Assembly (NCBI GenBank): GCA_026988115.1
Contig: JALSLV010000120.1
Coordinates: 1-64,000 of the forward strand
DNA from: Lysobacterales bacterium
GTDB lineage: Bacteria > Pseudomonadota > Gammaproteobacteria > Xanthomonadales > Marinicellaceae
Direction: 5' to 3'
Length of the DNA: 64,000 nucleotides
Shown: piece after piece, positions 1 through 64,000 of the stretch
Position numbering within the stretch: the first letter of the stretch is position 1
How the letters are laid out: each line of letters starts with the position of its first letter
The notes under the pieces: model-generated
Seen by the model: the letters and a program-made list of their open reading frames with translations, nothing else
What the model was told of the DNA's origin: nothing
The model's database searches: none
Translations under genes and position numbers: made by a program

Positions 1-120
1 CAAATCCTTAATATACCTAGAAAATTCATAAAAACCCTAATCACCTACCAAAAGTGAATGATTTTTTAAGGTAATAATTTTTTAAGATTAAGTCTTTATG
101 ACGTATTACAAAGTGAAAAA

Positions 121-207
121 TGGTGCCCGGGGCCGGAGTCGAACCGGCACGGTGTTACCACCGAGGGATTTTAAGTCCCTTGCGTCTACCAGTTTCGCCA
201 CCCGGGC
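121..207 (-). tRNA. tRNA-Leu (anticodon TAA)
   Basis: On the minus strand an 87-nt class II cloverleaf can be drawn. The 7-bp acceptor stem GCCCGGG/CCCGGGC is closed, the T arm reads GGTTCGACTCC and CCA is encoded at positions 121-123. The anticodon loop is CTTAAAA, giving TAA. A long variable arm is present, as expected for leucine. It is the last of three tRNAs in the order Gly-Cys-Leu downstream of pgsA, the same arrangement as glyW-cysT-leuZ in Escherichia coli. Confidence 0.95.
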
Positions 208-227
208 AGGGTATAGGCTTGCTAAAA

Positions 228-301
228 TGGAGGCTGGAACCAGATTCGAACTGGTGTCCACGGTTTTGCAAACCGCTGTATAGCCACTCTACCATCCAGC
301 C
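228..301 (-). tRNA. tRNA-Cys (anticodon GCA)
   Basis: A 74-nt minus-strand cloverleaf has acceptor arms GGCTGGA/TCCAGCC and discriminator base U73, which is typical of tRNA-Cys. The anticodon loop TTGCAAA gives GCA, and CCA is encoded at 228-230. It is the middle gene of the Gly-Cys-Leu cluster and is probably processed from one transcript. Confidence 0.95.
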
Positions 302-373
302 AATATTTTTATTTTTATATTTCCTGATAGAAAAATATAAAAAGTGTATTCTTGTTGGTTTAGAATACGTATT

Positions 374-449
<76 letters not shown>

Positions 450-463
450 TGAAGAGGTTGCAC

Positions 464-491
464 ATTATAGGTTGACTAAATTAATTGTCAA
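464..491 (-). promoter_or_regulatory. Sigma-70 promoter of the tRNA operon
   Basis: Read on the minus strand, a perfect -35 TTGACA (491-486) and a perfect -10 TATAAT (469-464) are separated by 16 nt. The -10 ends 15 nt before tRNA-Gly. Both boxes match consensus exactly, which fits a strong stable-RNA promoter. Confidence 0.85.
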
Positions 492-550
492 CTAAATAAT
501 TCACATTATTTGTATTATTTAATAATTTATTTTCAATCTTTAATAAAGGC

Positions 551-1111
551 CTAAATTTTCTCTTTCATCATTGGCCAAGCGGCTTTTAAATAGATGAACA
601 TAGACCACAAAGTTAGTACAGTAGCAATGTATAGCAAAGTTAGCCCGATTTTATAAACAGGCATTCCCCATAAGTCCTTATAATAGAGTAAAAAGCCAAT
701 TGCAAACATTTGAAATGTGGTTTTTACTTTTCCGATGAATGCTACATTTACCGTGGTTTTTTCACCTAAGTCTGCCATCCATTCTCTTAAGGCTGAGATT
801 GTTATTTCTCGCCCAACAATGACTGCCGTTGCTATCATCATTAATATGGTGTTGTGATCTTGTAGTAATATAATTAATGCTGTAGTAACGGTTAATTTGT
901 CTGCAACTGGATCTAAAAAAGCTCCGAATTTTGAAAAAGTTTGGTGTTTTCTGGCAAAGTAGCCATCAAAGAAATCGGTAATGCTAGCAAAAAAGAATAC
1001 GGTGCAGGCCGCCACACGATTCCATTCAACAGGTAAATAGAAAAACAATATCATCACAGGAATTAATACGATGCGAGAGACAGTTAAAATATTTGGTAAG
1101 TTTTTAGTCAC
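551..1111 (-). CDS. pgsA: CDP-diacylglycerol-glycerol-3-phosphate 3-phosphatidyltransferase
   Basis: This inner-membrane enzyme makes phosphatidylglycerol phosphate from CDP-diacylglycerol and glycerol-3-phosphate, the committed step to phosphatidylglycerol and cardiolipin. The CDP-alcohol phosphotransferase signature is complete: D46-x2-D49-G50-x2-A53-R54-x8-G63-x3-D67-x3-D71, surrounded by several hydrophobic membrane helices. I place the start at the GTG at 1111, giving 186 residues beginning VTKNLPNILTVSR, the usual family length and N-terminus. The reading frame stays open further upstream but that part is not family-like and overlaps the divergent tpm gene. The tRNA-Gly/Cys/Leu cluster follows, as in enterobacteria. 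No strong Shine-Dalgarno sequence is visible before the GTG. Confidence 0.93.
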   Translation of the reverse strand: MTKNLPNILTVSRIVLIPVMILFFYLPVEWNRVAACTVFFFASITDFFDGYFARKHQTFSKFGAFLDPVADKLTVTTALIILLQDHNTILMMIATAVIVGREITISALREWMADLGEKTTVNVAFIGKVKTTFQMFAIGFLLYYKDLWGMPVYKIGLTLLYIATVLTLWSMFIYLKAAWPMMKEKI

Positions 1112-1178
1112 TTGGTGGCTCAAAAGTATAAGAAGCCTTAGAATATACGAGCATTTGAATTTAATCAATATTATAGAT

Positions 1179-1835
1179 ATGAAAAAAGAATTTTGGCTTG
1201 AAAAATGGCAGAACAACCAAACGGGTTTCCATAAAGAATTTACCCATCCTTTATTGGTGGAATTTATAGATAAACTTAATTTGTCAGCAGGAGATTCAGT
1301 GTTTGTACCACTTTGTGGGAAAACAGTGGATTTGTTGTGGTTAAATCAACAAGGTTATCGTGTGATTGCTGTAGAATTAAGCCAATTAGCGGTAGAACAG
1401 TTTTTTTCTGAAAACAATTTAAGCTTTAGTAAAACTCAAGAAAGTGGTTTTGCTGTTTTCCGCTATAAAAACATCACCATTTACCAAGGTGATTTTTTTA
1501 ATTTGTCAAAACAACAGCTTAAAGACGTCAAAGCTGTTTATGATCGTGCGGCCTTGATAGCATTGCCCGATGAATTGGTTGGGCAATACGTGGATAAGAT
1601 GCGAGAAATCGTTCCCAAAAAAGCTAAAGAACTGTTAATAACCCTCGAATTTATCAAAAAATTGGGTCCATTGGGCCCGCCTTTTACTACTCCTGATGAA
1701 AAGGTCAAGCAGTTGTTCTCATGTTATCCGTCTATCGAGTTAGTGCAAGAAACCGATATTATTTCACGAGAACCCAAATTTAAAGAGTTGGGTTGTGACT
1801 ATGTTTACGAACGGGTTTATTTAGTAGAGTTTTAA
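1179..1835 (+). CDS. tpm: Thiopurine S-methyltransferase family protein
   Basis: This is an SAM-dependent methyltransferase of the bacterial TPMT family, which methylates thiopurines and, in some bacteria, selenium or tellurium compounds. The ATG at 1179 gives 218 residues, the usual bacterial length. The family start MKKEFWLEKWQNNQTGFH is present, followed by the SAM-binding PLCGKTVDLLWL at about residues 44-55 and an acidic residue at the end of the next strand (VIAVELS). The gene diverges from pgsA and converges with ftsY, overlapping the ftsY stop codon by 4 bp. The physiological substrate cannot be read from the sequence. Confidence 0.9.
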   Translation: MKKEFWLEKWQNNQTGFHKEFTHPLLVEFIDKLNLSAGDSVFVPLCGKTVDLLWLNQQGYRVIAVELSQLAVEQFFSENNLSFSKTQESGFAVFRYKNITIYQGDFFNLSKQQLKDVKAVYDRAALIALPDELVGQYVDKMREIVPKKAKELLITLEFIKKLGPLGPPFTTPDEKVKQLFSCYPSIELVQETDIISREPKFKELGCDYVYERVYLVEF

Positions 1836-2884
1836 CCCAATAAGGCTTCAACAAATTCTTTGGCTTCATAGGTTTTTAAATCAGAAGATTTTTCACCAAC
1901 ACCAATAAAACGCACAGGGATTCCAAATTCTTTGGCTAAATTGAATAAAACGCCACCTTTGGCTGTTCCATCTAATTTGGTAATGGCTATGCCTGTTAAT
2001 TCTGTGGTTTTATTGAACTCTGAAACTTGAGAAATGGCATTTTGTCCCGTTCCACCATCAACAACGATTAAGGTTTCATGCGGTGCTGTCTCGTCATTTT
2101 TCTTCATGACGCGGCTGATTTTACCCAATTCTTGCATAAGATTTGATTGCGTATGCAGTCGTCCAGCGGTATCGGCTATCAAAATATCGATGTTTCGTGC
2201 TTTGGCAGCGCTCATGGCATCAAATATAACCGAGGCGGAGTCAGAGCCAGTGGACTGTGCTATCACAGGAATGCCTTCGCGCTCACCCCAGGTTTTGAGT
2301 TGTTCGACGGCTGCCGCGCGAAAAGTGTCACCAGCTGCCAGCATAACACTTTTTCCTTGCTGTTTGAAATTGCGAGCAATTTTAGCAATGGTGGTTGTTT
2401 TGCCTACACCGTTAACACCCACAACTAAGATGACATAAGGTTGTTTTGTGGTGTCTATAATGAGTGGTTTTTCCACGCTTTGTGCCAGTTCCATCAGATT
2501 TTGCATCAGGGCGTAGTAAACTTCTTGCATGTCATCAAGATTTTTTCTTTTAACCTGTTGCGAAGTCTTTTCGACAATATCAACGGTGGCACGCGCGCCA
2601 ACATCTGCCATTAAAAGAGTGGTTTCTATTTCTTCAAATAGCTCGTCATCTATGCTTTTGTTGACGGCAAAGAGGTTTTTAACCTTTGAACCAAAGCCTT
2701 TGCGTGGTTTTTCAAGTTGAATATCAAGCGATTTTGGGGCAACTGATTGAACAACGACTTGTTCTTGTGTGGCATCTATGTTGTGTTTTTTTCTCAGCGC
2801 TTCGAGTGCATCTTCCTGATTGGAAGATTCACTGGCTTGATTATCCGTGTTTTTATCACCTTTCTTCTTGAAAAAATTAAACAT
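1832..2884 (-). CDS. ftsY: Signal recognition particle receptor FtsY
   Basis: FtsY is the GTPase that docks SRP-ribosome complexes at the inner membrane for co-translational insertion. The NG domain is complete: G1 GVNGVGKTTT (156-165), the DTFRAAA motif (186-192), G3 DTAGR (238-242), G4 TKLDGTAKGG (302-311) and the C-terminal FIGVGE. An acidic, low-complexity N-terminal segment of about 60 residues fits the A domain but is much shorter than in E. coli. I chose the ATG at 2884 (MFNFFKKKGDK, 350 aa). The open frame upstream overlaps the divergent rsmD region and lacks family similarity. FtsY/RsmD divergence is a common proteobacterial arrangement. Confidence 0.95.
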   Translation of the reverse strand: MFNFFKKKGDKNTDNQASESSNQEDALEALRKKHNIDATQEQVVVQSVAPKSLDIQLEKPRKGFGSKVKNLFAVNKSIDDELFEEIETTLLMADVGARATVDIVEKTSQQVKRKNLDDMQEVYYALMQNLMELAQSVEKPLIIDTTKQPYVILVVGVNGVGKTTTIAKIARNFKQQGKSVMLAAGDTFRAAAVEQLKTWGEREGIPVIAQSTGSDSASVIFDAMSAAKARNIDILIADTAGRLHTQSNLMQELGKISRVMKKNDETAPHETLIVVDGGTGQNAISQVSEFNKTTELTGIAITKLDGTAKGGVLFNLAKEFGIPVRFIGVGEKSSDLKTYEAKEFVEALLG

Positions 2885-2955
2885 TTGTTTTTGACCGTAT
2901 ACAGACTTGATAGAATAGGGTATTTTACTCACATCGGTATCGATTTTAAAGAGAA

Positions 2956-3516
2956 ATGGCAAAAGCTCAACACACAATTCGCATAATTGCAGGAACACAC
3001 CGTTCAAGACGGTTACCTGTGCTTGATTTTGAGGGTTTACGCCCCACTGGTGATCGGGTTCGTGAAACCTTGTTTAATTACTTGCAAATGCATCTGCCAG
3101 GACGAATGGTTCTGGATTTGTGTGCGGGAGCAGGCGCACTGGGTTTTGAGGCGGCTTCTCGTGGAGCCGAAGCGGTCGTCATGCTTGAAAATAATCGGAC
3201 AATCGCACAAAATCTTGAGCAAATTAATAAAGATTTTAACTTTTCAAACGTTACAATATTCAATCAAAGTGCCCAAGACTTTTTAAAACAAAATATTCGC
3301 GAGTTTGATGTGGTTTTTATTGATCCACCCTTTGCCGCTCACCTTATGTCAGAATTAACAAAGTTGACTTTAGCGGTCGTCAAAGAGGGCGGTTTTATCT
3401 ACCGCGAAGCCGCCTTAGCACAAGAGCTAACTATTTTGCCCGATAATTGGAAATTATATCGGCAAAAACGCATGGGACAGGTTAAAATCGAAATATGGCA
3501 AAAAATGAGCACTTAA
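2956..3516 (+). CDS. rsmD: 16S rRNA (guanine(966)-N(2))-methyltransferase
   Basis: RsmD methylates G966 of 16S rRNA in the assembled 30S subunit. The 186-residue protein has the typical RIIAGTHRSRRLPV start (9-22), the conserved RPTGDRVRETLFN (29-41), SAM motif I DLCAGAGALGFEA (54-66) and the catalytic DPPF (123-126) of N2-guanine methyltransferases. It is divergent from ftsY and is followed 13 bp later by coaD, so the two are probably co-transcribed. Confidence 0.95.
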   Translation: MAKAQHTIRIIAGTHRSRRLPVLDFEGLRPTGDRVRETLFNYLQMHLPGRMVLDLCAGAGALGFEAASRGAEAVVMLENNRTIAQNLEQINKDFNFSNVTIFNQSAQDFLKQNIREFDVVFIDPPFAAHLMSELTKLTLAVVKEGGFIYREAALAQELTILPDNWKLYRQKRMGQVKIEIWQKMST

Positions 3517-3526
3517 TGAGGAATAA

Positions 3527-4036
<510 letters not shown>

Positions 4037-4037
4037 T

Positions 4038-4292
4038 ATGGCATTAATTATCACCGAAGAATGCATCAATTGCGATGTATGTGAACCAGTTTGCCCTAAT
4101 GAAGCCATATACATGGGGGTTGAAATATTTGAAATTGACCCTGAGCTTTGTACTGAATGCATAGGGCATTTTGATGAGCCACAATGCGTGGAAATTTGCC
4201 CAGTAGAATGCATCCCAAAAGATGAAAATTACCAAGAAACACCTGAAAAATTACTAGAGAAATATAAAAAACTAACAGCAGAAATACTATGA
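4038..4292 (+). CDS. YfhL-type ferredoxin, two [4Fe-4S] clusters
   Basis: This small electron carrier has 84 residues. Cys9, 12, 15 and 19 form the first C-x2-C-x2-C-x3-C cluster motif. Cys38, 41, 50 and 54, with Cys58, form a second motif with the 8-residue insert (C-x2-C-x8-C-x3-C) that marks the Allochromatium/YfhL-type ferredoxins. The gene follows coaD by 1 bp, and its stop overlaps the ggt start (ATGA), so it is translationally coupled in a coaD-fdx-ggt run. Its redox partner is not evident. Confidence 0.9.
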   Translation: MALIITEECINCDVCEPVCPNEAIYMGVEIFEIDPELCTECIGHFDEPQCVEICPVECIPKDENYQETPEKLLEKYKKLTAEIL

Positions 4293-5941
4293 AAAAAATA
4301 CTATTATCACTTCTATTAACAGTAACATTCACAACATTGGCTAAATTGCCAAATAAGGCTGCGATAGCATCGGGTCACTATCTGGCAACAGAAGCGGGTT
4401 ATAAAATTTTAAAACAAGGAGGCAATGCCTTTGATGCAGCGGTAGCCGTTAGTGCGGTGTTGTCGGTTGTTGAGCCAGAGAGTTCTGGTCTTGGAGGAGG
4501 AGGTTTTTGGTTGTTACACGATGAAGTTAATGGCAAAAATGTTTTTGTTGATGGCAGAGAAATGGCACCTGCTGCGGCAACTCGTGACATGTATTTAGAT
4601 AAAGAAGGTAATGTTATTCGAGATTTGGCAGTTAATGGCCCACTTTCTGCAGGCATTCCAGGACTGGTTGCTGCTATGGATCATTTGGTTAAAGGTTATG
4701 GTAAATTAACATTAGCCCAAGATTTAGCACCAGCGATTGCCATTGCGGAAAATGGCTTTCCTGCTTATTCTCGTTATGTGCGTGGATTGGCTGCAAAAAA
4801 AGAAATCATGCAACGCTATAAAGCGAGCATGAAAACTTATTATTTTAATGGGGAAACACCCAAAATTGGTGACAATATTACCAATAAAGACATGGCAAAG
4901 ACATTGCGTGCGATTGCAAAACAGGGTAAAGCTGGATTTTACGAGGGAAAAATTGCTAAAAAGTTTGTTAAAGCGGTTAAAAAAGCAGGGGGTATCTGGA
5001 CTTTGGATGACCTGAAAAATTACCACATAGTTGAGCGTGAACCAATTTACACCACTTATTTGGGCAAAAAGCTAATCACCGCTCCACCACCTTCATCTGG
5101 TGGCATCGCATTAGCAACCATGCTTAATATTTTGTCGGGTTGGGATTTAAAAGGCATGAAAACCGATCAACGCATTCATTTAACCGTGGAAGCGATGCGA
5201 CGAGCGTATCGTGATCGCAGTATCTTTTTGGGCGATTCAGACTTTGTTGATGTACCAACTAAACGCTTAATTAACCCTTATTATGCCGATGGTTTGCGTG
5301 CGTCCATTCGTATGGATAAAGCCATGCCAAGTTCCTCATTGCCAGGATTAGGGGAAATTCACGAAGGCAATCACACCACGCATTTTTCTATTATTGATAC
5401 CCAAGGCAATATGGTTGCCACCACTCAAACAGTTAATACCGTTTTTGCCTCCAAATTTGTGGCAGCAGGAACGGGTGTTTTACTCAATAATGAAATGGAT
5501 GATTTTTCTGCTAAACCTGGCGAGCCCAATGCTTATGGTTTAATTGGAGGCGAGGCAAATGCCATCGCTCCAGGAAAACGTCCTTTATCAAGCATGACGC
5601 CAACTTTCGTTATCGGAGATGATGATGTGGCAGTTATTGGAACACCAGGAGGCTCACGTATAATCACCATGGTTATGCTTGGAATTTTGGATTATTACGA
5701 TGGCAATGACGTTAAATCATGGGTGGCATTACCGCGTTACCACCACCAATACGTGCCTGATGTGTTGTTTTATGAACCCGGTGCTATTGATGCAGAAGAT
5801 AGAGCAAGTCTAAAAGCTCGCGGACATACCCTCAAAGAATTGAATCACAAATGGGGCAATATGAACGCCGCTTATTGGAATAAGAAAACAGGTTTTACTG
5901 AGGCTGCTAGTGATCCACGTGGCGGAGCGGCTCACCGCTAA
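4289..5941 (+). CDS. ggt: Gamma-glutamyltransferase (glutathione hydrolase)
   Basis: Ggt is a periplasmic N-terminal nucleophile hydrolase that cleaves the gamma-glutamyl bond of glutathione. The 550-residue precursor starts with a signal peptide (MKKILLSLLLTVTFTTLA). The self-cleavage site and nucleophile Thr363 lie in GNHTTHFSIIDTQGN, so large and small subunits would be residues ~20-362 and 363-550. The small subunit carries the conserved PLSSMTP segment and GTPGGSRI. It overlaps the ferredoxin stop by 4 bp and the following hydrolase start by 1 bp (TAATG). A role in glutathione or cysteine recycling is inferred from the family only. Confidence 0.95.
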   Translation: MKKILLSLLLTVTFTTLAKLPNKAAIASGHYLATEAGYKILKQGGNAFDAAVAVSAVLSVVEPESSGLGGGGFWLLHDEVNGKNVFVDGREMAPAAATRDMYLDKEGNVIRDLAVNGPLSAGIPGLVAAMDHLVKGYGKLTLAQDLAPAIAIAENGFPAYSRYVRGLAAKKEIMQRYKASMKTYYFNGETPKIGDNITNKDMAKTLRAIAKQGKAGFYEGKIAKKFVKAVKKAGGIWTLDDLKNYHIVEREPIYTTYLGKKLITAPPPSSGGIALATMLNILSGWDLKGMKTDQRIHLTVEAMRRAYRDRSIFLGDSDFVDVPTKRLINPYYADGLRASIRMDKAMPSSSLPGLGEIHEGNHTTHFSIIDTQGNMVATTQTVNTVFASKFVAAGTGVLLNNEMDDFSAKPGEPNAYGLIGGEANAIAPGKRPLSSMTPTFVIGDDDVAVIGTPGGSRIITMVMLGILDYYDGNDVKSWVALPRYHHQYVPDVLFYEPGAIDAEDRASLKARGHTLKELNHKWGNMNAAYWNKKTGFTEAASDPRGGAAHR

Positions 5942-6777
5942 TGACTCGATTAATTTCATTAATGGGCAATTCGCAAATGCTTGATGGTGGCGCGATGTTT
6001 GGTAACGCACCTAAAGCTTTATGGTCGCGTTGGGTTGATGTGGATGAGCTCAATCGAATGAAAATAGCTTGCCGTTGTTTATTAGCCCAAGATTTGGATG
6101 GCAAAACCGTATTATTTGAAACCGGCATAGGTAATTTTTTTGAACCCAAACTAAAATCACGTTTTGGTGTCAACGAGCCGAACCACGTCTTGTTGGATTC
6201 GTTAAAAGAGCAGGGTTTAACGTATGAGGATATTGATGTGGTGGTACTCAGCCATTTGCATTTTGATCACGCTGGCGGCTTGTTGTCTTCGTGGCAAGAA
6301 GGCAAAGAGCCCGAATTATTATTTCCAAATGCTCACTATTTAGTTTCAGAAAAACATTGGCAACGTGCATGTAATCCTCATCCGCGTGATAAAGCCTCGT
6401 TTTTGCCTTTTTTAAATAAGATGTTAGAACAATCAGGTCGCTTGCACTTGGTTAACGCAACATCGCACGAGTTATTACCAAGTGTTGCGTTTGAATTTAC
6501 CAGTGGTCACACACCGCAAATGATGCATTCAATGGTAAAGGGTGTGGTATTTTGTGCGGATTTAATTCCGGGCAAAGCATGGATGCATGTGCCTGTTTCA
6601 ATGGGCTATGATCGTTTTCCAGAGCTATTGATTGATGAAAAAGAAGCTTTTTTAAACCGACATTTTAAAGCAAAGCATCAATTGTTTTTCACACATGACC
6701 CCGATATTGCAATAGCATCTATTGCCTATGAAAAGGGTCGCTATTCTACAATTAATGAAATAAAACAACTCAACTAG
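5941..6777 (+). CDS. Metallo-beta-lactamase-fold hydrolase
   Basis: This cytoplasmic MBL-fold enzyme has 278 residues and no signal peptide. The zinc-binding HLHFDHAGG motif lies at residues 105-113 (H105, H107, D109, H110). Later ligands are likely in SGHTPQMMHS and CADLIP, and the last His in FFTHDPD. The motif spacing resembles AHL lactonase/methyl parathion hydrolase-like MBLs, but the substrate cannot be assigned. It is translationally coupled to ggt by a TAATG overlap, so it may act on a product of that pathway. This is an inference. Confidence 0.85.
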   Translation: MTRLISLMGNSQMLDGGAMFGNAPKALWSRWVDVDELNRMKIACRCLLAQDLDGKTVLFETGIGNFFEPKLKSRFGVNEPNHVLLDSLKEQGLTYEDIDVVVLSHLHFDHAGGLLSSWQEGKEPELLFPNAHYLVSEKHWQRACNPHPRDKASFLPFLNKMLEQSGRLHLVNATSHELLPSVAFEFTSGHTPQMMHSMVKGVVFCADLIPGKAWMHVPVSMGYDRFPELLIDEKEAFLNRHFKAKHQLFFTHDPDIAIASIAYEKGRYSTINEIKQLN

Positions 6778-6788
6778 AGGGCAAACCC

Positions 6789-7175
6789 ATGCTACACATC
6801 ACCAGTTTATACGCAGCCTTATTGGCATTAATTATTATCTTTTTGGCTTATAAAGTCGTTGTATTTAGAAAAACTAAACACGTGGGTTTAGGGGATAATG
6901 GCGATAAAGATGGTTTGCAAGCTATTCGTGTTCATGCCAACGCGGTGGAATACATTCCGATGATGATTATATTGATGGGATTGTACGAAGCCAATGGTGG
7001 ATCGAATCTTATTTTGAATATTATTGGCGTTCTGGCAGTTGTGGCACGAGTTTTACATGCCTTTGGCTTAACAAAGTCAAAAGGTGTTTCCTTTGGTCGT
7101 TTTTATGGAACGGCTTTAACGTGGTTAATCACCGTATTTTTAGCCATACTTAATATATACACTTACTTTATTTAA
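6789..7175 (+). CDS. MAPEG family membrane protein
   Basis: This 128-residue integral membrane protein has four hydrophobic helices. The MAPEG pattern includes RIHAN-like 'RVHANAVEYIPMMIILMGLYE' (split across about residues 48-68), with the conserved Arg, Asn and Glu, followed by a second ARVLHAFG motif. Family members include glutathione-dependent eicosanoid enzymes and bacterial relatives such as YecN. It lies 11 bp after the MBL hydrolase with a good Shine-Dalgarno sequence (AGAGGG) and is part of the coaD-fdx-ggt-MBL-MAPEG run. Proximity to ggt fits a glutathione connection, not demonstrated here. Confidence 0.88.
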   Translation: MLHITSLYAALLALIIIFLAYKVVVFRKTKHVGLGDNGDKDGLQAIRVHANAVEYIPMMIILMGLYEANGGSNLILNIIGVLAVVARVLHAFGLTKSKGVSFGRFYGTALTWLITVFLAILNIYTYFI

Positions 7176-7180
7176 AACTT

Positions 7181-8713
7181 ATGAAATATAAAAAATACTT
7201 TCCAATTTTAGTTGTTCTTGCTTTCTCAGCCTGTGCTCATAAACCAGTTGTTAGCAATAAAGCTGACAAGAAAATAACAACAAAAGAATCACCTGCGTGG
7301 TGGTACCAACAAGGTCAGGATAAGGTTAAGCAACTGGCTTTACAAAACCACTTTCCAAAACACGCTAAAAATGTCATTTTATTTATTGGCGATGGCATGA
7401 ATATCAGTACCATAACCGCTGCACGGATATTTGAAGGGCAGTCAAAAGGAGAAAAAGGGGAAGAAAACCAACTTAGTTTTGAAAAATTCCCACAAACAGC
7501 ATTGGCAAAGACCTACAACACTAATTTGCAAACGCCCGATTCTGCCGGTACCATGAGCGCCATGATGACAGGTGTGAAAACAAAGGGAGGTGTTATTTCT
7601 GTCGATGGTGAAATCACTATTGGTGATTGCGAATCAGGCATGGGGCACGAACGCATAACTTTATTGGAATGGGCAGAAAAAAATGGCATGGTCACAGGAG
7701 TGGTTTCAACCGCACGGTTAACTCATGCGACCCCAGCAGCGACTTATTCACATGCGGTGTCTCGTGGTTGGGAAGCCGATAGCGATATTCCTGTGAGCGA
7801 ACGTAAAAAGGGTTGTAAAGACATAGCCCGTCAGTTAATCGAATTTCCTTATGGCGATGGATTGGAAGTGGCATTAGGCGGAGGACGCAGAAATTTCTTA
7901 CCCTCAAATGAAAACGATCCAGAATATAAAAATAAAAAAGGCTCTCGCCTTGATAACCGCAATTTGATGAAAGAATGGAAAGCCAAATACAAAGATTCAC
8001 AAGTTGTGTGGAACAAAAAACAATTCAAACAAGTTAAAGCAAAGAAAACTAAGCATTTGCTTGGACTGTTTGAACCTTCACACATGCAGTATGAGCATGA
8101 CCGAGCAAACGATAAGGCAGGAGAGCCAAGTCTAAAAGCCATGACTAAAACAGCCTTAAAGGTATTGAAAAACTCTGATAAGCCTTTTTTCTTAATGGTT
8201 GAAGCGGGACGAATTGATCACGCTCACCACGCAGGCAATGCTTATCGCGCCTTAACTGATACGGTAGAATTGAGTCAAGCGGTTAAAACAGCCTTAAAAA
8301 ATGTTAATTTAGATGAAACGCTTATCATGGTCACTGCCGATCATTCCCATACCTTTAATATGGCGGGTTATCCTGAGCGTGGCAATCCGATTTTAGGCAT
8401 TGTAAAATCACCTGATGAATACGGTAAAATTGCAGGACATGTATCCAAAGATGCCGAAGGCAAACCCTATACGACCTTGTCTTATGCCAATGGTCCTGGT
8501 TATGTTGATGGTGCTAATCGCCCAGATTTAACTCATGTGGATACCACCAATCCTGACTACAAACAAGCAGCTGCCATTCCAAAACTATCCGAAACCCACA
8601 GTGGAGAAGATGTAGCCATATACGCAACAGGCGCAGGATCACAAACGGTGCATGGAACCATTGAACAAAATGTTATTTACCATATTATGAAATATGCGTT
8701 AACGCATAAGTAA
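7181..8713 (+). CDS. Alkaline phosphatase (PhoA family), probable lipoprotein
   Basis: This 510-residue phosphomonoesterase of the alkaline phosphatase superfamily has metal-binding FIGDGMN (68-74) and the nucleophile Ser121 in TPDSAGTMSAMMTG. It also has VEAGRIDHAHHAGN, TADHSHTF and the C-terminal ETHSGEDVAIYATG with the last metal-binding His. The N-terminus MKYKKYFPILVVLAFSAC ends in Cys18. This looks like a lipobox although the -3 residue is Phe, so either a lipoprotein or a periplasmic protein is possible. It starts 5 bp after the MAPEG stop and ends before a strong hairpin at 8723-8748. Confidence 0.93.
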   Translation: MKYKKYFPILVVLAFSACAHKPVVSNKADKKITTKESPAWWYQQGQDKVKQLALQNHFPKHAKNVILFIGDGMNISTITAARIFEGQSKGEKGEENQLSFEKFPQTALAKTYNTNLQTPDSAGTMSAMMTGVKTKGGVISVDGEITIGDCESGMGHERITLLEWAEKNGMVTGVVSTARLTHATPAATYSHAVSRGWEADSDIPVSERKKGCKDIARQLIEFPYGDGLEVALGGGRRNFLPSNENDPEYKNKKGSRLDNRNLMKEWKAKYKDSQVVWNKKQFKQVKAKKTKHLLGLFEPSHMQYEHDRANDKAGEPSLKAMTKTALKVLKNSDKPFFLMVEAGRIDHAHHAGNAYRALTDTVELSQAVKTALKNVNLDETLIMVTADHSHTFNMAGYPERGNPILGIVKSPDEYGKIAGHVSKDAEGKPYTTLSYANGPGYVDGANRPDLTHVDTTNPDYKQAAAIPKLSETHSGEDVAIYATGAGSQTVHGTIEQNVIYHIMKYALTHK

Positions 8714-8722
8714 TACAGCGAG

Positions 8723-8748
8723 ACCGAGAAAGAATGTTCTTTCTCGGT
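8723..8748. terminator. Bidirectional hairpin terminator between phoA-type gene and sbcB
   Basis: A perfect 12-bp inverted repeat (ACCGAGAAAGAA / TTCTTTCTCGGT) is separated by 2 nt, so the effective loop is larger. It sits between the convergent alkaline phosphatase and sbcB genes. There is no long T-run, so termination strength is uncertain. Confidence 0.65.
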
Positions 8749-8754
8749 TAAGTT

Positions 8755-10182
8755 CTAACTGTTCAAGCTAGAAATTTTGCCTTTCATGTAATCTTCAACA
8801 AAATCAAGTATCTTAAGTTGCGTTGGGTCGTTTTCTTGTTGGCGCATGAGCTGTAAGTTTTCAAACCACAGCACAGCATTTTCACCAAACCTTAAGTTAA
8901 TTCGATTACGTATGTCTTTAAGCCATGCAGCGTTTTCTTCAGCAGTCAATGACGCAGGGTAATTGCGCGCAATAAAACGCGTGACTAATTTTTGCGCTCT
9001 TAGGTCTTTAAACTTTAAATCGGTTGAACGAATTTTTTCGATCGAGGAACGACGAATAAATTCAAAATTTTGTTTATCCTGCGCGGTAAAAAATCCCGAA
9101 TAAAGCATGGTGTCGACATCATCCGAATCATTATCAAAGGCTTGATTAAAAACCGCTTGCACTTTTTGAATGAGGCTTTCTTGGGCTTTAAATTTTGCAA
9201 GGTTTTCTTTAACAACGCTATAATCCAGTTTTATTCTGTCCAAATCCACGTCCTTAAGCACACCCAAAGGTGCGACAATTGGCGATTTATTAATGTGAAT
9301 AGTTTTGAGTGGAATCCGTTGTATGCCTTCAGGCAAATCATCTTGCGGTGTGTAGAGCCTGTCACGAATATCCTCGACATCCAATTCAAACAAATCATCG
9401 GGATTGGTTGATAAGTCATAACAAATAACACCATTTGGATTGGTCGGGTGAATCGCAAGCGGCAACATAATGGCTAAACAACCGCGTTGTGCTGGGATTT
9501 TGCTCGATACATGCACAATGGGTTTCATTAATTGCCAGTTTAATAAGCTCTGCACGTATTTTTTATTGCGTAACTGCAAGCAGAAATCAAATAATTTAGG
9601 CTGTTTACTTTTGAGTAAACGTGCCACCTGAATAGTTGCCTCGACATCGCTTAAGGCATCGTGCGCAGCGGTATGTATCATGTTGTTGGCATCGGTCAAG
9701 TCAGTGAGTTTAAAACTGGGTTTGCCTTCTTCATGAAATGCCCAGTTAATCCCTTCAGGTCGCAGAGCATAACAAGCCCGCACCACATCAATAATATCCC
9801 AACGGCTGTTGCCATTGGACCACTCGCGCAAATAGGGGTCGTATAAATTGCGGTACAAGCTGTAACGGATAAACTCATCATCAAAACGCATGGAATTATA
9901 GCCCACTACGCAGCTATGCGGTTCACTAAAAATAGTGTTGATTTTTTCCATAAAATCCTTATCAAGCACCCCTTTTTCATCGCATTCTTGCGGCGTAATG
10001 CCAGTAATCAAACAAGCCTGTGGGTCAGCAATGGTATCTAGAGTCGTTTGGCAATAAAACATATCAGGCTCACCGATGGGATTGAGATCCAAATCCGTAC
10101 GAATGCCAGCAAACTGAGCAATTCGGTCAAATTGAGGCGAGATACCAAAGGTTTCTAAATCGTACCAATAAAAAGAACTCAT
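8755..10182 (-). CDS. sbcB: Exodeoxyribonuclease I
   Basis: ExoI degrades single-stranded DNA 3' to 5' and takes part in recombination and mismatch repair. The product (475 aa from the ATG at 10182, MSSFYWYDLETFGISPQFDR) has the DEDD exonuclease motifs: YDLETFG, YNSMRFDDEFIRY and HDALSDVEAT. The family-typical C-terminal regions follow (SH3-like and C-terminal helical parts), and the length matches E. coli ExoI (475). The 91-bp gap to ada is divergent and probably holds both promoters. Confidence 0.95.
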   Translation of the reverse strand: MSSFYWYDLETFGISPQFDRIAQFAGIRTDLDLNPIGEPDMFYCQTTLDTIADPQACLITGITPQECDEKGVLDKDFMEKINTIFSEPHSCVVGYNSMRFDDEFIRYSLYRNLYDPYLREWSNGNSRWDIIDVVRACYALRPEGINWAFHEEGKPSFKLTDLTDANNMIHTAAHDALSDVEATIQVARLLKSKQPKLFDFCLQLRNKKYVQSLLNWQLMKPIVHVSSKIPAQRGCLAIMLPLAIHPTNPNGVICYDLSTNPDDLFELDVEDIRDRLYTPQDDLPEGIQRIPLKTIHINKSPIVAPLGVLKDVDLDRIKLDYSVVKENLAKFKAQESLIQKVQAVFNQAFDNDSDDVDTMLYSGFFTAQDKQNFEFIRRSSIEKIRSTDLKFKDLRAQKLVTRFIARNYPASLTAEENAAWLKDIRNRINLRFGENAVLWFENLQLMRQQENDPTQLKILDFVEDYMKGKISSLNS

Positions 10183-10273
10183 AACAAAAGCCTTGATTAA
10201 AAGCATTAATCTAACCTGTGTGAAGATACTTGTCAATTTATCGGTAGTAATCAAACAAAGCTTGTTTTATTAT

Positions 10274-11332
10274 ATGCCCATGAAATCGCAACTGACATTC
10301 GAACAAAAATACCAACTCTTAGGGCAAAAGAACAGCCATTACGACGGCAGTTTTTTTACCGCGGTGAAAACCACAGGCATTTTTTGCCATCCCTCCTGCC
10401 GTGCCCGCACCCCAAAGGCGAACAATGTTATCTTTTACGATGATGTACAAACTTGTTTAGAAAATGGTTACCGTCCTTGCAAAATTTGCAAACCATTAGA
10501 ACAAATAGGGCAGGTGCCAGATTACGTAAAAACTATCATGGCGCAATTGCAGAAAAACCCCCAAGACAAAATCAGTGATGACGATTTAAAACAACAAGGC
10601 ATAGAACCGCACACCATCAGGCGCTGGTACAAAAAAAATCACGGCATAACCTTTCATGCCTTCCAACGCATGTTCCGCATCAACTACGCCTTCAACCACA
10701 TCAAAAAAGGCAAAAGCATCACCACCTCTGCCTTTGACAGTGGTTATGACTCTTTGAGCGGATTTAACCAATCATTTCAAACAGTTTTTGGTCAAAGTGC
10801 CAATAAAAGCAAGAATAAAAATGTTGTTAATGTTGTTCGAATTGCCTCGCCCATTGGCGCGTTGATTGCCTGTGCATCAGAAAAAGGCATCTGTTTTTTA
10901 GGCTTTGTTGGACAAAAGCATTTGCAACGAAATTTTGCCTTGATTCAAAAACATTTCAAAGCCGTCATCCTACCAACACCCAATCGACATCTGAAAGTTC
11001 TGGAAAAAGAACTCAAACACTACTTTGCTGGTAAACGCCAAACCTTTGAAGTGCCCCTAGACATTATCGGCACCGAATTCCAACAAAAAGTCTGGCAAGC
11101 CTTAATGAAAATCCCCTACGGACAAACCTCAACCTACAAACAACAAGCCCTTTCAATGGACAAACTCAAAGCCATCCGCGCCGTCGCTACCGCCAACGGT
11201 GCCAATAAAATCAGCATCATTATTCCGTGCCATCGTATTATCGGCACCGATGGCTCGTTGACGGGTTATGCAGGAGGGTTGCATCGCAAGAGGTGGTTGT
11301 TGGATTTTGAGGGTGGGGGATTGGGTGGTTAA
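10274..11332 (+). CDS. ada: Bifunctional DNA repair methyltransferase/regulator Ada
   Basis: Ada removes methyl groups from alkylated DNA onto its own cysteines and, once methylated at the N-terminal site, activates the adaptive response. Starting at the ATG at 10274 gives 352 residues. Zinc-binding Cys38, Cys42, Cys69 and Cys72 (FCHPSCRAR, RPCKICK) then fall at the same positions as in E. coli Ada. An AraC-type helix-turn-helix follows (about 105-175), then the O6-methylguanine methyltransferase domain with IIIPCHRIIG (acceptor Cys319). The C-terminus (GGGLGG) ends in a stop codon whose TAA is the first three bases of the attC-like element at 11330-11459. This suggests the original gene end was altered by insertion. 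Confidence 0.94.
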   Translation: MPMKSQLTFEQKYQLLGQKNSHYDGSFFTAVKTTGIFCHPSCRARTPKANNVIFYDDVQTCLENGYRPCKICKPLEQIGQVPDYVKTIMAQLQKNPQDKISDDDLKQQGIEPHTIRRWYKKNHGITFHAFQRMFRINYAFNHIKKGKSITTSAFDSGYDSLSGFNQSFQTVFGQSANKSKNKNVVNVVRIASPIGALIACASEKGICFLGFVGQKHLQRNFALIQKHFKAVILPTPNRHLKVLEKELKHYFAGKRQTFEVPLDIIGTEFQQKVWQALMKIPYGQTSTYKQQALSMDKLKAIRAVATANGANKISIIIPCHRIIGTDGSLTGYAGGLHRKRWLLDFEGGGLGG

Positions 11333-11459
11333 CGTCTCGGCTATGGTTAGTTGCGACAATTTAGCACTTAACTTCCTAAGTACAAAACCAAGTTGGAAAA
11401 ATCGGAGATTTTTCCAAAGTAGCACAGAACTAAGCAATTAAGTATAGCCATTGTTGGCA
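11330..11459 (-). repeat. attC-like structured element A (about 130 bp)
   Basis: The element forms a long imperfect hairpin. Outer arms GGCTAT (11339-11344) and ATAGCC (11444-11449) pair. Inside them TTAGTTGC pairs with GCAATTAA, and a central 11-bp hairpin TTGGAAAAATC/GATTTTTCCAA occupies 11393-11417. Ends read TAACG... and ...TGTTGGCA. The copy at 63059-63187 has the same order of parts, with different but still complementary outer arms and central hairpin. It follows the HNH-like gene's stop codon by 10 bp, in the orientation expected of a gene-cassette recombination site. Integron attC identity is an inference. Confidence 0.6.
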
Positions 11460-11469
11460 AGTCGTTTTT

Positions 11470-12159
11470 TTACCAGACTATTTCACATGCAAGGTAATTC
11501 CAAATTAATATTCGAACCTTTACACTTCCGATTGTAGGCGTAACTGAATATTGATAAATTCCGTTTTGAACAACAATCCAATTGTCAATCGGTATTTCCT
11601 CTGGAGTAATATACATATTCTGCATTGCTCGACTTCCAATTTCAGGTGTTTTCTGTAATTCCGTTGTCACAAAGAATGAGTTTAATTCCTCTTCGGTCAA
11701 TGTTTCGATTGGTACAAAACCTAAATGCTTTGGCTTTTCATATTTTCTATCGCTATTTTCATATTTTACGTGTCCATATGCTAATTTTAAAATGACATTC
11801 TCAATTCTTTCTGGTTCAATTTTAAAATAGGTTTCTCCATTTTCATTAATAAATGAGTTATCTAAACGAGCCTTTAATTTCTTTTTTCGTTTCAAGATTT
11901 TTATAATACTTTCTCTTGATAGTTTGTCCAAATCCGTTGTTCCTGAAATCAGGCACTCAATCATACAAGCAAAGTATTCCTCGTCTAATGAAAATCCGCT
12001 ATTACATTCCAAGCAACTTGGTACTACAGGAATATTTTCAGGAAAAGGTTTTTCAAGAAGGATTTTAGAAGGAACGTGGTCTCTTGTGTCAGGTAGTTTT
12101 CCGCAATAAGCACATTGAGTGTCTAATCTACTATCGCTAAATGTTTTTATTTGCCTCAA
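11470..12159 (-). CDS. HNH-endonuclease-like zinc-ribbon protein, cassette gene
   Basis: This 229-residue protein is not clearly assigned to a named family. The N-terminus holds C16-x2-C19, then D27-H28, then C49-x2-C52-N53 (CAYCGKLPDTRDHVPSK ... CLECNSGFS). This is the layout of a degenerate HNH/zinc-finger nuclease with two CxxC zinc knuckles. The rest (60-229) has no motif I recognise. The frame begins at a TTG (12159) just after an in-frame stop, so TTG or a downstream codon is the start. It is a single gene between an attC-like element at its 3' end and the repeat array at its 5' side, with neighbours of unrelated function. This fits a mobile cassette. Confidence 0.65.
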   Translation of the reverse strand: MRQIKTFSDSRLDTQCAYCGKLPDTRDHVPSKILLEKPFPENIPVVPSCLECNSGFSLDEEYFACMIECLISGTTDLDKLSRESIIKILKRKKKLKARLDNSFINENGETYFKIEPERIENVILKLAYGHVKYENSDRKYEKPKHLGFVPIETLTEEELNSFFVTTELQKTPEIGSRAMQNMYITPEEIPIDNWIVVQNGIYQYSVTPTIGSVKVRILIWNYLACEIVW

Positions 12160-12426
12160 TTTTCAATTCGATTTCTGGGTTTTCTTAAATGCTTGCTAAC
12201 ATTGTAATATACACACAACTGCATATAGCACGGATTATAAACTGTCTATATTACGAAGAATGACTCCGTAATGATTATTTTTTTCCGCTTGAAATATGAA
12301 AGAGCGTCTAAAATAAATTCTAGCGGATTGATTTATTGTAGCTTATGGGTGGTTTTGGGGCAATGGGTTTTTTATCTGTTTTTTGTGCGAGTTTTTGGTT
12401 TTTTTTGAAATTACGGTTGCTTTAAG
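12160..12426. other. Gene-free accessory DNA upstream of the HNH-like gene
   Basis: No gene is visible here. At 12197-12222 the plus strand starts TAACATTG and contains CAACTGC, loosely resembling the TAACG...GTTGC end of the attC-like elements. It may be a decayed half-site at the other border of the HNH cassette, but the match is weak. The rest is AT-rich and unstructured. Confidence 0.3.
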
Positions 12427-12460
12427 AGGTTGCCGCGTCGCTTATGCTCCTCGCAATGAC
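12427..12460. repeat. Right-arm fragment of the 107-bp palindromic element
   Basis: This 34-bp piece (GAGGTTGCCGCGTCGCTTAT...GCAATGAC) matches the right arm of the four complete elements at 12546, 12738, 13214 and 13690. Its left arm is missing. It marks the start of the tandem array: the first 192-bp unit runs from the base after it. Confidence 0.85.
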
Positions 12461-12844
12461 ATTTTAGTTTTTGATTTGTTTTATTCTATATTCAATTTGT
12501 GGGTTTTGCGATGAGTCTGCTACTTTAAAGTTTAAAAAGAATCAGGTCATTGCGAGGAGGGACGACGTGGCAATCTCATCAAGCTGTGGTATTTTTTGAA
12601 TTAGGGTTTAACGTTAGAAGATTGCCACGTCGCTAATGCTCCTCGCAATGACATTTTGGTTTTTGATTTGTTTTATTCTATATTCAATTTGTGGGTTTTG
12701 CGATGAGTCTGCTACTTTAAAGTTTAAAAAGAATCAGGTCATTGCGAGGAGGGACGACGTGGCAATCTCATCAAGCTGTGGTATTTTTTGAATTAGGGTT
12801 TAACGTTAGAAGATTACCACGTCGCTTATGCTCCTCGCAATGAC
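12461..12844. repeat. Two tandem 192-bp units, each ending in a 107-bp palindrome
   Basis: Units 12461-12652 and 12653-12844 are nearly identical with an exact 192-bp period. Each holds an 85-bp AT-rich spacer followed by a 107-bp element (12546-12652 and 12738-12844). The element has a left arm GTCATTGCGAGGAGGGACGA and a right arm ending GCTCCTCGCAATGAC, which pair over most of their length. The loop contains GGTATTTTTTGAATTAGGG. No protein is encoded. Confidence 0.9.
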
Positions 12845-12897
12845 GGTGTGTTTTTTGAAAATATGTTATACTTATCTCAGTTTTTAAGGATAATGAC

Positions 12898-13185
12898 ATG
12901 AAAAATGGATACGTTTATATCATCACCAATCAAAATAATACAGTTCTTTACACTGGGGTTACGAGTGATTTAATTTCGCGTATAGCACAACATAAAAATA
13001 AATTAATTAAAGGTTTTTCATCGCGATACAATTGTAATAAATTAGTTTATTATGAGATTGGCAGTGGAATGGAAGGCTGTATTTTAAGGGAGAAACAAAT
13101 TAAAGCAGGCTCTCGGTTGAAAAAGATTGAGTTGATAGAATCTGTTAATCCAAATTGGAAAGACTTATACCAAGATTTGCTATGA
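12898..13185 (+). CDS. GIY-YIG nuclease family protein, copy 1
   Basis: This 95-residue single-domain GIY-YIG endonuclease of the UvrC-N/YhbQ type has the variant motif Y5-V-Y7 ... Y18-T-G20 and the catalytic-type Arg28 and His32 in ISRIAQHK. The metal-binding Glu65 is in REKQIK, and the family C-terminus NPNWKDL is present. All key residues are intact, so it is probably active. It has its own extended -10 promoter and a good Shine-Dalgarno sequence (AAGGATAATGAC). It differs from copy 2 by only three bases, two of them silent and one giving Ile77 here versus Phe77. Position inside a palindrome array suggests that it acts on or spreads with that repeat. This is an inference. Confidence 0.9.
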   Translation: MKNGYVYIITNQNNTVLYTGVTSDLISRIAQHKNKLIKGFSSRYNCNKLVYYEIGSGMEGCILREKQIKAGSRLKKIELIESVNPNWKDLYQDLL

Positions 13186-13213
13186 CATTAATAGTAAAGT
13201 TCAAAAGAACTTT

Positions 13214-13320
13214 GTCATTGCGAGGAGGGACGACGTGGCAATCTCATTAAGTTGTGGTATTTTTTGAATTAGGGTTTAACGTTAGAAGATTGCCGCGTCG
13301 CTGATGCTCCTCGCAATGAC
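13214..13320. repeat. 107-bp palindromic element, copy 3
   Basis: It has the same length and arms as the copies at 12546 and 12738, with small changes in the loop (TCATTAAGTTG) and right arm (CCGCGTCGCTGATG). It lies between the two GIY-YIG genes and ends 476 bp before the end of copy 4. Confidence 0.9.
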
Positions 13321-13373
13321 GGTGTGTTTTTTGAAAATATGTTATACTTATCTCAGTTTTTAAGGATAATGAC

Positions 13374-13661
13374 ATGAAAAATGGATACGTTTATATCATC
13401 ACCAATCAAAACAATACAGTTCTTTACACTGGGGTTACGAGTGATTTAATTTCGCGTATAGCACAACATAAAAATAAATTAATTAAAGGTTTTTCATCGC
13501 GATACAATTGTAATAAATTAGTTTATTATGAGATTGGTAGTGGAATGGAAGGCTGTATTTTAAGGGAGAAACAAATTAAAGCAGGCTCTCGGTTGAAAAA
13601 GTTTGAGTTGATAGAATCTGTTAATCCAAATTGGAAAGACTTATACCAAGATTTGCTATGA
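13374..13661 (+). CDS. GIY-YIG nuclease family protein, copy 2
   Basis: This 95-residue protein is identical to copy 1 except Ile77 is Phe. The GIY-YIG motif residues (Tyr5, Tyr7, Tyr18, Gly20, Arg28, His32, Glu65) are all kept. Two silent changes (AAT to AAC, GGC to GGT) separate the genes. Retention of an intact frame in both copies suggests either a very recent duplication or selection on the protein. Confidence 0.9.
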   Translation: MKNGYVYIITNQNNTVLYTGVTSDLISRIAQHKNKLIKGFSSRYNCNKLVYYEIGSGMEGCILREKQIKAGSRLKKFELIESVNPNWKDLYQDLL

Positions 13662-13689
13662 CATTAATAGTAAAATTAAAAAGAACTTT

Positions 13690-13796
13690 GTCATTGCGAG
13701 GAGGGACGACGTGGCAATCTCATCAAGCTGTGGTATTTTTTGAATTAGGGTTTAATGTTAGAAGATTGCCGCGTCGCTTATGCTCCTCGCAATGAC
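13690..13796. repeat. 107-bp palindromic element, copy 4
   Basis: This is the last palindrome of the array, with the same arms as copies 1-3 and a loop containing TTTAATGTTAGAAG. Immediately after it the repeated sequence stops, so the array boundary coincides with the palindrome end. Confidence 0.9.
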
Positions 13797-14162
13797 GGTG
13801 TTTTTTTGCATCTTCTTTGTGCTCTGTGCGTTACGCTTTAAGAATCTCCGTGTATCTCTGTGATTGCTCCGTGAATCTCTGTGTTCCTTAGCAGATTTAA
13901 AAGAAACGATGCGGTCGGTGGATTTGATATTTTTTGGTTTAGTTTACTATTTTTTTTAATTAATTTGAATAATTCCTCTTGTTCTACCGTTAGTGTATTG
14001 AAGTGCTGATATTCACTCTCTATTTTTGTTAAGTTAAATCTGACAAAGTGATTTTCCCCAATTTCAGCACTTCACTGCTAAATAAAATCAACTCGTTTTT
14101 GTTGGTTTTATTTTTACACTATTAATAAGCAAATTAATTTTTGCTTAAATGAGGAAATTATA
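13797..14162. other. Gene-free region with CTCTGTG-rich repeat and an inverted repeat
   Basis: No gene is visible. About 13805-13890 is a degenerate direct repeat built on CTCTGTG/CTCCGTG, the complement type of the CACAGAG repeat at about 63021-63050. A 10-bp inverted repeat, GAAGTGCTGA (14000-14009) and TCAGCACTTC (14064-14073), lies in the leader or promoter region of the downstream secreted protein gene. It could be an operator pair or RNA structure. Confidence 0.45.
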
Positions 14163-16631
14163 ATGATTTTTAATGTGAAGAAAAAAGGTTTGGTGCTGGC
14201 TATAAGTTTGTCTCTGGCAAGTTTGTCATCGTTTGCATCCCACTCAAGTTTAACGGATTTTGATGAGGTTTCAAATTATGCAAAAAAATCCATTGCGGAT
14301 TTGGAATTGTCGGGCGTTATTGCAGCAGGTAGTGCATTTGAGCCTGCCAATCAAGCGGATAAAGTTTTTGCTAAACAAATTTTAGGGACTTTAGATGATA
14401 TTGGTTCGGGTTACCTAACTTATGGTGAGGCGGTTTATTTGGCTGACAAATACCGGGCTTCTGCTGGGTTTAATGATGTGGTTTCTGTGGAAGGTTTGCT
14501 GACTAAAAAAGGCTACCGTGTTAATGATATTATTTCGCGCCAAGATTTTGCTTATTTGGTGGCTCATGCCAAACAAGAAGATATTACCATTAATGGCACG
14601 CCAATTCATAATCCAGCGATTGCAACGCCAGGACCATTGCTTGGGCCGACCGTTTTCCAATCGGGTACTAACGATGAGGGTGCAGTTTTTGATGGCAGTA
14701 CTATTTCTTTGTTTCACCGAGCAAAACAAGCCAAAAATTTAACTTTCGCAGAAAATGGAGTCTATACTTTGCAGGTTCACCCTGAGGTGTTTAAGTCGGT
14801 TTCAGTTGGTGGCATTAATGTTGAAGATTTAGATGACATGACTGCTCAATTAGAGGTTGAATTGGCTGATGGTACGATTCATCGCACTTCTCTTAATTCA
14901 TTAATTCAGTTCAGTATTCATGGAGCTGATGGCAAAGTCGGTCAGATTCGGGTGGAAGATGGTGTACTGGCTTTAGTGGATGACCTAAAAGGCTATGTAC
15001 CAAGTTTTAAACTTAATGGGCATGAATTTACCAGTGAAGCTGTTGCCAACCGTGTTTTGACGCAAAAATATATCAATGGCGATCAAACTGATGCGCAAGT
15101 TGTCGATGCTGTGATTAATGAGTTAACCAGTGTTGGTTTTTCTTTGCAAGACAGAAGAACCATGTTGCATAATTTAATCCTAACAAAAACTGCCATTCAG
15201 CAATCAGGCTTGTCGCCTTTGAGCGCGCCTTTTAATACCATTGCAGGTCCCAGTAGCAGAGGACGTGGTTTTAGGCAAGGTTATTTGTATGGCATGTATG
15301 ATTTGGCTGAACAGTTAAAAGATTATGCAGATATTGGAAATACTGCCGCCATGCGTGAAATGTTAAACACACAATCGGTGCAACAACAATTACTGGATAG
15401 CACGAAAATACTCACTGCAGCCACTTTATTGCCTCATATTACTAAGCTGGCAGATGCACCTTTTTTACCTAACGAAGCTTTGACTTCTCGGGTAAAAAAA
15501 GCTGGTGCTTTGTTACCAAGTGAGCCGATTGTTTTTCAATACGACCGTTTAAAACGTGCGGCTTATATCATTCTTGATGATGCCCTGACTCAGGGTAATG
15601 CTTCGAATTTGGTGACCACGGGTTCTATTACTTCTATTGAAACTTCTGACAAATCTGCCTTTGAGTTAATTGCTGAAAATTTTGATGCGGTGAATCTGTC
15701 GGTTAAAGAGAGTGTCTTAACTGATGCGATTTATGACTATATTGATGCTTATGAGCAAATTATTCAGATGGTTTCTGGAGTTGCTTTTGAAGGTTCTTTG
15801 ATGAATCAATCCGAAGAGCAACTAACTGCTATTAATACAGCCTTTTCTCGACCTATTTTAGATGATGATATGTCGCGCATTAAGATTGGTGATTTAGAAT
15901 TTAAGATGGATATATTGGCAACACCTTCGCATGTTTCCGATAGCTTCAAACCTGCCAATGCCAAAACAGCCATTCGCTCGAGTGAAGTCTTTGGTCTGGA
16001 TCAAGCCATGGAACCATTTCCTGCGCGTCTTGCACAGTATGTTTGTGCTGGTGAAGTCGTTACCCCAGCAGGTGAATTTATTGCCGAGGCTAAACTTGAT
16101 GCCTTAGAACAATTGGATTTAATTCAAGATTTTTCAGTCACTCCAAATCAAAGTTGTCAAGAAGCGGTTGCCTCAACTCCACGTTATCATCAGTTATTGT
16201 TTGTGGATAATTTTCAATTGCCACCTTTTGGGCCGCAAGCCAAATTTATCACAGCTCAAGGCATTGAGATTATTAATCGAGTGTTGTTAACGCCAGTGGA
16301 TGAAAATCTAGCGATTCAAGACATTCGATTGAGCTATCGAATAAACGCACCGATTGAGAATAGCGCACCTGTGGCTCAAGCTTCAGTGCCCCAATCTGCT
16401 CGAGCATTTAGGTTTGGCTTTTTAATTGCGGATAAATCAAGTGATGCGGACAATGATGTTTTACACTATAAATGGAGTGTTAATTCGGGTCACGCTATAG
16501 TATTTCAGTCAGAATACATTCCTTATGCCTTATATTTGCCTTTATCCAATGAGCCTTTAACTGTGTCATTACAAGTTAATGATGGAGTGGCAAATAGTCA
16601 AATAGTTGAGAAAACAATTAATATCCGTTAA
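14163..16631 (+). CDS. Large secreted protein of unknown function
   Basis: I do not recognise a family. The 822-residue product begins with a signal peptide (VKKKGLVLAISLSLASLSSFAS, split here as about residues 5-26). Residues ~35-135 are alpha-helical and contain DLELSGVIAAG and 'AYLVAHAKQED', resembling an S-layer-homology-like or helical repeat region. The C-terminal ~90 residues (SSDADNDVLHYKWSVNSG ... VSLQVNDGVANSQIVEK) look like a PKD/cadherin-like beta-sandwich with a calcium-type DADND loop. A GAGGAAA Shine-Dalgarno sequence precedes the ATG and a strong hairpin follows the stop, so the gene is its own unit. Export to the periplasm or outside is likely. Confidence 0.75.
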   Translation: MIFNVKKKGLVLAISLSLASLSSFASHSSLTDFDEVSNYAKKSIADLELSGVIAAGSAFEPANQADKVFAKQILGTLDDIGSGYLTYGEAVYLADKYRASAGFNDVVSVEGLLTKKGYRVNDIISRQDFAYLVAHAKQEDITINGTPIHNPAIATPGPLLGPTVFQSGTNDEGAVFDGSTISLFHRAKQAKNLTFAENGVYTLQVHPEVFKSVSVGGINVEDLDDMTAQLEVELADGTIHRTSLNSLIQFSIHGADGKVGQIRVEDGVLALVDDLKGYVPSFKLNGHEFTSEAVANRVLTQKYINGDQTDAQVVDAVINELTSVGFSLQDRRTMLHNLILTKTAIQQSGLSPLSAPFNTIAGPSSRGRGFRQGYLYGMYDLAEQLKDYADIGNTAAMREMLNTQSVQQQLLDSTKILTAATLLPHITKLADAPFLPNEALTSRVKKAGALLPSEPIVFQYDRLKRAAYIILDDALTQGNASNLVTTGSITSIETSDKSAFELIAENFDAVNLSVKESVLTDAIYDYIDAYEQIIQMVSGVAFEGSLMNQSEEQLTAINTAFSRPILDDDMSRIKIGDLEFKMDILATPSHVSDSFKPANAKTAIRSSEVFGLDQAMEPFPARLAQYVCAGEVVTPAGEFIAEAKLDALEQLDLIQDFSVTPNQSCQEAVASTPRYHQLLFVDNFQLPPFGPQAKFITAQGIEIINRVLLTPVDENLAIQDIRLSYRINAPIENSAPVAQASVPQSARAFRFGFLIADKSSDADNDVLHYKWSVNSGHAIVFQSEYIPYALYLPLSNEPLTVSLQVNDGVANSQIVEKTINIR

Positions 16632-16645
16632 TCACTTACCTCGTT

Positions 16646-16679
16646 GTAATAAGAAAGGTAAACTTACCTTTCTTATTAC
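16646..16679 (+). terminator. Perfect 16-bp hairpin terminator
   Basis: GTAATAAGAAAGGTAA (16646-16661) and TTACCTTTCTTATTAC (16664-16679) form a perfect 16-bp stem with a 2-nt gap, followed by a T-rich tract (TCTTTCTTT). It lies 15 bp after the secreted protein stop and ends 28 bp before the ECF sigma gene. Confidence 0.8.
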
Positions 16680-16707
16680 TCTTTCTTTAATGCACTGTAG
16701 TAAAATT

Positions 16708-17229
16708 ATGTTTGTAAAAAGAGAAGATATACTAACTTATATGCCTGATTTAAAGAGGTATGCCAATTATTTGTGTCAAAATTCCGATGATGCAGAAGAT
16801 TTGGTGCAAAATACTTTTGAGAAATCATGGGTGAAATTTAATCGTTTTACGCGCTCAGTAAATCTTAAGTCGTGGTTGTTAAAAGTCATGTATAACAGTT
16901 TTATTGATGGCATACGGAGTAAAAAGTTTGGTGAAGATAATCACCAAGCCTATATTGATTCGTATATCGCGCAAGAACATGAAATCAATCATTTAATGGA
17001 TTTAGATAAAGCCATTAAGATGTTAGAACCTGAATTGAAATCTGTTTTAGTGTTGGCAACAATTGAAGGTTATGACTACAAAACCATAGCCAAAACCATG
17101 TCGATACCAACAGGAACCGTTATGTCAAGATTGCATCGCTCTAGAAGTCTATTGCGGCAGATTCTTGAAGTGAGTAAAAAAAAGCCTAAGCAGACAAATA
17201 TTGTGGAGATGAAACATGAGCAAAAATAA
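16708..17229 (+). CDS. ECF-type RNA polymerase sigma factor
   Basis: This 173-residue group IV sigma factor has region 2 spanning about residues 10-75 (RYANYLCQNSDDAEDLVQNT, FEKSW), giving -10 recognition. Region 4 is near 110-160 with the helix-turn-helix GYDYKTIAKTMSIPTGTVMS then RLHRSRSLLRQ. The start is the ATG at 16708 (MFVKREDILTYMPDL); the open frame upstream runs through the terminator hairpin and is discarded. It overlaps the anti-sigma gene by 14 bp, so the pair is translationally coupled. Confidence 0.92.
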   Translation: MFVKREDILTYMPDLKRYANYLCQNSDDAEDLVQNTFEKSWVKFNRFTRSVNLKSWLLKVMYNSFIDGIRSKKFGEDNHQAYIDSYIAQEHEINHLMDLDKAIKMLEPELKSVLVLATIEGYDYKTIAKTMSIPTGTVMSRLHRSRSLLRQILEVSKKKPKQTNIVEMKHEQK

Positions 17230-17950
17230 AGTCGATGAACTAACTGATAGCGAAATCCAGATGTACCTTGATGGGCACTTAAAAGGAGCACGTAAAGTTG
17301 ATTTAGAAAATAGAATTGCAGTAGAGCCAGCTATTCGTGAAAGAATTGTTCAATACAGTTGTTTAGATAAAGAATTTAATAAGCACTTTGGCACTTCGGC
17401 TTTTTTGAAAAAAGAAACGGTCAAAGAAACGTTCAAAAATCCGAGTCAGTCAATATTTGCACAATGGCGAATGGCAACAGCCTTTGCCATGGGATTGTTG
17501 GTTTCCTTTTTATTATTAAATTTTAATTCCATTATTGGGCAATCAAGCTTTGCCCAAGAAGCAGTGATTGCTCACTTTAAATATTCACCAGAGCTGCATT
17601 TGGATGGCCCGGTTAAAACACTGGCATTTGATAAAGAACAAAATGTTTCTAACACGTTTACCCCTCCAAACTTAGAGCCAGCAGGCTTAGAATTGGTTGG
17701 TGTTAGGCATTTGGTTTTGCAAGAGGGTAAAAGTGTGCAGTTAATGTACCACGATGACAAGGGCGAACGTTATACCGTGATTATCACTCAAAACCCAAAA
17801 CAAAAAGCACCAAAAAAACCTGATTTCTACAACACTCAATTGGCTCAGGTGAGCTATTGGGGCAACAAAAAATACAATTTTGCTATCACTGCAGTAAAAG
17901 AAGGTCTCGATGTAAGAGATATTCAACCGATGATAGCGGCAAACTTTTAA
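17216..17950 (+). CDS. Membrane anti-sigma factor for the upstream ECF sigma
   Basis: This 244-residue single-pass membrane protein has a cytoplasmic N-terminal part (1-86), one transmembrane helix at about 87-104 (MATAFAMGLLVSFLLLNF) and a C-terminal domain of about 135 residues outside. The N-terminus (DELTDSEIQMYLDGHLKGAR) resembles the helical anti-sigma domain of FecR/RsiW-type proteins but lacks the HxxxCxxC zinc motif. The periplasmic part ends with a beta-rich domain similar in position to RskA/FecR sensor domains. The 14-bp overlap with the sigma gene and its topology support the assignment. Confidence 0.8.
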   Translation: MSKNKVDELTDSEIQMYLDGHLKGARKVDLENRIAVEPAIRERIVQYSCLDKEFNKHFGTSAFLKKETVKETFKNPSQSIFAQWRMATAFAMGLLVSFLLLNFNSIIGQSSFAQEAVIAHFKYSPELHLDGPVKTLAFDKEQNVSNTFTPPNLEPAGLELVGVRHLVLQEGKSVQLMYHDDKGERYTVIITQNPKQKAPKKPDFYNTQLAQVSYWGNKKYNFAITAVKEGLDVRDIQPMIAANF

Positions 17951-17957
17951 GAGAATT

Positions 17958-18509
17958 ATGATGAAAAACAACAAGATAAAACAAATACTAGCAGCAAGTG
18001 TGCTTGTTTCTGCCCTCAGCTTAACCCAAGGGTGCACACAAAAAACTGTTGAAAAAAGAACAACAAAAGTCAAAGCCAATCTAAATGGCATTTCTTTGCC
18101 CGAGAATTATAAAGATTGGCGTGTCATTTCTGCCTCACACCGCATTGACAACAAAACCATGCGGATTATATTGGGCAATGACATTGCAATCAAGGCAAGC
18201 CGTGCTGGTCAAACAAACCCTTGGCCAAACGGCGCAATTCTTGGCAAGTTGGTTTACAAACAAAAGCAAGAAGACAATTGGTCAACTGCTATTGCACCAA
18301 ATTCCGACAAGTTTATTCATGCCGAATTTATGTTTAAAGACGACAAACGCTTTGCCAATAATGGCACGGGATGGGGCTGGGCACGCTGGCTTGGTGATAA
18401 ACAAGTGCCTTATGGCGATAAAAATGATATTAATCAATCCTGTATTTCTTGTCACACACCCGTAAAAGGCAGGGATTGGGTTTATACCACACCGATAAAG
18501 TTACCCTAA
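17958..18509 (+). CDS. Cytochrome P460 family lipoprotein
   Basis: This 183-residue exported haem protein starts with MMKNNKIKQILAASVLVSAL and a lipobox LTQGC (Cys26), so it is probably lipid-anchored. The haem c motif C162-I-S-C165-H166 sits near the C-terminus. The P460-type features LPENYKDWRVIS (47-58), GWGWARW (138-144) and NQSCISCHTPV (159-169) are all present. Family members oxidise hydroxylamine or detoxify NO. It lies 7 bp after the anti-sigma gene, so it is likely part of the sigma/anti-sigma operon. ATG at 17958 or 17961 is possible. Confidence 0.88.
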   Translation: MMKNNKIKQILAASVLVSALSLTQGCTQKTVEKRTTKVKANLNGISLPENYKDWRVISASHRIDNKTMRIILGNDIAIKASRAGQTNPWPNGAILGKLVYKQKQEDNWSTAIAPNSDKFIHAEFMFKDDKRFANNGTGWGWARWLGDKQVPYGDKNDINQSCISCHTPVKGRDWVYTTPIKLP

Positions 18510-18726
18510 TTATTATCTGATTGCTTTTGTTTAGAAAAAGGATCACATAGGTACTCCACTACATGTGTTTTGTTTTTTTATTTTGAATCGAAGCTTCGCA
18601 GGATTTGATTTCTTAGGTTTGTTGGTTTTGACTGATGTTTTTTAGGATTAGTTTGGCTTTGAGTGGGATAAATCCCACTTACCAATGGAATCGAATCAGA
18701 GAGGTTAGCGCGTTTGATTTTTTATT
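18510..18726. repeat. Intergenic region with dispersed-repeat fragments
   Basis: There is no gene. At 18662-18679 a perfect palindrome AGTGGGAT-AA-ATCCCACT is part of a segment. Its complement, GGTAAGTGGGATTTATCC followed by (C/G)ACTCAAA, recurs near 42034-42058. At 18553-18562 ACTCCACTAC matches the right arm of the inverted repeat at 59951-60008. These look like fragments of small dispersed repeats. Confidence 0.5.
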
Positions 18727-20988
18727 TTATTTTAATTTATTTTTTAACTTGTCCATAAATAATTGATTCTCTGCGGTCCAAGATTCATTGTAGGCTATTT
18801 TTGCTTGGTTAAGTAGGGTTAATGCTTGCATGTTTTTGCCTAATTTTGATAAAGCTTTGGCTTTGAGTTCAAGGTAGGGGTTGGGATGAGGATTAAATTT
18901 TTCTAGGGAGTTAAGGATGGATAGGGATTTTTTGGCATCCGTTGATAAGAAAATCTCAGCCATTTGATTGCTTGCATCAACAATCATTTTTATGTCTTGG
19001 TTTTCAGTGGCATGTTGAATAATATTTTGCAGTAAATCTTGGGCTTTTTTGTTGTGTTTTTTTTGTTTTTCGTAGCGAGCAAGGTAATAATCCATGTAAA
19101 CTTGAATGCGTTCAAAACCATTTTCTTTAATAAAGGCAACCCGTTGATTCCAGATGTCAATAAAATCATCGAGTTCGTGAGTAAGCAAACGTATTTCGAG
19201 TGTTAAAAAGGCATTGTTTAATAAATAAGCATAATTCTGTGTTTTTAATGAGAGTCGGTAATGTTCTTCTATGCGTTGTTTAGCCCGTAGCCAGTCAAAA
19301 CTATTCATGGCAGCAATCGCATCATGAAAAAGATAGATAAGTTGCGCTTTATCGGAATGGTGCTTTTCTGCCAATTGTTTGATTTTTTTATTTATTTCAA
19401 ATGCTTGGGAAAAATAGCCGCGTTGATTATAGACTTCAACCAAACTGCTTAAACCATCTATTTGGCTTTCTTCGTCATTGGCAAGTTCAGCTAATTCAAT
19501 GGTTTTTTCTATAGTTGATATGGCTTTATCCCATTGGTAGTTATTAAAATAAATGTGTGTAAGTTTGCTTAAGGACAGTATTTGGTGCCTTAAATTGTGG
19601 GCTGATTGCGCATATTGGAAGGCTTTTTGGAATAATTCTTCTACGGTTTTGTCCACTTTTTGGGTTATCATAACACTGCCTTGTCCATAATAACTCTGGG
19701 CATAGATTAAGGGGTTGAGTTGTTCGTCAACGTCAATTGTGGCTGTTTTAAATGCCTTCAAAGCTTTGTCAGGATTGCCCAGTTTTATATATGCTTTTCC
19801 AATTTGTAATTGAATTTTGGATTTTAGTAGCATAGGTAAGTCTAAATGTTGTGATTGAAATAATACTAAGTCGGCGATGAGTTCTTGGTAGTTCTTTTGC
19901 TTATATTTTATGCGTGCTTGCGCCAGTTGAATTTCGGCATTTAATGCCTGTTGCTTAGATAAATCCTTAAGTGTGTTGAGTTGAGATTGAGCGAGAACCA
20001 ATTGGTTTTGTTCAATAAGTAAATCGACTAGATTTAAACGTGCAGTTTTGTTGTTTGCTTCTTTGTCTAACACTTTTTCCAACAAAAGTTTTGCTTGTTG
20101 GTAGTCACCGATAGATTTTAGTCCAATGGCATGCATTAACATCTCGTCGGCATTTAAAATTTCCTCTTGAGTCCATTGGTTGTATTGGGCAATAAACGCC
20201 ATTTGTCCACGCATAACTTGTGAGAGGTCTTTGTTTTTAACGGTGGTTTTTTTGATGGTTTTAAGTCCGTCGGTAAGTTCAATAACGGCTTGGTATACGC
20301 CATCAATTTTGCTAATATTTGAACGCACAATGAGCAGTTCTTTATCGATATTAAAGTGTTTTTCGAGGCTTTGTTTTGTTGTTAGGCTGGTTTCATCGTA
20401 GAGTGTTTGTTCGTTTTGTGAAAAAATGGTAACCGCGGATTTGACGAGTTGACTAAAGCCAGATTGTTCGACCTTATCAATATTTTGGTCAAAATTTGCA
20501 GGCAAAATAATCAGTTGTTTTTTTGTTTTGTATTTTAGAGCGGTTACAGTAGCCTGTTGTTTATGCCTCAATTGCAACACAAGTCCAATGAGAATGAGGG
20601 TAACTGCAAAGGCAAGTAACCACTTTAATTTGTGGTGGTTTTGTTTGGGTTTTGATGTTTCAGAAGGGACGCTTTGCGGTTCTTTTTTGCAATATTTTGC
20701 TTCAAAGCGATAACCTTGTCCGAAATGAGTGATAATGATTTTTGGGTTGCTGGGGTCTTGTTCAAGGTAACTTCGCAGTTTTACCACCATTTGATTTACG
20801 GAATTGGTTGAAACCACGGTGTCCCAGACTTCATCTATCAATGTTTGCTTGGCAATGATTTTATTGGGGTTCTTTAAAAAATAATCCAGCAGTTTTTTTT
20901 GAGTATTGGTTAGTTTTAATTTTTCTTTGCTGCTATAAATATAGCCGCTTTTGCTGTCGTATTGTCGCGTTCCAATTTGATAAGTCAT
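18727..20988 (-). CDS. CadC/ToxR-like membrane-bound winged-helix regulator with TPR-like repeats
   Basis: The 753-residue protein has an N-terminal OmpR/CadC-type winged helix at about 5-96. Its motifs include LTNTQKKLLDYFLKNPNKII, VSTNSVNQMVVKLRSYLEQD and the wing IITHFGQGYRF. One transmembrane helix follows at 121-140 (LKWLLAFAVTLILIGLVLQL). Residues ~280-740 form a long helical region of TPR-like repeats (AIGLKSIGDYQQAKLLLEKV is typical) on the periplasmic side. The layout fits a one-component sensor that binds DNA directly from the membrane. It is divergent from the bspA-like cluster across a 218-bp gap containing 11-bp direct repeats, so that cluster is its probable target. Confidence 0.88.
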   Translation of the reverse strand: MTYQIGTRQYDSKSGYIYSSKEKLKLTNTQKKLLDYFLKNPNKIIAKQTLIDEVWDTVVSTNSVNQMVVKLRSYLEQDPSNPKIIITHFGQGYRFEAKYCKKEPQSVPSETSKPKQNHHKLKWLLAFAVTLILIGLVLQLRHKQQATVTALKYKTKKQLIILPANFDQNIDKVEQSGFSQLVKSAVTIFSQNEQTLYDETSLTTKQSLEKHFNIDKELLIVRSNISKIDGVYQAVIELTDGLKTIKKTTVKNKDLSQVMRGQMAFIAQYNQWTQEEILNADEMLMHAIGLKSIGDYQQAKLLLEKVLDKEANNKTARLNLVDLLIEQNQLVLAQSQLNTLKDLSKQQALNAEIQLAQARIKYKQKNYQELIADLVLFQSQHLDLPMLLKSKIQLQIGKAYIKLGNPDKALKAFKTATIDVDEQLNPLIYAQSYYGQGSVMITQKVDKTVEELFQKAFQYAQSAHNLRHQILSLSKLTHIYFNNYQWDKAISTIEKTIELAELANDEESQIDGLSSLVEVYNQRGYFSQAFEINKKIKQLAEKHHSDKAQLIYLFHDAIAAMNSFDWLRAKQRIEEHYRLSLKTQNYAYLLNNAFLTLEIRLLTHELDDFIDIWNQRVAFIKENGFERIQVYMDYYLARYEKQKKHNKKAQDLLQNIIQHATENQDIKMIVDASNQMAEIFLSTDAKKSLSILNSLEKFNPHPNPYLELKAKALSKLGKNMQALTLLNQAKIAYNESWTAENQLFMDKLKNKLK

Positions 20989-21089
20989 GGTTTAAAACTA
21001 AAAAAATCTCTAAGAAGTAATGTCTTAATTTCATCTTATCTTAGGATGCGTGCTTATTCCATAAAATTTATATCATTGTATAAATATGT

Positions 21090-21140
21090 TAAGTTCGTCA
21101 CTAAAAATACGGTATTCATAACTTCATCATAACTTCATCA
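21090..21140. promoter_or_regulatory. Candidate OmpR-type operator: 11-bp direct repeats
   Basis: TAACTTCATCA occurs twice with no gap (21119-21129 and 21130-21140), a perfect 11-bp tandem. TAAGTTCGTCA at 21090-21100 is a 9/11 match. OmpR/PhoB-type winged helices commonly bind such 11-bp direct repeats, and the neighbouring gene encodes one. Binding by that protein is an inference. Confidence 0.5.
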
Positions 21141-21206
21141 CAAGCTGTTCATTAAATAATTGGGTGCTAAATATATAATCAAGTTTTTAAATTATGTTTT
21201 TAAGCC

Positions 21207-24200
21207 ATGAAAAAATTACTGTTTTTGTTATTTTTAAATTCGCAACTGATTTTTGCAGCACCCAGTGATGATTTTGTCTTTAAAATTCAAACCGATAATC
21301 CGGGCTCGTCCAATTCATTGAACTTTTATTTTAGTTTTTTGGAACCGGGCAGTGAGTACCTGAGTGATTATTCGGTAGATTGTGAAGACGATGGAATTAT
21401 TGATTATACCATAACCTTACACGGCACATTTAACCTTACCTGTAGCTATCCAGTGCATGGTACTTATACCATTCGCATTATAGATAACCGTGCCAACCAC
21501 AGAGGGTATGGTTATTTTCATGTATTTGCTGCTAATAAACCGGACATGGAAGATATTGTGCAATGGGGGACGCACAAGTGGACATATATGGCAAATGTCT
21601 TTGAGGACTGCACCAATATGAAGGTGACTGCCACCGATGTGCCTGATTTTTCGCTATTGAGCTCGCTTAATTCGATGTTTAGAAACGCCGATAAAGCCAA
21701 TCCTGATACGACTAATTGGGATGTTTCAACCATAACGAATTTTGGATATATGTTTAGTGACACTTTTAGTGCAAATCCCAATACGAGCAATTGGGATACC
21801 AGTAGTGCAACAAATATGAGACATATGTTCGAAAACACCACACAAGCCAATCCAGATGTCAGTAACTGGAACATGGCGAATGTACATAATACTGCATTCA
21901 TGTTTCGAAATGCCATCAGTGCCAACCCGGATGTCAGCAGTTGGGATACATCGAGTTTAGATTTTCTGCCCCATATGTTTGATTTGGCATTGAGTGCCAA
22001 TCCAGACGTCAGTGCTTGGGATACCGCAAATTTTTCCAATATTGACTACCTGTTTCGCAATGCGTTAAGTGCCAACCCAGATGTCAGTGGCTGGGATACT
22101 TCTGGAATTGACAGCTTTGAAGGTGTGTTTCAAGGTGCAGCCAATGCAACTCCTGATGTCAGCCAGTGGAATACCGATTTGGTCAACAATATGGCGTATA
22201 TGTTTGATGGAGCAATCAGGGCAAACCCTAATATGATGCAGTGGAATTTTTCTAATATTAGTAGTTGTGTTGGCTGTTTGGTACCCAATGCCATGCAAGG
22301 CATTTTCAATGGCGTAAAGTTACCCACAGCCTCTTATGATAATTTGCTTATCCAATTAAATACCCAAAATAGCAATACCGATATAGAATTTGATGCAGGC
22401 AACTCCAATTATTGTTCCCCAGCAGCCGGTGGCGCTCGATTAAATTTGTTTACCAATAAAAATTGGACGATAAGCGATGCAGGACAAGATTGTTCCAGCA
22501 GTCTTGATGCGCTCATTATGGTGGTTAAAACCGACAATCCTGGAAGCAGCAACAACACCCAATTTACCATCCCAACTTATTCATCAGGTATCAATATTGG
22601 TTACAATTATGCTGTGGATTGCGATAATGATGGCAATTATGAAGTTTTAGGCGCATCCACCAGTTACACCTGTCAATATGCCAGTGCTGGCACTTACGAA
22701 GTACGCATTGTCGATACCGCAGGTGATTTAACAGGTTTTCCACGGATTTATTTTAACAATTCAGGAGACCGATTAAAACTGCTGGATGTCAAGCAATGGG
22801 GGAGATTCAAATGGACCAGCATGGTGAAAGCCTTTTTTGGTACTGAGAATGCTGTTTTCACGGCTCAAGACACGCCTGATTTTAGTCAGGTCGCTTCTTT
22901 TAGTAATATGTTTAGAGAAGCCCATCTTGCCAATCCCTATACCAAAAACTGGGATGTATCAAACGCCGTCAATATGCATTGGATGTTTTACCGTGCCTAC
23001 AACGCCACGCCTGATACCAGTAACTGGGATACTTCGCAGGTGAGCTTGTTTGATGGCATGTTTTATGAAGCCTTTAGTGCCAACCCCGATACGTCCACAT
23101 GGCAAACAGCCAATGCCACAGACATGGGTTTTATGTTTTATAATGCCATCAGTGCCAATCCTGATACATCTACTTGGGATATTACCCAAGTCACCAATAT
23201 GGCAAATATGTTTAAGTTTGTCACTTTGCCTTTAGCCAATTACGATGCTATGCTCTCGGGTTTTGCTTCCCAAGCCGTGAACAACAATATCAATTTCCAT
23301 GGTGGATTTTCTCAGTATTGTAATGCGAATCCAGATAGAGCCGCTTTAATAGCGAATAACAGCTGGACCATTTTCGATGGCGGACAAGAGTGTACTCCAG
23401 TCGTACCGCCGTATCCCGTTCAAACAACTTCCCCTGCTGATAATACTCCTAATATTAAAGTTACTTGTGCAGACGTTGACAACATCATTAAAATCTATGC
23501 CTCCGATACAGGGGGTGGTGGAGCAACTTATAATAATACAGTAATAGCAAACTATACTTGTGCCAGTGCAGGTGTGCAATACTTTGATGCACCAGTGGTA
23601 TTGGATGGGGATTTTCAAATGACTGCCACGCAAACTAGATATGGAGATGAATCGGCTCATTCCACTTCCAATCCATTGCTGATTGATACCGTCACCAATG
23701 CACCAACATCAATAATTGTCAATCCGCTTTATGCGACCAATGGCACAGATGTCTATATTAACTTGACTGGTTTAGAAGCCAATGATGTCAATGTGTCCAT
23801 TGTTGGGGCAACTTGTCAGGCACTGGTTCTTCCGCCTTTTGGAAGATTTAAATGCGTGGGAACAGTTGGAGTCAATGGCTTTGATAACAGTGATACCACA
23901 ATCACAGTGACAGATAGTTATGGCAATGTGAATAATGATGCCCATTATACCTTGATTATTGACAACACACCGCCTGCCGACCCGACATCAATCACCACCA
24001 CACCAATGGTTGCCGCCAATGGCACAACCGTGACGACGGTATTGGAAGGTGTGGAGTTAGATGCCACGGTTCAAATTCCAGGGATGACTTGTTCACCAAC
24101 ACCTGCAGATGCAACGGGAACCGTGACATGCACGGGAGTCGTGGGTCAAAATGGCTTGGATGGTGTGGATACGATGATTCGTATATTCGACTTGGCGTTT

Positions 24201-24278
24201 AATGGCAATTTGAATAACTTCACTGGTTTGGTTGTGACGCAAACAGAGGAGATATTTAGCAACGGTTTTGAAAACTAA
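21207..24278 (+). CDS. BspA-type (DUF285) repeat surface protein 1
   Basis: This 1023-residue exported protein has a signal peptide (KKLLFLLFLNSQLIFA) and two modules. Each begins with an Ig-like part (DDFVFKIQTDNPGSSN; the second has VDCDNDGNYE), then QWG-x-KWTSM, then 25-residue BspA repeats of the form MFx5(S)ANPDTSxWxTSx, and ends with an 'YCxxxxxRxxL...WTIxDGGQxC' block. I count 8 repeats in module 1 and 4 in module 2. Residues ~770-1010 hold bacterial Ig-like domains. The extreme C-terminus is EEIFSNGFEN, the short motif shared with other exported proteins here. DUF285 proteins in other bacteria bind host or surface ligands; the ligand here is unknown. Confidence 0.88.
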   Translation: MKKLLFLLFLNSQLIFAAPSDDFVFKIQTDNPGSSNSLNFYFSFLEPGSEYLSDYSVDCEDDGIIDYTITLHGTFNLTCSYPVHGTYTIRIIDNRANHRGYGYFHVFAANKPDMEDIVQWGTHKWTYMANVFEDCTNMKVTATDVPDFSLLSSLNSMFRNADKANPDTTNWDVSTITNFGYMFSDTFSANPNTSNWDTSSATNMRHMFENTTQANPDVSNWNMANVHNTAFMFRNAISANPDVSSWDTSSLDFLPHMFDLALSANPDVSAWDTANFSNIDYLFRNALSANPDVSGWDTSGIDSFEGVFQGAANATPDVSQWNTDLVNNMAYMFDGAIRANPNMMQWNFSNISSCVGCLVPNAMQGIFNGVKLPTASYDNLLIQLNTQNSNTDIEFDAGNSNYCSPAAGGARLNLFTNKNWTISDAGQDCSSSLDALIMVVKTDNPGSSNNTQFTIPTYSSGINIGYNYAVDCDNDGNYEVLGASTSYTCQYASAGTYEVRIVDTAGDLTGFPRIYFNNSGDRLKLLDVKQWGRFKWTSMVKAFFGTENAVFTAQDTPDFSQVASFSNMFREAHLANPYTKNWDVSNAVNMHWMFYRAYNATPDTSNWDTSQVSLFDGMFYEAFSANPDTSTWQTANATDMGFMFYNAISANPDTSTWDITQVTNMANMFKFVTLPLANYDAMLSGFASQAVNNNINFHGGFSQYCNANPDRAALIANNSWTIFDGGQECTPVVPPYPVQTTSPADNTPNIKVTCADVDNIIKIYASDTGGGGATYNNTVIANYTCASAGVQYFDAPVVLDGDFQMTATQTRYGDESAHSTSNPLLIDTVTNAPTSIIVNPLYATNGTDVYINLTGLEANDVNVSIVGATCQALVLPPFGRFKCVGTVGVNGFDNSDTTITVTDSYGNVNNDAHYTLIIDNTPPADPTSITTTPMVAANGTTVTTVLEGVELDATVQIPGMTCSPTPADATGTVTCTGVVGQNGLDGVDTMIRIFDLAFNGNLNNFTGLVVTQTEEIFSNGFEN

Positions 24279-24298
24279 CACACCATACAGGAAATAAG

Positions 24299-26554
24299 AT
24301 GATTAAAAAAATATTAATTTACACGATATTCCTAACGCAAATAAGCTTGGCAGCTCCTAGTGATGATTTTGTTATCGAAGTGGATACAACTATTGTGGGT
24401 TCTACCACTAATCTACAATTTAAAATTAAAACATTAGGATTCGGAGTTGTATACAATTACAACGTCGATTGCGATGCTGTCAATGCAGGCACAAACACCG
24501 CAACTGCCCAAACAGGTGACTATACCTGTAATTATACAACAGCAGGGATTTATACCATCCGTATTTCGGATAATATTGGGGATAAAACAGGGTTTCCTCA
24601 CATTTATAATTTTGCAAACAATGATGCTAAAAAAATAACCGACCTTAAACAATGGGGAACAGGTATTTGGAGTTCTATGGAAAATGCTTTTAGAGGAGCA
24701 GAAAATATGGTGGTTACGGCTACCGATAGTCCTGATTTATCAAATGTAACAAATATGAGTAATATGTTTGCAAATGCAACCTCTGCCAATCCAAATACCA
24801 GTACTTGGAATACAAGCAGTGTAACAGATATGAGTTTTATGTTTTCAAGTGCAACCGATGCTAATCCAAATGTCAGTAGTTGGAATACAAGTAGTGTAAC
24901 AAATATGTTTGGTATGTTTGTGAGTGCAACTTCTGCCAATCCAAATGTCAGCCTGTGGAATACAAGCAGTGTAACAAATATGAGGTTTATGTTTAATGGT
25001 GCAATCGCAGCAACTCCAGATATGAGCGCTTGGGATATTACAGGACTTACTGTTCCAAATTCAATGGATAGTATGCTGCAAGGCATCACCCTACCAACCG
25101 CCTTATACGATGCCACATTGGCTAATTTTAATTCGCAAATCACAGCCAGTGGCATTGTCTTTGGTGTTGGTAACTCAAAATACTGCAATGTCGCAGCGCG
25201 AGATAGTTTGATTAATACCCATGGCTGGACTATTACTGATGGTGGTTTGGATGCAAACTGCCCAGGTCCTTTGGATGATTTAGTTATCGAAGTGGATACC
25301 ACTATAGCGGGTTCAACCACTAATTTACAATTTAATATTAAGACAAATGCTTTTTTGACTTACAACTACAACGTCGATTGCGATGCAGTCAATGCAGGTA
25401 CAAACACCGCCACAGCCCAAACAGGTGACTATACCTGTAATTATACAACAGCAGGGATTTATACCATCCGCATTTCGGATAATGTTGGGGATAAAACTGG
25501 TTTCCCACATTTTTATTCTTTATTAAATGAGGATGCTAAAAAAATAATTGACCTTAAACAATGGGGAACAAGTATTTGGAAGAGCATGTATTACGCTTTT
25601 TACAATGCTTCTAATATGATTGTATCTGCGGTTGATAATCCTGATTTATCTCAAACTTTAGATTTATCTTCGATGTTTAGATCTGCAACAAAAGCGGATC
25701 CAAACACTAGTTTCTGGAATACATCTAATATAACTAAAATGCCAAGCATGTTTAAGGACACAACCTTAGCCAACCCCGATACCAGTACTTGGAATACCAG
25801 CAGTGTAACAGATATGAGCCATATGTTTAGTGGTGCAACTTCTGCCAATCCAAATACCAGTACTTGGAATACCAGCAGTGTAACAGATATGAGTTTTATG
25901 TTTAAAGCTGCAACTTCTGCTAACCCCGATACCAGTGTTTGGAATACAAGCAATGTAACAAATATGAAGTCTATGTTTAATGGCGCAACCTCAGCCAATC
26001 CTGATGTGAGTAATTGGGTTATTACAAGCATTAGTGGAAGCGTATTAAGTAATATGACAAATATGTTTTTGGGGGTTACTTTACCAACAGCCAGTTACGA
26101 TGCCATGCTTGCTCACTTTAACTCTCAACTGGTTCAATCAGGCATAACATTTCATGGTGGTAACTCAAAATACTGCAATGTCGCAGCACGTGATAGTTTG
26201 ATTAATACCCATGGCTGGACTATTACCGATGGTGGTTTGGATGCCAATTGCAGCGATGTTATTTTTGAAAACAGTTTTGAAAATACCGTGGTTTTCAAAG
26301 CAGCAGACAAGCAATTTGTCTATGATTTTTCACAAGTCTCATCTTTAGAGTTGGATGACAATCCACTGTTGATTGCAACAGGAGTCGATTCGCAAAACAA
26401 TACGGTGGTAAAAATTTACCTAAGAAAAGACCTCGGCCAATTACAGATTCGCATGGACAGGCTTATGGGCAAAGAATCCGAAACAAATCAATGGCAAATA
26501 GGAAACTGGCAAAACACTGACAAAAAAAACCTAACAGTGATTCAATGGCAATAG
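24299..26554 (+). CDS. BspA-type (DUF285) repeat surface protein 2
   Basis: This 751-residue paralogue of the preceding gene starts 20 bp after its stop with a Shine-Dalgarno sequence (CAGGAAATAAG). A signal peptide (IKKILIYTIFLTQISLA) is followed by two modules of Ig-like part plus 25-residue repeats, about 4 and 5 repeats, with very regular SANPNTSTWNTSSVTDMSFM units. The last module ends at ~660 with WTITDGGLDANC. The motif VIFENSFEN follows, but unlike its siblings the protein continues for about 85 residues with a beta-rich tail. That tail may have been added by fusion or may be a domain the others lost. The near-identical modules suggest internal duplication. Confidence 0.87.
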   Translation: MIKKILIYTIFLTQISLAAPSDDFVIEVDTTIVGSTTNLQFKIKTLGFGVVYNYNVDCDAVNAGTNTATAQTGDYTCNYTTAGIYTIRISDNIGDKTGFPHIYNFANNDAKKITDLKQWGTGIWSSMENAFRGAENMVVTATDSPDLSNVTNMSNMFANATSANPNTSTWNTSSVTDMSFMFSSATDANPNVSSWNTSSVTNMFGMFVSATSANPNVSLWNTSSVTNMRFMFNGAIAATPDMSAWDITGLTVPNSMDSMLQGITLPTALYDATLANFNSQITASGIVFGVGNSKYCNVAARDSLINTHGWTITDGGLDANCPGPLDDLVIEVDTTIAGSTTNLQFNIKTNAFLTYNYNVDCDAVNAGTNTATAQTGDYTCNYTTAGIYTIRISDNVGDKTGFPHFYSLLNEDAKKIIDLKQWGTSIWKSMYYAFYNASNMIVSAVDNPDLSQTLDLSSMFRSATKADPNTSFWNTSNITKMPSMFKDTTLANPDTSTWNTSSVTDMSHMFSGATSANPNTSTWNTSSVTDMSFMFKAATSANPDTSVWNTSNVTNMKSMFNGATSANPDVSNWVITSISGSVLSNMTNMFLGVTLPTASYDAMLAHFNSQLVQSGITFHGGNSKYCNVAARDSLINTHGWTITDGGLDANCSDVIFENSFENTVVFKAADKQFVYDFSQVSSLELDDNPLLIATGVDSQNNTVVKIYLRKDLGQLQIRMDRLMGKESETNQWQIGNWQNTDKKNLTVIQWQ

Positions 26555-26578
26555 AATGAGATATTTGATAAGGTAAAA

Positions 26579-29290
26579 ATGATGATTAAAAAAATATTAA
26601 TTTACACGATATTCCTAACGCAATTGGGCGTGTCGGCTCCTAGTGATGATTTTGTCATTCGGGTTAAAACTGATAATCCAGGGTTCACCACTGCTGAAAT
26701 GTTTCGTATTCCAACAAAAAATGCATTGACCTACAATTATAATGTCGATTGCAATGATGATGGCATTGATGAAGTCACTGGGCAAACAGGCGATTATTAT
26801 TGCGACTATTCATTTACTGGCTTAAATTTGGGAGCAGGGACTTACACCATTCGCATCACAGACAATGTGGGTGATGGTACGGGTTTTCCGAGTATAAATT
26901 TCAACAACACTTTTGATCGCTTAAAAATTATCGAAGTGGTGCAATGGGGAACGGGCAAATGGACAAATATGCAACGCAGCTTTTACGGTGCAGAAAATAT
27001 GATTGTTTCTGCAACCGATACGCCTGATTTTTCTCAAGTTACCACCATGGAAAGCATGTTCCGCCGTGCATTTATGGCAAATCCTGATACCAGTATGTGG
27101 GATACTTCGAGTGTAACAAACATGAAAAGCCTGTTTAATGAAGCGCAAGTTGCCACACCCGATACTTCCAATTGGGATACGCACTTGGTAACGGACATGA
27201 GTTTTATGTTTCGCCATGCTTTTTTGGCTCGTCCCATAGTCGGTAGTTGGGATATTTCCAATGTAACTGACATGACTGCCATGTTTAGTGCGGTGAGTTT
27301 GCCTTTTAATACCTATGATAGAATTTTAATTGAGTTTGCCGCTAAGACAGTGCAAATGAATGTGCCATTTAGTGCAGGGACAAGCAATTATTGTTCGCAA
27401 AATGCCCAAAATGCCAGATTGCTTTTACAAAATACCCACAATTGGTCAATTACCGATGGAAATTTATGTGCCTCGCCAGCAATCACCAAAGATTTTGTCT
27501 TTAAGGTTGATACTACCATTCCTGTGATTGCAGGAGGTACATCCAATACAGAATACAAAATTAGAATAAATCCAAGTTATACTTATAATTACAATGTGGA
27601 TTGCAACAATGATGGCAGCGATGAAGGCACTGCTTTAAACTCTGATTTTATTTGTGATTATTCTGCTCTTGGTGGAGCAGGTATTTACACCATCAGAATT
27701 AAAGACAATAATGGTGATAATCGAGGTTTTAGTGGCTTTGGTTTGGTTGGTGCATCTACGGATTATGATCAAAAGAAAATTATTGAGTTGATTCAATGGG
27801 GAACATTTAAATGGCAAACGCTGGAACAAGCATTTCTAAGAGCTTCAAATATGTATGTTACGGCATTAGATATTCCTGACTTTTCCGAAGTGATTAGTAC
27901 CAATAGCATGTTTACTGGAGCCTTTTTTGCCAATCCTACTACTAAGTTTTGGGATACCTCAAATATCGAAGACATGAACTCTATGTTTAAATCCGCACTG
28001 AGTGCAAAACCAGATACCAGTCTGTGGGATACGGCCTTTGTCACCTCAATGGCGTCCATGTTTAGAGGTGCCGTTAGTGCCAATCCCGATACCAGTTCTT
28101 GGGATACATCCAGTGTGCAGAACATGACAGCCATGTTTAGAGGTGCCACTAATGCCAATCCCGATACCAGTTCTTGGAATACCTCCAGTGTAAAAACCAT
28201 GGAATCCATGTTTCGCGGTGCAACAAGTGCCAATCCTGATACCCGCAATTGGGATGTATCTGAAGTGACTACCATGTTGTTTATGTTTAAAGATGTCACA
28301 CTACCAACGGTTAATTACGATGCAATATTGGTTGCTTTTGAGTCCCAAATAGTAAAGAACGGAGTTGATTTTGATGGTGGCAATTCACACTATTGTTCAA
28401 AAGCGGCACAACTGGCTCATGATAAGTTGCAAAGTAATTTTGCTTGGACTATAACTGATTTAGGCTTATGTGCTGCCAGTGACCCGGCAAATGATTTTGT
28501 CATCACGGTAAAAACAGACAACACTGGGTCATCAGCAGATGACCAATTTATGATTTTTGTAAATAATAGTGTCACAAACCATTACAATGTGGATTGCAAC
28601 AATGATGGTGTGAATGAAATATTAGGAGCTACCACCACGCATAATTGCGATTATTCACCTTTTAATTTAAATACAGGGCCTGGTGTTTACACTATTCGCA
28701 TTAAAGATGTTATTGGGGATGGTACGGGGTTGGCTGGGTTTAATTTTTCACCAGATGGCGACAAAATTTTGTCGGTGGAACAATGGGGAACTGCTCAATG
28801 GCAATCGACTTCTTTCATGTTTAGTGATACGTCAAACCTAGTCATTAATGCCATTGATATACCTGATTTTTCACAAGTAATAAATATGTCAGATATGTTT
28901 TTACGCAGTCCATTAGTCAATCCCGATACCCGTCGTTGGGATGTTTCTCAAGTGATTAGTATGAAGGACATGTTTGCATTAGCGATTAATGCCAGACCTA
29001 ATATTGATAGTTGGAATATGTCACAAGTATTATCCATGGAGGAAATGTTTGGATTGGTCAGTTTAGAAAGCAGTTATTATGATCATTTGTTGATACAACT
29101 CGAGGCTAAAAATGTACAACCCAATGTTCTTTTTGGCGGGTCTATTTCCACTTACACTTATTGTTCACAAGCAGCGCAATTGGCTCGCATGAGTTTAATA
29201 AATGATGACTTATGGACTATTGGTGACGGAGGCTTAGATCCAAATTGTCAGCCTCTTCCTGATTTGTTGTTTGCTAATGGCTTTGAATGA
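26579..29290 (+). CDS. BspA-type (DUF285) repeat surface protein 3
   Basis: This third tandem paralogue has 903 residues. Its first ~17 residues (IKKILIYTIFLTQ) are identical to those of protein 2, showing recent duplication. Three modules follow, with about 3, 5 and 2 BspA repeats. Each module is preceded by a calcium-loop-like DCNDDGI/DCNNDGS/DCNNDGV segment and a QWGT-x-(K/Q)W motif. It ends PDLLFANGFE. It begins 24 bp after protein 2 (two possible ATG starts, 26579 or 26582), and a strong terminator follows, so the three genes form one operon. Confidence 0.88.
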   Translation: MMIKKILIYTIFLTQLGVSAPSDDFVIRVKTDNPGFTTAEMFRIPTKNALTYNYNVDCNDDGIDEVTGQTGDYYCDYSFTGLNLGAGTYTIRITDNVGDGTGFPSINFNNTFDRLKIIEVVQWGTGKWTNMQRSFYGAENMIVSATDTPDFSQVTTMESMFRRAFMANPDTSMWDTSSVTNMKSLFNEAQVATPDTSNWDTHLVTDMSFMFRHAFLARPIVGSWDISNVTDMTAMFSAVSLPFNTYDRILIEFAAKTVQMNVPFSAGTSNYCSQNAQNARLLLQNTHNWSITDGNLCASPAITKDFVFKVDTTIPVIAGGTSNTEYKIRINPSYTYNYNVDCNNDGSDEGTALNSDFICDYSALGGAGIYTIRIKDNNGDNRGFSGFGLVGASTDYDQKKIIELIQWGTFKWQTLEQAFLRASNMYVTALDIPDFSEVISTNSMFTGAFFANPTTKFWDTSNIEDMNSMFKSALSAKPDTSLWDTAFVTSMASMFRGAVSANPDTSSWDTSSVQNMTAMFRGATNANPDTSSWNTSSVKTMESMFRGATSANPDTRNWDVSEVTTMLFMFKDVTLPTVNYDAILVAFESQIVKNGVDFDGGNSHYCSKAAQLAHDKLQSNFAWTITDLGLCAASDPANDFVITVKTDNTGSSADDQFMIFVNNSVTNHYNVDCNNDGVNEILGATTTHNCDYSPFNLNTGPGVYTIRIKDVIGDGTGLAGFNFSPDGDKILSVEQWGTAQWQSTSFMFSDTSNLVINAIDIPDFSQVINMSDMFLRSPLVNPDTRRWDVSQVISMKDMFALAINARPNIDSWNMSQVLSMEEMFGLVSLESSYYDHLLIQLEAKNVQPNVLFGGSISTYTYCSQAAQLARMSLINDDLWTIGDGGLDPNCQPLPDLLFANGFE

Positions 29291-29312
29291 TTGAAATTTG
29301 ACTGGGGGAATG

Positions 29313-29355
29313 AAAAACACGTGTTATTGACCGTTCAAATAGCACGTGTTTTTTT
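29313..29355 (+). terminator. Terminator after the bspA-like operon
   Basis: AAAAACACGTG (29313-29323) and CACGTGTTTTT (29343-29353) form a perfect 11-bp stem with a 19-nt loop, ending in seven T (29349-29355). It lies 22 bp after the third BspA-type gene and separates it from the next secreted protein. Confidence 0.85.
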
Positions 29356-29414
29356 CACCTTGCCTTAATTTGTAGGCTCTGCTAGTATATCTTACTTTAA
29401 TGTTAGTTGTATAA

Positions 29415-32400
29415 ATGAAGGGTCTACTTGTTTTATTTTTGTTTCTTATAGTCAATAGTGCTTATGCACAATTGACTTACTCAGGAAGGGTTTATGATAA
29501 ATTGAATCACGGATTGAATGGTCAATACAAAGTTGATGTTCGGTTGCTTGATTTTGAAAATAAAGAACTTTTTAGCCAAACTTTTTCTCAAGTTGTTATT
29601 AAAAATGGCAAATTAAACTTAACTGTTGGGGCAAAAAATCAATCAAAAATTGCATTAATTAAAGCCTCAAGTGATGCGATTTACCTTGAGATTAAACTCA
29701 ATAATCAATTGTATTCTCCTTTAGTTAAGTTAAAGCCCGTTAAGTCGTTGCAAAAAAAACATAAAAACTTTGCCAGTTCGGCTAAAGTTGATGAATATTA
29801 CAGCCGTGTGGTGGCATATCAAGCGGTGAAATTAACGCCCGACAGTTTTAAACACGACGGCATACAAGACAGGCTTGCCCACAATTCGCCACTGACCTTG
29901 CCATTAAAAGGACCTTTAATCAGTCGAGCTTTATCGCAGTTACCTGTTGTCAAACCATCGCTTCAAACAAAAAACGATGAGAATGATGAAGACCAACAGT
30001 TGGCATTTTCTGCAAACGGCAGAAGATACGGCACTCAAAACCCCAATGACAAAGATGATGCTCTGGCACAAATATCCAAACAAACGCGTGCTGTGGCAGG
30101 ATTTACCCCAAATGCCACAATCAGTTTTGAAGGACTTAACCGATTGAGTAATCGTTCTCCCGCGGATGTATCGGCAACGGTGGGAAAAAATCATTATATC
30201 CAAATGGTTAATATGGTTTTTGCGATTTATGATAAAACTGGAAACATGTTAGCAGGTCCATTTAATACCAACAGTTTATGGCAAGGTTTTGGCGGTGCCT
30301 GTGAGGACAATAACAACGGAGATGGCATTGTCTTGTATGACCAACAAGCCGACCGTTATGTTTTGAGCCAATTTGCAACTATCGGTGCACAAAGCGTTTG
30401 TTTTGCGGTTTCAACCACTTCAGATCCCTTGGGAACGTATAATCTTTACGAACTTGCCACGCAAAGAACGCCTGATTATTACAAATTAGCGGTGTGGCCA
30501 GATGAAAACAACAATGCTTATTTTATGGGAACCAATTCAGGTGCACCCAATAGTTATGACGTTTACGCCATTGATCGAGAGTCTTTATTAGCAGGAACAA
30601 CACCAAAACCTGCACAGTTTTTTCAAGGTTATGCCAATTTTTTATTGCCAGCAGACAGCGATGGAAGTCTAAAACCCTCACCAGACAGTGGAGGTTTGTT
30701 TTATACCATGATTGATGGTGGAGATGATTATTTTTCAGATCCTGCCCCTGCCAACGATTCGATTGATTTATACGAATTTAAGCTGGATTGGGATTTTCCT
30801 TCGCAATCCACTTTTAGTTTACTCAAAAGTTTTCAAGCACCTGAGATTGCCGATTTTAACTGGACAGTGTGTGGTCTGTTTCAACGAGGTTGTTTAGCAC
30901 AACCGGTAACAACGGTTAAAATTGACAGTGGTTCGTGGTGGCCGATGCAGCGATTTGTTTATCGAAATTTTGGTACGCATGAAAGCTTGCTTGGCTCGTG
31001 GACGGTTGATGCCTTAGCGGTAGGTGACCACGCAGCCCCACGTTGGTTTGAGATGCGCAAAAGTGGAGTAGGGCAATGGTATTTGCACCAACAAGGCACT
31101 TATGCTCCTGATGAGGCACATCGTTGGATGTCCAGTATTGCTATGAATGGTCAAGGTGATATTGGCATGGTTTATAATGTGATTGATGCCGCTAACGGTA
31201 TAAATCCTGGTATTCGATTTACCTCTCGTCGAAGTAATGAGCCTATAGGTCAACTACGCAATGAAGCTTCGTTAATCGAAGGCACTGGTGTGCAAACTTC
31301 GACTTTTCGCTGGGGTGATTATTCGTCCATAAATGTTGATCCAGTGGATGATTGTCGATTTTGGATGTCGGCACAGTACATTCAAACTACAGACGATAAC
31401 AGTTGGAATACACGCATTGCCTCATTTAACTTTCCCGATTGTGTTTCGCTGGTCGTGGACAAGCCAGCACAAACAGTTTGTACAGTGGATGATTTCGTTA
31501 GTTTTGACTTTAATTTGTCGGGAAATTTCACAGCAACAACCAATCTATCAGTGTTGGGTTGCCCCAGTGGAGGCAACTGCGGATTTAGCCTTAATCCTGT
31601 GATTAATCCCGTGACTAACAGCCAGTTGCAGGTGTCAAATTTGTCTGCAGGCGTTGCAGGCGGAAAATACCCAATGACTTTGATAGCCACCGATAGCGTA
31701 GATGCCAGTTTGGTTTTTACCACGGCTCTGGAATTGGAGGTTGTGGATGGAGTGCCAATGACGACACAATTGCAATCACCGATAAATGTGGCAACGTTAG
31801 TTTCGACAATTTCACGTGTGTTTCAATGGCAGGCAGTCAATAATAGTTCATCCTATTTGTTTGAATTATCCACTGATGCAAGTTTTAACACGATTATTGA
31901 ATCGCATACAACCAGCTCAGCAAAGTATTTATCCAAGGTATCTTTGCTTCCCGAAACACAGTACTATTGGCGCGTGACGCCACAAAATATTTGCGGCAGC
32001 GGCAACACTTCTGTGGTTCGTACTTTTACTTCTGCACCCTTGCCAGGGCAATGCGAAACAGGAATAAGTCCGCAAACCGTAGAATTATACGATTTTGAAA
32101 CAGGAACGGAAGGTTGGACGAGTCACTCCATTGATGGGGCAAACTCGTGGCAATTATCCACCAGTAACCCAAATACAGGCATTCAACATTGGCATATAAC
32201 TGATATTGTTCACCAATCCGATACGGTATTAACCTCACCCATAATCTCATTGCCTCTAGGATTGAACACGCTTACCCTTCATTTTGATAATGCCCAAGAC
32301 ATTGAAGCCAATGGGGTGTCGGCTTGTTGGGATGGCGGCTTTATTGAGGTTTCAGTCGATAATGGCGATACATTCACCGCTATTGCAAGTGATAGATTAT

Positions 32401-32654
32401 TAACCGATAGTTACGATGGTCCCTTGCAATCCAGCAGTTTAGTGCCAGGTCAAAACACATGGTGTGGAAATCCACAAGCCTATCTTCAATCCATAATTAA
32501 CTTAGATGAATACGCAGGGCAAAACATACGGATTCGCTTTCGTTTAGTCACAGATGGGGCGGTAGGTTTTGACGGATGGGATATTGATTCAGTTAAAATT
32601 CAATCCTGTGCCATTGATTTAGGCATTCTTTTTAACAATGGATTTGAGAATTAG
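29415..32654 (+). CDS. Large secreted multidomain protein with NGFE-type C-terminus
   Basis: This 1079-residue protein has a signal peptide (KGLLVLFLFLIVNSAYA). The N-terminal ~100 residues (LTYSGRVYDKLNHGLNGQYK) resemble the fibre-like N-domain of the protein encoded at 36588-37613. Residues ~220-690 look like a beta-propeller-type enzyme-like region (SPADVSATVGKNHYIQMVN, WPDENNNAYFMGTN). A fibronectin-III-like part follows near 770-870 (SPINVATLVSTISRVFQWQA), then a MAM/immune-inhibitor-A-like C-domain (YDFETGTEGW ... GFDGWDIDSVKI). It ends ILFNNGFEN. No catalytic motif is recognised. The export tail suggests it shares sorting with the BspA-type proteins. Confidence 0.78.
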   Translation: MKGLLVLFLFLIVNSAYAQLTYSGRVYDKLNHGLNGQYKVDVRLLDFENKELFSQTFSQVVIKNGKLNLTVGAKNQSKIALIKASSDAIYLEIKLNNQLYSPLVKLKPVKSLQKKHKNFASSAKVDEYYSRVVAYQAVKLTPDSFKHDGIQDRLAHNSPLTLPLKGPLISRALSQLPVVKPSLQTKNDENDEDQQLAFSANGRRYGTQNPNDKDDALAQISKQTRAVAGFTPNATISFEGLNRLSNRSPADVSATVGKNHYIQMVNMVFAIYDKTGNMLAGPFNTNSLWQGFGGACEDNNNGDGIVLYDQQADRYVLSQFATIGAQSVCFAVSTTSDPLGTYNLYELATQRTPDYYKLAVWPDENNNAYFMGTNSGAPNSYDVYAIDRESLLAGTTPKPAQFFQGYANFLLPADSDGSLKPSPDSGGLFYTMIDGGDDYFSDPAPANDSIDLYEFKLDWDFPSQSTFSLLKSFQAPEIADFNWTVCGLFQRGCLAQPVTTVKIDSGSWWPMQRFVYRNFGTHESLLGSWTVDALAVGDHAAPRWFEMRKSGVGQWYLHQQGTYAPDEAHRWMSSIAMNGQGDIGMVYNVIDAANGINPGIRFTSRRSNEPIGQLRNEASLIEGTGVQTSTFRWGDYSSINVDPVDDCRFWMSAQYIQTTDDNSWNTRIASFNFPDCVSLVVDKPAQTVCTVDDFVSFDFNLSGNFTATTNLSVLGCPSGGNCGFSLNPVINPVTNSQLQVSNLSAGVAGGKYPMTLIATDSVDASLVFTTALELEVVDGVPMTTQLQSPINVATLVSTISRVFQWQAVNNSSSYLFELSTDASFNTIIESHTTSSAKYLSKVSLLPETQYYWRVTPQNICGSGNTSVVRTFTSAPLPGQCETGISPQTVELYDFETGTEGWTSHSIDGANSWQLSTSNPNTGIQHWHITDIVHQSDTVLTSPIISLPLGLNTLTLHFDNAQDIEANGVSACWDGGFIEVSVDNGDTFTAIASDRLLTDSYDGPLQSSSLVPGQNTWCGNPQAYLQSIINLDEYAGQNIRIRFRLVTDGAVGFDGWDIDSVKIQSCAIDLGILFNNGFEN

Positions 32655-32688
32655 TTATAATGTCATTCTAAATATAAGAAGACATAAA

Positions 32689-33483
32689 ATGAACTGCACT
32701 CAATACATCCAATCAATCACCGCAAATTTTAACCCAAAAATAGCCTTAGTTCTTGGTTCAGGACTTGGTGAATTTGCTGATTCCATAGAGAAAATTGCTG
32801 AAATTTCTTATGATAAACTCGAAGGATTTCCTATTTCTGCCGTTAAAGGGCATGCGGGTAAATTAATTCTTGGTTTTGTCGGTGGAACGCAAGTTATTGC
32901 GATGCAAGGGCGGGTGCATTACTATGAAAACGCACAGGTCGAAGCCATGAAAACTCCAATTCACTGTTTTAAAGAGTTGGGTTGTGAATTAATTATCTTA
33001 ACCAACGCCGCTGGCTCGCTGGATACCAATGCAGGGCCCGGCAGTGTGATGGTGATTAATGATTACATCAACTTTACAGGCGTTTCGCCTTTGTTTTCAG
33101 AAACAGGCAATCAACGTTTTGTAAATATGGTTAATGCCTATGATAAAAAGTTACGGCAAAAAATTCACCGCATTGCTGAGGATAACAACATTCACCTGAG
33201 TAAAGGTGTTTATGCTTGGATGTGTGGGCCTCAATTTGAAACGCCAGCTGAAATTAATGCCATCCGTATATTGGGTGCCAATGCAGCTGGTATGTCAACC
33301 GTTCCCGAAACTATTATTGCCAGGCAGCAAGAGATGAAAGTTTTAGCCTTGTCTGTCATAACTAATTATGCTGCAGGCATGGATGATGGCGAATTGTCAC
33401 ATGAACAAACGATGAAATATGCCAATAAAGCTGCCAGTAATTTCAAAACGATACTCACTGAATTTATAAAAAGCACTAGCTAG
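32689..33483 (+). CDS. Purine nucleoside phosphorylase (PNP-II/XapA type)
   Basis: This enzyme converts purine nucleosides and phosphate to base and ribose-1-phosphate. The ATG at 32689 (MNCTQYIQSITANFNPKIAL) gives 264 residues with an AAGAAG Shine-Dalgarno sequence; the longer frame overlapping the previous gene is discarded. Trimeric PNP motifs are present: ALVLGSGLGEFAD, GHAGKLILG, QGRVHYYE and ILTNAAGSLD. Further motifs are MCGPQFETPAEI, GMSTVPETI and the base-binding SVITNYAAG. It heads a nucleoside salvage run with deoA and deoB, interrupted only by a toxin-antitoxin pair. Confidence 0.93.
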   Translation: MNCTQYIQSITANFNPKIALVLGSGLGEFADSIEKIAEISYDKLEGFPISAVKGHAGKLILGFVGGTQVIAMQGRVHYYENAQVEAMKTPIHCFKELGCELIILTNAAGSLDTNAGPGSVMVINDYINFTGVSPLFSETGNQRFVNMVNAYDKKLRQKIHRIAEDNNIHLSKGVYAWMCGPQFETPAEINAIRILGANAAGMSTVPETIIARQQEMKVLALSVITNYAAGMDDGELSHEQTMKYANKAASNFKTILTEFIKSTS

Positions 33484-33489
33484 CACATC

Positions 33490-33522
33490 AAATATCGTTT
33501 AGAATGAACGAATCGAACGATT
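33490..33522. promoter_or_regulatory. Candidate toxin-antitoxin operator
   Basis: Before the antitoxin gene, CGTTT...AACGAATCGAACGATT contains the 12-bp palindrome AATCGAACGATT (33511-33522) and a further CGTT/AACG inverted pair. TA antitoxins usually bind palindromes overlapping their own promoter. Function is inferred from position. Confidence 0.4.
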
Positions 33523-33533
33523 TGGAGTAACTA

Positions 33534-33776
33534 ATGGAAGTCTTAAGCGCAAACAAAGCCAAAACACATTTTGGTGAAATGTTGATGAAGGTTCAAAGAG
33601 AACCGATTAATGTTACAAAAAATGGTAAATCTGTGGCAATTGTCATTGCAACTGAAGAATATCAACAGTTGAAACTACAAGCGTTACGTTCGGCATTGAT
33701 TGAAGGTGAGGAGAGTGAAGACATGGAATTTTTTTCGATTGATGCCATTAATGATGCGCTAGATGCCTCAATTTAA
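33534..33776 (+). CDS. Type II antitoxin, Phd/YefM family
   Basis: This 80-residue antitoxin has the classic Phd/YefM start EVLSANKAKTHFGEMLMKVQ (2-21), then PINVTKNGKSVAIVIATEEY, forming the DNA-binding dimer fold. An acidic C-terminus (EGEESEDMEF) is expected to wrap the toxin. TTGGAG precedes the ATG. It overlaps the toxin gene by 14 bp. It lies between purine nucleoside phosphorylase and deoA on the same strand. Confidence 0.9.
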   Translation: MEVLSANKAKTHFGEMLMKVQREPINVTKNGKSVAIVIATEEYQQLKLQALRSALIEGEESEDMEFFSIDAINDALDASI

Positions 33777-34053
33777 GGTTTCAGCTAAAGCTAACAAAGA
33801 TTTATTTGATATTGGTGTTTATACACAGGGTAAATTCGGAATAAAACAAAGGCGATTATATTTGAACAATATAGCAAGCAAATTTAAGCTTCTTGCTAAT
33901 AAACCCGAAATTGGTATTAAGCGCTTTAATGTAAGAAGTGACTACTATTCAAGTTTGATTCAAAAGCATATTGTATTTTATAAGAAATATAAATATGGTA
34001 TTCGTATAATCAGAGTGCTTCATCAAAATATGGAATTTGATAAACATTTATAA
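33763..34053 (+). CDS. Type II toxin, RelE/ParE family
   Basis: This 96-residue basic toxin has the ParE-type N-terminus QFKVSAKANKDLFDIGVYTQ, a central region RRLYLNNIASKFKLLANKPE and the C-terminal beta strands HIVFYKKYKYGIRIIRVLHQ ending in NMEFDKHL. ParE members poison DNA gyrase and RelE members cleave mRNA. The lack of the RelE catalytic set favours a ParE-like role, not certain. Translation is coupled to the antitoxin by overlap. deoA begins 9 bp downstream. Confidence 0.9.
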   Translation: MPQFKVSAKANKDLFDIGVYTQGKFGIKQRRLYLNNIASKFKLLANKPEIGIKRFNVRSDYYSSLIQKHIVFYKKYKYGIRIIRVLHQNMEFDKHL

Positions 34054-34062
34054 TAGACAGCA

Positions 34063-35385
34063 ATGAAAGTGACATTCCTCTCCCAAGAAATAATAAAAAA
34101 TAAACGCGATGGCAAAGTCTTGTCGCAAGCTGAGATTGACTTCTTTATTCAAGGTATTGCAAAAAATACCGTCAGTGAAGGGCAAATTGCAGCCTTTGCC
34201 ATGGCAGTGTTCTTTCAAGGCATGAATGCACAAGAGCGCATTGATTTCACCCAAAGCATGGTGAATTCGGGTGATGTGATGGACTGGTCGGATATGAATC
34301 TAAACGGCCCAATCTTAGACAAGCATTCCACCGGTGGAGTGGGTGACAAAATCAGTTTGATGCTTGCCCCCATTGTGGCGGCTTGTGGTGGTTATGTACC
34401 AATGATATCTGGTCGAGGTCTTGGACATACCGGTGGGACTTTAGATAAATTTGATGCCATTCCTGGATATAATGCAACGCCTGATAATAGTTTATTTCGT
34501 CAAACGGTTAAAGAAGTAGGTTGTGCTATTATTGGACAAACAGCTAACTTGGCTCCTGCTGACAAACGATTTTATGCCACTCGTGACATAACCGCAACAG
34601 TGGATTGTATTCCATTGATAACCGCTTCTATCTTATCCAAAAAATTAGCAGAAGGATTGGATGGTTTAGTGATGGATGTCAAAACAGGCAGTGGTGCTTT
34701 TATGGAAAATTTAGATGATGCCAAAGAATTGGCTCAAGCCATTGTTGATGTTTCCAGTGTCAATACCACAGCCATTATTACCGACATGAGTCAAGTCATT
34801 GGTTATACCGCGGGCAATGCTTTGGAAGTTTCTGAAACCATTGATTATTTGACAGGAAAAAGACAAGAACCAGTCTTGCATCAATTAGTCGAAACTTTAT
34901 GCGCGCAGATCTTGTTGCAAGGCAAACTTGTGAACAACTTTGATGAAGGGGTTATCCAAGTCAATAAAGTCATCAAAAATGGTCAAGCCGCTGAAAAATT
35001 TGCCAAAATGGTGTCGGCGTTAGGTGGTCCTAATGATTTAATGGAAAACCCTAACAAGTATTTAGCCAAAGCAAAGATCATTCAACCAATTTACCCAATA
35101 CAAGAAGGTTTTGTCACTGAGATGGATACCCGAATGATTGGTATGGGAGTTGTCGAGTTAGGTGGAGGGCGGAGAGTTTCAACCGATAAAATAAACTACT
35201 CTGTTGGTTTTAGCCACTTTTGTCATGTTGGAGATAAAGTTGAATTAGATACACCTTTAGCATTTGTGCATGCAAATACACATGAGCAGGCAGAAGCAGC
35301 ACAAAATGTTTTATTAAAGCACATCAAAGTATCAAATAAACAAGTCAAAGCACCACAAACCATTATTCAAAAGGTGATAAAATGA
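34063..35385 (+). CDS. deoA: Thymidine phosphorylase
   Basis: DeoA cleaves thymidine and deoxyuridine with phosphate to give deoxyribose-1-phosphate. At 440 residues it matches the family length. It has the phosphate/nucleoside site KHSTGGVGDKISLMLAPIVA, then the motif ISGRGLGHTGGTLDKFDAIP and KTGSGAFM. The C-terminal domain contains VVELGGGRR. Its stop overlaps the deoB start (ATGA). The preceding toxin gene ends 9 bp upstream. Confidence 0.95.
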   Translation: MKVTFLSQEIIKNKRDGKVLSQAEIDFFIQGIAKNTVSEGQIAAFAMAVFFQGMNAQERIDFTQSMVNSGDVMDWSDMNLNGPILDKHSTGGVGDKISLMLAPIVAACGGYVPMISGRGLGHTGGTLDKFDAIPGYNATPDNSLFRQTVKEVGCAIIGQTANLAPADKRFYATRDITATVDCIPLITASILSKKLAEGLDGLVMDVKTGSGAFMENLDDAKELAQAIVDVSSVNTTAIITDMSQVIGYTAGNALEVSETIDYLTGKRQEPVLHQLVETLCAQILLQGKLVNNFDEGVIQVNKVIKNGQAAEKFAKMVSALGGPNDLMENPNKYLAKAKIIQPIYPIQEGFVTEMDTRMIGMGVVELGGGRRVSTDKINYSVGFSHFCHVGDKVELDTPLAFVHANTHEQAEAAQNVLLKHIKVSNKQVKAPQTIIQKVIK

Positions 35386-36602
35386 AACGCGCATTAATTT
35401 TAGTCATGGACTCTTTGGGTATTGGTGCCAGTGCCGATGCAAATCTTTACGGCGATGAAGGAACGAATACTTTAGGGCATATTGCACAAGCTTGTTTTGA
35501 AGGAAAATGTGATAACGAACAACGAAAAGGAGTGCTGCATATTCCCAACTTAACACGGTTAGGATTGGCTCATGCATTGGAAGCGAGTTGTGGCAAGCCC
35601 ATGAAAGGAATAGATGAAAGCATACAAGTGCAAGGTGCTTATGGTTATGCGGTAGAACAATCCAAAGACAAAGACACGCCCAGTGGTCATTGGGAAATGG
35701 CAGGGGTGCCTGTACCATTTGCATGGGGAACTTTTCCCAAAACCTCTCCGTGTTTTCCAAAACCATTGATTGATGATTTTATTAATTTGGCAAAACTACC
35801 AGGAATATTGGGTAATTGTCACGCCAGCGGCACCGAAATCATCAAACGCTTGGGCGAAGAGCACATCAAAACAGGTAAACCAATCTGTTACACCTCGGCG
35901 GATTCGGTTTTTCAAATAGCAGCGCATGAAAAATACTTTGGTTTGGATGAACTCATGCGAATCTGCACAATTGCTAAGGGTTTAACCGAAGAATTGAATA
36001 TAACTCGTGTAATTGCCCGCCCTTTTGTTGGTGAAAGGGCTGAGGACTTTATCCGAACAGCCAATCGTCGTGATTTAACCACGCCCCCAATAGAGTCAAC
36101 TTTGCTTGATAAGTTGTCCGCACAAGGAGGAAAGGTTATTTCGGTAGGTAAAATCAATGACATATTTTCAGGACGAGGCATCAGTCAATGCGTCAAAGGA
36201 AAAAATAATATGGAACTGTTTGATGCCATGTTGGATGAGCTGAGAAGTGCAGGGGATAATGCCCTTATTTTTGCCAACTTCGTTGATTTTGATAGCCATT
36301 TTGGACACCGCCGAAATGTGGCAGGTTATGCCAATGCCATTGAAGAGTTTGATAAACGTATTCCTGAGTTGGAATCTTTAATGGGCGAGAATGATATGGC
36401 CTTGATTACCGCCGATCATGGCTGCGACCCAACGTTTAAAGGTTCTGATCACACGCGAGAACACGTGCCCGTGGTGTTTTTTGGACAAAATATCAAACCC
36501 AAAAATATCGGCAAACGAAACTCGTTTGCCGATATGGGTCAGACTTTAGCGGGTTATTTTATGATTGAGCCTTTAGCACATGGCACTTTAATAGACTGTT
36601 AG
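35382..36602 (+). CDS. deoB: Phosphopentomutase
   Basis: DeoB interconverts (deoxy)ribose-1-phosphate and -5-phosphate, linking the PNP/DeoA products to central metabolism. The 406-residue alkaline-phosphatase-superfamily protein has the metal-binding MDSLGIGASADA (9-20), DTPSGHWEMAG with the catalytic Thr, FANFVDFDSHFGHRR, and ITADHGCDPTFKGSDHTREH with the remaining ligands. It is coupled to deoA by a 4-bp overlap. Its last 15 bp overlap the convergent secreted-protein gene. Confidence 0.95.
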   Translation: MKRALILVMDSLGIGASADANLYGDEGTNTLGHIAQACFEGKCDNEQRKGVLHIPNLTRLGLAHALEASCGKPMKGIDESIQVQGAYGYAVEQSKDKDTPSGHWEMAGVPVPFAWGTFPKTSPCFPKPLIDDFINLAKLPGILGNCHASGTEIIKRLGEEHIKTGKPICYTSADSVFQIAAHEKYFGLDELMRICTIAKGLTEELNITRVIARPFVGERAEDFIRTANRRDLTTPPIESTLLDKLSAQGGKVISVGKINDIFSGRGISQCVKGKNNMELFDAMLDELRSAGDNALIFANFVDFDSHFGHRRNVAGYANAIEEFDKRIPELESLMGENDMALITADHGCDPTFKGSDHTREHVPVVFFGQNIKPKNIGKRNSFADMGQTLAGYFMIEPLAHGTLIDC

Positions 36603-37613
36603 CATGAGATTGACAGCTCTTGGGTTGCCATTGCTCAACTTAACACCATAACACCGCAATGTCGTTGAGGAAATTCGATTGCAATGCCCACCCAGGTTGG
36701 GGTCGGATCCCGTTATGGATGTTTGCCAATATCTCGTTGAGATATTTGATGGAAAAGTGATGTCACATTGACCTTCACTGGAGCCATCTGCAATGCTAAT
36801 TGTTCCACTGTTGACATTATTTATGGAGCGGTTGAGCAGAGCTGGCCCTGTAAAACTTCCATTTGAAACACCATTAGTGCAAAAGGCAAAAACTAAGTAT
36901 TTCATCATTCCATTTGAGTTGGCATTTTGTTTTGCATCACCTTCCACGTATAAACCATTAGCAGGCGGATTTGCATTAATGCCAATACTCATGCCGCCAT
37001 TATTTTTTACGACAAATTTTGTTGCACCTCCGATTTGGGCTCGAAATGGGTCATCTGTTACCGAGGATGAGATATGCAGTGTAGAATTTGGATTGTTTGT
37101 ACCAATTCCCACTCTGCCACCCGTGTAGGAAACTTTTGTGCCAACTTTAGTCCAAGGCGATAACGACACAGCCGTAGGAATCCAATCAGAACCATCAAAT
37201 TGCAGCAAGTCATTAGTCGATGCACCCGTTCCTGATAAATATTCAGCTTGTACTGCATAAGGTGTTGCAGCCATACGCTGGCGAGGTGACAAAGGAAAAA
37301 ATGAACCACTTCCAGCAGTCCTTACCGATATTTCTAACCATATTTCACTGCCATCATAAAGAGCATCGCCAAAATCCACTTGTGGAATGTTAAATAATCC
37401 AGCGTTAACGGAAACTCCATTAAAAGTTTGCGAAGCTAGGGTTGTTCCACCAGAGGCGAGTTTATAAGCATCTATAATAATGTCGTAACTGCCGTTGGCT
37501 GGTGTGCCGCCATCAGTAAGTTGTCCTTGGTAGCTAAAACCACTGCCTACAGGAGCTGTTTGTGCCGTAAAAGCGAGTGTGATTAAAGCAAAAAGCATAT
37601 ATAATTTATTCAT
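36588..37613 (-). CDS. Secreted protein with tail-fibre-like N-domain
   Basis: The 341-residue product has a signal peptide (MNKLYMLFALITLAFTAQTA). Residues ~25-120 (GFSYQGQLTDGGTPANGSYD, IWLEISVRTAGSG, PLSPRQRMAATPYAVQAEYL) match a domain common in exported proteins from many environmental bacteria. The middle (GRVGIGTNNPNSTLHISSSV) is a phage-tail-fibre or spike-like motif typical of trimeric fibres. No C-terminal NGFE motif is present, unlike its neighbours. It starts 9 bp after the stop of the upstream small gene (37623-37880), so the two are probably co-transcribed. Function unknown. Confidence 0.75.
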   Translation of the reverse strand: MNKLYMLFALITLAFTAQTAPVGSGFSYQGQLTDGGTPANGSYDIIIDAYKLASGGTTLASQTFNGVSVNAGLFNIPQVDFGDALYDGSEIWLEISVRTAGSGSFFPLSPRQRMAATPYAVQAEYLSGTGASTNDLLQFDGSDWIPTAVSLSPWTKVGTKVSYTGGRVGIGTNNPNSTLHISSSVTDDPFRAQIGGATKFVVKNNGGMSIGINANPPANGLYVEGDAKQNANSNGMMKYLVFAFCTNGVSNGSFTGPALLNRSINNVNSGTISIADGSSEGQCDITFPSNISTRYWQTSITGSDPNLGGHCNRISSTTLRCYGVKLSNGNPRAVNLMLTVY

Positions 37614-37622
37614 GGTATTTTC

Positions 37623-37880
37623 CTATTCAAATCCGTTGTTAAAAATTAATTCTGTGGTGTTTGTTGGGGCAGAGGCTTGCCAAAATCCTCCCGTTAGGGT
37701 GAAAGAGCCTCCCTGCATGGCATTGCTGACATCGACTTGTCCAATACTGGATTTGAGTGTAAAACCACCACCACTCATGCTATCGCCACCGCCACTGTTT
37801 AGGGTGTGTTTTTTCATAACAAATTGTGCTGATGAGGTATTGAAAATCAACAGCAGCGAGAAAATCAAGAAATTCTTCAT
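37623..37880 (-). CDS. Small exported glycine-rich protein with NGFE C-terminus
   Basis: The 85-residue protein has a signal peptide (MKNFLIFSLLLIFNTSSA), a short repeat-like body (SGGGDSMSGGGFTLKSSIGQ then VDVSNAMQGGSFTLTGGFWQ) and the terminal TELIFNNGFE. The body resembles a short beta-hairpin domain found in other exported proteins. It lies just upstream of the 341-residue secreted protein on the same strand. The smallness makes the C-terminal motif stand out as a sorting-type tail. Confidence 0.75.
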   Translation of the reverse strand: MKNFLIFSLLLIFNTSSAQFVMKKHTLNSGGGDSMSGGGFTLKSSIGQVDVSNAMQGGSFTLTGGFWQASAPTNTTELIFNNGFE

Positions 37881-37973
37881 TAAAATATTTCCTTCAAATA
37901 GTATGACTGGATATTATAGACAAAAATTAGGTTGGAATTCTGATAACTTTCTGATAACTTTCTGAAAGATATA

Positions 37974-38001
37974 AAAAAACCCAAATAAATTGGGTTTTTT
38001 T
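37974..38001. terminator. Bidirectional terminator
   Basis: AAAAAACCCAA (37974-37984) and TTGGGTTTTTT (37990-38000) form an 11-bp stem with a 5-nt loop and T/A runs on both sides. It ends transcription of the minus-strand gene at 38060-39778. Confidence 0.85.
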
Positions 38002-38059
38002 ATATTTGAATTAGGTGTTATCGTTATATATTATAACTTTTAACCAGAATTAAACGGGT

Positions 38060-39778
38060 TTATTCAAAGCCATTACTAAAGACTTGTTCAGCAATGCCAT
38101 AAACTTCAGTGGACATTTCTGAGGTAGTACCTGACCATGTGCTTGGGATTATATTATCAGCCGTTGTTGTGCTGGTTGTGCGAATACCAAAACCGTTGGG
38201 CAAAGGGTTGCTGAGGGTGAAACTAAAATCGCCATTGGCATCTGCAAGGGTGGAACCAAGATGTTGTGTGGCATCCATTACAGAATCAGCATTATCGAGG
38301 TAAAAATCTATCATGCAATTTGGGCATGGACTGGGAGCACCCAATATATTACTCAAATGTGAGTGACCTGAGATGCTTGTGCCATTTACTGTAGAAACAA
38401 CAGCAGGCTCAAAAGTTTTTTGAACAGCCATTAACATTGGGCCATACTCGATATACTTTTCTAACCCAGTTTTAACTATATTGCCACGAATGGTGTTGCC
38501 TCCATCCTTAAAGCCATTGACATGAGAATCACTCCACAAGATGGCTCCTTTTGTGTTGTCAAAACCATTTTTTGGGTAGTAAATTTCATTGTCTATTATC
38601 ATGTGTCCATTATTGACTTCAGGGGTGTCTCGGGTGGTGGATAATTTGATTCCTTGTCCGCAAACACCTACTTCGTTGCCATTTAAGTCTTTACCAATAA
38701 TATTATTTTGCACGGTGTGTAGTCGACCAAAAATAGTGAGCGCCTCTGGTGGCGTTGAAAAAGTGCTGTGGATGGTTTGCAATCCTGCAATAACATTGTT
38801 TTCAATTAATAAACCCGTTCCTGATGCTGATATTCCAGCGCCCCCAAACCATTCGGAGGCATCCAATGGAGGGGAAACAGGATTGATGTTGGTAAAGGTT
38901 CTGCAGTTAAGACTGGCAGGGACTGCAGGCACGGTTCCATCAATTCTTGTGCCTATCAAGTTATTAATGATTTGAACGCCACTGGTGGCGGAATTAATCT
39001 CAACGGCAAAAGTGCTTGCACCCGTCATTACATTGCCATCAATGAGCATGTTGTCCGCAAAAAGAGTGGTTAAGATGGCGTGATTGCCAGCTAAGTTGTC
39101 GGTGTTTCCAAATAAATCATCAAATTGAATATTCATGCCATTGGTTTTCAATCCCCAAGTGTTATTGGTGAAAATACCGTCCGATTGTTTCCAATGAATG
39201 CTCTGACCACCAATAAAGCCCATGTTTCTTATGGTTACAAATTTTAGACCAATGTCTAATGTTGTGCCTGAGTCTATAATGATTTTGGGCATTTCACTAT
39301 TTAACACGTTTACAGCAGGTCCAGCGATAGTAATATTACCAACAAGGTCTAATCCTTGAGGTTGCAGTCCATAAAAACTTGAGGTGCCAGAACTATTAAT
39401 TGCTAACCTCCATTGATCGTTAATGGCATTGTAGTATAAATCATCGCCATCGCCATTGGTTCCATTTAACCCAGTAAAGCGAATTAAGATGGGAGAACAT
39501 CCAGGGCAAAAGGAGTTGTCAGAACGAGCACCAGCCTCACGCAAAGCTCGCCGAAAGGTGCACTTTCCAGCTCCAGAACCTGTCGTATCAGGAAAAAAGG
39601 TCGCTGCACCTTGAGTGTAATCACAGGTGTGTAAGTTATGGGCGGGTTCTTCATCAATTGCCCAGTCAACGGTGATAATACAGCCACTGCCATTGCAGAT
39701 GGTTGTACTGGCAAACAAGTTGCTTGCAAAGGCTAAAAAAAGTACGGTTAACGTTTTTTTATGGATTAAGAGTTTCAT
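38060..39778 (-). CDS. Exported parallel beta-helix-like protein with NGFE C-terminus
   Basis: The start ATG at 39778 (MKLLIHKKTLTVLFLAFASN) gives 572 residues with a signal peptide; the frame upstream of it is discarded. CTFRRALREAGARSDN (about residues 60-75) is a CSLREA-like start of right-handed beta-helix proteins. The body contains repeated short strands with N-rich turns (IIDNEIYYPKNGFDN, NTIRGNIVKTG), typical of pectate-lyase-like helices. No catalytic set is evident. It ends EQVFSNGFE. The protein is probably surface-exposed; function unknown. Confidence 0.77.
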   Translation of the reverse strand: MKLLIHKKTLTVLFLAFASNLFASTTICNGSGCIITVDWAIDEEPAHNLHTCDYTQGAATFFPDTTGSGAGKCTFRRALREAGARSDNSFCPGCSPILIRFTGLNGTNGDGDDLYYNAINDQWRLAINSSGTSSFYGLQPQGLDLVGNITIAGPAVNVLNSEMPKIIIDSGTTLDIGLKFVTIRNMGFIGGQSIHWKQSDGIFTNNTWGLKTNGMNIQFDDLFGNTDNLAGNHAILTTLFADNMLIDGNVMTGASTFAVEINSATSGVQIINNLIGTRIDGTVPAVPASLNCRTFTNINPVSPPLDASEWFGGAGISASGTGLLIENNVIAGLQTIHSTFSTPPEALTIFGRLHTVQNNIIGKDLNGNEVGVCGQGIKLSTTRDTPEVNNGHMIIDNEIYYPKNGFDNTKGAILWSDSHVNGFKDGGNTIRGNIVKTGLEKYIEYGPMLMAVQKTFEPAVVSTVNGTSISGHSHLSNILGAPSPCPNCMIDFYLDNADSVMDATQHLGSTLADANGDFSFTLSNPLPNGFGIRTTSTTTADNIIPSTWSGTTSEMSTEVYGIAEQVFSNGFE

Positions 39779-39929
39779 CAGAATAGTTCCTTCCTTATTT
39801 AAGTTCAATTTAAACTGTAATATTAAGAGAAAAAGGAATTTGAATCCTGAAGAAGTTCTGATATTTTTCTGAAAAAGTTATGAATTTTTGTATTTTGAGC
39901 AAAAAGAAGTACTCAATACCAGGAAAAGG

Positions 39930-41969
39930 TTAGTTTCCTATAAATTGTGTGTTTTTAATTCGTTCAATTTCATCGCGAAGTTTGGTGGCTTCTTCAAATT
40001 CTAAGTTTTTAGCGTGGGCAAACATTTGTTTTTCCAGTTTGGAGATTAATTTCGCCAAATCTTTAGGTGAATTGACGTTGTATTTTTCCCCAGATTCTGC
40101 CACCTTGAATAAGGGTTTATCATCGGTTTTTGTGGATTCCACAAAACCATCTTTGAGGTCATGAATTTTACGAATAACAGTGGTTGGTGTGATGCCATGT
40201 TTTTTGTTGAAAGCTATTTGTTTTTCTCTGCGTCTTTTGGTTTCTCCAATGGCGTATTCCATTGCAGGTGTGATTTTATCGCCGTACAAAATAGCCTTAC
40301 CTTTTTCATTTCTACTGGCGCGACCGATAGTTTGTACTAATGAACGTTCGGAGCGTAAAAAGCCAGGTTTATCCGCATCTAATATAGCCACCAATGAAAC
40401 CTCTGGCATATCCAAACCCTCCCGTAATAAGTTAATGCCAATTAATACATCAAAAATGCCTTGGCGTAAATCACGGATAATTTCTGCACGTTCAACTGTA
40501 TCAATTTCCGAATGCAAATAACGGCATTTAATGCCATGTTCCGTCATATAGTCGGTTAAATCTTCACTCATGCGTTTGGTTAAGGTGGTGACCAATACAC
40601 GCTCTTGTATTTTTACCCGTTTATTAATCTCAGAGATTAGATCATCAACTTGAGTTCCAACTGGACGCACTTCGATTTCAGGGTCAAGCAAGCCAGTGGG
40701 TCGGACCACTTGTTCAACAATATGAGCCGCGTTGTCTTCTTCGTATTTGGCAGGCGTTGCGGAAACAAAAATCATTCGCGGAGTTCGTTGTTCCCATTCT
40801 TCAAACTTGAGTGGGCGATTATCCAGTGCCGAAGGCAATCGAAAACCATAATTGACGAGATTTTCTTTGCGTGACCTATCGCCTTTATACATGGCTCCAA
40901 TTTGCGGAATACTCACATGCGATTCATCCATAACCAGTAACGCATCATCGGGCAAATAATCAAACAAACACGGCGGTGGTTCGCCTGGAGCTAATCCGGT
41001 GAAATGGCGTGAATAATTTTCAATGCCAGAACAATAACCCAATTCCATCATCATTTCCAAATCGTAATTAGTGCGTTGTTGCAAGCGTTGTGCTTCAACC
41101 AATTGATTCTCTGCATTTAATACTTTTAAACGTTCGACCAATTCTTCGCGAATGGTGGTGGTGGCGTGAATCATGCGGTCGCGTGGTGTCACAAAGTGTT
41201 TTGTTGGGAAGATAGTCAATTCTTTTTCGTTACTGGATTTTCTGCCTGTTAAAGGGTCAAAATAACTTAAGTTTTCAATTTCATCATCAAACAATTCAAC
41301 TCGGATGGCGAGTTTGTCGGACTCGGCAGGGAAAATATCAATCACCTCACCGTGTACGCGAAAAGTCCCTCGTGCCAATTCATAATCATTGCGTGTGAAT
41401 TGCAATTCGGTTAATTGATGCAAAAAAGCCCGCTGCTCAACCGTTTGCCCAACTTTCAAGGGTATAACCATCTGCAAATAAGACTGCGGATCGCCCAAAC
41501 CATAAATGGCAGAAACCGTGGCAACAATAATCACATCACGGCGTTGCATCAAAGATTTGGTAGCAGATAAACGCATTTGCTCAATGTATTCGTTTATGGA
41601 GGAATCCTTTTCTATGTAAGTATCCGATGCAGCAACATAAGCTTCGGGTTGATAATAGTCATAATAAGAAACAAAATATTCCACCGCATTATCAGGAAAA
41701 AATTCTTTAAACTCATTAAATAATTGCCCTGCTAAAGTTTTGTTATGCACCATCACCATGGTGGGTTTTTGCACATTTTGAATGACATTGGCAATGGTAA
41801 AGGTTTTGCCCGAACCCGTCACACCAAGCAAAGTTTGCGACTTTAATCCCGCATCAAAACCTTGAGTTAACTGTTTGATGGCAGTCGGCTGGTCACCAGC
41901 AGGCTCAAAAGGGCTGTTGATTTTAAACTCTTTTTGAGATTTATTAACTTTTAACTGAACGACTTCCAA
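39930..41969 (-). CDS. uvrB: Excinuclease ABC subunit B
   Basis: UvrB is the damage-recognition helicase of nucleotide excision repair, delivered by UvrA and cut by UvrC. The 679-residue protein has Walker A GVTGSGKT (about 48-55), the beta-hairpin [16 protein letters not shown], the SATPAKYE motif, helicase motifs V-VI ([27 protein letters not shown]) and a C-terminal UVR domain ([17 protein letters not shown]). The frame begins with TTG at 41969 (AAGG about 14 bp upstream); no in-frame ATG precedes the conserved [16 protein letters not shown], so a non-ATG start is needed. Confidence 0.95.
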
Positions 41970-42501
41970 AGCAATCTAACCTTGTAAAAAGGCGAGATTA
42001 TAGCACACTCACAAAACTCTGCAGCCTTTGTAGGTAAGTGGGATTTATCCGACTCAAAACACAACTCAAGAAAACAATAGCGTCGGTTAAAACCGACAAT
42101 CCAAGAAAAGCTAATTATCGCACAGCGAAAACAAAACAATCATCCCAGATAAAAACCAATGCATGGGTAGGATGGGCTCTGCCCATCGGCAGTGTATAAG
42201 CGACCTCAATATTTACTTGAAATGATTCAATGACTAGATTTAATAATGGTGTTTTTACCTTTTCACACGGCGGTCGGTTTGATTAGTATGCTTAAATTAC
42301 CTGTTGTTTTTTTGTTTGTTTCCTGTTTTGCTCAAGCACAAATAATGCGTTTGCATGAGGGGGTAGTCAAAATATAAGTAACTTGTGGATTGACTTGTAG
42401 TCTACTGTGTTTGATTTTATTTTACTTTAGTGCTTATATTCACTTTGTCTAAAGTAAACTTTGCGTTACTATTGGCGTAAATTATTATTAGGTGTTTTGT
42501 T
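41970..42501. other. Long intergenic region with repeat fragments and a gene remnant
   Basis: This region holds a minus-strand TATAAT (42002-41997) that may serve uvrB. The dispersed-repeat fragment GGTAAGTGGGATTTATCC near 42034-42051 is shared with 18510-18726. Short palindromes GTCGGTTAAAACCGAC (about 42082-42097) and GATGGGCTCTGCCCATC (about 42171-42187) are also present. A short frame at 42288-42377 looks like the start of a lost secreted-protein gene. Otherwise nothing is seen. Confidence 0.5.
42288..42377 (+). pseudogene. Remnant encoding only a signal peptide
   Basis: The 29-codon frame begins MLKLPVVFLFVSCFAQA, a well-formed signal peptide with a signal-peptidase-like AQA site, then reads QIMRLHEGVVKI and stops. 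No continuation is found in other frames, so it looks like the 5' end of a deleted exported-protein gene. A genuine micropeptide cannot be excluded. Confidence 0.3.
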
Positions 42502-43704
42502 ATGACTGGTATTGAAATTGATTTCGTTTCTGAATTGATAAAAAAAGTAAAGCCCTCGGCAACTATTGCGGTGAGTATGAAAGCGACGCAATTGCGTGCG
42601 GCGGGTAAAGATGTCATTGGATTGGGAGCAGGGGAGCCTGATTTTGATACGCCTGATCACATTAAGGCAGCGGCTATTGAAGCCATTAATAATGGTCAAA
42701 CAAAATACACAGCAGTCGATGGCACTGCCGAATTAAAACAAGCGGTTATTGGCAAATTTAAGCGTGAAAATGGTCTGGACTTTGCCGCCAATCAAATCTT
42801 GGTTTCTTGTGGGGCGAAACACAGTATTTCAAATGTGCTTGCCGCCGTGTTAAATCCGGGCGATGAAGTGATTATTCCTGCACCTTATTGGGTCTCTTAT
42901 CCTGACATGACTTTGCTTGCAGGGGGAGAATCGGTCATTGTCAAGACCACGCAAGAACAAGACTTTAAAATTACGCCAGAACAATTGGAAAATGCCATTA
43001 CCGATAAATCTCGTTTAATTATTTTAAACACGCCGAGTAATCCGACAGGAAAAGCTTACCGTAAAGCCGAGTTACAAGCATTGGGTGAGGTGTTGTTGAA
43101 ATACCCTCAGTTGATGATTGTTACCGATGATATTTATGAACATATTTATTGGGGCGATGAAGAAATTACTAATTTGGGCGTGTTATTTCCACAAATGATG
43201 GATAGAATGGTGTTTATTAATGGTGTTTCTAAGGCTTATGCGATGACGGGTTGGCGTATTGGATATGCTGCCGGTCCTGTGGATATCATTACTGCCATGC
43301 GTAAGATTCAATCCCAAGCCACATCCAATCCTTGTTCCATTTCTCAAGCGGCATCTGTTGCGGCACTCAATGGATCTCAAGATTGTTTGATTCCCATGAA
43401 AAAAGCCTTTAAAGAACGCCATGATTGGCTGGTTAAAGCCTTAAATGACTTGCCGGGTTTTTCATGCCTTGAAGGAGAAGGTGCTTTTTATGCTTTCCCT
43501 AATATAGAAGAAGTCATTGCAAAAATTGATGGGGTTATCAACGATGTTGAATTATCAACATGGCTGTTGGAAAATGCCGAGGTTGCTGTTGTTCCGGGCA
43601 CGCCTTTTGGTGCACCTGGTCATGTGCGTTTATCCTTTGCCACATCGATGGAAAATTTGCGTCAAGCCATTGCAAGAATCGAAAATTGCCTGGCTAAGTT
43701 GTAA
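42502..43704 (+). CDS. Aspartate aminotransferase-type pyridoxal phosphate enzyme
   Basis: This 400-residue class I aminotransferase of the Igamma type is most similar to AspC-like aspartate/prephenate aminotransferases. It has GLGAGEPDFDTPDHIK near the start, TKYTAVDGTAELK, APYWVSYPDM, NTPSNPTGKAY (substrate/PLP contacts) and the Schiff-base Lys244 in GVSKAYAMTGWRIGY, and ends with the conserved RLSFATSMENL. Fold type I and the signature are clear; the exact amino donor (aspartate versus glutamate or prephenate) is not. It stands alone, with no obvious operon partner. Confidence 0.92.
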   Translation: MTGIEIDFVSELIKKVKPSATIAVSMKATQLRAAGKDVIGLGAGEPDFDTPDHIKAAAIEAINNGQTKYTAVDGTAELKQAVIGKFKRENGLDFAANQILVSCGAKHSISNVLAAVLNPGDEVIIPAPYWVSYPDMTLLAGGESVIVKTTQEQDFKITPEQLENAITDKSRLIILNTPSNPTGKAYRKAELQALGEVLLKYPQLMIVTDDIYEHIYWGDEEITNLGVLFPQMMDRMVFINGVSKAYAMTGWRIGYAAGPVDIITAMRKIQSQATSNPCSISQAASVAALNGSQDCLIPMKKAFKERHDWLVKALNDLPGFSCLEGEGAFYAFPNIEEVIAKIDGVINDVELSTWLLENAEVAVVPGTPFGAPGHVRLSFATSMENLRQAIARIENCLAKL

Positions 43705-44003
43705 ACAATTGTTGACTGATATAAGAATTCATTGAAAACTGAAGCTTTTTTTGTTATCTTTCACCCTGTGTATGTGGGATGAGTTAAGTTATAGTAAAAG
43801 CTACTAAAATTCGATTATAGAATTTTAATGGTATAACTATTAAATTGTAGTTGGTTTTTATAAGCTTCTAAATCTCTTCCTTAATTAAAATTTATTTTTC
43901 ATTAAACTTAAATAGCTATCCATGTGGGTGGACTATTTTTATAGATTTAGTGCGGAATTTTTAATAGTTATAATTCAGTTTATGTTTCAACGCTGGATTA
44001 AGA
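43705..44003. other. Intergenic region before the adhesin/protease pair
   Basis: No gene is seen. It is AT-rich with an 8-bp A/T hairpin, TAAAATTC (43805-43812) and GAATTTTA (43820-43827). It must contain the promoter of the downstream two-gene unit, but no convincing box pair stands out. Confidence 0.4.
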
Positions 44004-47000
44004 ATGGGACTAAAGATTCATATGAGTAATAATAGTGTGTGCGATACTAAAAAAATTAAATTTGTCTTTGTATTGATATTAGGTTTTTACCTAACCAGTG
44101 TTCAGGCAGTTGTCATTCCTCCCTATGTTGATACGACTTCTCAATTTATTGATGATGCTGTAGCTGGATGCCCAGCAGGTAAAACCACAACATTCAATGT
44201 AACACAAGATTTTACTATCACTGATCTTAATGTGGGTATTGTTATCGAGCATACTTTTAGAGGGGATTTAAGAGTTAGTGTTACATCTCCACCTCCTTCT
44301 AGTACAGTTGTTAATTTGATACAGAATGTTGGAGGCACTACCGAAAATTTCAATGTTTTATTTGATACTGAGTCTGCTAATGATATAACAACAGCTCCAG
44401 AAAATGCTCCTCATGCTATTGCTTATAATGGAACTAATTATGAATACACTGTTAATCCTCCAGGAGGTCTGCTTAGCACTTTAAATGGCAGTAATTCTCT
44501 TGGATTATGGACAGTGACTATCTGTGATAGTGCTGGTGGAGATTCAGGGACTTGGAAAAGAACATCCTTAGAGTTTAATGGGGATTTTAACTCAAATTTA
44601 ACAGGAACCAAGAGTATGCCTGTAAATGCAGATGAGGATGGTAATGGTTATGTTAGTAATGGAGATACCTTAACCTACACTATTACTGCCACCAATACAG
44701 GGGGTACTGTTCTCAATAATGTTGTTGTAAGTGATCCACTCCTGACCCCTAACAGTTTCACCTGCGCAACATTAGCAGTTGGTGCAGATTGTGTATTGAC
44801 TGGAACTTATAGTGTTACAGTGGTAGATGAATTAGTTGGCAGTATTACAAATACAGCAAACTACAACAGTAATGAAACCACCTTGCAAAATACAAATACT
44901 GTCTCTGTCAATGTCGGGCCGAACGTGCCAAAGCCACCTGAGGATGTCTTTTACATACCGTTACCAGAAAATGATGCATTAACTGCCTTTTTATCGATAG
45001 TTCCAGCTAGTGGAACATCCCCCACTGGAGAAACTTGTACTGGTGCTAGAGTACCAGCGAGTCCAATTAGCACTTATTCTTCAATTACTGTATTACGTGA
45101 TAATACAATTCTTTATTACGATCACCAAGAAGATGGGTATGAAGCCGATACAGTTAACCCTGTACAAGCAACAACGGAAATTTGGGGGGATGGTATCTTT
45201 GCCAACGGTGTTGCTCCTGGCTCTGGATGCTTAATAGATGCTTGTGATGTACTTAATGCAGGTATAATTATTGTGTTAGATAATCAAATCACTATTCCTG
45301 ATGTCGCTCTTAACTTTGATGGTGGAGATAAAATTTCGGCAACAGATACCATTGCCATGACAAAAGCCAACTGGGCAGCAGGAACAGGGACAAGATTGGC
45401 AGGTGCTTTTGAACTTTATCCTACTTCAGAATGGGGCACAAGTTATCAAATACCTGTAGGGCAAGATATTGCTCCTGCAAACTTTAATAATGCAAAATAC
45501 CAATATGTTGGAATTACTGTAATGGCGCAACAAGATGGGACAATTGTCACTATTGATTTAGATGGTAACCCTGGCACTGTAGGAGATATTAGCACTGTTA
45601 CTCTAAACGAAGGGCAAAGTACTTTTATTGATGGTGGAATAAAGGTTGGTGCAACAGTTGTCTCAAACTTTGATGTACAAGTTGACATTATGACAGGTGA
45701 TGTTTGTGATAATTATGAATCACGATTCTTTACTCTTTTTCCTACTGCTTTATGGGATAATAGTTACTATAATCCTGTTGGAACTGCTGCGGGTAGTAAT
45801 GGACCTGTTAGAGTGTTGCTGTATAATCCAGGTCCAAACAATATAACTATTCTTATTCAAGATGGTACAGGTTCTACAACTCAATCAGTGACAGCAGGAG
45901 CTCTATTTGATTATCTTCAAAATAGCGCAACAGCTGCTCATTATTGCACGACCACAGATGCTACAACATGTGATGTAAATGGAGACGTATTTTACGCCAT
46001 GGCGGGAATTGATGCTGATCCAGATACTCTCAGTACTGCAGGTTCTCCAGATGGAGATAGAAATGACTGGGGATTTACCTTGGTGCCAAAATCATCACTT
46101 AGCCAGCAAGCACTAGTGGGATTAGGATTTGGACAAGATCCAACCAAAACTATAACAGAAAACTCGAGCCCTGTATGGATAACAGCGGATATGGTCAATA
46201 ATGCGACCCCTATTGGTGGTATTCAAATATGTGTTGATTATGATAATGATGGCACCGATACAGGTCCGCCACTTATTGACCCAGTGACGGGACAACAGTA
46301 CGATGTTACATTCAATGTTAACCTTTATGATAGCACTCAAATAAGAGACACAGATGGAGATCAAACAAGTTTATTGGTTTGGATTTGCGATTCTGATGTT
46401 GCAGACGCTAACAATGCCATTATAGCCGTTGCTTGGGGGCAGGATCCTGCTACAGCTAGTGCAGGAGCCCCTGCCATTGATTTGGGTACAGGGGTGCCAA
46501 ATGTTGCCTCATTGGCTTTGAATAAAAGAGGGCAATTAAGTAATGACATTAATGGTGATGGTTTTCCTAGTGTTGGTGATACTATAACCTACCTTATTGC
46601 TTTAACAAATGTTGGTTTTGTGCCTGTAGATGGTGAGGTGTTGACAGATAATTTACCACCAAGTGTGACGTATGTTCTTGGAAGTACAATATTTGACAAT
46701 AGTACGGGAGCCGGCTTTGTTTCTCTTCCTGATTCCGTTGTTCCTCCAGCAGCGACAGAGTTCCCACTTGATGAAGGTGGTGTTAGTTTGCCAGGATTGG
46801 TACAAGTCGGAAAAACATTTTACGTTTCCTTTGATGTTGTTATCAACTCATTACCACTTGGTGACTTTGAAATGTGTAACGCAACAAGTGTGAATATTCC
46901 AATTGAAGTGGTAACTGATGAACATTGTTTAGCTTTGTTAGCACGTACTTCGGCTGTTGGTAATTTTGTTTGGAATGACTTGAATCAAAATGGTATACAA

Positions 47001-49580
47001 GATGTGGGTGAAACTGGTGTTGAAGGAGTGACTGTTTCATTATTAGACTCCTCTGGAAGTCCTGTACTTGACGGTCTTAGCAACCCATTTACAACGACAA
47101 CAGCAGCTGATGGCTCTTGGGCAATAACTGGATTGTCTGCTGGTGATTATCAAGTGCTTTATGATACATCTACAGCAACTGATAACTTAAGTTATTCTTT
47201 AACAGCTCAAAATCAAGGAGCTGATGATACTGTAGATAGTGATGCAGGTTCTAATGGGATACAAGGTCAGTCGCAAACAGCCACATTTACTTTGATCAAA
47301 GATCAAATCAACAATGATTTAGATGCCGGATTTATTGCTTCTTATTCTGTTATTGGAAACCGTGTTTGGTTGGACTTGGATAATGATGGAACTCAAGATG
47401 CTAACGAGGATGGAATCGCTAATCGTACAATTCAATTAACACCTCCTGCAGGAATAGATCTAGGAGCGGGAGTAGGTAATCCGATTACAACAGTAACAGA
47501 TGTCGATGGTAATTATATCTTTAACCATTTACCAATAGCTAATGGTTATGTTGTCACTGTAACCAATCCTCCTGCGGGATTGACTCAAAGTTTTGATGAG
47601 GATGGCACTGCAACGGCACATTCATCGGTTGTAAACTTAACAACTCCAAATCAAGAATATTTGACCGCTGATTTTGGTTATGGACCATCATCTGGAACTA
47701 TTGGTGATTATATCTGGTCAGATGCTGATGGAGATGGACAACAAGATCCAGGCGAAATAGGACTAGCAGGTGTGACGGTTTATTTATGTATCGCCGCTAA
47801 CTCAAGTCCTTGTAATGCAGTAAGTGTGGGAGTGATGACAACAACAACTGATGCGACAGGTAAATACCTATTTACTGGATTAACGTTAACTGATACTTAT
47901 GTTATAGAAATCGAATCTACTGCTTTGTTAGCTGCCGGCTATACACTAACGGGTGATCCAGATGGGACTTTAGATAATGAAACTACTGTACCTCCATTAA
48001 ATGGCTCAAATAACGTAAATCTTGATGCTGATTTTGGTTACCAACCTCCGACAACGCCTCCAGAATCAAATAATTTCTCTGATATTGGTGATACAGTATT
48101 CAATGATTTGAATGGAAATGGAGCACAAGATGCTGGTGAGTTAGGTATCCCTGGTGTAACAGTGCAATTATTTGTTGCAGGTGGTGGTCCAATAGCATCA
48201 ATTCAGACAGATTTAAATGGAATGTATTTATTCCCTTCTTTACCTAATGGATCGGACTACACTGTACTAATTACAGATACAAACAATGTTTTAAATAACT
48301 TTGTTCAGACAGCAGATCCTGATGCAAGCCTTGATAACCAGTCAACATTATTAAATTTGGCTGCAGACAATTTGAGCCAAGATTTTGGGTATAAACCAAT
48401 TAGAGCTGGTACAGGAGTTATTGGTGATCGTATTTTCCATGACATTGGCACAGTAGGAGTTCAAGATGGTTTGGATCAAGGACTTGAAGGAGTTGTTGTA
48501 ACGTTAACCAACAACCTGACTGGTGACTTTATTGCAACCACAACAACAGATGAAAATGGTAATTATGTTTTCTCTGGGCTTGATGCGACGCTCACTTATA
48601 GAGTTAAAGTTGACACAACTACTTTACCCAATGGTGCTGCTGGTTGGTCAAATAATATTGATCCAGATGCAGGAACGGCATCGGAATCAGTAATTGATTT
48701 ATCGGTTCCAGTAAATAATATAGATTTAACTCAAGATTTTGGTTATATAAGCCTGGTAAATAACACTATTACTGGTACAGTTTGGGCTGATAATGATGGC
48801 AATGGTACATTAACAGATGGAACAGGAGCAACACCAAATGAGTTAACTAATGGTATAGAAAATGTTACAGTTGTCTTAACTGACTTGAATGGTAATGTAT
48901 TAGCGACAACAACGACAGATGTTAATGGAGACTATTCATTCACAAACTTGCCTAATGGTTCATATCGAGTGATAGTGACAGATAAATTTAACCAACTGGC
49001 AAATATGCGCCATACAGATGGCCCAACAGCCGGTGCAAATAATAACTCTCAAGATGATACAGGTTATTTAGTTGCTGTTTCAGGTGGAGTAACAAATGAC
49101 ACGGCTGATTTTGGTTACCAACCAGTAGTGACGACTCCGATTACATTGGGAAGTTTTAAAGCGGTGTATAATAAAACAGAAAATCAAACTGAAATTAGGT
49201 GGACGACAATTACCGAGTCTGGTAATGTTGGGTTTGAGTTATACTTTAAACAGGATGGTATTTGGGAGCTAGCAAATAAAGTGCTTATTCCTTCACAACA
49301 CGTTTATCACCTTGGTGAGGTTAGCTACAGTTATATGGTTAAAGGCGTATACAGTAAAGAATGGGCTATTGTTGATATTGATATAACTGGTAAAAGACAA
49401 TCGCATGGCAGCTATAAAGTAAATACCGAATATGGTAATACTAACTTAAATAAGACCTCAGGTAATATAAATTGGTCTGACTATAAGCGTTTACATACAA
49501 ATAAAGAAACAGAACGTAATGTTATAAAAAGTGCGGAAATAAACGCATATATTCAACAAAATAAAGGAGCAGAAAAATGA
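44004..49580 (+). CDS. Giant surface protein with DUF11 and SdrD-B-type domains
   Basis: This 1858-residue exported protein has a signal peptide around residues 14-36 ([16 protein letters not shown]). A proprotein-convertase P-like domain lies at ~40-200 ([39 protein letters not shown]). A DUF11 repeat follows (about 205-305, [20 protein letters not shown]), then a large middle region (310-850). A second DUF11 repeat lies near 840-980. Six Cna/SdrD-B-type domains (about 985-1710) start with patterns like [15 protein letters not shown] and [15 protein letters not shown], the calcium-binding signature. The last ~150 residues ([19 protein letters not shown]) match a domain often near such adhesins. 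The stop overlaps the protease start (ATGA), so the pair is coupled. Confidence 0.88.
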
Positions 49581-51826
49581 ATGCTATAACACATGTTAAA
49601 TTAGTCATTTTAAGTTTAGGCTTAATGTTTCTGAACCAAGTCAATGCTTTTGCTCCACAGTCAATTTTAGACATGAAAATACCTCAAGATGGCATTTACC
49701 GTGTGTACTATTCGGATGTTTTAAATCTTGGAATTGATCTTGCTGGTATAGAAGTTAATCAATTAGCCTTAACAAGTAATGGTCGATTGATACCATTAAA
49801 AATTGTCACTGATAATCAAACAACAATTGGTCCTAACAGTTATATAGAATTTGTTGGTAATGGTCAGGAGAGTTTATACCAACAAGGTGTGATATACAGC
49901 TTAGTATTCGGCAATAATTTAGGAATAATTGAACAAACGCAAGTTGCCAATAATGCCTCGTTAGTTGAGTCATCGTACCTGCATACAGAAGTCTACAATG
50001 ATAATAATGCGTACAGTTTTGGTTCTCCAATAGATGACCCTTGGTTTTCAAAAAGAATATTGGCAATAGGTTCATTAAAAACTGCTAACTTAGACTTTTC
50101 TATTAACCGCGGTGTTGATGTGGGTACAGCAACAATTGAAATTGATATTTGGGGTGGTACAGATTATGAACAATACAATGATCATCATGTTATTTATGAG
50201 TTAGATGGTACACGCATTGATGATTTTAAATTTGATGGTATTGTTTCTCAAAGCCGTCAATATGATATACCGAGTTTTAAATTAACCAATGGTAGTCATC
50301 AGCTTACAATAAAAGTGCCTAACGACACTAACACTGCTGCTGATGTCATTCATGTAGAATCATGGAAAGTCACATACCCAAGAAGTTTTTCATTGCAAAA
50401 TAATCAATTGACTTTTGCTTATGGTGATGTTAATCAAGCAGTTCCATCTGAGGAGATATTTAAAGCAAGCTTCGAGGATTCTGAACAATTAGCCGAGACT
50501 GATAAGTCAGCTTCAGCCTCCAATGCCACAGTGTATTATCATGTAGAAAACGCTACTAACAGTCAATACGTTGTATACAAACGAGATTTGTTAGGACGAG
50601 TCAAATCAATTATAGTCACAGCAATAGGAACTTGTACAAGCACTCCAAGTCCAAATTGTTTCCTTGATTTTAATACAGATAACAGTGCTGGTTTTGTTTA
50701 CATTCAAGCAGAAAGTTCTGTTCTAACACCAGAGTTAAAGGTGCCTGTATTACAATCAAATATTAACCAAGGTTTTGCACAGTACATAATCATTTCTCAC
50801 CCTGATTTTATTGGGGCAGATTTGGCAACTTTTGTTCAAGCAACGCAACAAAACTTTAGTGTTAAAGTCGTGGATGTTGAACAAATCTATGCCCAATATA
50901 GTTTTGGCAATGTTTCAGCAGACAGTATTGCCCAGTATATTAAACACGCCTATAATAAAATGGGTGCAAAATATATATTATTGGTTGGTGGTGATACCTA
51001 TGATTATAAAAATTATTTAGGGATTGGATCGCTTAGTTTTATCCCGACATTATATGGTAAAACTGATGAATTTATTTACTATGCACCTATAGATGCGAAG
51101 TTCGCAGATGTTGATAATGACAATGTGCCAGATTTGAATATAGGTCGATTTCCAGTTAGGTCTGAAGCGGAGTTAACCAATTTAATACAAAAAATTAATG
51201 CTTATAAAAATAAAACTTACAGTAATACCTCGGTTTTTGCGGCAGATGAATTTGATTCATCTAACAATTATTCATTTAAAAATGATGCAAATTCATTGAT
51301 ATCATTATTGCCACAAAATTGGCAAAATAATATAACTATTGATGATAAAGCTTACGTAGATGACGATGGAGTAGCGCTTGCAAAATCAAAGATAACTAAT
51401 AATATTAATCAAGGGGTTGCATTGACCAGTTTTATTGGGCACTCAGGTCCAAGAGATTGGAGTTTTTCTCGCATGTTTAGCACCAGCGATGCCTTGTTAT
51501 TATCCAATAGTACAAACCCAACACTGGTTACTCAATGGGGTTGTTGGAATACTTATTTTGTTTCACCTACCGAAGACACCCTTGCTCATGCCTTTATGTT
51601 AAACCAAAACGGTGGAGCTGCATCAGTTCTTGGTGCCAGTACCTTAACTGTTGCAGAACATGAAAAAGGGTTAGCTAATTTAGTATTGGTTTATCTTACC
51701 CGAGATGAAATGACTTTAGGTGATGCAGTGACCGAAGCAAAAAGAGTCTATGCTCAAGAAAATCCAGCAGCACTGGATGTAATCTTAGGCTGGAATATCT
51801 TAGGAGATCCAAGCTTAAAGCTTTAA
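49577..51826 (+). CDS. Secreted gingipain-like cysteine protease (peptidase family C25)
   Basis: The 749-residue protein has a signal peptide ([20 protein letters not shown], about 1-25). The N-terminal ~360 residues are beta-rich. The C25 catalytic domain (~370-749) contains [33 protein letters not shown], His622 in [10 protein letters not shown] and Cys656 in QWGCWNTYF, and ends [10 protein letters not shown] as in other C25 proteins. A sequence related to the C-terminal motif of its neighbours, [10 protein letters not shown], occurs internally near residue 295. It is translationally coupled to the adhesin gene (GGAG Shine-Dalgarno sequence in the overlap). Processing of the adhesin is an inference. 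Confidence 0.9.
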
Positions 51827-51848
51827 CTTACTTAAGCTGCCTTTTTTT
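51812..51848 (+). terminator. Terminator overlapping the C25 protease stop
   Basis: AGCTTAA (51812-51818) and TTAAGCT (51832-51838) form a 7-bp stem with a 13-nt loop, followed by seven T (51842-51848). It separates the protease gene from convergent leuB. Confidence 0.55.
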
Positions 51849-51849
51849 A

Positions 51850-52911
51850 TTAAAGCCTGTTAATTACTTCATCAGTGAACTTGGTTGTACCAACTTTTAT
51901 ATCACCTTGCTGATGAATGTCGCTTGTTCTAAAACCTGCTTCTAAGGTTTTAATCACGGCCTGTTCAATTTTTACAGCCTGTTGCTCCATATTAAAAGAA
52001 TAACGCAGCATTAAGGCCAGACTTAGTATTTGAGCAATTGGGTTGGCAATGTCTTGATTAGCAATATCAGGTGCTGAACCGCCAGAGGGTTCATACAGAC
52101 CAAAACCATCTGCGGAGAAACTGGCAGAGGGCATTAAGCCCAAAGAGCCAGGTAAGGCACTGGCAGCATCTGAAATTATATCACCAAAAAGATTAGCGGT
52201 AACAATAGTGTCAAATTGAGCAGGGTTAAGAATTATTTGCATGGCACAATTATCGACCAACATGTGTTCTAAAGTTACCTCTGGGTATTCAGGAGCAATT
52301 TCATTGGCAATGGAACGCCATAGTTTTGATGTGTCGAGCACATTGGCTTTATCAACAGAGACAAGTTTTTTATTGCGAGCCATTGCGGTTTTAAAACCTT
52401 GGTGAATGGCAATTTTTATCTGTTGTTCATCGTAACGAGCCACATCGGTTGCAACACGTAAACCATTTTCGATATATTGTTTGTGTTCGCCAAAATAAAT
52501 ATCACCAAGCAACTCCCTAATAATCATAATGTCAACGCCTTGCGTGATTAACTCAGGTTTAAGAGGGGATATCGAGATTAAGGATTTAAATAACGTTGCA
52601 GGACGAAGATTGACATTTAATTTAAGCGTCTTTCTTAAAGCGAGAATTGAATTGGCTTCACAACGGTGCCATTTGGGCAAATGCGCATCAATAATTGGAC
52701 CACCCACTGAACCGAAAAGCACTGCATCTGAAGATAAACATAAATCCCGAGTCGTATCTGGAAAATGAGATTTGTATTGGTCGTATGCGGCACCTCCAAT
52801 TAAGCCCTGTTCAGTATCAAAGTTTAACTCTAATGACTCAAGTACACGTAAGGTTTGAGACATGACTTCAGGACCAATTCCATCGCCAGCAAGAACTGCA
52901 ATTTTATTCAT
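51850..52911 (-). CDS. leuB: 3-isopropylmalate dehydrogenase
   Basis: LeuB oxidatively decarboxylates 3-isopropylmalate in leucine synthesis. The ATG at 52911 (MNKIAVLAGDGIGPEVMSQT) gives 353 residues. The NAD-dependent isopropylmalate/isocitrate dehydrogenase features are present: LFGSVGGP, REL-LGDIYFG (substrate loop), VDNCAMQIILNP, TANLFGDIISDAASALPGSL and EPSGGSAPDIANQDIANP. It is the last gene of the leu cluster and is separated from leuD by 243 bp containing a large inverted repeat. Confidence 0.96.
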   Translation of the reverse strand: MNKIAVLAGDGIGPEVMSQTLRVLESLELNFDTEQGLIGGAAYDQYKSHFPDTTRDLCLSSDAVLFGSVGGPIIDAHLPKWHRCEANSILALRKTLKLNVNLRPATLFKSLISISPLKPELITQGVDIMIIRELLGDIYFGEHKQYIENGLRVATDVARYDEQQIKIAIHQGFKTAMARNKKLVSVDKANVLDTSKLWRSIANEIAPEYPEVTLEHMLVDNCAMQIILNPAQFDTIVTANLFGDIISDAASALPGSLGLMPSASFSADGFGLYEPSGGSAPDIANQDIANPIAQILSLALMLRYSFNMEQQAVKIEQAVIKTLEAGFRTSDIHQQGDIKVGTTKFTDEVINRL

Positions 52912-53100
52912 AAGTTTACCCAATAAGATTTAATAAACCATTTTATGAGTTTAGTTAAAACTATCAAGCATTGTAAAAAAGAGTTTTAAAATAGTTGTTG
53001 TTTTGGACTCTATGACTAATGGCACTGGTAATAAGTTTAAAAGTAAATATAATGTACGTCATTGTTAGTTTAGTTGATTGATGATTCTTAATTCCACTAC

Positions 53101-53148
53101 GTGACCTTAATGGTAATACTTTCTCTCTCTCTTTATCATTAAGGTCAC
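53101..53148. promoter_or_regulatory. 12-bp inverted repeat between leuD and leuB
   Basis: GTGACCTTAATG (53101-53112) and CATTAAGGTCAC (53137-53148) are perfectly complementary over 12 bp, with a 24-nt loop holding a CT-dinucleotide run. It lies 6 bp after the leuD stop. It may be a terminator or processing hairpin lowering leuB expression, or an operator. The lack of a T-run argues against a simple terminator. Confidence 0.5.
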
Positions 53149-53154
53149 ACTCAT

Positions 53155-53739
53155 CTAATTAATAAACAATGTTTCTCGTTTTTGCTTTGTTTTAAAAGAG
53201 TTAATTTCTTCTGCATGAGAAATTAAATAATCTAATTCATCTAAGCCGTTGATTAAACAGTGTTTAAAGAACTCATTTAAAGTAAATTCTAAGGTTGTAT
53301 TACCTGAAACAATGGTTTGCTCTTCAATATTAATTTCAATATCGTTTTGGGAATCTGTGGCTTTTTGCATTAATTTATCGATGATTTCTTGCGGTTGCTC
53401 GATTAAGAGTAAGCCATTTTTCTTCGCGTTGTTGGTGAAAATGTCAGCAAAACTTGGAGCGATGATGGCATCAATACCCAACTCTTTTATTGCCCAAACA
53501 GCGTGTTCACGAGAAGAACCACAACCAAAATTCGAACCCGTTAACAAAATGGGGGCATCTTTGTATTTTTTTTGGTTAAGAACAAAATCTTTATCGGCTC
53601 GTAATCGTGCAAAGGCGTGTTCGCCATAACCTGTTTGTGACGTGCTGGTTAAATATTGAGCAGGGATAATAATATCGGTATCAATATCAGTCATATTCAT
53701 GGGAATGGCTTTGCCAATGATGTGTTTTATGGCTTTCAT
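53155..53739 (-). CDS. leuD: 3-isopropylmalate dehydratase small subunit
   Basis: LeuD pairs with LeuC to isomerise 2- to 3-isopropylmalate. The 194-residue protein begins with the family pattern of MNMTDIDTDIIIPAQYL and has GSNFGCGSSREHAVWAI, the swivelling-domain signature, and SFADIFTNNAKKNGLLLI. Its start overlaps the leuC stop by 4 bp (ATGA), so the subunits are translationally coupled. Confidence 0.96.
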   Translation of the reverse strand: MKAIKHIIGKAIPMNMTDIDTDIIIPAQYLTSTSQTGYGEHAFARLRADKDFVLNQKKYKDAPILLTGSNFGCGSSREHAVWAIKELGIDAIIAPSFADIFTNNAKKNGLLLIEQPQEIIDKLMQKATDSQNDIEINIEEQTIVSGNTTLEFTLNEFFKHCLINGLDELDYLISHAEEINSFKTKQKRETLFIN

Positions 53740-55133
53740 GCGATTTCTCCTGCTTCATTAAAATAGGCGATTGGTGAAACAATTTTACCTGCAATGGCAC
53801 TGGCTGCAACGGTAGCAGGAGAAGCTAAATGGGTCATGCTGCCCGTGCCTTGTCGCCCGACAAAATTACGGTTGGTTGATGAAATGCAACGAGAACCTGG
53901 TGGAACTTTATCGTCATTCATACCCAAACACATAGAACAACCAGGCATTCTAAATTCTGCACCTGAAGCATTTATAATGTCAATTAAACCTTCTTTTTGT
54001 GCCTGAGCCATAACTTGCTCTGAACCTGGAACAACGTAAAAGGTCATGTGACTAGCAATTTTTTTACCTTTTAAGATTGTCGCAGTTACGCGCATGTCTT
54101 CAATGCGTCCATTGGTGCAAGAGCCGACAAACGCCCAATCCAACTTGGTGTCTTTAATCGGTTGGTTAAGAGAAAGTTTGACATAATCCAACGCTTTAGT
54201 GGTCATGTCATCGTTATTATCTGGTATGTTTTGATTTATCTCAATGGCTTGTTGAGGATTTGTTCCCCACGAAACCATCGGATTGAGTTTATTGACATCA
54301 ATTGCAATGAGTTTATCATAATCACAACCCTCATCACTTTTTAAACTGTTCCAATAGTTGAGTGCATCGTTCCATTTATCGGTTGGAGCGTATTTTTTGC
54401 CTTTAAGGTAAGCATAAGTCGTCTCATCTGGAGCTATCAAACCCGCAACCGCGCCACATTCGATACTCATGTTACACAAAGTCATGCGCGCTTCCATACT
54501 CATTGAGTCAATGGCAGAACCCGTGTATTCAATAATGTGTCCATTAGCTCCGCCAATACCGATGGTGGCAATGAGTTTCATCACCGCATCTTTTGCCGAA
54601 ACCCCAGCTTGAAATTGTCCATTAAATTCCACTTTCATGGTTTTGGGTTTATTCATCAACAAGCAACCACTGGCAAAAACATGCCCAACCGTGGAAGTGC
54701 CAATACCAAAGGCAATGGCACCAAAAGCTCCGTGCGTCGCCGTGTGAGAATCACCGCAAACAATGGTCATGCCAGGCTGAGTGATGCCCAGTTCTGGCCC
54801 AACAACATGAACAATACCCTGATGTTGCGAATCCATATCATAAAAGGGCATATTGAATTCTTTGGTATTATCCCGCAGTTTTTGCACCTGTGCTTTTGCC
54901 ATCTCATCAAATATTTCATGGCGATTTTTACGAGTAGGAATACTGTGATCAACCGTTGCCAATAAAGACTTGGTATCAAAAACAGGTAAATTTCTTTCCC
55001 GTAAGGTATCAAAAGCTTGAGCAGAAGTGACTTCATGCACAAGGCAAAAATCAATAGCTAAAATGGCAGGATGCCCTGGGTTTTGTTTAACGATATGGCT
55101 TTGCCATACTTTGTCTATAATATTTTGTTTCAT
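53736..55133 (-). CDS. leuC: 3-isopropylmalate dehydratase large subunit
   Basis: This is the aconitase-family [4Fe-4S] subunit. The ATG at 55133 (MKQNIIDKVWQSHIVKQNPG) gives 465 residues, the usual LeuC length. Cluster-binding cysteines are in VGSCTNGRIED and MPGCSMCLGMN. VCGDSHTATHGAFG and GSGTMTHLASP-type ends are conserved. The gene is coupled to leuD. Between it and the upstream OsmC-like gene lie nested hairpins at 55172-55212. Confidence 0.96.
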   Translation of the reverse strand: MKQNIIDKVWQSHIVKQNPGHPAILAIDFCLVHEVTSAQAFDTLRERNLPVFDTKSLLATVDHSIPTRKNRHEIFDEMAKAQVQKLRDNTKEFNMPFYDMDSQHQGIVHVVGPELGITQPGMTIVCGDSHTATHGAFGAIAFGIGTSTVGHVFASGCLLMNKPKTMKVEFNGQFQAGVSAKDAVMKLIATIGIGGANGHIIEYTGSAIDSMSMEARMTLCNMSIECGAVAGLIAPDETTYAYLKGKKYAPTDKWNDALNYWNSLKSDEGCDYDKLIAIDVNKLNPMVSWGTNPQQAIEINQNIPDNNDDMTTKALDYVKLSLNQPIKDTKLDWAFVGSCTNGRIEDMRVTATILKGKKIASHMTFYVVPGSEQVMAQAQKEGLIDIINASGAEFRMPGCSMCLGMNDDKVPPGSRCISSTNRNFVGRQGTGSMTHLASPATVAASAIAGKIVSPIAYFNEAGEIA

Positions 55134-55171
55134 GGTTTTCTCTTCTTTTGTCATTCACATGAAAATGGGAA

Positions 55172-55212
55172 TCCAGTGTTAAAATAAACTGGATCCTCGT
55201 TTTCTCGAGGAT
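55172..55212 (-). other. Nested hairpins in the OsmC-leuC gap
   Basis: TCCAGT (55172-55177)/ACTGGA (55188-55193) and ATCCTCG (55193-55199)/CGAGGAT (55206-55212) can each pair. They lie just before the leuC start, downstream of the OsmC-like stop. The second hairpin has the look of a small dispersed repeat fragment; it may also affect message stability inside the operon. Confidence 0.4.
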
Positions 55213-55223
55213 GACGAATATTA

Positions 55224-55682
55224 TTATTCTATATTTATCTTAGTCTTAACTGAATTAGCAATAAAGCATTGTTCATGCGCTTGGTGGTGTATCTTATCGA
55301 TTTGCTCTTTTGTCGGTTGTTTTTCACCTGAAAAAACAATCCGTGGTTTTAATGTCACATCGGTCATGGACATTTTTTTGTCTTCGTTTATTTGCATAAT
55401 TCCGGTGGCATTATCGGTATAGCTTTCTATCACATAACGTCTTTTTGCTGCAATTGAGAGAAAAAACAACATGTGACAGCTCGATAATGAAGCGATAAAA
55501 GCCTCTTCTGGATCAACATTGGCTTCTATAGAATAGGGCAGTGGTACCACATGTGGTGAGGATGAAGCTTGGACTATTTCTCCTCCATCAAATTCCCAAA
55601 CATGAGCGCGTGAATATTCGTTGTCAGTGAATTTTTCATCACGTTGGCGTTGCCATTTAATTGTTGCGTAGTATTGTGACAT
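55224..55682 (-). CDS. OsmC/Ohr family peroxidase-like protein
   Basis: This 152-residue OsmC-family protein has the first reactive-type Cys in SLSSCHMLFFLS (about residues 70-81), the second in HEQCFIANS near the C-terminus, and the basic residue pattern SSPHVVPLPYSIEANVDPEE. OsmC/Ohr proteins reduce organic hydroperoxides with a Cys pair. Its start overlaps the leuA stop by 1 bp (TAATG), so it is translated with leuA inside the leucine operon. It is not a known leucine-pathway enzyme. Confidence 0.88.
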   Translation of the reverse strand: MSQYYATIKWQRQRDEKFTDNEYSRAHVWEFDGGEIVQASSSPHVVPLPYSIEANVDPEEAFIASLSSCHMLFFLSIAAKRRYVIESYTDNATGIMQINEDKKMSMTDVTLKPRIVFSGEKQPTKEQIDKIHHQAHEQCFIANSVKTKINIE

Positions 55683-57292
55683 TAAACCGCTTTTTTATTG
55701 GCAACAATGGCATAATTTAAATGCACTATCGCTCGATTAACGGCATTAACCAAAGCTTTAAGTGCGGAGACTTCAATATCAATGTCCTGCCCAATACCAG
55801 TGTACAATTCATTGTTGTAAGAAATGCTTATGGATGAAATACTTAATGCTTCCTCGCCCTTGTCCTTGGATTGAGAACGAAAGGATTCAATGCTGATTGG
55901 TGATAAATAATCTTCCAAAGCATGGTGTAAGGCAGTTAAAGCGGTGCCACCGACTTTGCTTTTGGCATTGATGGTTTTTTCTTTTCCTTGGAAAGTTCCA
56001 TCAATACATATTTCGGTGACTTGCGCTCGTTTGCGGTATTTATAGGTATTAATTTTGATAGGCGAACGGTAAGCAAAATAAGCTTGCATGAATTCCGTAT
56101 CGGTTAAGCCCTTGCGCCGATTGGAAAAGTAATCTTTGATAAACTGCGTGACTTCAATCTTTTCACTGTTTTCACACGTGTATCCGTGTTCTTTGATAAT
56201 GGATTGGGCATGATTGCTGCCGCTTAAAGGGCCAAACACAAAGCTAATTTCTTTGCCCACTTCTTTTGGATCAAAGGGTTGGTAAGCTTGTGGGTTCTTG
56301 AGGATGGCATTGGTGTGACCGCCAGAGGTGTGTCGAGCCGCATTTTCTCCACTAATAGGCCAATGCGCCTGTCGCGGCAACATGTGCGTGGCAACAAAGT
56401 CAGAAATGTCTTTGATATAAGCCGTATGGGTGCTGGTGTGAAAATTTTTGCCTTGGCTGTTGTTGTAGCCAAAGGCTTTCAAATACATTATGCACTGTTC
56501 CAAGGAGACATTGCCAGCACGTTCGCCAATGCCATTGAAACAACCCTCAATTTGGGTTACTGGTCCATCAAAAATAGATTGCATCGTATTAGTCAATGCC
56601 AATCCATAATCGTTATGGCAATGCGCTGACCAAGTTATGTTTTTATCGGGATAACGCTGTTTCATTATCTCGGCGTGACGTTTCATTTTATTGACAAAAA
56701 ATTCTTCTCCTTGCAAATAACAGGCACCACCGATGGTATCAGGGCAGTTAATAATGGTTGCACCTGCTTTGATAGCGGTATCAATGACATCGGTAACAAA
56801 ATCAAAAGTATCGCCCATGCGTGAATAACCTTCGGGAGAAAATTCCACTTCACAACCTGCATCTATTGCCATGCGAATGAATTTATCTAAGTCTTTGTGG
56901 ATTTGTTTATGGTTATTGGCGTAGCTTCCCAATGACGCTTGCATTAACTCAGGGTCTACAGGCAGATAAACGTGCATTCGTGCCCTTTGAGTTGGAATTA
57001 AGCTTTTGAGAGATTCGATGGTAGTAATAACTTGTTCTTCACGCATTTGGCATAACGCCGCGACCTTTGGAGAAGATTCCATTTGCGCATACATCTGTGC
57101 AATGCTTTCGACGATTTTATAATCTTCGCTACTGGCAGCTGGAAAACCCGCCTCTAAGATGTCAATATTAACTTGAGCCGCTAATTTTGCGTACTCAAGG
57201 TTTTGCTCAAAACTCATTCCTGCACCAGGGCATTGTTGCCCATCACGCAACGTGGTATCGAAAATTGTAACTTGTTTGCTTGTTGCTTTCAT
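55682..57292 (-). CDS. leuA: 2-isopropylmalate synthase
   Basis: LeuA condenses acetyl-CoA with 2-ketoisovalerate, the first step of leucine synthesis. The 536-residue protein has the TIM-barrel start FDTTLRDGQQCPGAGMS, metal site HCHNDYGLAL, and NGIGERAGN. The C-terminal regulatory domain (KSKVGGTALTALHHALEDY ... ALKALVNAVNRAI) gives leucine feedback. A GAGAGAAGC Shine-Dalgarno sequence precedes the ATG. It follows the leuL leader by ~90 bp. Confidence 0.96.
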   Translation of the reverse strand: MKATSKQVTIFDTTLRDGQQCPGAGMSFEQNLEYAKLAAQVNIDILEAGFPAASSEDYKIVESIAQMYAQMESSPKVAALCQMREEQVITTIESLKSLIPTQRARMHVYLPVDPELMQASLGSYANNHKQIHKDLDKFIRMAIDAGCEVEFSPEGYSRMGDTFDFVTDVIDTAIKAGATIINCPDTIGGACYLQGEEFFVNKMKRHAEIMKQRYPDKNITWSAHCHNDYGLALTNTMQSIFDGPVTQIEGCFNGIGERAGNVSLEQCIMYLKAFGYNNSQGKNFHTSTHTAYIKDISDFVATHMLPRQAHWPISGENAARHTSGGHTNAILKNPQAYQPFDPKEVGKEISFVFGPLSGSNHAQSIIKEHGYTCENSEKIEVTQFIKDYFSNRRKGLTDTEFMQAYFAYRSPIKINTYKYRKRAQVTEICIDGTFQGKEKTINAKSKVGGTALTALHHALEDYLSPISIESFRSQSKDKGEEALSISSISISYNNELYTGIGQDIDIEVSALKALVNAVNRAIVHLNYAIVANKKAV

Positions 57293-57360
57293 GCTTCTCT
57301 CGTGTTGTTTTAACTTATAAAATATTGGGTGAATATCCTAAAAAAACCTTTTAGGTGGGT

Positions 57361-57381
57361 GCAGTCCTATAGATTGACTGC
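57361..57381 (-). terminator. Hairpin in the leuL-leuA leader (candidate attenuator)
   Basis: GCAGTC (57361-57366) and GACTGC (57376-57381) form a 6-bp stem immediately after the leuL stop codon on the minus strand. A run of seven T lies about 12 nt further downstream. The stem's first bases overlap the leader stop. Which hairpin is the terminator and which the anti-terminator was not resolved. Confidence 0.45.
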
Positions 57382-57464
57382 TAGATAAGTCGTAAGAGAA
57401 GAAGTGATAATAACAAACCCAAGGCAGAAAATTGCACAAAAGAAGAGGCAATAGAGTGTTTCAT
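57381..57464 (-). CDS. leuL: leu operon leader peptide
   Basis: The 27-residue frame starts MKHSIASSFVQFSA and continues LGLLLSLLLLRLI before TAG. Nine of its last 13 codons are leucine (TTG, TTG, TTA, TTA, CTT, CTT, CTC, TTA, CTT). It ends 88 bp before leuA with a hairpin after its stop. This is the hallmark of transcription attenuation, in which ribosome stalling at leucine codons during starvation favours an anti-terminator. An earlier in-frame ATG at 57485 is possible. A plausible promoter on the minus strand is TTGATA (57523-57518) and TACTTT (57500-57495) with a 17-nt spacer. Confidence 0.8.
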   Translation of the reverse strand: MKHSIASSFVQFSALGLLLSLLLLRLI

Positions 57465-57519
57465 GATTTTGATTTGATTATTCATTGTCCGCATAAAGTA
57501 ACAATAAAAATTTATTCTA

Positions 57520-58014
57520 TCAAGTAGTTTTTGAAATTTGACGAATAAATTTTTGAAATAACTCTTTTTGTGGGATTTGATGTTCATTTATTACCGTTAG
57601 ACTGTTATATAATTTTAGATTGTGCACAAACAGCCCATCTTTCAATTCAAAAGATTCATCTGTCTTAAAATGTGGTGTGGTTTGGTTGCCACAACTTGGG
57701 GATTTGCTTTTGAGAATGAAGCCTTTAAACTGTTTAAAGTGTTGTTCGTTTTCTTTAAACCAGTTATTGAATTGCTCAGTAAAATCTGTTTTGTGGTTGT
57801 CCACTTGTACCAGTCTGGTATCGCCATCAATGATACGCATTTGGATGGCTGGACGAGGGATACTCATGCCCATTTTCACTTCTGGGCAAATAGGTATGAG
57901 TTGGTAAACTTTGGGGTCAAAATACTTTTCTAAATCAGCAAATTTGTCTTTGCCATCGTAGCGGACTTTTTGACCCAAAAGGCAGGCACTGACACCGATT
58001 TTAACCCTTGTCAT
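57520..58014 (-). CDS. DUF523 family protein
   Basis: This 164-residue protein of the DUF523 family has the pattern VGVSACLLGxxVRYDG near the start (here KIGVSACLLGQKVRYDGKDK). It also has LIPICPEVKMGMSIPRPAI, and KSKSPSCGN with two conserved Cys. Its role in cells is not established; conserved cysteines suggest sulfur or metal chemistry. It overlaps the upstream FMN protein by 14 bp, so the pair is likely co-expressed. Confidence 0.88.
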   Translation of the reverse strand: MTRVKIGVSACLLGQKVRYDGKDKFADLEKYFDPKVYQLIPICPEVKMGMSIPRPAIQMRIIDGDTRLVQVDNHKTDFTEQFNNWFKENEQHFKQFKGFILKSKSPSCGNQTTPHFKTDESFELKDGLFVHNLKLYNSLTVINEHQIPQKELFQKFIRQISKTT

Positions 58015-59503
58015 ATTTGCTTTTTTTATCAGGAAATAAAATATTCAAGGGTTTAGACAGGTCATTAGAAAAAACCATTCGCACATGTGATCGCTTGAGT
58101 TGTCTGGGTTCTTTGACACCACAAGAGTGCGCAATAACACCGACTTCTTTTATCATGTGTTTGGCAAAGTTCGCTACGCGTTTGGTTTTGTTCTCGACCA
58201 CCAAGCCTTTGTGTAAATCTGGATCATGGGTTGTTATTCCTGTAGGGCAGGTATTTTTATTGCATTTTAGGGCTTGTATACAACCCAATGAAAATAAAAA
58301 TCCACGGGCATTGTTGATAAAATCAGCACCAGCACATAAGGCCCAAGCAACCTCCGCAGGTGTGATTAATTTACCCGAGGTCATGATGCGGATTCGGTTC
58401 TTTAAACCGTATTCGTCGCGTAAATCCACCAACATAGGTAAGGATTCTTTAATGACCATGCCGACATCATCCATTAAGGATTGTGGCGCAGCACCAGTAC
58501 CGCCGTCACCTGAATCAATAGTAATGAAATCAGGAGCTGATTCAATACCGCGGTTATGAATTTCGGTAAATAGTTCATGCAACCATTCATCATTACCCAT
58601 GACCATTTTAAAGCCAACGGGTAAACCACTAACATCGCGAATTTTATTTATCATATCTAACAATTCGTGGGCATTCTTGATTTCTGGGTGGCGATTTGGG
58701 CTTATGGATGCCTGTCCTGCTGGAATACCTCGAATATTAGCAATTTCTTGCGTGACTTTAGCAGCGGGTAGAATGCCGCCTTTACCAGGTTTTGCCCCTT
58801 GAGCGAGTTTGAGTTCAATCATTTTGACCTGCGGAATTTGCCCTACTTCTTTGAGTTTGTCAAAGTCAAAGCCACCGTCTTTGTTGCGTGCACCGTATTT
58901 AGCTGTTCCAAATTGATAAACAATATCGCAACCGCCTTCTAAATGGTAAGGAGAGATACCCCCTTCGCCTGTGTTCATCCAAATACCTGCTTTTTTTGCC
59001 CCATGCGATAAGGATTGCACCGCGGGCATGGATAATGCGCCAAAACTCATGGCAGAAATGTTAAAGAAGCTTGGCGTTGCATAGGGTTGTTTGGCATAAG
59101 GTCCAATAATTAAGTTGTCCGCTTCAACCGCATCTTTTTTCATTACAGGAAAGGCACAATTCAAGAAAATCATCGCACCCCGTCTATCCAAATTTCGGGT
59201 TGATCCAAAAGCCACAGTGTTATTATTTCCTTTGGCGGCTTTATAAACCCAGGTTCTTTGTGCGCGATTAAAGGGTAATTCTTCTCTATCCATAGCAAAA
59301 AAGTATTGCCTAAAGAATTCACCTAAATGTTCAAATAACCACCGGAATCGTCCAATAACAGGAAAGTTGCGTCGAATAGTATGCTTCTTCTGTGTTTTGT
59401 CGATAAAATACATGACAATGGCAGCGAGAATTGCCAAACCAATGACAAAAACCAATAATAAAACCAAAAACTTTATGGACGAAATAAACCAAGAATTTAA
59501 CAT
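58001..59503 (-). CDS. FMN-binding glutamate synthase family protein
   Basis: The 500-residue protein has an N-terminal transmembrane helix (about 10-32, FLVLLLVFVIGLAILAAIVM) then a cytosolic domain like the FMN half of GltB. It has GEGGISPYHLEGG, the Fe-S cluster Cys set in LKCNKNTCPTGITTHD, and ITIDSGDGGTGAAP with the FMN-phosphate site. Members of this family lack the glutaminase domain and may oxidise small substrates at the membrane. It is directly upstream of the DUF523 gene on the same strand. Substrate unknown. Confidence 0.9.
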   Translation of the reverse strand: MLNSWFISSIKFLVLLLVFVIGLAILAAIVMYFIDKTQKKHTIRRNFPVIGRFRWLFEHLGEFFRQYFFAMDREELPFNRAQRTWVYKAAKGNNNTVAFGSTRNLDRRGAMIFLNCAFPVMKKDAVEADNLIIGPYAKQPYATPSFFNISAMSFGALSMPAVQSLSHGAKKAGIWMNTGEGGISPYHLEGGCDIVYQFGTAKYGARNKDGGFDFDKLKEVGQIPQVKMIELKLAQGAKPGKGGILPAAKVTQEIANIRGIPAGQASISPNRHPEIKNAHELLDMINKIRDVSGLPVGFKMVMGNDEWLHELFTEIHNRGIESAPDFITIDSGDGGTGAAPQSLMDDVGMVIKESLPMLVDLRDEYGLKNRIRIMTSGKLITPAEVAWALCAGADFINNARGFLFSLGCIQALKCNKNTCPTGITTHDPDLHKGLVVENKTKRVANFAKHMIKEVGVIAHSCGVKEPRQLKRSHVRMVFSNDLSKPLNILFPDKKSKYDKG

Positions 59504-59580
59504 TTAATACCTCAATAATTTGAAAATGGATTATACCATTGAATAGAGCTGTTTTTATTAGAAATATTTCAAGAAATTTG

Positions 59581-59609
59581 TTGAATTTAGTTTATCATGT
59601 CCGTATAAT
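59581..59609 (+). promoter_or_regulatory. Sigma-70 promoter of ykgO
   Basis: TTGAAT (59581-59586) and the perfect TATAAT (59604-59609) are 17 nt apart. The ATG of ykgO follows 33 nt after the -10. A weak Shine-Dalgarno sequence (TAGGT) lies before the start codon. Confidence 0.75.
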
Positions 59610-59641
59610 CCGCATCCTTATTAAATTAACTAGGTAATGTC

Positions 59642-59767
59642 ATGAAAGTATTATCATCTTTGAAATCAGCAAAAACACGTAGCCGTGACTGCAAAGTAGT
59701 ACGTCGCCGTGGCAAAGTATTTGTAATATGCAAATCAAACCCAAAATTTAAAGCACGTCAAAGATAA
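59642..59767 (+). CDS. ykgO: 50S ribosomal protein L36, zinc-free (YkgO) type
   Basis: The 41-residue protein is [20 protein letters not shown] then [21 protein letters not shown]. It aligns with E. coli YkgO and has only two Cys (17 and 30), so the four-ligand zinc ribbon of the ordinary RpmJ is lost. Such C-minus paralogues replace RpmJ under zinc limitation in many bacteria, although in some lineages they are the main L36. A promoter and a strong terminator bracket the gene, making it a single-gene unit. Confidence 0.92.
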
Positions 59768-59793
59768 ATTCTTTTGTGTTACTAGATTGTAAA

Positions 59794-59820
59794 AGCCCTC
59801 AGGACTGAGGGCTTTTTTTT
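59794..59820 (+). terminator. Terminator of ykgO
   Basis: AGCCCTCAG (59794-59802) and CTGAGGGCT (59805-59813) form a perfect 9-bp GC-rich stem with a 2-nt gap, followed by eight T (59813-59820). Confidence 0.93.
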
Positions 59821-59837
59821 GTATTAAATTAAGAACG

Positions 59838-59924
59838 GTCATTGCGAGGAGGGACGACGTGGCAATCTTTATGACCTACGTTTACTTTGGGAGATTGCCG
59901 TGTCGCTGCGCTTCTCGCAATGAC
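59838..59924. repeat. Solo copy of the palindromic element (87 bp)
   Basis: Its arms GTCATTGCGAGGAGGGACGA (left) and TTCTCGCAATGAC (right end) match those of the 12.5-13.8 kb array, but the loop is different and shorter (TTATGACCTACG). No GIY-YIG gene is nearby. It is a separate insertion of the same family. Confidence 0.85.
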
Positions 59925-59950
59925 TTGGATTTTTGATTGAATTGTTTTTT

Positions 59951-60008
59951 GTAGTGGTTTCCCTTGTATCATTAGGTGTGGATAGGTGTCTACAAGGGAC
60001 TCCACTAC
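59951..60008. repeat. 58-bp inverted repeat next to the solo element
   Basis: GTAGTGG (59951-59957) pairs with CCACTAC (60002-60008), and CCCTTGTA (59961-59968) pairs with TACAAGGG (59991-59998). A piece of its right arm also occurs at 18553-18562. It lies in a 342-bp gene-free gap before gltX. Confidence 0.65.
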
Positions 60009-60109
60009 TTGAGTAACAGAACATCTAAAGCCAAAAATTATTCTTTACAATACAATACAGTTTAAATTTGCTAAAATTCATTCATTAACTATTAACCACA
60101 AAAAATATT

Positions 60110-61528
60110 ATGACAATAATTACTCGATTTGCACCATCGCCTACAGGCTATTTACACGTTGGCGGTGCACGCACGGCACTTTTTTCCTATCTTTTTGCCC
60201 GTAAAAATAAAGGCAAATTTATATTACGTATCGAAGATACTGATCAAGAGCGTTCAACTCAAGCATCTGTAGATGCCATTTTTGAAGGCATGAAATGGTT
60301 AGGTCTGGAACACGATGGCGAGGTGCCTTATCAAACCAAAAGATTTCCACAGTATAAAGTAAAGGTGCAACAGTTACTCGATGAAGGCAAAGCTTATTAT
60401 TGCACTTGCAGCAAAGAACGTTTGGATGAAATGCGTGATGCGCAAATGAAAGCAGGAGGAAAACCACGCTATGATGGTAAATGCCGTGATTTGAATTTAC
60501 CCAATTCTGATGATGCTGTGGTTCGATTCCGTAATCCTCAAGAAGGTGAGGTGACTTTTGATGATTATGTGCGTGGTGTTATTACCACTTCAAATAAAGA
60601 ATTAGATGACTTAATTATTGCTCGACCTGACGGCACGCCAACCTATAATTTTACCGTAGTCATTGATGATATTGACATGAATATTTCGCATGTTATTCGT
60701 GGTGATGATCACATTAATAACACGCCAAGACAAATTAATATTTACAAAGCCTTGGGTGCAGACTTGCCACGATTTGCTCATTTGCCGATGATTTTGGGTG
60801 ATGATGGTGCGCGTTTGTCTAAACGTCATGGTGCAGTAGGGGTGATGGAATACGCTAACAATGGTTATTTGCCCGAAGCGGTACTCAATTATCTGGTGCG
60901 TTTGGGTTGGTCTTATGAAGACAAAGAGTTGTTCACCAAAGACGAGATGATTGAATTGTTTGATTTGAAAAAAGTCAATAAAGCACCATCGGCTTTCAAC
61001 ACGTCAAAACTCAATTGGATTAACCAACAATACATTCAACAAGCGGACTCACAACGCTTGGCTGGTTTGCTTAAAAAACGCCTTGATGTTTTGAATGTCA
61101 ACGTGCCAGAATCAATAGACTTGGTTAAGGTGGTGGATATGTTTAAATCGCGTGCTGTGACCATCAATGAAATGGCGGATTCGGCTTTGTTTTTGTTCAG
61201 TGACATTAAAGAGTATGAAGAAAAAGCAGTGAAAAAAGTTTTTAAACAATCCGCAATCAAACCTTTTGAAACCTTAATAAAAAAGATGTCAACCGTCGAA
61301 GATTGGGCAAATGCTAACTTGCATGAATTGATTGAAGACACGGTTAATGAGCTTGAAGTTGGCTTTGGCAAAGTAGGCCAGCCACTACGCGTTGCTTTAA
61401 CAGGCTCTTCATCAGGACCTGCTAATGATGAAATCATGCACGTGCTTGGTCAGAAAGAAAGCATTAAACGCACAGAAAACGCATTGGTGTTTTTACTTGA
61501 AAAGCTTAAAGCTCAAGGGTTGATATAA
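60110..61528 (+). CDS. gltX: Glutamate-tRNA ligase
   Basis: GltX charges tRNA-Glu in translation. The 472-residue class I synthetase has the HIGH-type motif in FAPSPTGYLHVGGARTAL (7-24), the zinc-site type CTCSKERL, and the KMSKS-type motif ARLSKRHG near residue 240. The length is typical of bacterial non-discriminating or discriminating GltX; which kind is not resolved here. xdhA starts 20 bp after its stop. Confidence 0.96.
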   Translation: MTIITRFAPSPTGYLHVGGARTALFSYLFARKNKGKFILRIEDTDQERSTQASVDAIFEGMKWLGLEHDGEVPYQTKRFPQYKVKVQQLLDEGKAYYCTCSKERLDEMRDAQMKAGGKPRYDGKCRDLNLPNSDDAVVRFRNPQEGEVTFDDYVRGVITTSNKELDDLIIARPDGTPTYNFTVVIDDIDMNISHVIRGDDHINNTPRQINIYKALGADLPRFAHLPMILGDDGARLSKRHGAVGVMEYANNGYLPEAVLNYLVRLGWSYEDKELFTKDEMIELFDLKKVNKAPSAFNTSKLNWINQQYIQQADSQRLAGLLKKRLDVLNVNVPESIDLVKVVDMFKSRAVTINEMADSALFLFSDIKEYEEKAVKKVFKQSAIKPFETLIKKMSTVEDWANANLHELIEDTVNELEVGFGKVGQPLRVALTGSSSGPANDEIMHVLGQKESIKRTENALVFLLEKLKAQGLI

Positions 61529-61548
61529 ACCCAAATACAGATAGACAA

Positions 61549-62949
61549 ATGATAGAATTTATACTCAATGACAAAATAATAAGAACTAATGCCAATAAAT
61601 CCATGACACTTGTGGACTTTATTCGTGAAAACAGAAACCTAAAGGGAACAAAAATAGTCTGTCGTGAAGGCGACTGTGGTGCTTGTACGGTAATGGTTGG
61701 TGAATTATCTGCTAATCAATCCAGTGTAAAATACCACACGATAACCTCTTGTATATCATCACTGGCAAACGCTCATGGACAACACATCGTCACCGTTGAA
61801 GGGTTGAATTTAGCCAATAAACTCAATCAGGTACAACAAAGTTTAAAAGACAATTACGCCTCCCAATGTGGCTTTTGCACCCCTGGGTTTGTGGTAGCGA
61901 TGGCAAATTATTGTTTGAACGACAATGCGGATAATGAACAACAAATGCTTGATGCAATCAGTGGCAATATTTGCCGATGCACTGGTTATGTTGCCATTAT
62001 TAATGCGGCTAAGGAGTTGGTGGAAAATTGCAGAGAGCAAGGAAAAAAATACACACTTGAACAGTTAATTAAACACAATTTTATTCCAAAGTATTTTGCC
62101 AGTATAAAAAACAACCTTAAAAAGATTCAATCAGATTATCAACGCAGTGGTGAAAAAATTATCGCAGGTGGAACCGACCTTTACGTTCAACAAGCCGATA
62201 CCTTATTACAAACACCCAATCTCCGTTACATCACTTTAGAGCAAGGACAGCCCATTATTATCGAGAATGATACCTGTTCAATCTCAGGGTTGGCAACGGT
62301 TACCGATTTATTTGAGAACCAAGAACTGCAAAACCGCATTCCACACCTGCAAGACTTCTTGCGTTTATTGTCATCCGAGGCAATCCGCAATATGGCAACG
62401 GTTGCTGGCAATTTTGTTAATGCATCACCGATTGGTGACATGAGTGCTATTTTCTTGGCATTGGATGCCACTTTATTAATTTCCCATAAAGATAAAAACC
62501 GAGAAGTTAAGCTTAAAAACTTCTTTATAGATTACAAAAAAATCGACTTAAAAGAAAATGAGTCTATTGCAAAGTTATGGTTTAAATTGCCCACAAAAAA
62601 CAGCCACTTTAACTTTGAAAAAGTCTCCAAACGCAAACATTTGGATATTGCCACAGTCAATACTGCGATTCATATTGAAGTCAAGGACAACAAGATAGTC
62701 CATTGTGACCTATCTGTTGGAGGAGTTGCTGCTATTCCTAAATTCTTAAACAAAACGGTTGATTTTTTAATCGACAAAGAGATAAACAACGACACAGTTA
62801 AACAAGCCATCGACGTGATGAACACCGAAATAACCCCAATCTCCGATGTCCGAGGCACAGCCGAATACAAACGCTTACTCGCCAATCAATTGCTTAAAGC
62901 GCATTTTATTAAGCTCTTTCCGAAAAGTATTCTATTTGATGCGACTTAA
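61549..62949 (+). CDS. xdhA: Xanthine dehydrogenase small subunit
   Basis: XdhA carries the Fe-S clusters and FAD of the purine-catabolic enzyme that oxidises hypoxanthine and xanthine. The 466-residue protein has the plant-type [2Fe-2S] cluster (Cys38, 43, 46, 68 in VCREGDCGACTV and SC) and the second cluster (C107GFC110 ... C142RC144TG). An FAD domain follows, starting IIAGGTDLYVQ near residue 203 and including GNFVNASPIGDMSA. Normally xdhB, the molybdopterin subunit, follows. Here the gene is followed only by a repeat, an attC-like element and a nuclease-like gene, so xdhB is missing or displaced. Confidence 0.94.
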   Translation: MIEFILNDKIIRTNANKSMTLVDFIRENRNLKGTKIVCREGDCGACTVMVGELSANQSSVKYHTITSCISSLANAHGQHIVTVEGLNLANKLNQVQQSLKDNYASQCGFCTPGFVVAMANYCLNDNADNEQQMLDAISGNICRCTGYVAIINAAKELVENCREQGKKYTLEQLIKHNFIPKYFASIKNNLKKIQSDYQRSGEKIIAGGTDLYVQQADTLLQTPNLRYITLEQGQPIIIENDTCSISGLATVTDLFENQELQNRIPHLQDFLRLLSSEAIRNMATVAGNFVNASPIGDMSAIFLALDATLLISHKDKNREVKLKNFFIDYKKIDLKENESIAKLWFKLPTKNSHFNFEKVSKRKHLDIATVNTAIHIEVKDNKIVHCDLSVGGVAAIPKFLNKTVDFLIDKEINNDTVKQAIDVMNTEITPISDVRGTAEYKRLLANQLLKAHFIKLFPKSILFDAT

Positions 62950-63058
62950 CTACGCAAAGACCGAAAAGAAAATTTTCTGATAGTAATCTAATTCAGAAAA
63001 TAACAAGGGTAAAAGCGATTAACCACAGAGGACACAGAGTTCACAGAGAAGAAAGGGA
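62950..63058. other. Gap between xdhA and attC-like element B
   Basis: There is no gene. A degenerate CACAGAG direct repeat (about 63021-63050, ACCACAGAGGACACAGAGTT) is present, like the one at 13805-13890. Confidence 0.4.
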
Positions 63059-63187
63059 TAACGTGTTTGTGTATGATTAGTTGGGTAGTTTAAGCACTAA
63101 AGTTAGTAAATAAATCACAGATAGAAAGTCCGCGAGGACTTTCGTAAATTGGCTAAAACCAGCAATTAATTATACACGGTGTTGGCA
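63059..63187 (-). repeat. attC-like structured element B (about 130 bp)
   Basis: It has the same architecture as element A: TAACG at the outer end, arms GTGTAT (63069-63074)/ATACAC (63172-63177), TTAGTTG pairing with CAATTAA, central hairpin GAAAGTCC (63124-63131)/GGACTTTC (63136-63143), and GTTGGCA at the gene side. The outer arms differ from those of A yet keep their pairing. It begins 5 bp after the stop of the nuclease-like gene on the minus strand. Confidence 0.6.
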
Positions 63188-63192
63188 TTTCG

Positions 63193-64000
63193 TTATTTCT
63201 TTATTTCAATTCGGTTATTTATTCTTCGGTGAATAATTCCATTTTCAATACTTGAATTTTCTTTATCTGTTTTAAATATTCCTTTAAATCTATAAAGTGT
63301 AAATCCTAAATTGTCTTTACTTCTCGGAAATACAATTCGATTTACGCTACTGTTCATTAAACTGTCAAAATGTTCTTTCTGTTTTGATTCAGTTTTGCAT
63401 TTTTCCGTAATAGTCAAACCATCATCAGATATCCAATTATCCCATTTGTCATTGTTGTAAAATTTTGGAAACCAAATGTTATGATTTTCATATACTTTAC
63501 TTTTAACATAAGAACGTTGAGAACCATCTTTGTAATTTTGTCCTAAACAGTTACAAGCGTGAGAAATTGTTTTGAACGCAGGATTTTCCTTCGTGTCTAA
63601 ATATCCTTTTTCTCGATGATATTCAGGGTTAAATTCTTTTCCTAAATCCCAAGGTTCAAAAGTGTTTTCGTCAATATTTTTCGTTCGTAGTGCACTTATT
63701 TCATTAATAATATAATCAATTTGTTTATTAATAAAATTGATATCATCAGTTATTTTAACTCGTTCTATTTTGTGATTTGTAGCCTCAATTATATCTGATT
63801 CTCTGTTTAAATCCAATTCCTTTTGTTTATTGTGGAATGGTTCATCAATTTCAATATGTAAATTAAATTGAGGAAAAAACATATCTGTTAGAGCGTGTCC
63901 ATTTGGTCTATTAACAAATTGTTGTGTTGTGAATTTTACGTCTGTTTTATTTATTCCGTGCCAAATTCGAGTGACAACATAATTTTCAAAATTCTTTTTA
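63193..64000 (-). CDS. PD-(D/E)XK-like nuclease protein, 5' end outside window
   Basis: This frame ends at 63193 and stays open, without a stop, up to the right edge of the window, so only the last ~268 residues are seen. The segment GHALTDMFFPQFNLHIEIDE matches the catalytic pattern D-x(n)-E-x-D of DUF559/Vsr-type PD-(D/E)XK nucleases. It is followed by a helix with a conserved Arg (LDLNRESDII) and ERVKIT. The C-terminal half (KEFNPEYHREKGYLDTKENP and beyond) is not recognised. The ATG at 63882 is inside the conserved domain, so the true start lies further left on the minus strand. It is followed by attC-like element B, like the HNH gene by element A. Confidence 0.65.
   Translation of the reverse strand, partial: KKNFENYVVTRIWHGINKTDVKFTTQQFVNRPNGHALTDMFFPQFNLHIEIDEPFHNKQKELDLNRESDIIEATNHKIERVKITDDINFINKQIDYIINEISALRTKNIDENTFEPWDLGKEFNPEYHREKGYLDTKENPAFKTISHACNCLGQNYKDGSQRSYVKSKVYENHNIWFPKFYNNDKWDNWISDDGLTITEKCKTESKQKEHFDSLMNSSVNRIVFPRSKDNLGFTLYRFKGIFKTDKENSSIENGIIHRRINNRIEIKK

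Follow-up and report, generated by a model that had tools for sequence, protein, structure and literature searches.

Element A, an attC-like site at positions 11327-11459 (minus strand) of the 64,000-nucleotide stretch of DNA analysed here (the window), is very probably the equivalent of the attC site of a one-gene mobile cassette in a very large integron-like system that is common among marine Flavobacteriaceae. The cognate enzyme is most likely a compact tyrosine recombinase and not the integron integrase IntI. This assignment was made by sequence comparison of draft assemblies, which yielded a conserved and covarying fold, the anatomy of cassette arrays, linkage of enzyme to array, attI-like sites, and orthologous sites that differ in their cassettes while the breakpoints match.

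Elements A and B and their cassettes

As single-stranded DNA, element A forms an imperfect hairpin that is more stable than all 200 of its dinucleotide shuffles (z -3.6), and it scores 92.9 bits against a covariance model of the element family (R1). The initial annotation had recognised a hairpin at 11330-11459, a location that is borne out, with a full extent of 11327-11459. The strand requires restating: because the cassette gene is encoded by the minus strand and is located right of the element, the plus strand displayed for the window is the folding 'bottom' strand. On that strand the RNAalifold consensus and pair counts place the left stem arm GGCTATGGTTAGTTGC at 11339-11354 and the right stem arm GCAATTAAGTATAGCC at 11434-11449, and both DNA and RNA folds give a central hairpin with an 11-bp stem at 11393-11417. 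The crossover point (AA|C) is inferred to lie at 11332-11333, directly 3′ of the TAA stop of an Ada gene, where the left break is common to different cassettes in genomes G004 and G003.

Element B (63056-63187, minus strand), a second attC-like site scoring 115.5 bits against R1, is a relative of element A. Initial comparison of the two had reported outer arms that differ in sequence (GGCTAT/ATAGCC in A, GTGTAT/ATACAC in B) with their pairing kept, an inner TTAGTTG/CAATTAA pairing that is conserved, and central hairpins that are unlike in sequence and still paired; we confirm all three. The covariation claimed from them cannot be proved by A and B alone, although the larger sets of 45 and 150 elements described below do establish it. 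Each element immediately follows the stop of an ORF on the minus strand (11470-12159 for A; 63193-64044 of the contig for B). Read in minus-strand order, each is laid out as an integron attC, with an R″-like box (GCCAACA), a long arm, a variable interior, the other arm and an R′-like box (CGTTA).

The ORF and element A together make up cassette A (11333-12199, minus strand; 867 bp), at which homology to G004 breaks at 11333-11345 and resumes at 12197. The gene (11470-12159, minus strand, TTG start) encodes a protein of 229 aa with an HNH-like CxxC...H motif, seen by eye only, and without a match in Pfam, NCBIfam or PADLOC. Outside the cassette, a host gene for an Ada-type methyltransferase (10193-11332, plus strand; Pfam, with orthologues in G003, G004 and G006) forms the flank, and its stop codon abuts cassette A. 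Cassette B (63062-64000, minus strand) continues beyond the window to contig position 64072, where there is a second attI-like site (at 64070). Its gene (63193-64000 in the window, full ORF 63193-64044 on the contig; minus strand) encodes a PvuRts1I-like modification-dependent restriction enzyme with an N-terminal nuclease domain and an SRA domain (Pfam PF21598 and PF18491; PADLOC mREase_II, E 1e-94). Searches of 31 genomes returned one 44% relative of the cassette A protein, in G010, and none of the cassette B protein. Homologues of either were not found in 20 Flavobacteriaceae genomes and therefore a Flavobacteriaceae origin of both cargoes is not shown.

A family of folded sites and the recombinases linked to it

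In the window genome (G000) the covariance model recovered A, B and copies on contigs C114, C73 and C64, with a weaker partial match on C53. Sibling species hold 0-5 elements each, and among 41 genomes searched with the model there were none outside two genera of the window's family. The 20 Flavobacteriaceae genomes carry 5-149 elements each and at least 1,227 in total; these counts are a lower bound, no more than 150 candidates per genome having been scored. A right-arm pattern occurs in at least 117 stretches of the GTDB genome collection, almost all of them from Flavobacteriaceae among the matches listed, and was also present on one viral contig from IMG/VR (L181:3095-3119). An exact left-arm pattern missed element A owing to a one-base difference in length.

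Flavobacteriaceae elements are arranged in long one-strand arrays of single-gene cassettes. Of 154 intervals between neighbouring same-strand elements, 133 have their largest ORF in the orientation of the cassette strand and 4 have it in the opposite orientation (133/137 co-oriented). The median gap is 12 bp from stop codon to element and 32 bp from the previous element to the start codon, and 190 of 199 elements are intergenic. The genome of Lacinutrix neustonica (L214, G042:C1:834925-835384), with ~149 elements, has a broken recombinase at the head of its array, which is a candidate frozen array.

The 45 aligned elements share a consensus in which the R boxes pair, a spacer stays unpaired and the arms form a 16-bp stem. 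In this set both sides vary in eight pairs, compared with 2.9 in shuffles, and none of 500 shuffles reaches eight. For the 150 covariance-model hits the number of pairs that vary on both sides is 10, with 210 double-changed cells against 56 in shuffles, again reached by 0/500. Two caveats apply, namely that the 45 rows were partly chosen via the right-arm pattern and that the 150 rows were aligned to the covariance model itself. The bottom strand is the more stable in 189 of 195 elements, by a mean of 9.1 kcal/mol, compared with 112 of 195 control stretches; we infer that this preference is likely to come from conserved G-T wobbles, whose counterparts on the opposite strand are A-C mismatches. 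The family thus has several attC features (R and L boxes, an unpaired spacer and bottom-strand folding). However, the arms are symmetric, 16 against 16, both in the consensus and in the folds of A and B, and lack extrahelical bulged bases, whereas canonical attCs of the sibling G009, folded for comparison, have bulged bases in their arms. Our in-house AAC/GTT stem scanner was too noisy for counting sites, although canonical attCs in one locus (L056) were nonetheless shown.

No integron integrase over the TIGR02249 cut-off was found in any of the 20 Flavobacteriaceae genomes. Contig C64 of the window genome encodes a compact tyrosine recombinase of 280 aa. Such compact enzymes score about 170-210 bits against TIGR02249 (cut-off 265), and the recombinases score around the cut-off of NCBIfam NF040815, which is named for the archaeal XerA. 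Every recombinase in the alignment retains the catalytic residues (R, K, HxLRH, GH and Y), and the ~40-residue IntI insert is missing. The long Flavobacteriaceae form, e.g. L220:5300-6505, is extended at its N-terminus by ~100 residues that match nothing in Pfam, and it is oriented along the array, whereas the short form points away from it. In an unrooted tree IntI sequences form a clade with support of 100/99, and the compact enzymes of the window's family form a clade of their own; the tree contains long branches and does not resolve the deep forks.

Of the 32 recombinases that we examined, compact or long, Flavobacteriaceae contributed 26 (from 18 genomes) and the window's family 6. Sampling began with one per genome, partly chosen for array proximity, and then took in eight remaining second hits to counter this bias. 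An element lies within 3 kb of 23 of the 32 and within ~4 kb of three more (L054, L293 and L296), while the remaining six (L232, L233, L238, L239, L291 and L294) stand beside a contig end on the array side. Wherever a contig extends far enough, an Xer-like recombinase without the IntI insert lies close to the head of the array. Judged by eye, a gene resembling nicotinate-nucleotide adenylyltransferase adjoins the compact recombinase locus of G009 and the degenerate one of G010 (L053:16372-17259 and L290:3037-3762).

These results bear on the proposal in the initial annotation that the layout is attC-like and the sites belong to a distinct family. That proposal survives: there are further copies in the window genome, in its siblings and in 20 Flavobacteriaceae genomes, their arms covary, nearly all of them are intergenic, and they flank single co-oriented genes in the manner of integron cassettes. 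Its expectation of an integrase with an attC-binding insert has to be given up, since the linked recombinase lacks the IntI insert.

Docking sites and cassette exchange

Cassette A adjoins an attI-like docking site (CTAA|CATTGTAATATACACACAACTGCATATAGCACGG...TATATTACG; 12196-12256, plus strand), defined from an alignment of 16 sites that included those preceding recombinase genes, and located at the start of a dispersed repeat of ~215 bp. Within the genus every compact recombinase gene has a palindromic AAC-box site in front of it, e.g. TAACGTCGTAATATACACACAATTGCATATACTACGG ahead of the 280-aa enzyme on C64, and similar palindromes, with a GTT box, adjoin the recombinase genes of Flavobacteriaceae. 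The exact pattern was found six times in the window genome and 12 times in the genus, with no hits for a reversed-pattern control. Five of the six copies in the window genome have no integrase alongside and have the ~215-bp repeat in common; neither cassette A nor cassette B has an integrase beside it.

Comparison of orthologous loci points to exchange at these sites. At the Ada locus, homology between the window genome and G004 extends as far as the AAC box (11332/11333) and is restored from 12197 onward, at 91%. The breaks enclose 867 bp with the cassette A ORF in the window genome, whereas in G004 they enclose 2,271 bp that encode a C5-methyltransferase together with an NgoFVII-like restriction enzyme. 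G003, whose Ada protein is 97% identical, has a third sequence here, an apparent truncated element followed by a type I restriction subunit gene. The window genome and G004 also match at another locus (C73 and C46, respectively) to 12212 (94%) and again from 13037 (98.8%), with different genes between. At both loci the right break coincides with the AAC box of the attI-like site; the left break can be placed only to the nearest few bases, because similar arm sequence starts both cassettes. Exchange at the GTT box is thus inferred from breakpoints that agree at two orthologous loci, by comparison and without an assay. The compared loci showed no target duplication, and their cargo differs between fixed breakpoints. 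We did not find an empty allele of either site: the Ada gene of G006 is without a cassette, but the flank there is diverged, and homology of the relatives at the cassette B site stops with the upstream gene.

Other docking sites adjoin a Sau3AI-type system (C64) and a PD-Lambda-5 system (C120, the window contig, near 75 kb), and defence genes are therefore frequent among the cargoes in this small sample. The latter is a third attI-like site on C120 (72775-75300; L267:12775-15302) and adjoins a PD-Lambda-5 A/B defence pair. Separately, positions 12440-13810 of the window contain two near-identical tandem units of ~476 bp, each with a gene for a 95-aa GIY-YIG nuclease (12898-13185 and 13374-13661) and bounded by repeats containing CATTGCGAGGAGGGACGACGTGGCAATC.

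Mechanism, alternatives and relation to known integrons

We propose that a tyrosine recombinase would bind the folded bottom strand of element A and carry out strand exchange within the AAC box, between its A and C (on the complementary strand, between the G and T of GTT), thereby inserting or removing the cassette at the palindromic attI-like site. The enzyme would most likely be the 280-aa recombinase of C64, a relative of those heading Flavobacteriaceae arrays. In Flavobacteriaceae the same system would build arrays of tens to more than 100 cassettes, and in the Marinicellaceae genus it would mostly leave single cassettes, many with restriction or other defence genes, at dispersed attI-like sites without an adjoining integrase. 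Catalysis by the compact recombinase, a single-stranded substrate and use of the loose attI-like sites in trans are inferences only. Against the proposal, no circular cassette was seen.

The attI-like sites argue for the compact enzyme over IntI, and yet the IntI of C15 remains the main rival for catalysis. Contig C15 of the window genome encodes a full canonical integron integrase (L019:14079-15047; 399 bits), canonical cassettes exist in the genus, and IntI has been reported to insert cassettes into genomic attG sites (as cited in PMC12901181). A and B might then be ordinary attC sites that this IntI moved and dropped at secondary attG-type sites. We consider this improbable. An attG-type target is unlike classical att sites, whereas the target here is a conserved attI-like repeat that matches the site in front of the compact recombinase. 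Moreover, the elements lack the bulged bases of canonical attCs in the same genus, the R1 search found no element on the IntI-bearing loci (L019 and L055-L062), and up to 149 elements per genome occur in genomes without an IntI over the cut-off. Contig C15 ends within the array of its IntI, beyond a partial ORF that reads MSSVPRNKDELELAINS and by eye looks ClbS/DfsB-like; C81 (L020, about 8437-9410) carries another IntI, which is broken.

That the recombinase is a resident Xer- or phage-type enzyme, sitting beside arrays on which some unknown integrase acts, would suit its lack of the IntI insert and its match to the XerA-named family. It is hard to reconcile with linkage near array heads in every evaluable case, when at most ~9% of the genome lies within 3 kb of any element, or with attI-like sites directly beside the recombinase gene, and we give it little credence. 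Nevertheless, Xer-type function at dif-like sites is not excluded, as the compact recombinases fall in a XerA-named NCBI family. Least credible of all is a hairpin repeat scattered between genes (of REP, ERIC or MITE-like type, or an RNA terminator) without a role in recombination. The elements are indeed intergenic, palindromic and multicopy, without an Rfam match above the gathering threshold. However, barring assembly errors, sibling species have different genes between the same breakpoints at two loci (cassette A and C73), where cargo has been replaced and no repeat inserted, and the arrays are strictly co-oriented, single-gene and headed by a recombinase. Local replacement by homologous recombination could imitate one such swap, but hardly two loci breaking at the same motif. 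A MITE or insertion-sequence derivative was ruled against by the cargo that differs between fixed breakpoints and the absence of any target duplication seen.

An integron-like system built on the compact recombinase therefore remains our reading. It resembles IntI integrons (classes 1-3 and superintegrons such as that of Vibrio cholerae) in its arrays of single-gene cassettes, each with a folded attC-type site, in bottom-strand folding and R-box AAC/GTT pairing, in an attI-type entry site beside a tyrosine recombinase, and in exchange at the GTT box. It differs in that the recombinase is without the IntI insert and does not belong to the IntI clade, no extrahelical bases bulge from the arms (strand preference probably being set by the conserved G-T wobbles), the attI site is palindromic, and the long Flavobacteriaceae recombinases point along the array and not away from it. 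The IntI insert and bulged attC bases are regarded as essential for integron recombination. Since tests for these two defining features found neither of them, we read the system as a second kind of integron, one that works like an integron but is not filed in the IntI class.

Lone cassettes without a neighbouring integrase are also a feature of CALINs, single attC sites and attG insertions (IntegronFinder 2.0, PMC9024848; Loot et al. 2024 as cited in PMC12901181), but the docking site here is a recognisable attI-like repeat of a non-IntI recombinase, with several copies per genome. The enzymes are like XerA/XerC recombinases (NF040815) in sequence family, catalytic residues and size, whereas known Xer members resolve chromosome dimers at dif (PMC8138268) and those described here head cassette arrays. 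An 'Integron-like' subgroup of tyrosine recombinases has been named (PMC8138268); the main text does not contain the word attC, and so ties no arrays or sites to insert-less members. We found no description of insert-less integrases with attC arrays in the literature searched, preprints and subscription journals being outside its scope. Only tentatively do we suggest that insert-less Xer-like recombinases may constitute a parallel integron system, with folded single-stranded sites lacking extrahelical bases, and could even represent an ancestral form from which IntI arose by gain of the insert, given that the IntI clade falls among insert-less enzymes in the unrooted tree.

For Bacteroidetes proper, the IntegronFinder 2.0 survey lists only a single complete integron by name (PMC9024848), and on that basis the Flavobacteriaceae arrays appear not to have been counted as complete integrons there. 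If our reading is true, arrays of superintegron size exist without either the insert or the bulged bases, and how a plain tyrosine recombinase reads folded DNA and picks a strand becomes testable. Moreover, Flavobacteriaceae would hold a large and so far uncounted pool of cassettes, and the Marinicellaceae genus would have a route for swapping restriction and other defence genes at fixed sites.

Follow-up and report, generated by a model that had tools for sequence, protein, structure and literature searches.

What connects a small GIY-YIG nuclease to the palindromes between which its gene is repeated? The question is raised by an array at positions 12396-13796 of the window, by which we mean the whole stretch of 64,000 nucleotides analysed here, taken from a Lysobacterales bacterium (GCA_026988115.1, contig JALSLV010000120.1, positions 1-64,000, forward strand). 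A sequence-only reading had described this array as a half-element followed by units of 192, 192, 476 and 476 bp, and had likened it to REP elements and their RAYT transposases, with a GIY-YIG enzyme as the linked protein. We recovered the same layout, in which half a palindrome is followed by four complete ones of 107 bp, with successive ends 192, 192, 476 and 476 bp apart, all features being listed here on the forward strand. The right half of a palindrome lies at 12396..12460 (a BLAST match to palindrome positions 42-107 with 84% identity), and the four complete copies, with their GTC tags facing outward, at 12546..12652, 12738..12844, 13214..13320 and 13690..13796, the last forming the right end of the array; all four are recognized by sequence and BLAST, and the first and last also by folding. 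The two 476-bp units each hold an intact 95-residue open reading frame, at 12898..13185 (PF01541, E 1.2e-15, with the conserved catalytic residues and the AGSR subtype discussed below) and at 13374..13661 (PF01541, E 1.1e-15). The second copy differs from the first by three bases and one residue. The duplication is recent, since just 3 of 288 bases separate the gene copies and the palindromes differ from one another at 2-5 of their 107 bases.

The 192-bp units lack the gene, as had been claimed, and consist of a palindrome and an 85-bp spacer (12461..12545 and 12653..12737). When compared with the gene-bearing spacer, the first of these scored 23 against a shuffled mean of 21.5 and maximum of 37, on which ground we reject an origin of the 192-bp unit from the 476-bp unit by deletion. 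The gene had also been credited with an extended -10 promoter of its own: a possible one (TGTTATACT) can be picked out by eye at 12864..12872, but a consensus scan, which returned fewer promoter-like sites than shuffles did (3 versus 5.1), lists none there. An AAGGA ribosome-binding site, likewise read by eye, stands at 12886-12890. As for the earlier claim that every unit ends exactly at the end of a palindrome, it does not hold literally inside the array, because any phase can be chosen for a tandem unit and because about 13 nucleotides of similarity (GGTGTnTTTTTTG) extend beyond the last palindrome. It does hold elsewhere in the genome of the window, where palindromes with unrelated flanks start and stop at GTC...GAC. 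To the left of the array, on the reverse strand at 11470-12159, is an open reading frame with a CxxC...DHVP...CxxC pattern, which we take to resemble an HNH nuclease.

Each arm of the palindrome begins with GTC, ATTGC and GAG and, after an inner part that varies, closes with CGAA or CGTG, GCAAT and C. The palindrome consists of two such arms in inverted orientation, each a REP-like hairpin in which the GTC forms an unpaired foot and ATTGC pairs with GCAAT. Folded as single-stranded DNA, the dimer reaches -29.8 kcal/mol (z -8.4); single arms from the window do not surpass shuffles in their folding (88 and 105 of 200), and several other lineages have arms that fold and leave the GTC foot free. 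Compensatory changes point the same way: of 169 arms lying close to relatives of the gene, 16 differ from the TT consensus at two positions of the stem, and in a search that left the partner letters free, 14 of these 16 (10 loci) proved to carry the complementary partner. A search of Rfam gave nothing beyond sub-threshold miRNA matches.

Such repeats are far from confined to the array. The window alone has 11 occurrences of GTCATTGCGAGGAG with up to two mismatches (0.22 expected; 0/100 shuffles), among them a gene-free dimer at 59838..59924 on the forward strand, with GTCATTGCGAGGAG in opposite orientations as its arms, at 59838 and 59911, which is kept in the relative G029 (locus L026 versus L341). 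Across the genome of the window (3.51 Mb in 121 contigs) matches to the palindrome fall at 50 distinct places, grouped into 40 clusters on 17 contigs, of which three make up the array and 37 lie away from an intact GIY-YIG gene. No target-site duplication was visible by eye at 17 of its copies in this genome. In a trivial sense, then, the palindrome is distributed independently of the gene, as is also the case in REP/RAYT systems; the linkage was tested from the side of the gene.

The encoded protein is the sole product of its unit and stands free between palindromes, with neither an intron or intein nor any known transposase. Its AlphaFold2 model is a confident single domain (pLDDT 95.2), and Y7, Y18, G20, R28, H32, E65 and N84 are invariant in 28 sequences. 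The nearest solved folds are UPF0213 BH0048, followed by Slx1 and UvrC, with E below 0.001 for UPF0213 BH0048 alone; in sequence and fold the protein is closest to UPF0213 and other small single-domain GIY-YIG proteins and to Slx1, none of which is, to our knowledge, linked to repeats. With GIY-YIG homing endonucleases of the I-TevI type it shares a GIY-YIG catalytic domain in a mobile gene; unlike these, which belong to introns or inteins, it is a catalytic domain of 95 residues and nothing more, linked to REP hairpins. We found no NCBIfam family for it and no relative in phage records. The genome of the window has two matches to it at E 0.01, its other GIY-YIG matches being UvrC and one partial match. 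The family occurs in 120 of 397 Pseudomonadota genomes, with up to six copies per genome, and in 33 records of a plasmid collection, several of which are chromosome-sized. On plasmid p1 of Planktothrix agardhii (L142) the gene lies between those for an MmeI-type restriction enzyme and DISARM drmA, and four loci (L065, L078, L084 and L088) show two matches to the protein each, L084 together with 33 motif matches.

These properties bear on the possibility that the protein is a host nuclease, domesticated for a regulatory or protective role, which trims or resolves REP cruciforms and sits near REPs for the control of its own expression, without mobilizing anything. Slx1, a branched-DNA nuclease, is indeed among the nearest folds, and many genomes carry a single copy of the gene. 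However, the patchy distribution with up to six copies, the diverse stems encountered within one genome (see below), and a decayed copy in the genome of the window, where a REP dimer on contig C112 (L009) is followed by the first codons of the gene and then a deletion, are together the behaviour of a mobile gene, and make such a host function improbable. The counterpart of the decayed locus in G029 (L113) retains the dimer, the gene and a second, degenerate dimer.

We examined the linkage of gene and repeat in the best 80 GTDB loci out of at least 559 confirmed relatives, selected by the protein alone (54-85% identity). The motif GTCATTGCGAG, allowing one mismatch, occurred within 600 bp of the gene in 74 of these 80 loci, whereas 50 letter-shuffled motifs were found in a mean of 0.78 and at most 3 of the 80; seen from its own side, the GIY-YIG gene is strongly linked to the palindrome. 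The density of the motif is 6.06 per kb at 0-300 bp from the gene, 1.09 at 300-600 bp and 0.05-0.40 per kb beyond 600 bp. The loci with the motif span about 15 phylum-level groups, as assigned by hand from the titles of sequence records, including Omnitrophota, Cyanobacteria, Chloroflexota, Bacteroidota, Bacillota and CPR. The motif was absent within 600 bp from six loci (L047, L054, L078, L079, L083 and L104), among which L078 and L083 carry other GTC-tagged inverted repeats and L104 begins 62 bp before the gene.

The same repeat emerges when no motif is supplied, with the proviso that the loci of these later sets include some duplicates or orthologues, since L033 and L113 are identical in sequence. 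GTCATT is the top 6-mer within 150 bp of the gene (92 of 116 loci, versus 22 of 116 at 1.0-1.15 kb), and an inverted-repeat word of at least 11 links the two flanks of the gene in 68 of 114 loci versus 0.4% of shuffles. When all 64 trinucleotides were scored de novo as possible feet of two or more hairpins that share a stem, GTC came first with 139 of 205 loci, the next reaching 65 and the median being 16.5. It was first again in 89 Pseudomonadota loci (58), with TCA (48) and CAT (45) close behind, which we read as register shifts of GTCAT. GTCA followed by a stem of at least 6 bp was present within 200 bp of the gene in 104 of 223 loci, as against 21 at 400-600 bp. A cruder scan for perfect stems of at least 6 bp separated GTC poorly from the next foot (36 versus 32 of 116 loci), because the stem of the ATTGC type has 5 bp.

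While the foot is constant, the stem varies. Of 247 loci, 198 could be given a stem label and 49 remained unlabelled; ATTGC (56), ATTCC (39), ATCCC (13), ATTCT (10), ATCCT (8), ATGCC (7) and ATGCT (6) lead the rarer types. Among the more distant relatives, the gene of Neisseria gonorrhoeae (L141) is flanked by the dRS3 sequence itself, with its ATTCC stem. The rhizobia Shinella and Sinorhizobium have ATCCTCGGG, Sphingobium ACCCCGGG and Planktothrix ATTCTGAG, and one cyanobacterium shows an ATTCT stem with the GTC foot kept; beside the gene of Rhizobium K1/93 (L146) no GTC-foot hairpin was found. Paralogues within one genome can have different stems, for example ATTGC, ATGCC and ATTCC in G157.

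Comparison with the protein tree shows that the stem type follows the protein and not the host. Among 191 labelled proteins, the nearest one from another genome had the same stem in 84 cases (shuffle mean 24.3, maximum 39). Permuting the labels within each of 18 genomes (45 genes), by which the effect of the host is removed, gave a mean of 6.6 and a maximum of 16 against the observed 18, which none of 2000 permutations reached; the stem labels are mechanical and noisy, which should have weakened this signal rather than created it. Mutual information with the stem, by statistics that ignore kinship, is highest at residues 70, 71, 72 and 75, and residues 70-72, being either AGS or of the form xWx, predict the stem: among labelled proteins, ATTGC accompanies 54 of the 67 with xGSR and 0 of the 114 with xWxR, kinship again being ignored and 16 of the 247 proteins falling outside the search pattern. 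In the three genomes examined that have both subtypes (G157, G206 and G020), ATTGC accompanies the GSR copy and none of the W copies. The association of the gene with its repeats, and the cognacy of the two, are demonstrated by these comparisons.

Such cognacy is not expected if the gene were a bystander in REP-rich intergenic DNA, with the REPs being mobilized by RAYT or IS transposases. There are eight matches to Y1 transposases in the genome of the window, but none of the five Y1 loci examined had the motif within 1.4 kb, and one survey reports that CGTC repeats flanked none of the tyrosine transposase genes (Di Nocera, De Gregorio, Rocco 2013, PMC3733652). We regard the bystander account as very remote indeed.

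The same survey provides the link to known repeats. CGTC REPs are presented there as one of two large REP superfamilies, including dRS3 of Neisseria and RPE-4 and RPE-6 of Rickettsia, with a tag (CGTC or TGTC) left unpaired at one end, a stem of 8-9 bp starting with AT, dimers in opposite orientation and high copy number; they "apparently lack a dedicated transposase", no enzyme is named, and the mobilizer is left open (PMC3733652). The repeat of the window resembles them, as they are described there, in its unpaired GTC tag, the AT at the start of the stem, dimers of opposite orientation and many copies, and differs in its ATTGC outer stem of 5 bp with an internal loop. In the 198 labelled loci, with 468 hairpins, GTC is preceded by C in 294 hairpins and by T in 123 (by G or T in the dimers of the window), the stem starts with A in 421 followed by T in 414, and stems of 8-9 bp are found in many relatives. 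To the enzyme-less account of the survey, the GIY-YIG link is the point we add. Our search, which covered open-licence papers in PMC, found no link of GIY-YIG to REPs, and a term search of PMC12306157 and PMC6006769 gave no GIY term.

At the level of genomes, the family is present in 19 of 24 with at least eight dRS3-type REPs versus 101 of 373 others (odds ratio 10, p 4.5e-7, kinship ignored). Four genomes with 490, 248, 176 and 127 exact dRS3-type REPs (G117, G081, G093 and G059, respectively) all have the family. Seven REP-rich genomes lacked it at E 1e-12, and six of these still lacked it at E 0.01; REPs hence persist without the family, as would be expected if the repeats outlive the enzyme.

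Evidence on mobility comes from pairs of related loci. In three of ten inspected pairs (L225/L259, L143/L144 and L031/L113) the shared unit starts exactly at the GTC tag and the DNA outside is unrelated; its 3' end lies within 5 bases of the inverted tag in the first two and about 12 bases beyond it in the third. In the other seven the limits are blurred, with no 5' boundary exactly at the tag: one unit runs several bases past it, and others begin inside the hairpin or at the gene. On Shinella plasmids, three records have the gene with 4-5 REP arms between two host genes, and all seven other records compared have neither the gene nor any REP arm in that stretch; at about 85% identity, the ends of this insertion could not be placed. 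No base-exact empty site was found. The array of the window has no clean empty counterpart either: G027 and G020 have other DNA, with no palindrome, left of the neighbouring gene, and the G029 contig breaks before the site.

It could be supposed that the nuclease homes to REPs, cutting existing hairpins so that its gene enters by recombinational repair, the dimers themselves being spread by something else. The genes often lie within clusters of several REPs, arrangements other than GTC, gene and inverted GTC are common (136 of 198), and the gene stands between two complete dimers in the window and in L113. Nevertheless, the three pairs whose units start at the tag amid unrelated DNA, and the Shinella sites that retain no REP where the gene is missing, argue against homing, which we consider unlikely though the least so of the alternatives.

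Instead, we propose that CGTC-type REPs probably have the GIY-YIG nuclease as their dedicated enzyme, just as GTAG REPs have RAYT. The analogy drawn in the sequence-only reading is upheld by the linkage at 74 of 80 loci, the first rank of GTC among 64 feet, the joint presence or absence of gene and repeats in Shinella, the stem that follows the protein within genomes, and the protein patch that predicts the stem. As in REP-RAYT systems (REPtrons, REPINs and GTAG REPs), an enzyme encoded by a single gene is flanked by hairpins with a tag, a specific repeat type belongs to each enzyme, and gene-free dimers are many; there a GTAG tag goes with an HUH tyrosine transposase, whereas here a GTC tag goes with a GIY-YIG nuclease. 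MITEs and small insertion sequences likewise have inverted ends and gene-free derivatives, but differ in that here no DDE transposase and no target-site duplication was found. As every enzyme variant is matched by a particular repeat variant, the 95-residue GIY-YIG protein may be the missing REP enzyme, on which a large family of palindromic repeats in bacteria would depend.

Under this proposal, the gene and its flanking hairpins would constitute a minimal mobile element, often with a GTC hairpin, the gene and an inverted GTC hairpin in about 370-450 bp (the nearest arms are so arranged in 39 of the 80 loci and 62 of the 198 labelled ones), and in the window with a dimer, the gene and a dimer; the dimers without a gene elsewhere in the genome would be non-autonomous derivatives of it. 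The hairpins may extrude as single strands or cruciforms, with which the compensatory changes are consistent; the nuclease would then recognize its own stem type through helix residues at about 70-75, as suggested by their correlation with the stem, and nick near the GTC foot; and host replication and recombination could copy the element, or insert it, elsewhere or within a different REP. Binding and cleavage of the hairpin by the protein, and transposition thereby, are what we infer. Since GIY-YIG enzymes form no covalent intermediate when they hydrolyse DNA, we assign no enzyme to the strand-joining step. In a bolder form, a GIY-YIG nuclease that stands alone and has GTC-tagged hairpin ends of its own would represent a new class of transposable element spread over about 15 phylum-level groups, the source of a large part of the CGTC-type repeats in bacteria (dRS3, RPE and relatives), moving by nick and recombination without a classical transposase and drawing its stem specificity from the helix patch at about 70-75; on this wider claim our judgement is evenly divided.

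With a linked cognate enzyme, the mobilization of CGTC REPs becomes directly testable with a protein of 95 residues and short DNA hairpins. If the proposal is true, a mobile repeat family has as its central enzyme a hydrolytic GIY-YIG nuclease instead of a transposase, and should transposition by the nuclease be shown, the class would be a new one, beyond the kind that pairs a REP with an enzyme. Residues 70-75 set against the stem sequence also offer a small code of protein-DNA specificity, open to swapping.

The tandem expansion from which the question arose is a property separate from the link between gene and REP. It had been suggested that the nuclease drives the amplification; this we reject as unproven, for units without the gene also vary in tandem number between the genome of the window and G029 (4 versus 1 on C70, 3 versus 2 on C35 and 2 versus 1 on C107). 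The array is most simply explained by unequal recombination between directly repeated dimers, and would have arisen later than the element itself. A copy of the 192-type unit in G029 (L327, 1448-1619; 172 bp, 92% identical) lies at the junction of sequences that are on different contigs in the genome of the window, which is suggestive of movement; as the junction is rearranged, we do not take it as proof. In Sinorhizobium meliloti (L144), a second match to the end of the gene and a REP precede the gene, a partial tandem copy as in the window. Elsewhere in the window, a 75-bp coding repeat forms three further arrays (24745-24994, 25779-26001 and 27996-28243), its unit presumably resembling the repeats of surface proteins.

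Follow-up and report, generated by a model that had tools for sequence, protein, structure and literature searches.

C-terminal suffixes on exported proteins are known from the GlyGly-CTERM/rhombosortase system (PMC3237569, PMC13393428), which resembles the tail described here, hereafter the GFE tail, in three respects: A short suffix sits at the C-terminus of signal-peptide proteins of many families, the cargo includes nucleases of the ExeM type and proteases, which a type II system takes across the outer membrane, and homologs occur both with and without the suffix. GlyGly-CTERM is, however, tripartite, with a transmembrane helix and a basic end after the motif, and its partner is an intramembrane protease, whereas the GFE tail consists of about ten polar or aromatic residues, lacks both helix and basic end, and has no known enzyme. 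IPTL-CTERM (TIGR04174) takes the same place as the GFE tail on ExeM homologs and differs from it by a transmembrane helix and a basic end. The type A and type B sorting domains of the T9SS are likewise C-terminal tags that take diverse Sec-exported cargo across the outer membrane, but these domains fold as modules, span tens of residues, and occur in Bacteroidota. For type II secretion, a common linear signal is stated as not known (PMC7949064, PMC12369372). The determinants that have been described are, like the GFE tail, flexible elements of the cargo: Flexible loops act in the recruitment of Pel3 (PMC7949064), and secretion of VesB, whose determinant is an Ig-fold, requires the PDZ domain of EpsC (PMC12369372). 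One class of cargo determinant depends on the PDZ domain of GspC (PMC7949064, PMC12369372), and PDZ-dependent information can travel with a grafted domain (PMC12369372); XpsC, the GspC of Xps-type systems, has no PDZ fold (PMC11981180). The determinants of Pel3/PelI and VesB are structural and cargo-specific, whereas the GFE tail would be a shared linear tag. No published description of the GFE motif was found in the searchable literature, which largely excludes subscription journals.

The window analyzed here is a stretch of 64,000 nucleotides from a Lysobacterales bacterium, in which the original prediction had placed the same short tail on five exported proteins with different bodies. All five tails were confirmed in the sequence, and each of the proteins has an N-terminal signal peptide, recognizable by eye and also picked up by a hydrophobicity rule. 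The tail under study, EEIFSNGFEN (24246–24275, forward strand), ends an exported DUF285/PARCEL-repeat protein of 1023 residues (21207–24278; DUF285 E = 1.7e-92), the stop codon following directly. Downstream on the same strand lie an exported DUF285 protein of 903 residues (26579–29290) that ends in LLFANGFE (29264–29287) and an exported protein of 1079 residues with an InhA-like MAM/choice-of-anchor J-like region (29415–32654) that ends in ILFNNGFEN (32625–32651). On the reverse strand, LIFNNGFE (37626–37649) ends an exported Gly-repeat protein of only 85 residues (37623–37880), and QVFSNGFE (38063–38086) ends an exported protein of 582 residues, counted from a TTG start (38060–39808). The 85-residue protein has at least seven paralogs in the same genome, every one of them tailed, and its AlphaFold model has a pLDDT of 55. 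A paralogous exported DUF285 protein of 751 residues (24299–26554, forward strand) carries the variant motif IFENSFE internally (26261–26281), about 90 residues before its C-terminus. The extra domain of about 90 residues that follows (FKAA..QF.YDF...LGQLQIRMD...W) is common to two DUF285 paralogs (window 26261–26554 and L045:754-4662). A further match in the window (53531–53548, reverse strand) was rejected as a chance occurrence inside a frame of 22 codons.

The pattern holds throughout the genome. Scanning all 3,510,836 bases in 121 contigs (the window being contig 120) for codons of F-x-[ND]-G-F-E gave 60 matches, compared with nine for the reversed pattern that served as control. Each match was read in frame: 49 of the 60 end zero to two codons before a stop, a placement for which we estimate about 1% if matches fell randomly in genes of about 330 codons. 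The remaining 11 comprise chance matches in tiny or antisense frames, one tail with a six-residue extension, and internal or N-terminal copies in exported proteins. The tailed genes range from 85 to more than 1200 codons, and two alignments revealed no homology between the proteins beyond the tail. Codon choice varies freely within the motif, with all four glycine codons and both codons each for Phe, Glu, Asn, and Asp in use; selection therefore acts on the peptide, which rules out a DNA or RNA repeat as its source. A signal-peptide-like N-terminus is present in 50 of 54 tail proteins and in 121 of 272 other open reading frames (odds ratio 15.6, p = 1e-11), as scored by a simple hydrophobicity/charge rule of thumb to which membrane proteins also respond. 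One of these signal peptides is Tat-like and the others are of the Sec type. Two tail genes (in L002 and at L047:3904-4929) have no obvious signal peptide and look broken or mis-started. Among the 60 matches, no cytoplasmic protein was found to end in the motif. The predicted enrichment on exported proteins was thus recovered, and the equal frequency on cytoplasmic proteins that would have spoken against it was not observed.

Near the C-terminus, the tails follow the consensus [DE]-x-[ILVM]-F-x-[ND]-[GS]-F-E. Conservation extends to positions that the search left free: Among 133 tails, [DE] occupies position −3 in 66% and [ILVM] position −1 in 96%. Of 151 distinct tails, 106 stop exactly at the glutamate and 30 run one or two residues further, which makes 136 in all. 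A tail typically ends in Glu or in Glu plus Asn, Asp, Pro, or Ser. The residues after the motif, usually zero to nine and rarely up to 21, are non-hydrophobic, and a variable linker precedes it. Variants beyond the search pattern include NSFE, NDFE, KHGFE, KTGFE, RDGFQ, and RDGFD. In three exported proteins the motif lies at the mature N-terminus, just past the signal peptide region (TVFDNGFE, L121:5770-8151; DLFKNGFE, L122:6059-6922; AVFSDGFE, L047:11514-12314), and other copies are internal. Such copies suggest that recognition relies on an exposed linear epitope in the motif rather than on its carboxylate. Direct reading of the tails bears out that they are devoid of the helix and basic end of LPXTG, PEP-CTERM, and GlyGly-CTERM signals; the hydrophobic helix near the C-terminus and the basic C-terminal cluster of MYXO-CTERM are likewise missing. 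Known tail families were rejected as the identity of the GFE tail, as none of them matched: No Pfam or NCBIfam tail model hit any of 53 proteins from this genome, and no NCBIfam tail model hit any of 34 proteins from relatives; the GFE tail itself is not modeled in either library. No GFE protein tested from this genome and its relatives matches TIGR04174 at its C-terminus, whereas the exchange partners discussed below do, and no TIGR04183- or TIGR04131-like T9SS domain scored above cut-off; a single window protein gave an internal TIGR04183 match below threshold (E = 0.25).

As the original prediction suggested, similar tails occur in other Lysobacterales proteins. Across 151 Lysobacterales genomes, in which the motif was counted at any position because exact counts of GFE followed by a stop miss extensions of one to nine residues and TAG stops, we found 3104 matches versus 153 for the control, with a maximum of 113 per genome. 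The tail is accordingly not confined to this genome and absent from its relatives, named ones among which, as judged by the type-A GspD introduced below, include Marinicella species. Elsewhere in the class, across 364 genomes, the motif is close to background: The class-wide search yielded matches in 26 of 369 genomes (a set that includes this genome and G012), mostly one each, compared with about 12 control matches.

The bodies that carry the tail are those of cargo typical of type II or surface proteins elsewhere, as far as domain matches tell. They include M12, S8, and M14 proteases, ExeM/NucH nucleases, a LapA-like aminopeptidase, a CelK-like cellobiohydrolase, and pectate and polysaccharide lyases, as well as InhA/M36-like MAM domains, choice-of-anchor J, Q, and D domains, FG-GAP, DUF11, and DUF285 repeats; in other bacteria, GlyGly-CTERM or MYXO-CTERM is found on several of these families, as their NCBIfam names indicate. 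ExeM allows the suffix to be compared between orthologs, as its nuclease domain has a conserved end (SSDHDPLLVGF...). In genomes that lack the PDZ-type type II system (see below), ExeM stops there, has an unrelated end (G007, G018, G063), or carries IPTL-CTERM (G097). In genomes with this system, some ExeM homologs are tailless, several of them lipoprotein-like, and others have a clean GFE suffix, e.g., SSDHDPIVVGLELAPLPDEIFSNGFEETGPIMR (G034), SSDHDPIVVAIVPALVFADGFE (G072), ASDHDPVMVGLFGLPDPMFQNGFE (G003), and ASDHDPVLIGLFDSDLIFRDGFQ (G012). Among the sampled orthologs, every GFE-suffixed ExeM comes from a genome that has the PDZ-type system. IPTL-CTERM stands in the GFE position on the ExeM homologs of both G097 and G119, and in G056 it is found on the neighbor of a GFE protein. 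A clean suffix that is absent from orthologs or replaced by IPTL-CTERM identifies the tail as an exchangeable module. The GFE tail is a lineage-wide, modular, protein-level tag on exported proteins. The original interpretation is supported in part: A modular C-terminal motif shared by exported Lysobacterales proteins is borne out, and it may mark a separate sorting or anchoring route.

The tailed proteins of this genome combine Sec or Tat signal peptides (50 of 54 by the rule of thumb) with a genome-encoded type II system, both of which are expected of type II cargo. GspD is present in 150 of the 151 Lysobacterales genomes, G019 being the sole genome without any. We defined a second, PDZ-type class of type II system, type A, by searching all 151 genomes with the type-A GspD of this genome: PDZ-type systems matched at 43–100% identity, and Xps-type and Rhodanobacteraceae-type secretins gave partial matches, mostly of 30–44% over half the protein. 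A third GspD type was noted in Rhodanobacteraceae-like genomes of family f2 that are without the tail (G086 (L193), G131, G081, G061); it is about 33% identical to type A, and 42–44% in its C-terminal half. In several genomes the type-A locus reads rho-trxA-rhlB-gspC-gspD-gspE-gspF-ftsE-ftsX-rpoH, and its GspC consists of a T2SSC and a PDZ domain. No pseudopilin genes were seen near the loci read in this genome and its relatives, and T2SSK (PF03934) was rejected as an indicator of additional pseudopilin sets, its matches being weak and mostly to other helix-hairpin-helix proteins. The locus of this genome lies on contig C112, with an M14 carboxypeptidase downstream that ends in NPDVLFKNSFE; an alpha/beta hydrolase gene (L181:8122-9042) stands between its gspC and gspD.

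Tails and the type-A system are co-distributed. Defining a GFE-rich genome by at least eight excess motif matches, we found 63 GFE-rich genomes among the 83 that have type-A GspD, versus 5 among the 68 that do not. The separation is sharpest in two families: In f12, all four type-A genomes are GFE-rich (25–57 matches) compared with none of the 20 others (0–4 matches), and in f2 the lone type-A genome has 68 matches, the other 23 having 0–3. G019, which is devoid of GspD, has five matches, equal to background, and none of the four sampled was real. A profile search for type-A GspC agrees with the GspD distribution, and the apparent exceptions G118 and G148 were rejected, as their gspD is broken by the assembly and a full-length type-A GspC is present. 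Permuting the type-A labels among genera within families gave p of about 1e-5, a signal that comes mainly from f12 (p = 6e-4) and f2 (p = 0.08); f1 gave 0.25, and f8, with 0.40, shows no association. Exceptions nevertheless exist in both directions: In G063 and G097 (f8, 97–98% complete) no type-A GspC or GspD was found, and three and four, respectively, of four sampled tails are real; G048 and G059 have tails without type A as well, but are just 90% and 77% complete; and Wenzhouxiangella-like genomes (f9, genus g12) have kept the type-A system with 0–5 matches, mostly not real. Strictly speaking, therefore, the tail neither requires the type-A system nor follows from its presence, and the link between the two is a correlation, to which vertical inheritance and the joint loss of the type-A system with a true partner may contribute. 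In many other Gammaproteobacteria with a GspD 40–45% identical to type A, the tail is near background, which indicates that the system functions there without such a tag. The best candidate for a co-distributed partner is the PDZ-type type II system, and not the processing protein originally envisaged.

We put the probability at about 45% that the GFE tail is a linear, end-located export or sorting tag on Sec-exported proteins (one of them Tat-exported), probably for the PDZ-type type II system. A tailed protein would be exported to the periplasm via Sec, once via Tat, by its signal peptide and fold there. Its flexible suffix, [DE]-x-[ILVM]-F-x-[ND]-[GS]-F-E plus zero to about nine residues, would then dock in a machine of the outer membrane, which would export the protein to the surface or into the medium. 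The likeliest machine would be the GspC-GspD-GspE-GspF system whose locus is flanked by rho/trxA/rhlB and ftsEX/rpoH; the candidate reader would be the PDZ domain of GspC or a further component of this system. This proposal fits the need of VesB for the EpsC PDZ domain and the graftable PDZ-dependent domain (PMC12369372) as well as the role of the Pel3 loops (PMC7949064). The few N-terminal and internal copies fit poorly to a classical, carboxylate-binding PDZ ligand. Within this proposal, docking by GspC, the absence of cleavage, and the final location are inferred. The stronger version, a lineage-universal linear type II signal in which a suffix of about nine residues, read by the GspC PDZ domain or a part of the same machine, exports dozens of unrelated folded proteins, is one that we advance tentatively and would not yet bet on.

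Another possibility, and one to be taken seriously even if the odds are against it, is that the tail addresses a different, Lysobacterales-specific receptor for sorting or anchoring, e.g., a protein of the outer membrane or cell surface that would retain tailed proteins by beta-strand addition, or a transpeptidase, and that the type II correlation is secondary, reflecting carriage of the cargo or co-loss in clades. The two-way exceptions and the tail-free type II systems outside the order would follow naturally, the choice-of-anchor bodies and the exchange with IPTL-CTERM suggest surface retention, and the motif can stand at either end of a mature protein. Against such a receptor stand the very sharp co-distribution with type A in f12 and f2 and the want of a candidate gene: The neighborhoods read in low-count genomes held no recurrent enzyme or receptor beside isolated tailed genes. 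The same neighborhoods yielded no candidate for a dedicated protease or sortase-like enzyme that would cut in or before the motif and attach or release the protein, as for LPXTG, GlyGly-CTERM, or the T9SS C-terminal domain. The exact terminal position, the many-to-one distribution, and the overlap with GlyGly-CTERM cargo resemble such systems, but the tail has no transmembrane helix or basic end, one to nine extra residues and N-terminal copies fit C-terminal transpeptidation poorly, and the few N-terminal and internal copies argue against sortase-type cutting, which makes processing improbable. Least probable is that the tail is no signal but serves structure or stability, as a beta-hairpin end-cap or by protecting the protein from periplasmic proteases or marking it for them, or that it is what remains of a longer jelly-roll domain start (FxDGFESGDxSAW), for although x-[ND]-G-x is a favorable tight-turn sequence and one of the 151 distinct tails runs on as GFESGDTSAWTTTVP, the bodies are unrelated and include one of 85 residues, ExeM orthologs manage without the clean suffix, and the tail is strictly restricted to some Lysobacterales and absent from cytoplasmic proteins.

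Judged from sequence, the GFE tail looks like a C-terminal sorting signal without earlier description and without a membrane helix. If the type II reading were proved, the tail would count as a signal of a new kind and the first shared linear one against the background of PMC7949064 and PMC12369372; type II substrate choice would become directly testable via a short, graftable tag that about 50 proteins per genome carry. Orthologs that differ in having the tail and lineages from which one PDZ-type system has been lost would serve as natural contrasts. If the reader is something else, the tail would still define an undescribed class of helix-free C-terminal sorting signals. The exported proteome of many uncultured Lysobacterales would be readable from sequence, and the tail could become an export tag in biotechnology.

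Several minor observations concern the surroundings of the tailed genes. They often lie beside genes for ECF sigma factors or Ser-Thr kinase-TPR or winged-helix-TPR regulators (L128, L144, L031, L109, L045, L048, and window 18727–20988), which suggests regulated surface-protein islands. The gene of the 85-residue Gly-repeat protein repeatedly adjoins that of a larger exported "FTYQGEL" protein without a tail (window 36588–37613, reverse strand; L046:6323-7558; L047:9649-10869; L119:2325-3443; L124:5004-6794), whose C-terminus is often a hydrophobic stretch with tyrosine (LMLTVY, FMLIVY, MVLIY); the two may work as a pair. Elsewhere in the window, two apparently near-identical open reading frames of 95 residues (MKNGYVYIITNQNNTVLYTGV...; 12898–13185 and 13374–13661), GIY-YIG-like by eye, are repeated at a distance of 476 bases. 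Finally, exported proteins at window 49577–51826 (forward strand) and L129:555-4655 end in ...LGDPSLKL and GDPSLRLVY, reminiscent of the ends of C25 (gingipain-like) peptidases.

Follow-up and report, generated by a model that had tools for sequence, protein, structure and literature searches.

Probable attachment sites of an integron-type cassette system with a XerA-like, non-IntI recombinase behind two lone genes of a Lysobacterales genome

Two attC-like elements, A and B, of the 64-kb window (the whole stretch of 64,000 nucleotides of a Lysobacterales genome analysed here) seem to be the attC-type sites of single-gene cassettes, mobilized by an integron-type capture system with a Xer/XerA-like, non-IntI tyrosine recombinase, a reading that is given a probability of about 0.83. 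This reading is built on features visible in sequence: a distinct attC class and attI-like platforms, junctions that are exact, one orthologous site at which cassettes have been replaced, end complementarity as the imprint of a circle, cassette arrays, and linkage to the recombinase. The system works like an integron but lacks defining features of IntI integrons.

Element B occupies positions 63059–63187 on the minus strand, with R'' at 63181–63187 and the GTT of R' at 63060–63062, and starts 5 bp past the stop codon of a minus-strand gene, while element A (11330–11459, minus strand) has the same plan and starts 10 bp past the stop of its own gene. On the minus (gene) strand, B reads TGCCAAC-ACC-GTGTATAATTAATTG...CAACTAATCATACAC-AAACAC-GTTATCC, that is, TGCCAAC, 3 nt, a 15-nt arm, a strong inner hairpin, the second arm, 6 nt, and GTTATCC. 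Both the spacings to the gene stops and the preservation of all structural parts in B had been claimed in an earlier note on this DNA, and the sequence confirms them. An independent check used a covariance model, R2. Its 12 training sites came from Bacteroidia genomes and one Flagellimonas plasmid and included neither A nor B nor anything else from the window's genus, and at E ≤ 10 it matches the window only twice, at B (93 bits, E 1.5e-18) and at A (78 bits, E 3.7e-15); a second covariance model, R1, also recovers B. Chance is excluded because R2, built independently of A and B, still finds both. Moreover, B is 88.5% identical to one Bacteroidia site over 122 bp. The Rfam search gave no identity for the elements and matched only three tRNAs. 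The simple motif TAACG-N(85-115)-GTTGGC had fewer matches genome-wide than its reversed control, so that motif counts alone are worthless and covariance models were therefore used. A hand-made stem scanner did pick up array-type sites and was too noisy for genome-wide scans, with a chance rate of about 0.07 per kb per strand vs. a real one of 0.17.

The anatomy of the class was described from 95 distinct sites. Their stem is 97.5% paired and shows a covariation score of 0.588, compared with 0.131 for shuffled and at most 0.10 for slid controls, which carry the weight here since the site alignment was fitted to structure. Two T.G wobble pairs are conserved (in 73/95 and 93/95 sites), appearing as A.C mismatches on the other strand, and the bottom strand is the more stable fold in 82/95 sites, vs. 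44/95 random pieces. One spacer is 3 nt long in 93/95 sites and the other is mostly 5–6 nt. The two extrahelical bases of canonical attC sites are not seen, stem insertion columns being filled in at most 6/95 sites; likewise, the full canonical boxes RYYYAAC/GTTRRRY occur in only 10 of 90 sites, with the AAC/GTT core kept. In the canonical arrays of relatives, whose sites look canonical by eye, a covariance model scan found no site of the A/B class. An origin of this class from canonical attC sites is rejected on anatomy and on the covariance model, and the cassette reading of the earlier note needs the correction that the elements are not canonical integron sites: both the attC anatomy and the associated recombinase differ.

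Cassette B is about 1.0 kb long (63062–64073) and ends with element B; its visible part spans 63062–64000 on the minus strand, and its predicted G^TT junctions, placed by own-start complementarity and the platform boundary, are at 63062/63061 and, beyond the window, at 64074/64073. Its cargo gene (63193–64000, minus strand, with an ORF running on to about 64044 beyond the window) encodes a PvuRts1I-like modification-dependent restriction enzyme, in which profile searches detect, both over cut-off, the N-terminal PvuRts1I-like nuclease domain (PF21598, 1.4e-29) and the C-terminal SRA domain (PF18491, 1.7e-36) of the PvuRts1I type, and which PADLOC assigns to methyl-directed REases (mREase_II, 5.7e-89). 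The GC content of this gene is 28%, vs. 38–43% in two neighbouring host genes, and this low GC, together with the Bacteroidia-like site B, points to the arrival of the cassette from a low-GC donor. Behind the close PvuRts1I homologues L040–L045, no clear element was seen downstream by eye; the genome of L041 contains seven attC-like sites elsewhere. Cassette A (11333–12199, minus strand, about 867 bp) is delimited by BLAST breakpoints against the relative G004 at window positions 11345 and 12197, and its cargo gene (11470–12159, minus strand, 229 aa) matches no profile in profile searches or PADLOC and shows an HNH-like pattern, CxxC...DHVPS...CxxCN, by eye only. Of the nuclease-like character proposed earlier for both genes, that of gene B is supported, and that of gene A goes no further than this pattern. 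Elsewhere in the Lysobacterales genome, the cargo includes a Sau3AI restriction-modification (R-M) system on contig C64, a PD-Lambda-5 A/B pair (C120 at 75 kb), and unidentified proteins; the relatives G004 and G003 carry an NgoFVII-like R-M system, a methyltransferase, and a type I R-like gene, and other cargo, recognized by profile or by eye, comprises AraC, PLD, serine hydrolase, monooxygenase, CPBP, NUDIX-like, and further genes. Defence is prominent in the cargo, not exclusive, and the defence genes would confer an anti-phage phenotype.

The earlier note took the mobile unit to be gene plus element, which are replaced together at locus A, and missed a second essential part past the 5' end of the gene, namely an attI-like platform with a predicted inward promoter. 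The DNA past the 5' ends of genes A and B is about 78% identical between the two loci and has seven matching places in the genome. This platform, of about 180 bp, has a sharp start, AAC[AG]T[CT]GTA, followed by an inverted repeat, CGTAATATAC...GCATATACYACG, a third arm-like repeat, and, at its end, TTGCCC-N17-TACAAT directed toward the cassette. In platform A, the attI-like site (12198–12262, minus strand) comprises the inverted-repeat core and the third arm-like repeat and is common to the recombinase-linked sites in C64, G003, G009, G010, and G019, in an alignment read without the row of contig C66. The predicted promoter (12335–12363, minus strand) points into the cassette, as Pc does in integrons, is consensus-like as far as its sequence goes, and recurs as an exact match in most full platforms. 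The platforms on contigs C15 and C66, with no convincing attC-like site in the flank examined, look empty. Matches to the right half of the platform only proved to be the promoter motif and were discarded; in the genus (L161, L162, L160, L166), TTGCCC-N17-TACAAT and conserved sequence around it (GTAGCTTATTGGTGGTTTTTGGGCAATGGG, other strand) are also seen ahead of ordinary genes. Other repeats of the window are an interspersed repeat, GGTCATTGCGAGGAGGGACGACGTGGCAATCT, and, next to cassette B, CCACAGAGGACACAGAG repeats (12422–13823 and 59837–59868), and four consecutive large genes of 75-bp (25-residue) repeats at 21207–29290, which probably encode surface proteins with DUF285/BspA-like repeats, as judged by eye.

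Locus A offers the comparison proposed in the earlier note, namely that gene and element should be present or absent as one unit in close relatives. The left flank is kept in relatives, and what follows the end of the Ada gene (GGTGGTTAAC) differs: in the Lysobacterales genome, attC A and the 229-aa gene; in G004, a short attC, scanned at 61 nt, together with genes for an NgoFVII-like endonuclease and a C5 methyltransferase; and in G003, a different sequence that includes a type I R-subunit-like gene. In G004, an unrelated R-M cassette of 2.26 kb takes the place of cassette A while both flanks stay the same, and homology restarts exactly at the AAC of the platform (window position 12197) with 91–92% identity, so that the platform is also kept in this one relative. 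Three genomes hold three cargos, with the junctions between AAC and G, and gene and element are exchanged as one unit. The proposed comparison is thus borne out at locus A in a stronger form, with different units at one site and one platform. At locus B, no clean empty site was found in relatives, the flank not being conserved beyond xdhA.

A further trace of mobility lies in the cassette ends. The first bases of cassette B (GTTGGCATT) are complementary to its R'' (AATGCCAAC) at 6/6 positions beyond the core, and among seven cassettes of the genus this own-start complementarity beyond AAC/GTT is 6/6 in B, C64, G010:C119, and three G004 cassettes and 5/6 in A. The 3' flank that now adjoins the site is complementary at only 1–2/6 positions in five of the seven, and in the remaining two it reads as another cassette start. 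In the arrays of other genomes, own-start/R'' matches amount to 79 positions, vs. an average of 41.5 and a highest value of 66 among 20,000 permutations. The first bases would complement R'' because both made one palindrome in the circular form, and this complementarity is best understood as the imprint of a circular intermediate. The locus-A replacement, the own-start pairing, and the wide occurrence described below bear out the view that the elements belong to a mobile cassette class and are not chance repeats.

On contig C64, an attI-like site lies directly upstream of a gene for a 280-aa Xer/XerA-like tyrosine recombinase. Beyond the site, on the side away from the recombinase, come a divergent control gene, a C5 methyltransferase, a Sau3AI-family endonuclease, and then an attC site; the promoter part of this platform is not the same as in the others. 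The recombinase is 81–99% identical in five relatives (G003, G004, G009, G010, and G019), and where the recombinase-linked site is complete in relatives, the sequence right beyond its AAC is different each time. A cassette array adjoining an integrase gene with an attI site is present on C64, G009:C4, and G010:C119 and in Bacteroidia arrays, with a recombinase other than IntI; this recombinase is divergent from the array in the window's genus and co-directional in Bacteroidia. In the alignment, its catalytic residues R, K, HxxR, H, and Y are kept, and the IntI-specific insertion (alpha-I2 region, KYPxAxxxW), present in the IntI rows, is absent from all aligned recombinases of the C64 family. 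The protein scores 199 bits against TIGR02249, under the cut-off of 265, and 228.9 bits against NF040815 (XerA/integron-integrase-type), over the curated cut-off of 220. In a tree whose root is arbitrary, the family of the genus (100/100) has Bacteroidota recombinases around it, and XerC/D and IntI branch elsewhere. Its matches on viral contigs have 27–32% identity, except for one partial segment at 52%, and an attC covariance model scan of seven of those loci found no site. The insertion helix of IntI contacts an extrahelical base of attC (PMC3053210), and the insertion has been described as essential (PMC8138268); the missing insertion and the missing extrahelical bases may fit together.

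When the genus, family, and order were scanned with R1, 7/11 genomes of the genus had sites, as did two further genomes of the family and 0/28 from other families in the order. The attC class is present in 120/295 Bacteroidia species (41%) and the recombinase in 145/295 (E ≤ 1e-50), whereas, of 369 genomes sampled from the class to which the window belongs, only the window's own genome had the recombinase (E ≤ 1e-60). In the 295 Bacteroidia, both co-occur (86/34/59/116, odds ratio 5, Fisher p 2e-10, a statistic that ignores kinship), although 34/120 attC-carrying genomes have no recombinase at E ≤ 1e-50 and many attC copies are far from any listed recombinase. Fifteen recombinases have a listed attC within 20 kb, vs. 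1.4 expected when kinship is likewise ignored, and all 15/15 recombinase-near arrays lie downstream of the recombinase and are co-directional with it. The complete arrangement is seen on the Chryseobacterium plasmid NZ_CP041688.1, which carries the recombinase at 16032–17075 (minus strand) and, between annotated genes, six sites that share one orientation, of which four lie 7–13 bp behind a stop codon. Group IIC introns are known at canonical attC sites, and a group II intron reverse transcriptase gene near an attC-like site of this Chryseobacterium array (L208:8379-10311) is reminiscent of them. On a Flagellimonas plasmid (L149:1895-2571), an attC of the A/B class ends a dihydrofolate-reductase-family gene, beside erm(F) and a C64-family recombinase. 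In a survey with IntI and canonical attC models, only In0 elements were at first found in Bacteroidetes proper, and later one complete integron (PMC9024848).

The Lysobacterales genome also holds an intact canonical IntI at a contig end (C15:22087-23034) and a broken second copy (C81:18442-19409), and these could in principle have put ordinary integron cassettes at secondary, attG-like genomic sites, as the AAC/GTT cores and the scattered single cassettes are compatible with the attC x attG route known from integrons. Nevertheless, this explanation is unlikely, since the attC class lacks extrahelical bases and the RYYYAAC consensus and has other spacers, the canonical arrays of relatives give no match, the insertions use a conserved site of about 180 bp that also flanks the Xer-like recombinase, and Bacteroidia arrays are headed by that same type of recombinase.

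Even less probable is a two-ended, non-autonomous transposon with cargo, with the element as its left end and the platform as its right end. Both ends are indeed common to A and B, and helper-type recombinases exist in the genome, but one platform carries unrelated cargos at one orthologous locus, the platform is found without the element, and in multi-cassette arrays a site follows each gene. Chance hairpins or transcription terminators behind unrelated genes, which the similarity of the inner hairpins to terminator stems might suggest, are scarcely credible against the E-values of the covariance models, the covariation, and the coincidence of junctions with replaced DNA.

In the integron-type system proposed here, the circular cassette would consist of a gene and one attC, whose bottom strand folds so that R''/R' and the outer stem form the recombination site. 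The C64-family recombinase, presumably acting in trans at A and B, would catalyze the joining of the cassette at the G^TT of the attI-like platform, whose promoter would drive transcription of the cargo, which here consists mainly of restriction and other anti-phage genes. One site serves repeatedly, cassettes being exchanged or strung into arrays, and the system may have been acquired from Bacteroidota. A broader view is favoured with some reserve, namely that this is a second integron lineage with XerA-like recombinases, whose attC sites are read by wobble pairs and not extrahelical bases, that is common in Bacteroidota, a group that to our knowledge is thought nearly free of integrons, and that delivers anti-phage and other accessory cassettes across phyla. 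If active, it would represent a large pool of mobile cassettes so far uncounted, given the 41% of Bacteroidia species with the attC class, including in the genus restriction-modification, PD-Lambda-5, and PvuRts1I-like genes, and it raises the question of how folded DNA is recombined without the IntI insertion and extrahelical bases. No description of such a system was found in the open-access literature, preprints and subscription papers being outside this scope, and priority is uncertain.

As in IntI integrons, there is a recombinase, a primary site, and an array of cassettes that lack promoters of their own and end in a folded site each, with a G^TT crossover, a predicted inward promoter, a bias toward bottom-strand folding, and a circular intermediate, here deduced. 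However, the recombinase is XerA-like and lacks the IntI insertion, the sites are marked by two conserved T.G wobble pairs rather than by extrahelical bases and RYYYAAC, recombinase-less platforms are dispersed over the chromosome, and the Bacteroidia arrays are 3' of the recombinase. Lone chromosomal cassettes away from the integrase are also seen with IntI-mediated attG insertion, whereas every target here is a copy of a single conserved attI-like site that has a predicted promoter. The xerD-like/TnpF recombinase beside tet(X3) in Acinetobacter belongs to the same clade and is 48% identical to that of C64, but it is N-terminally truncated by comparison and adjoins ISVsa3 (ISCR2-type); the one 5.1-kb plasmid scanned by covariance model had no attC of the A/B class. 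Finally, pdif modules (XerCD dif sites) share a Xer-type recombinase and small mobile gene modules with this system. Their pdif sites are short double-strand dif sites on both sides of the module, whereas here each cassette has one folded site of about 128 nt and the recombinase family is distinct from XerC/D.
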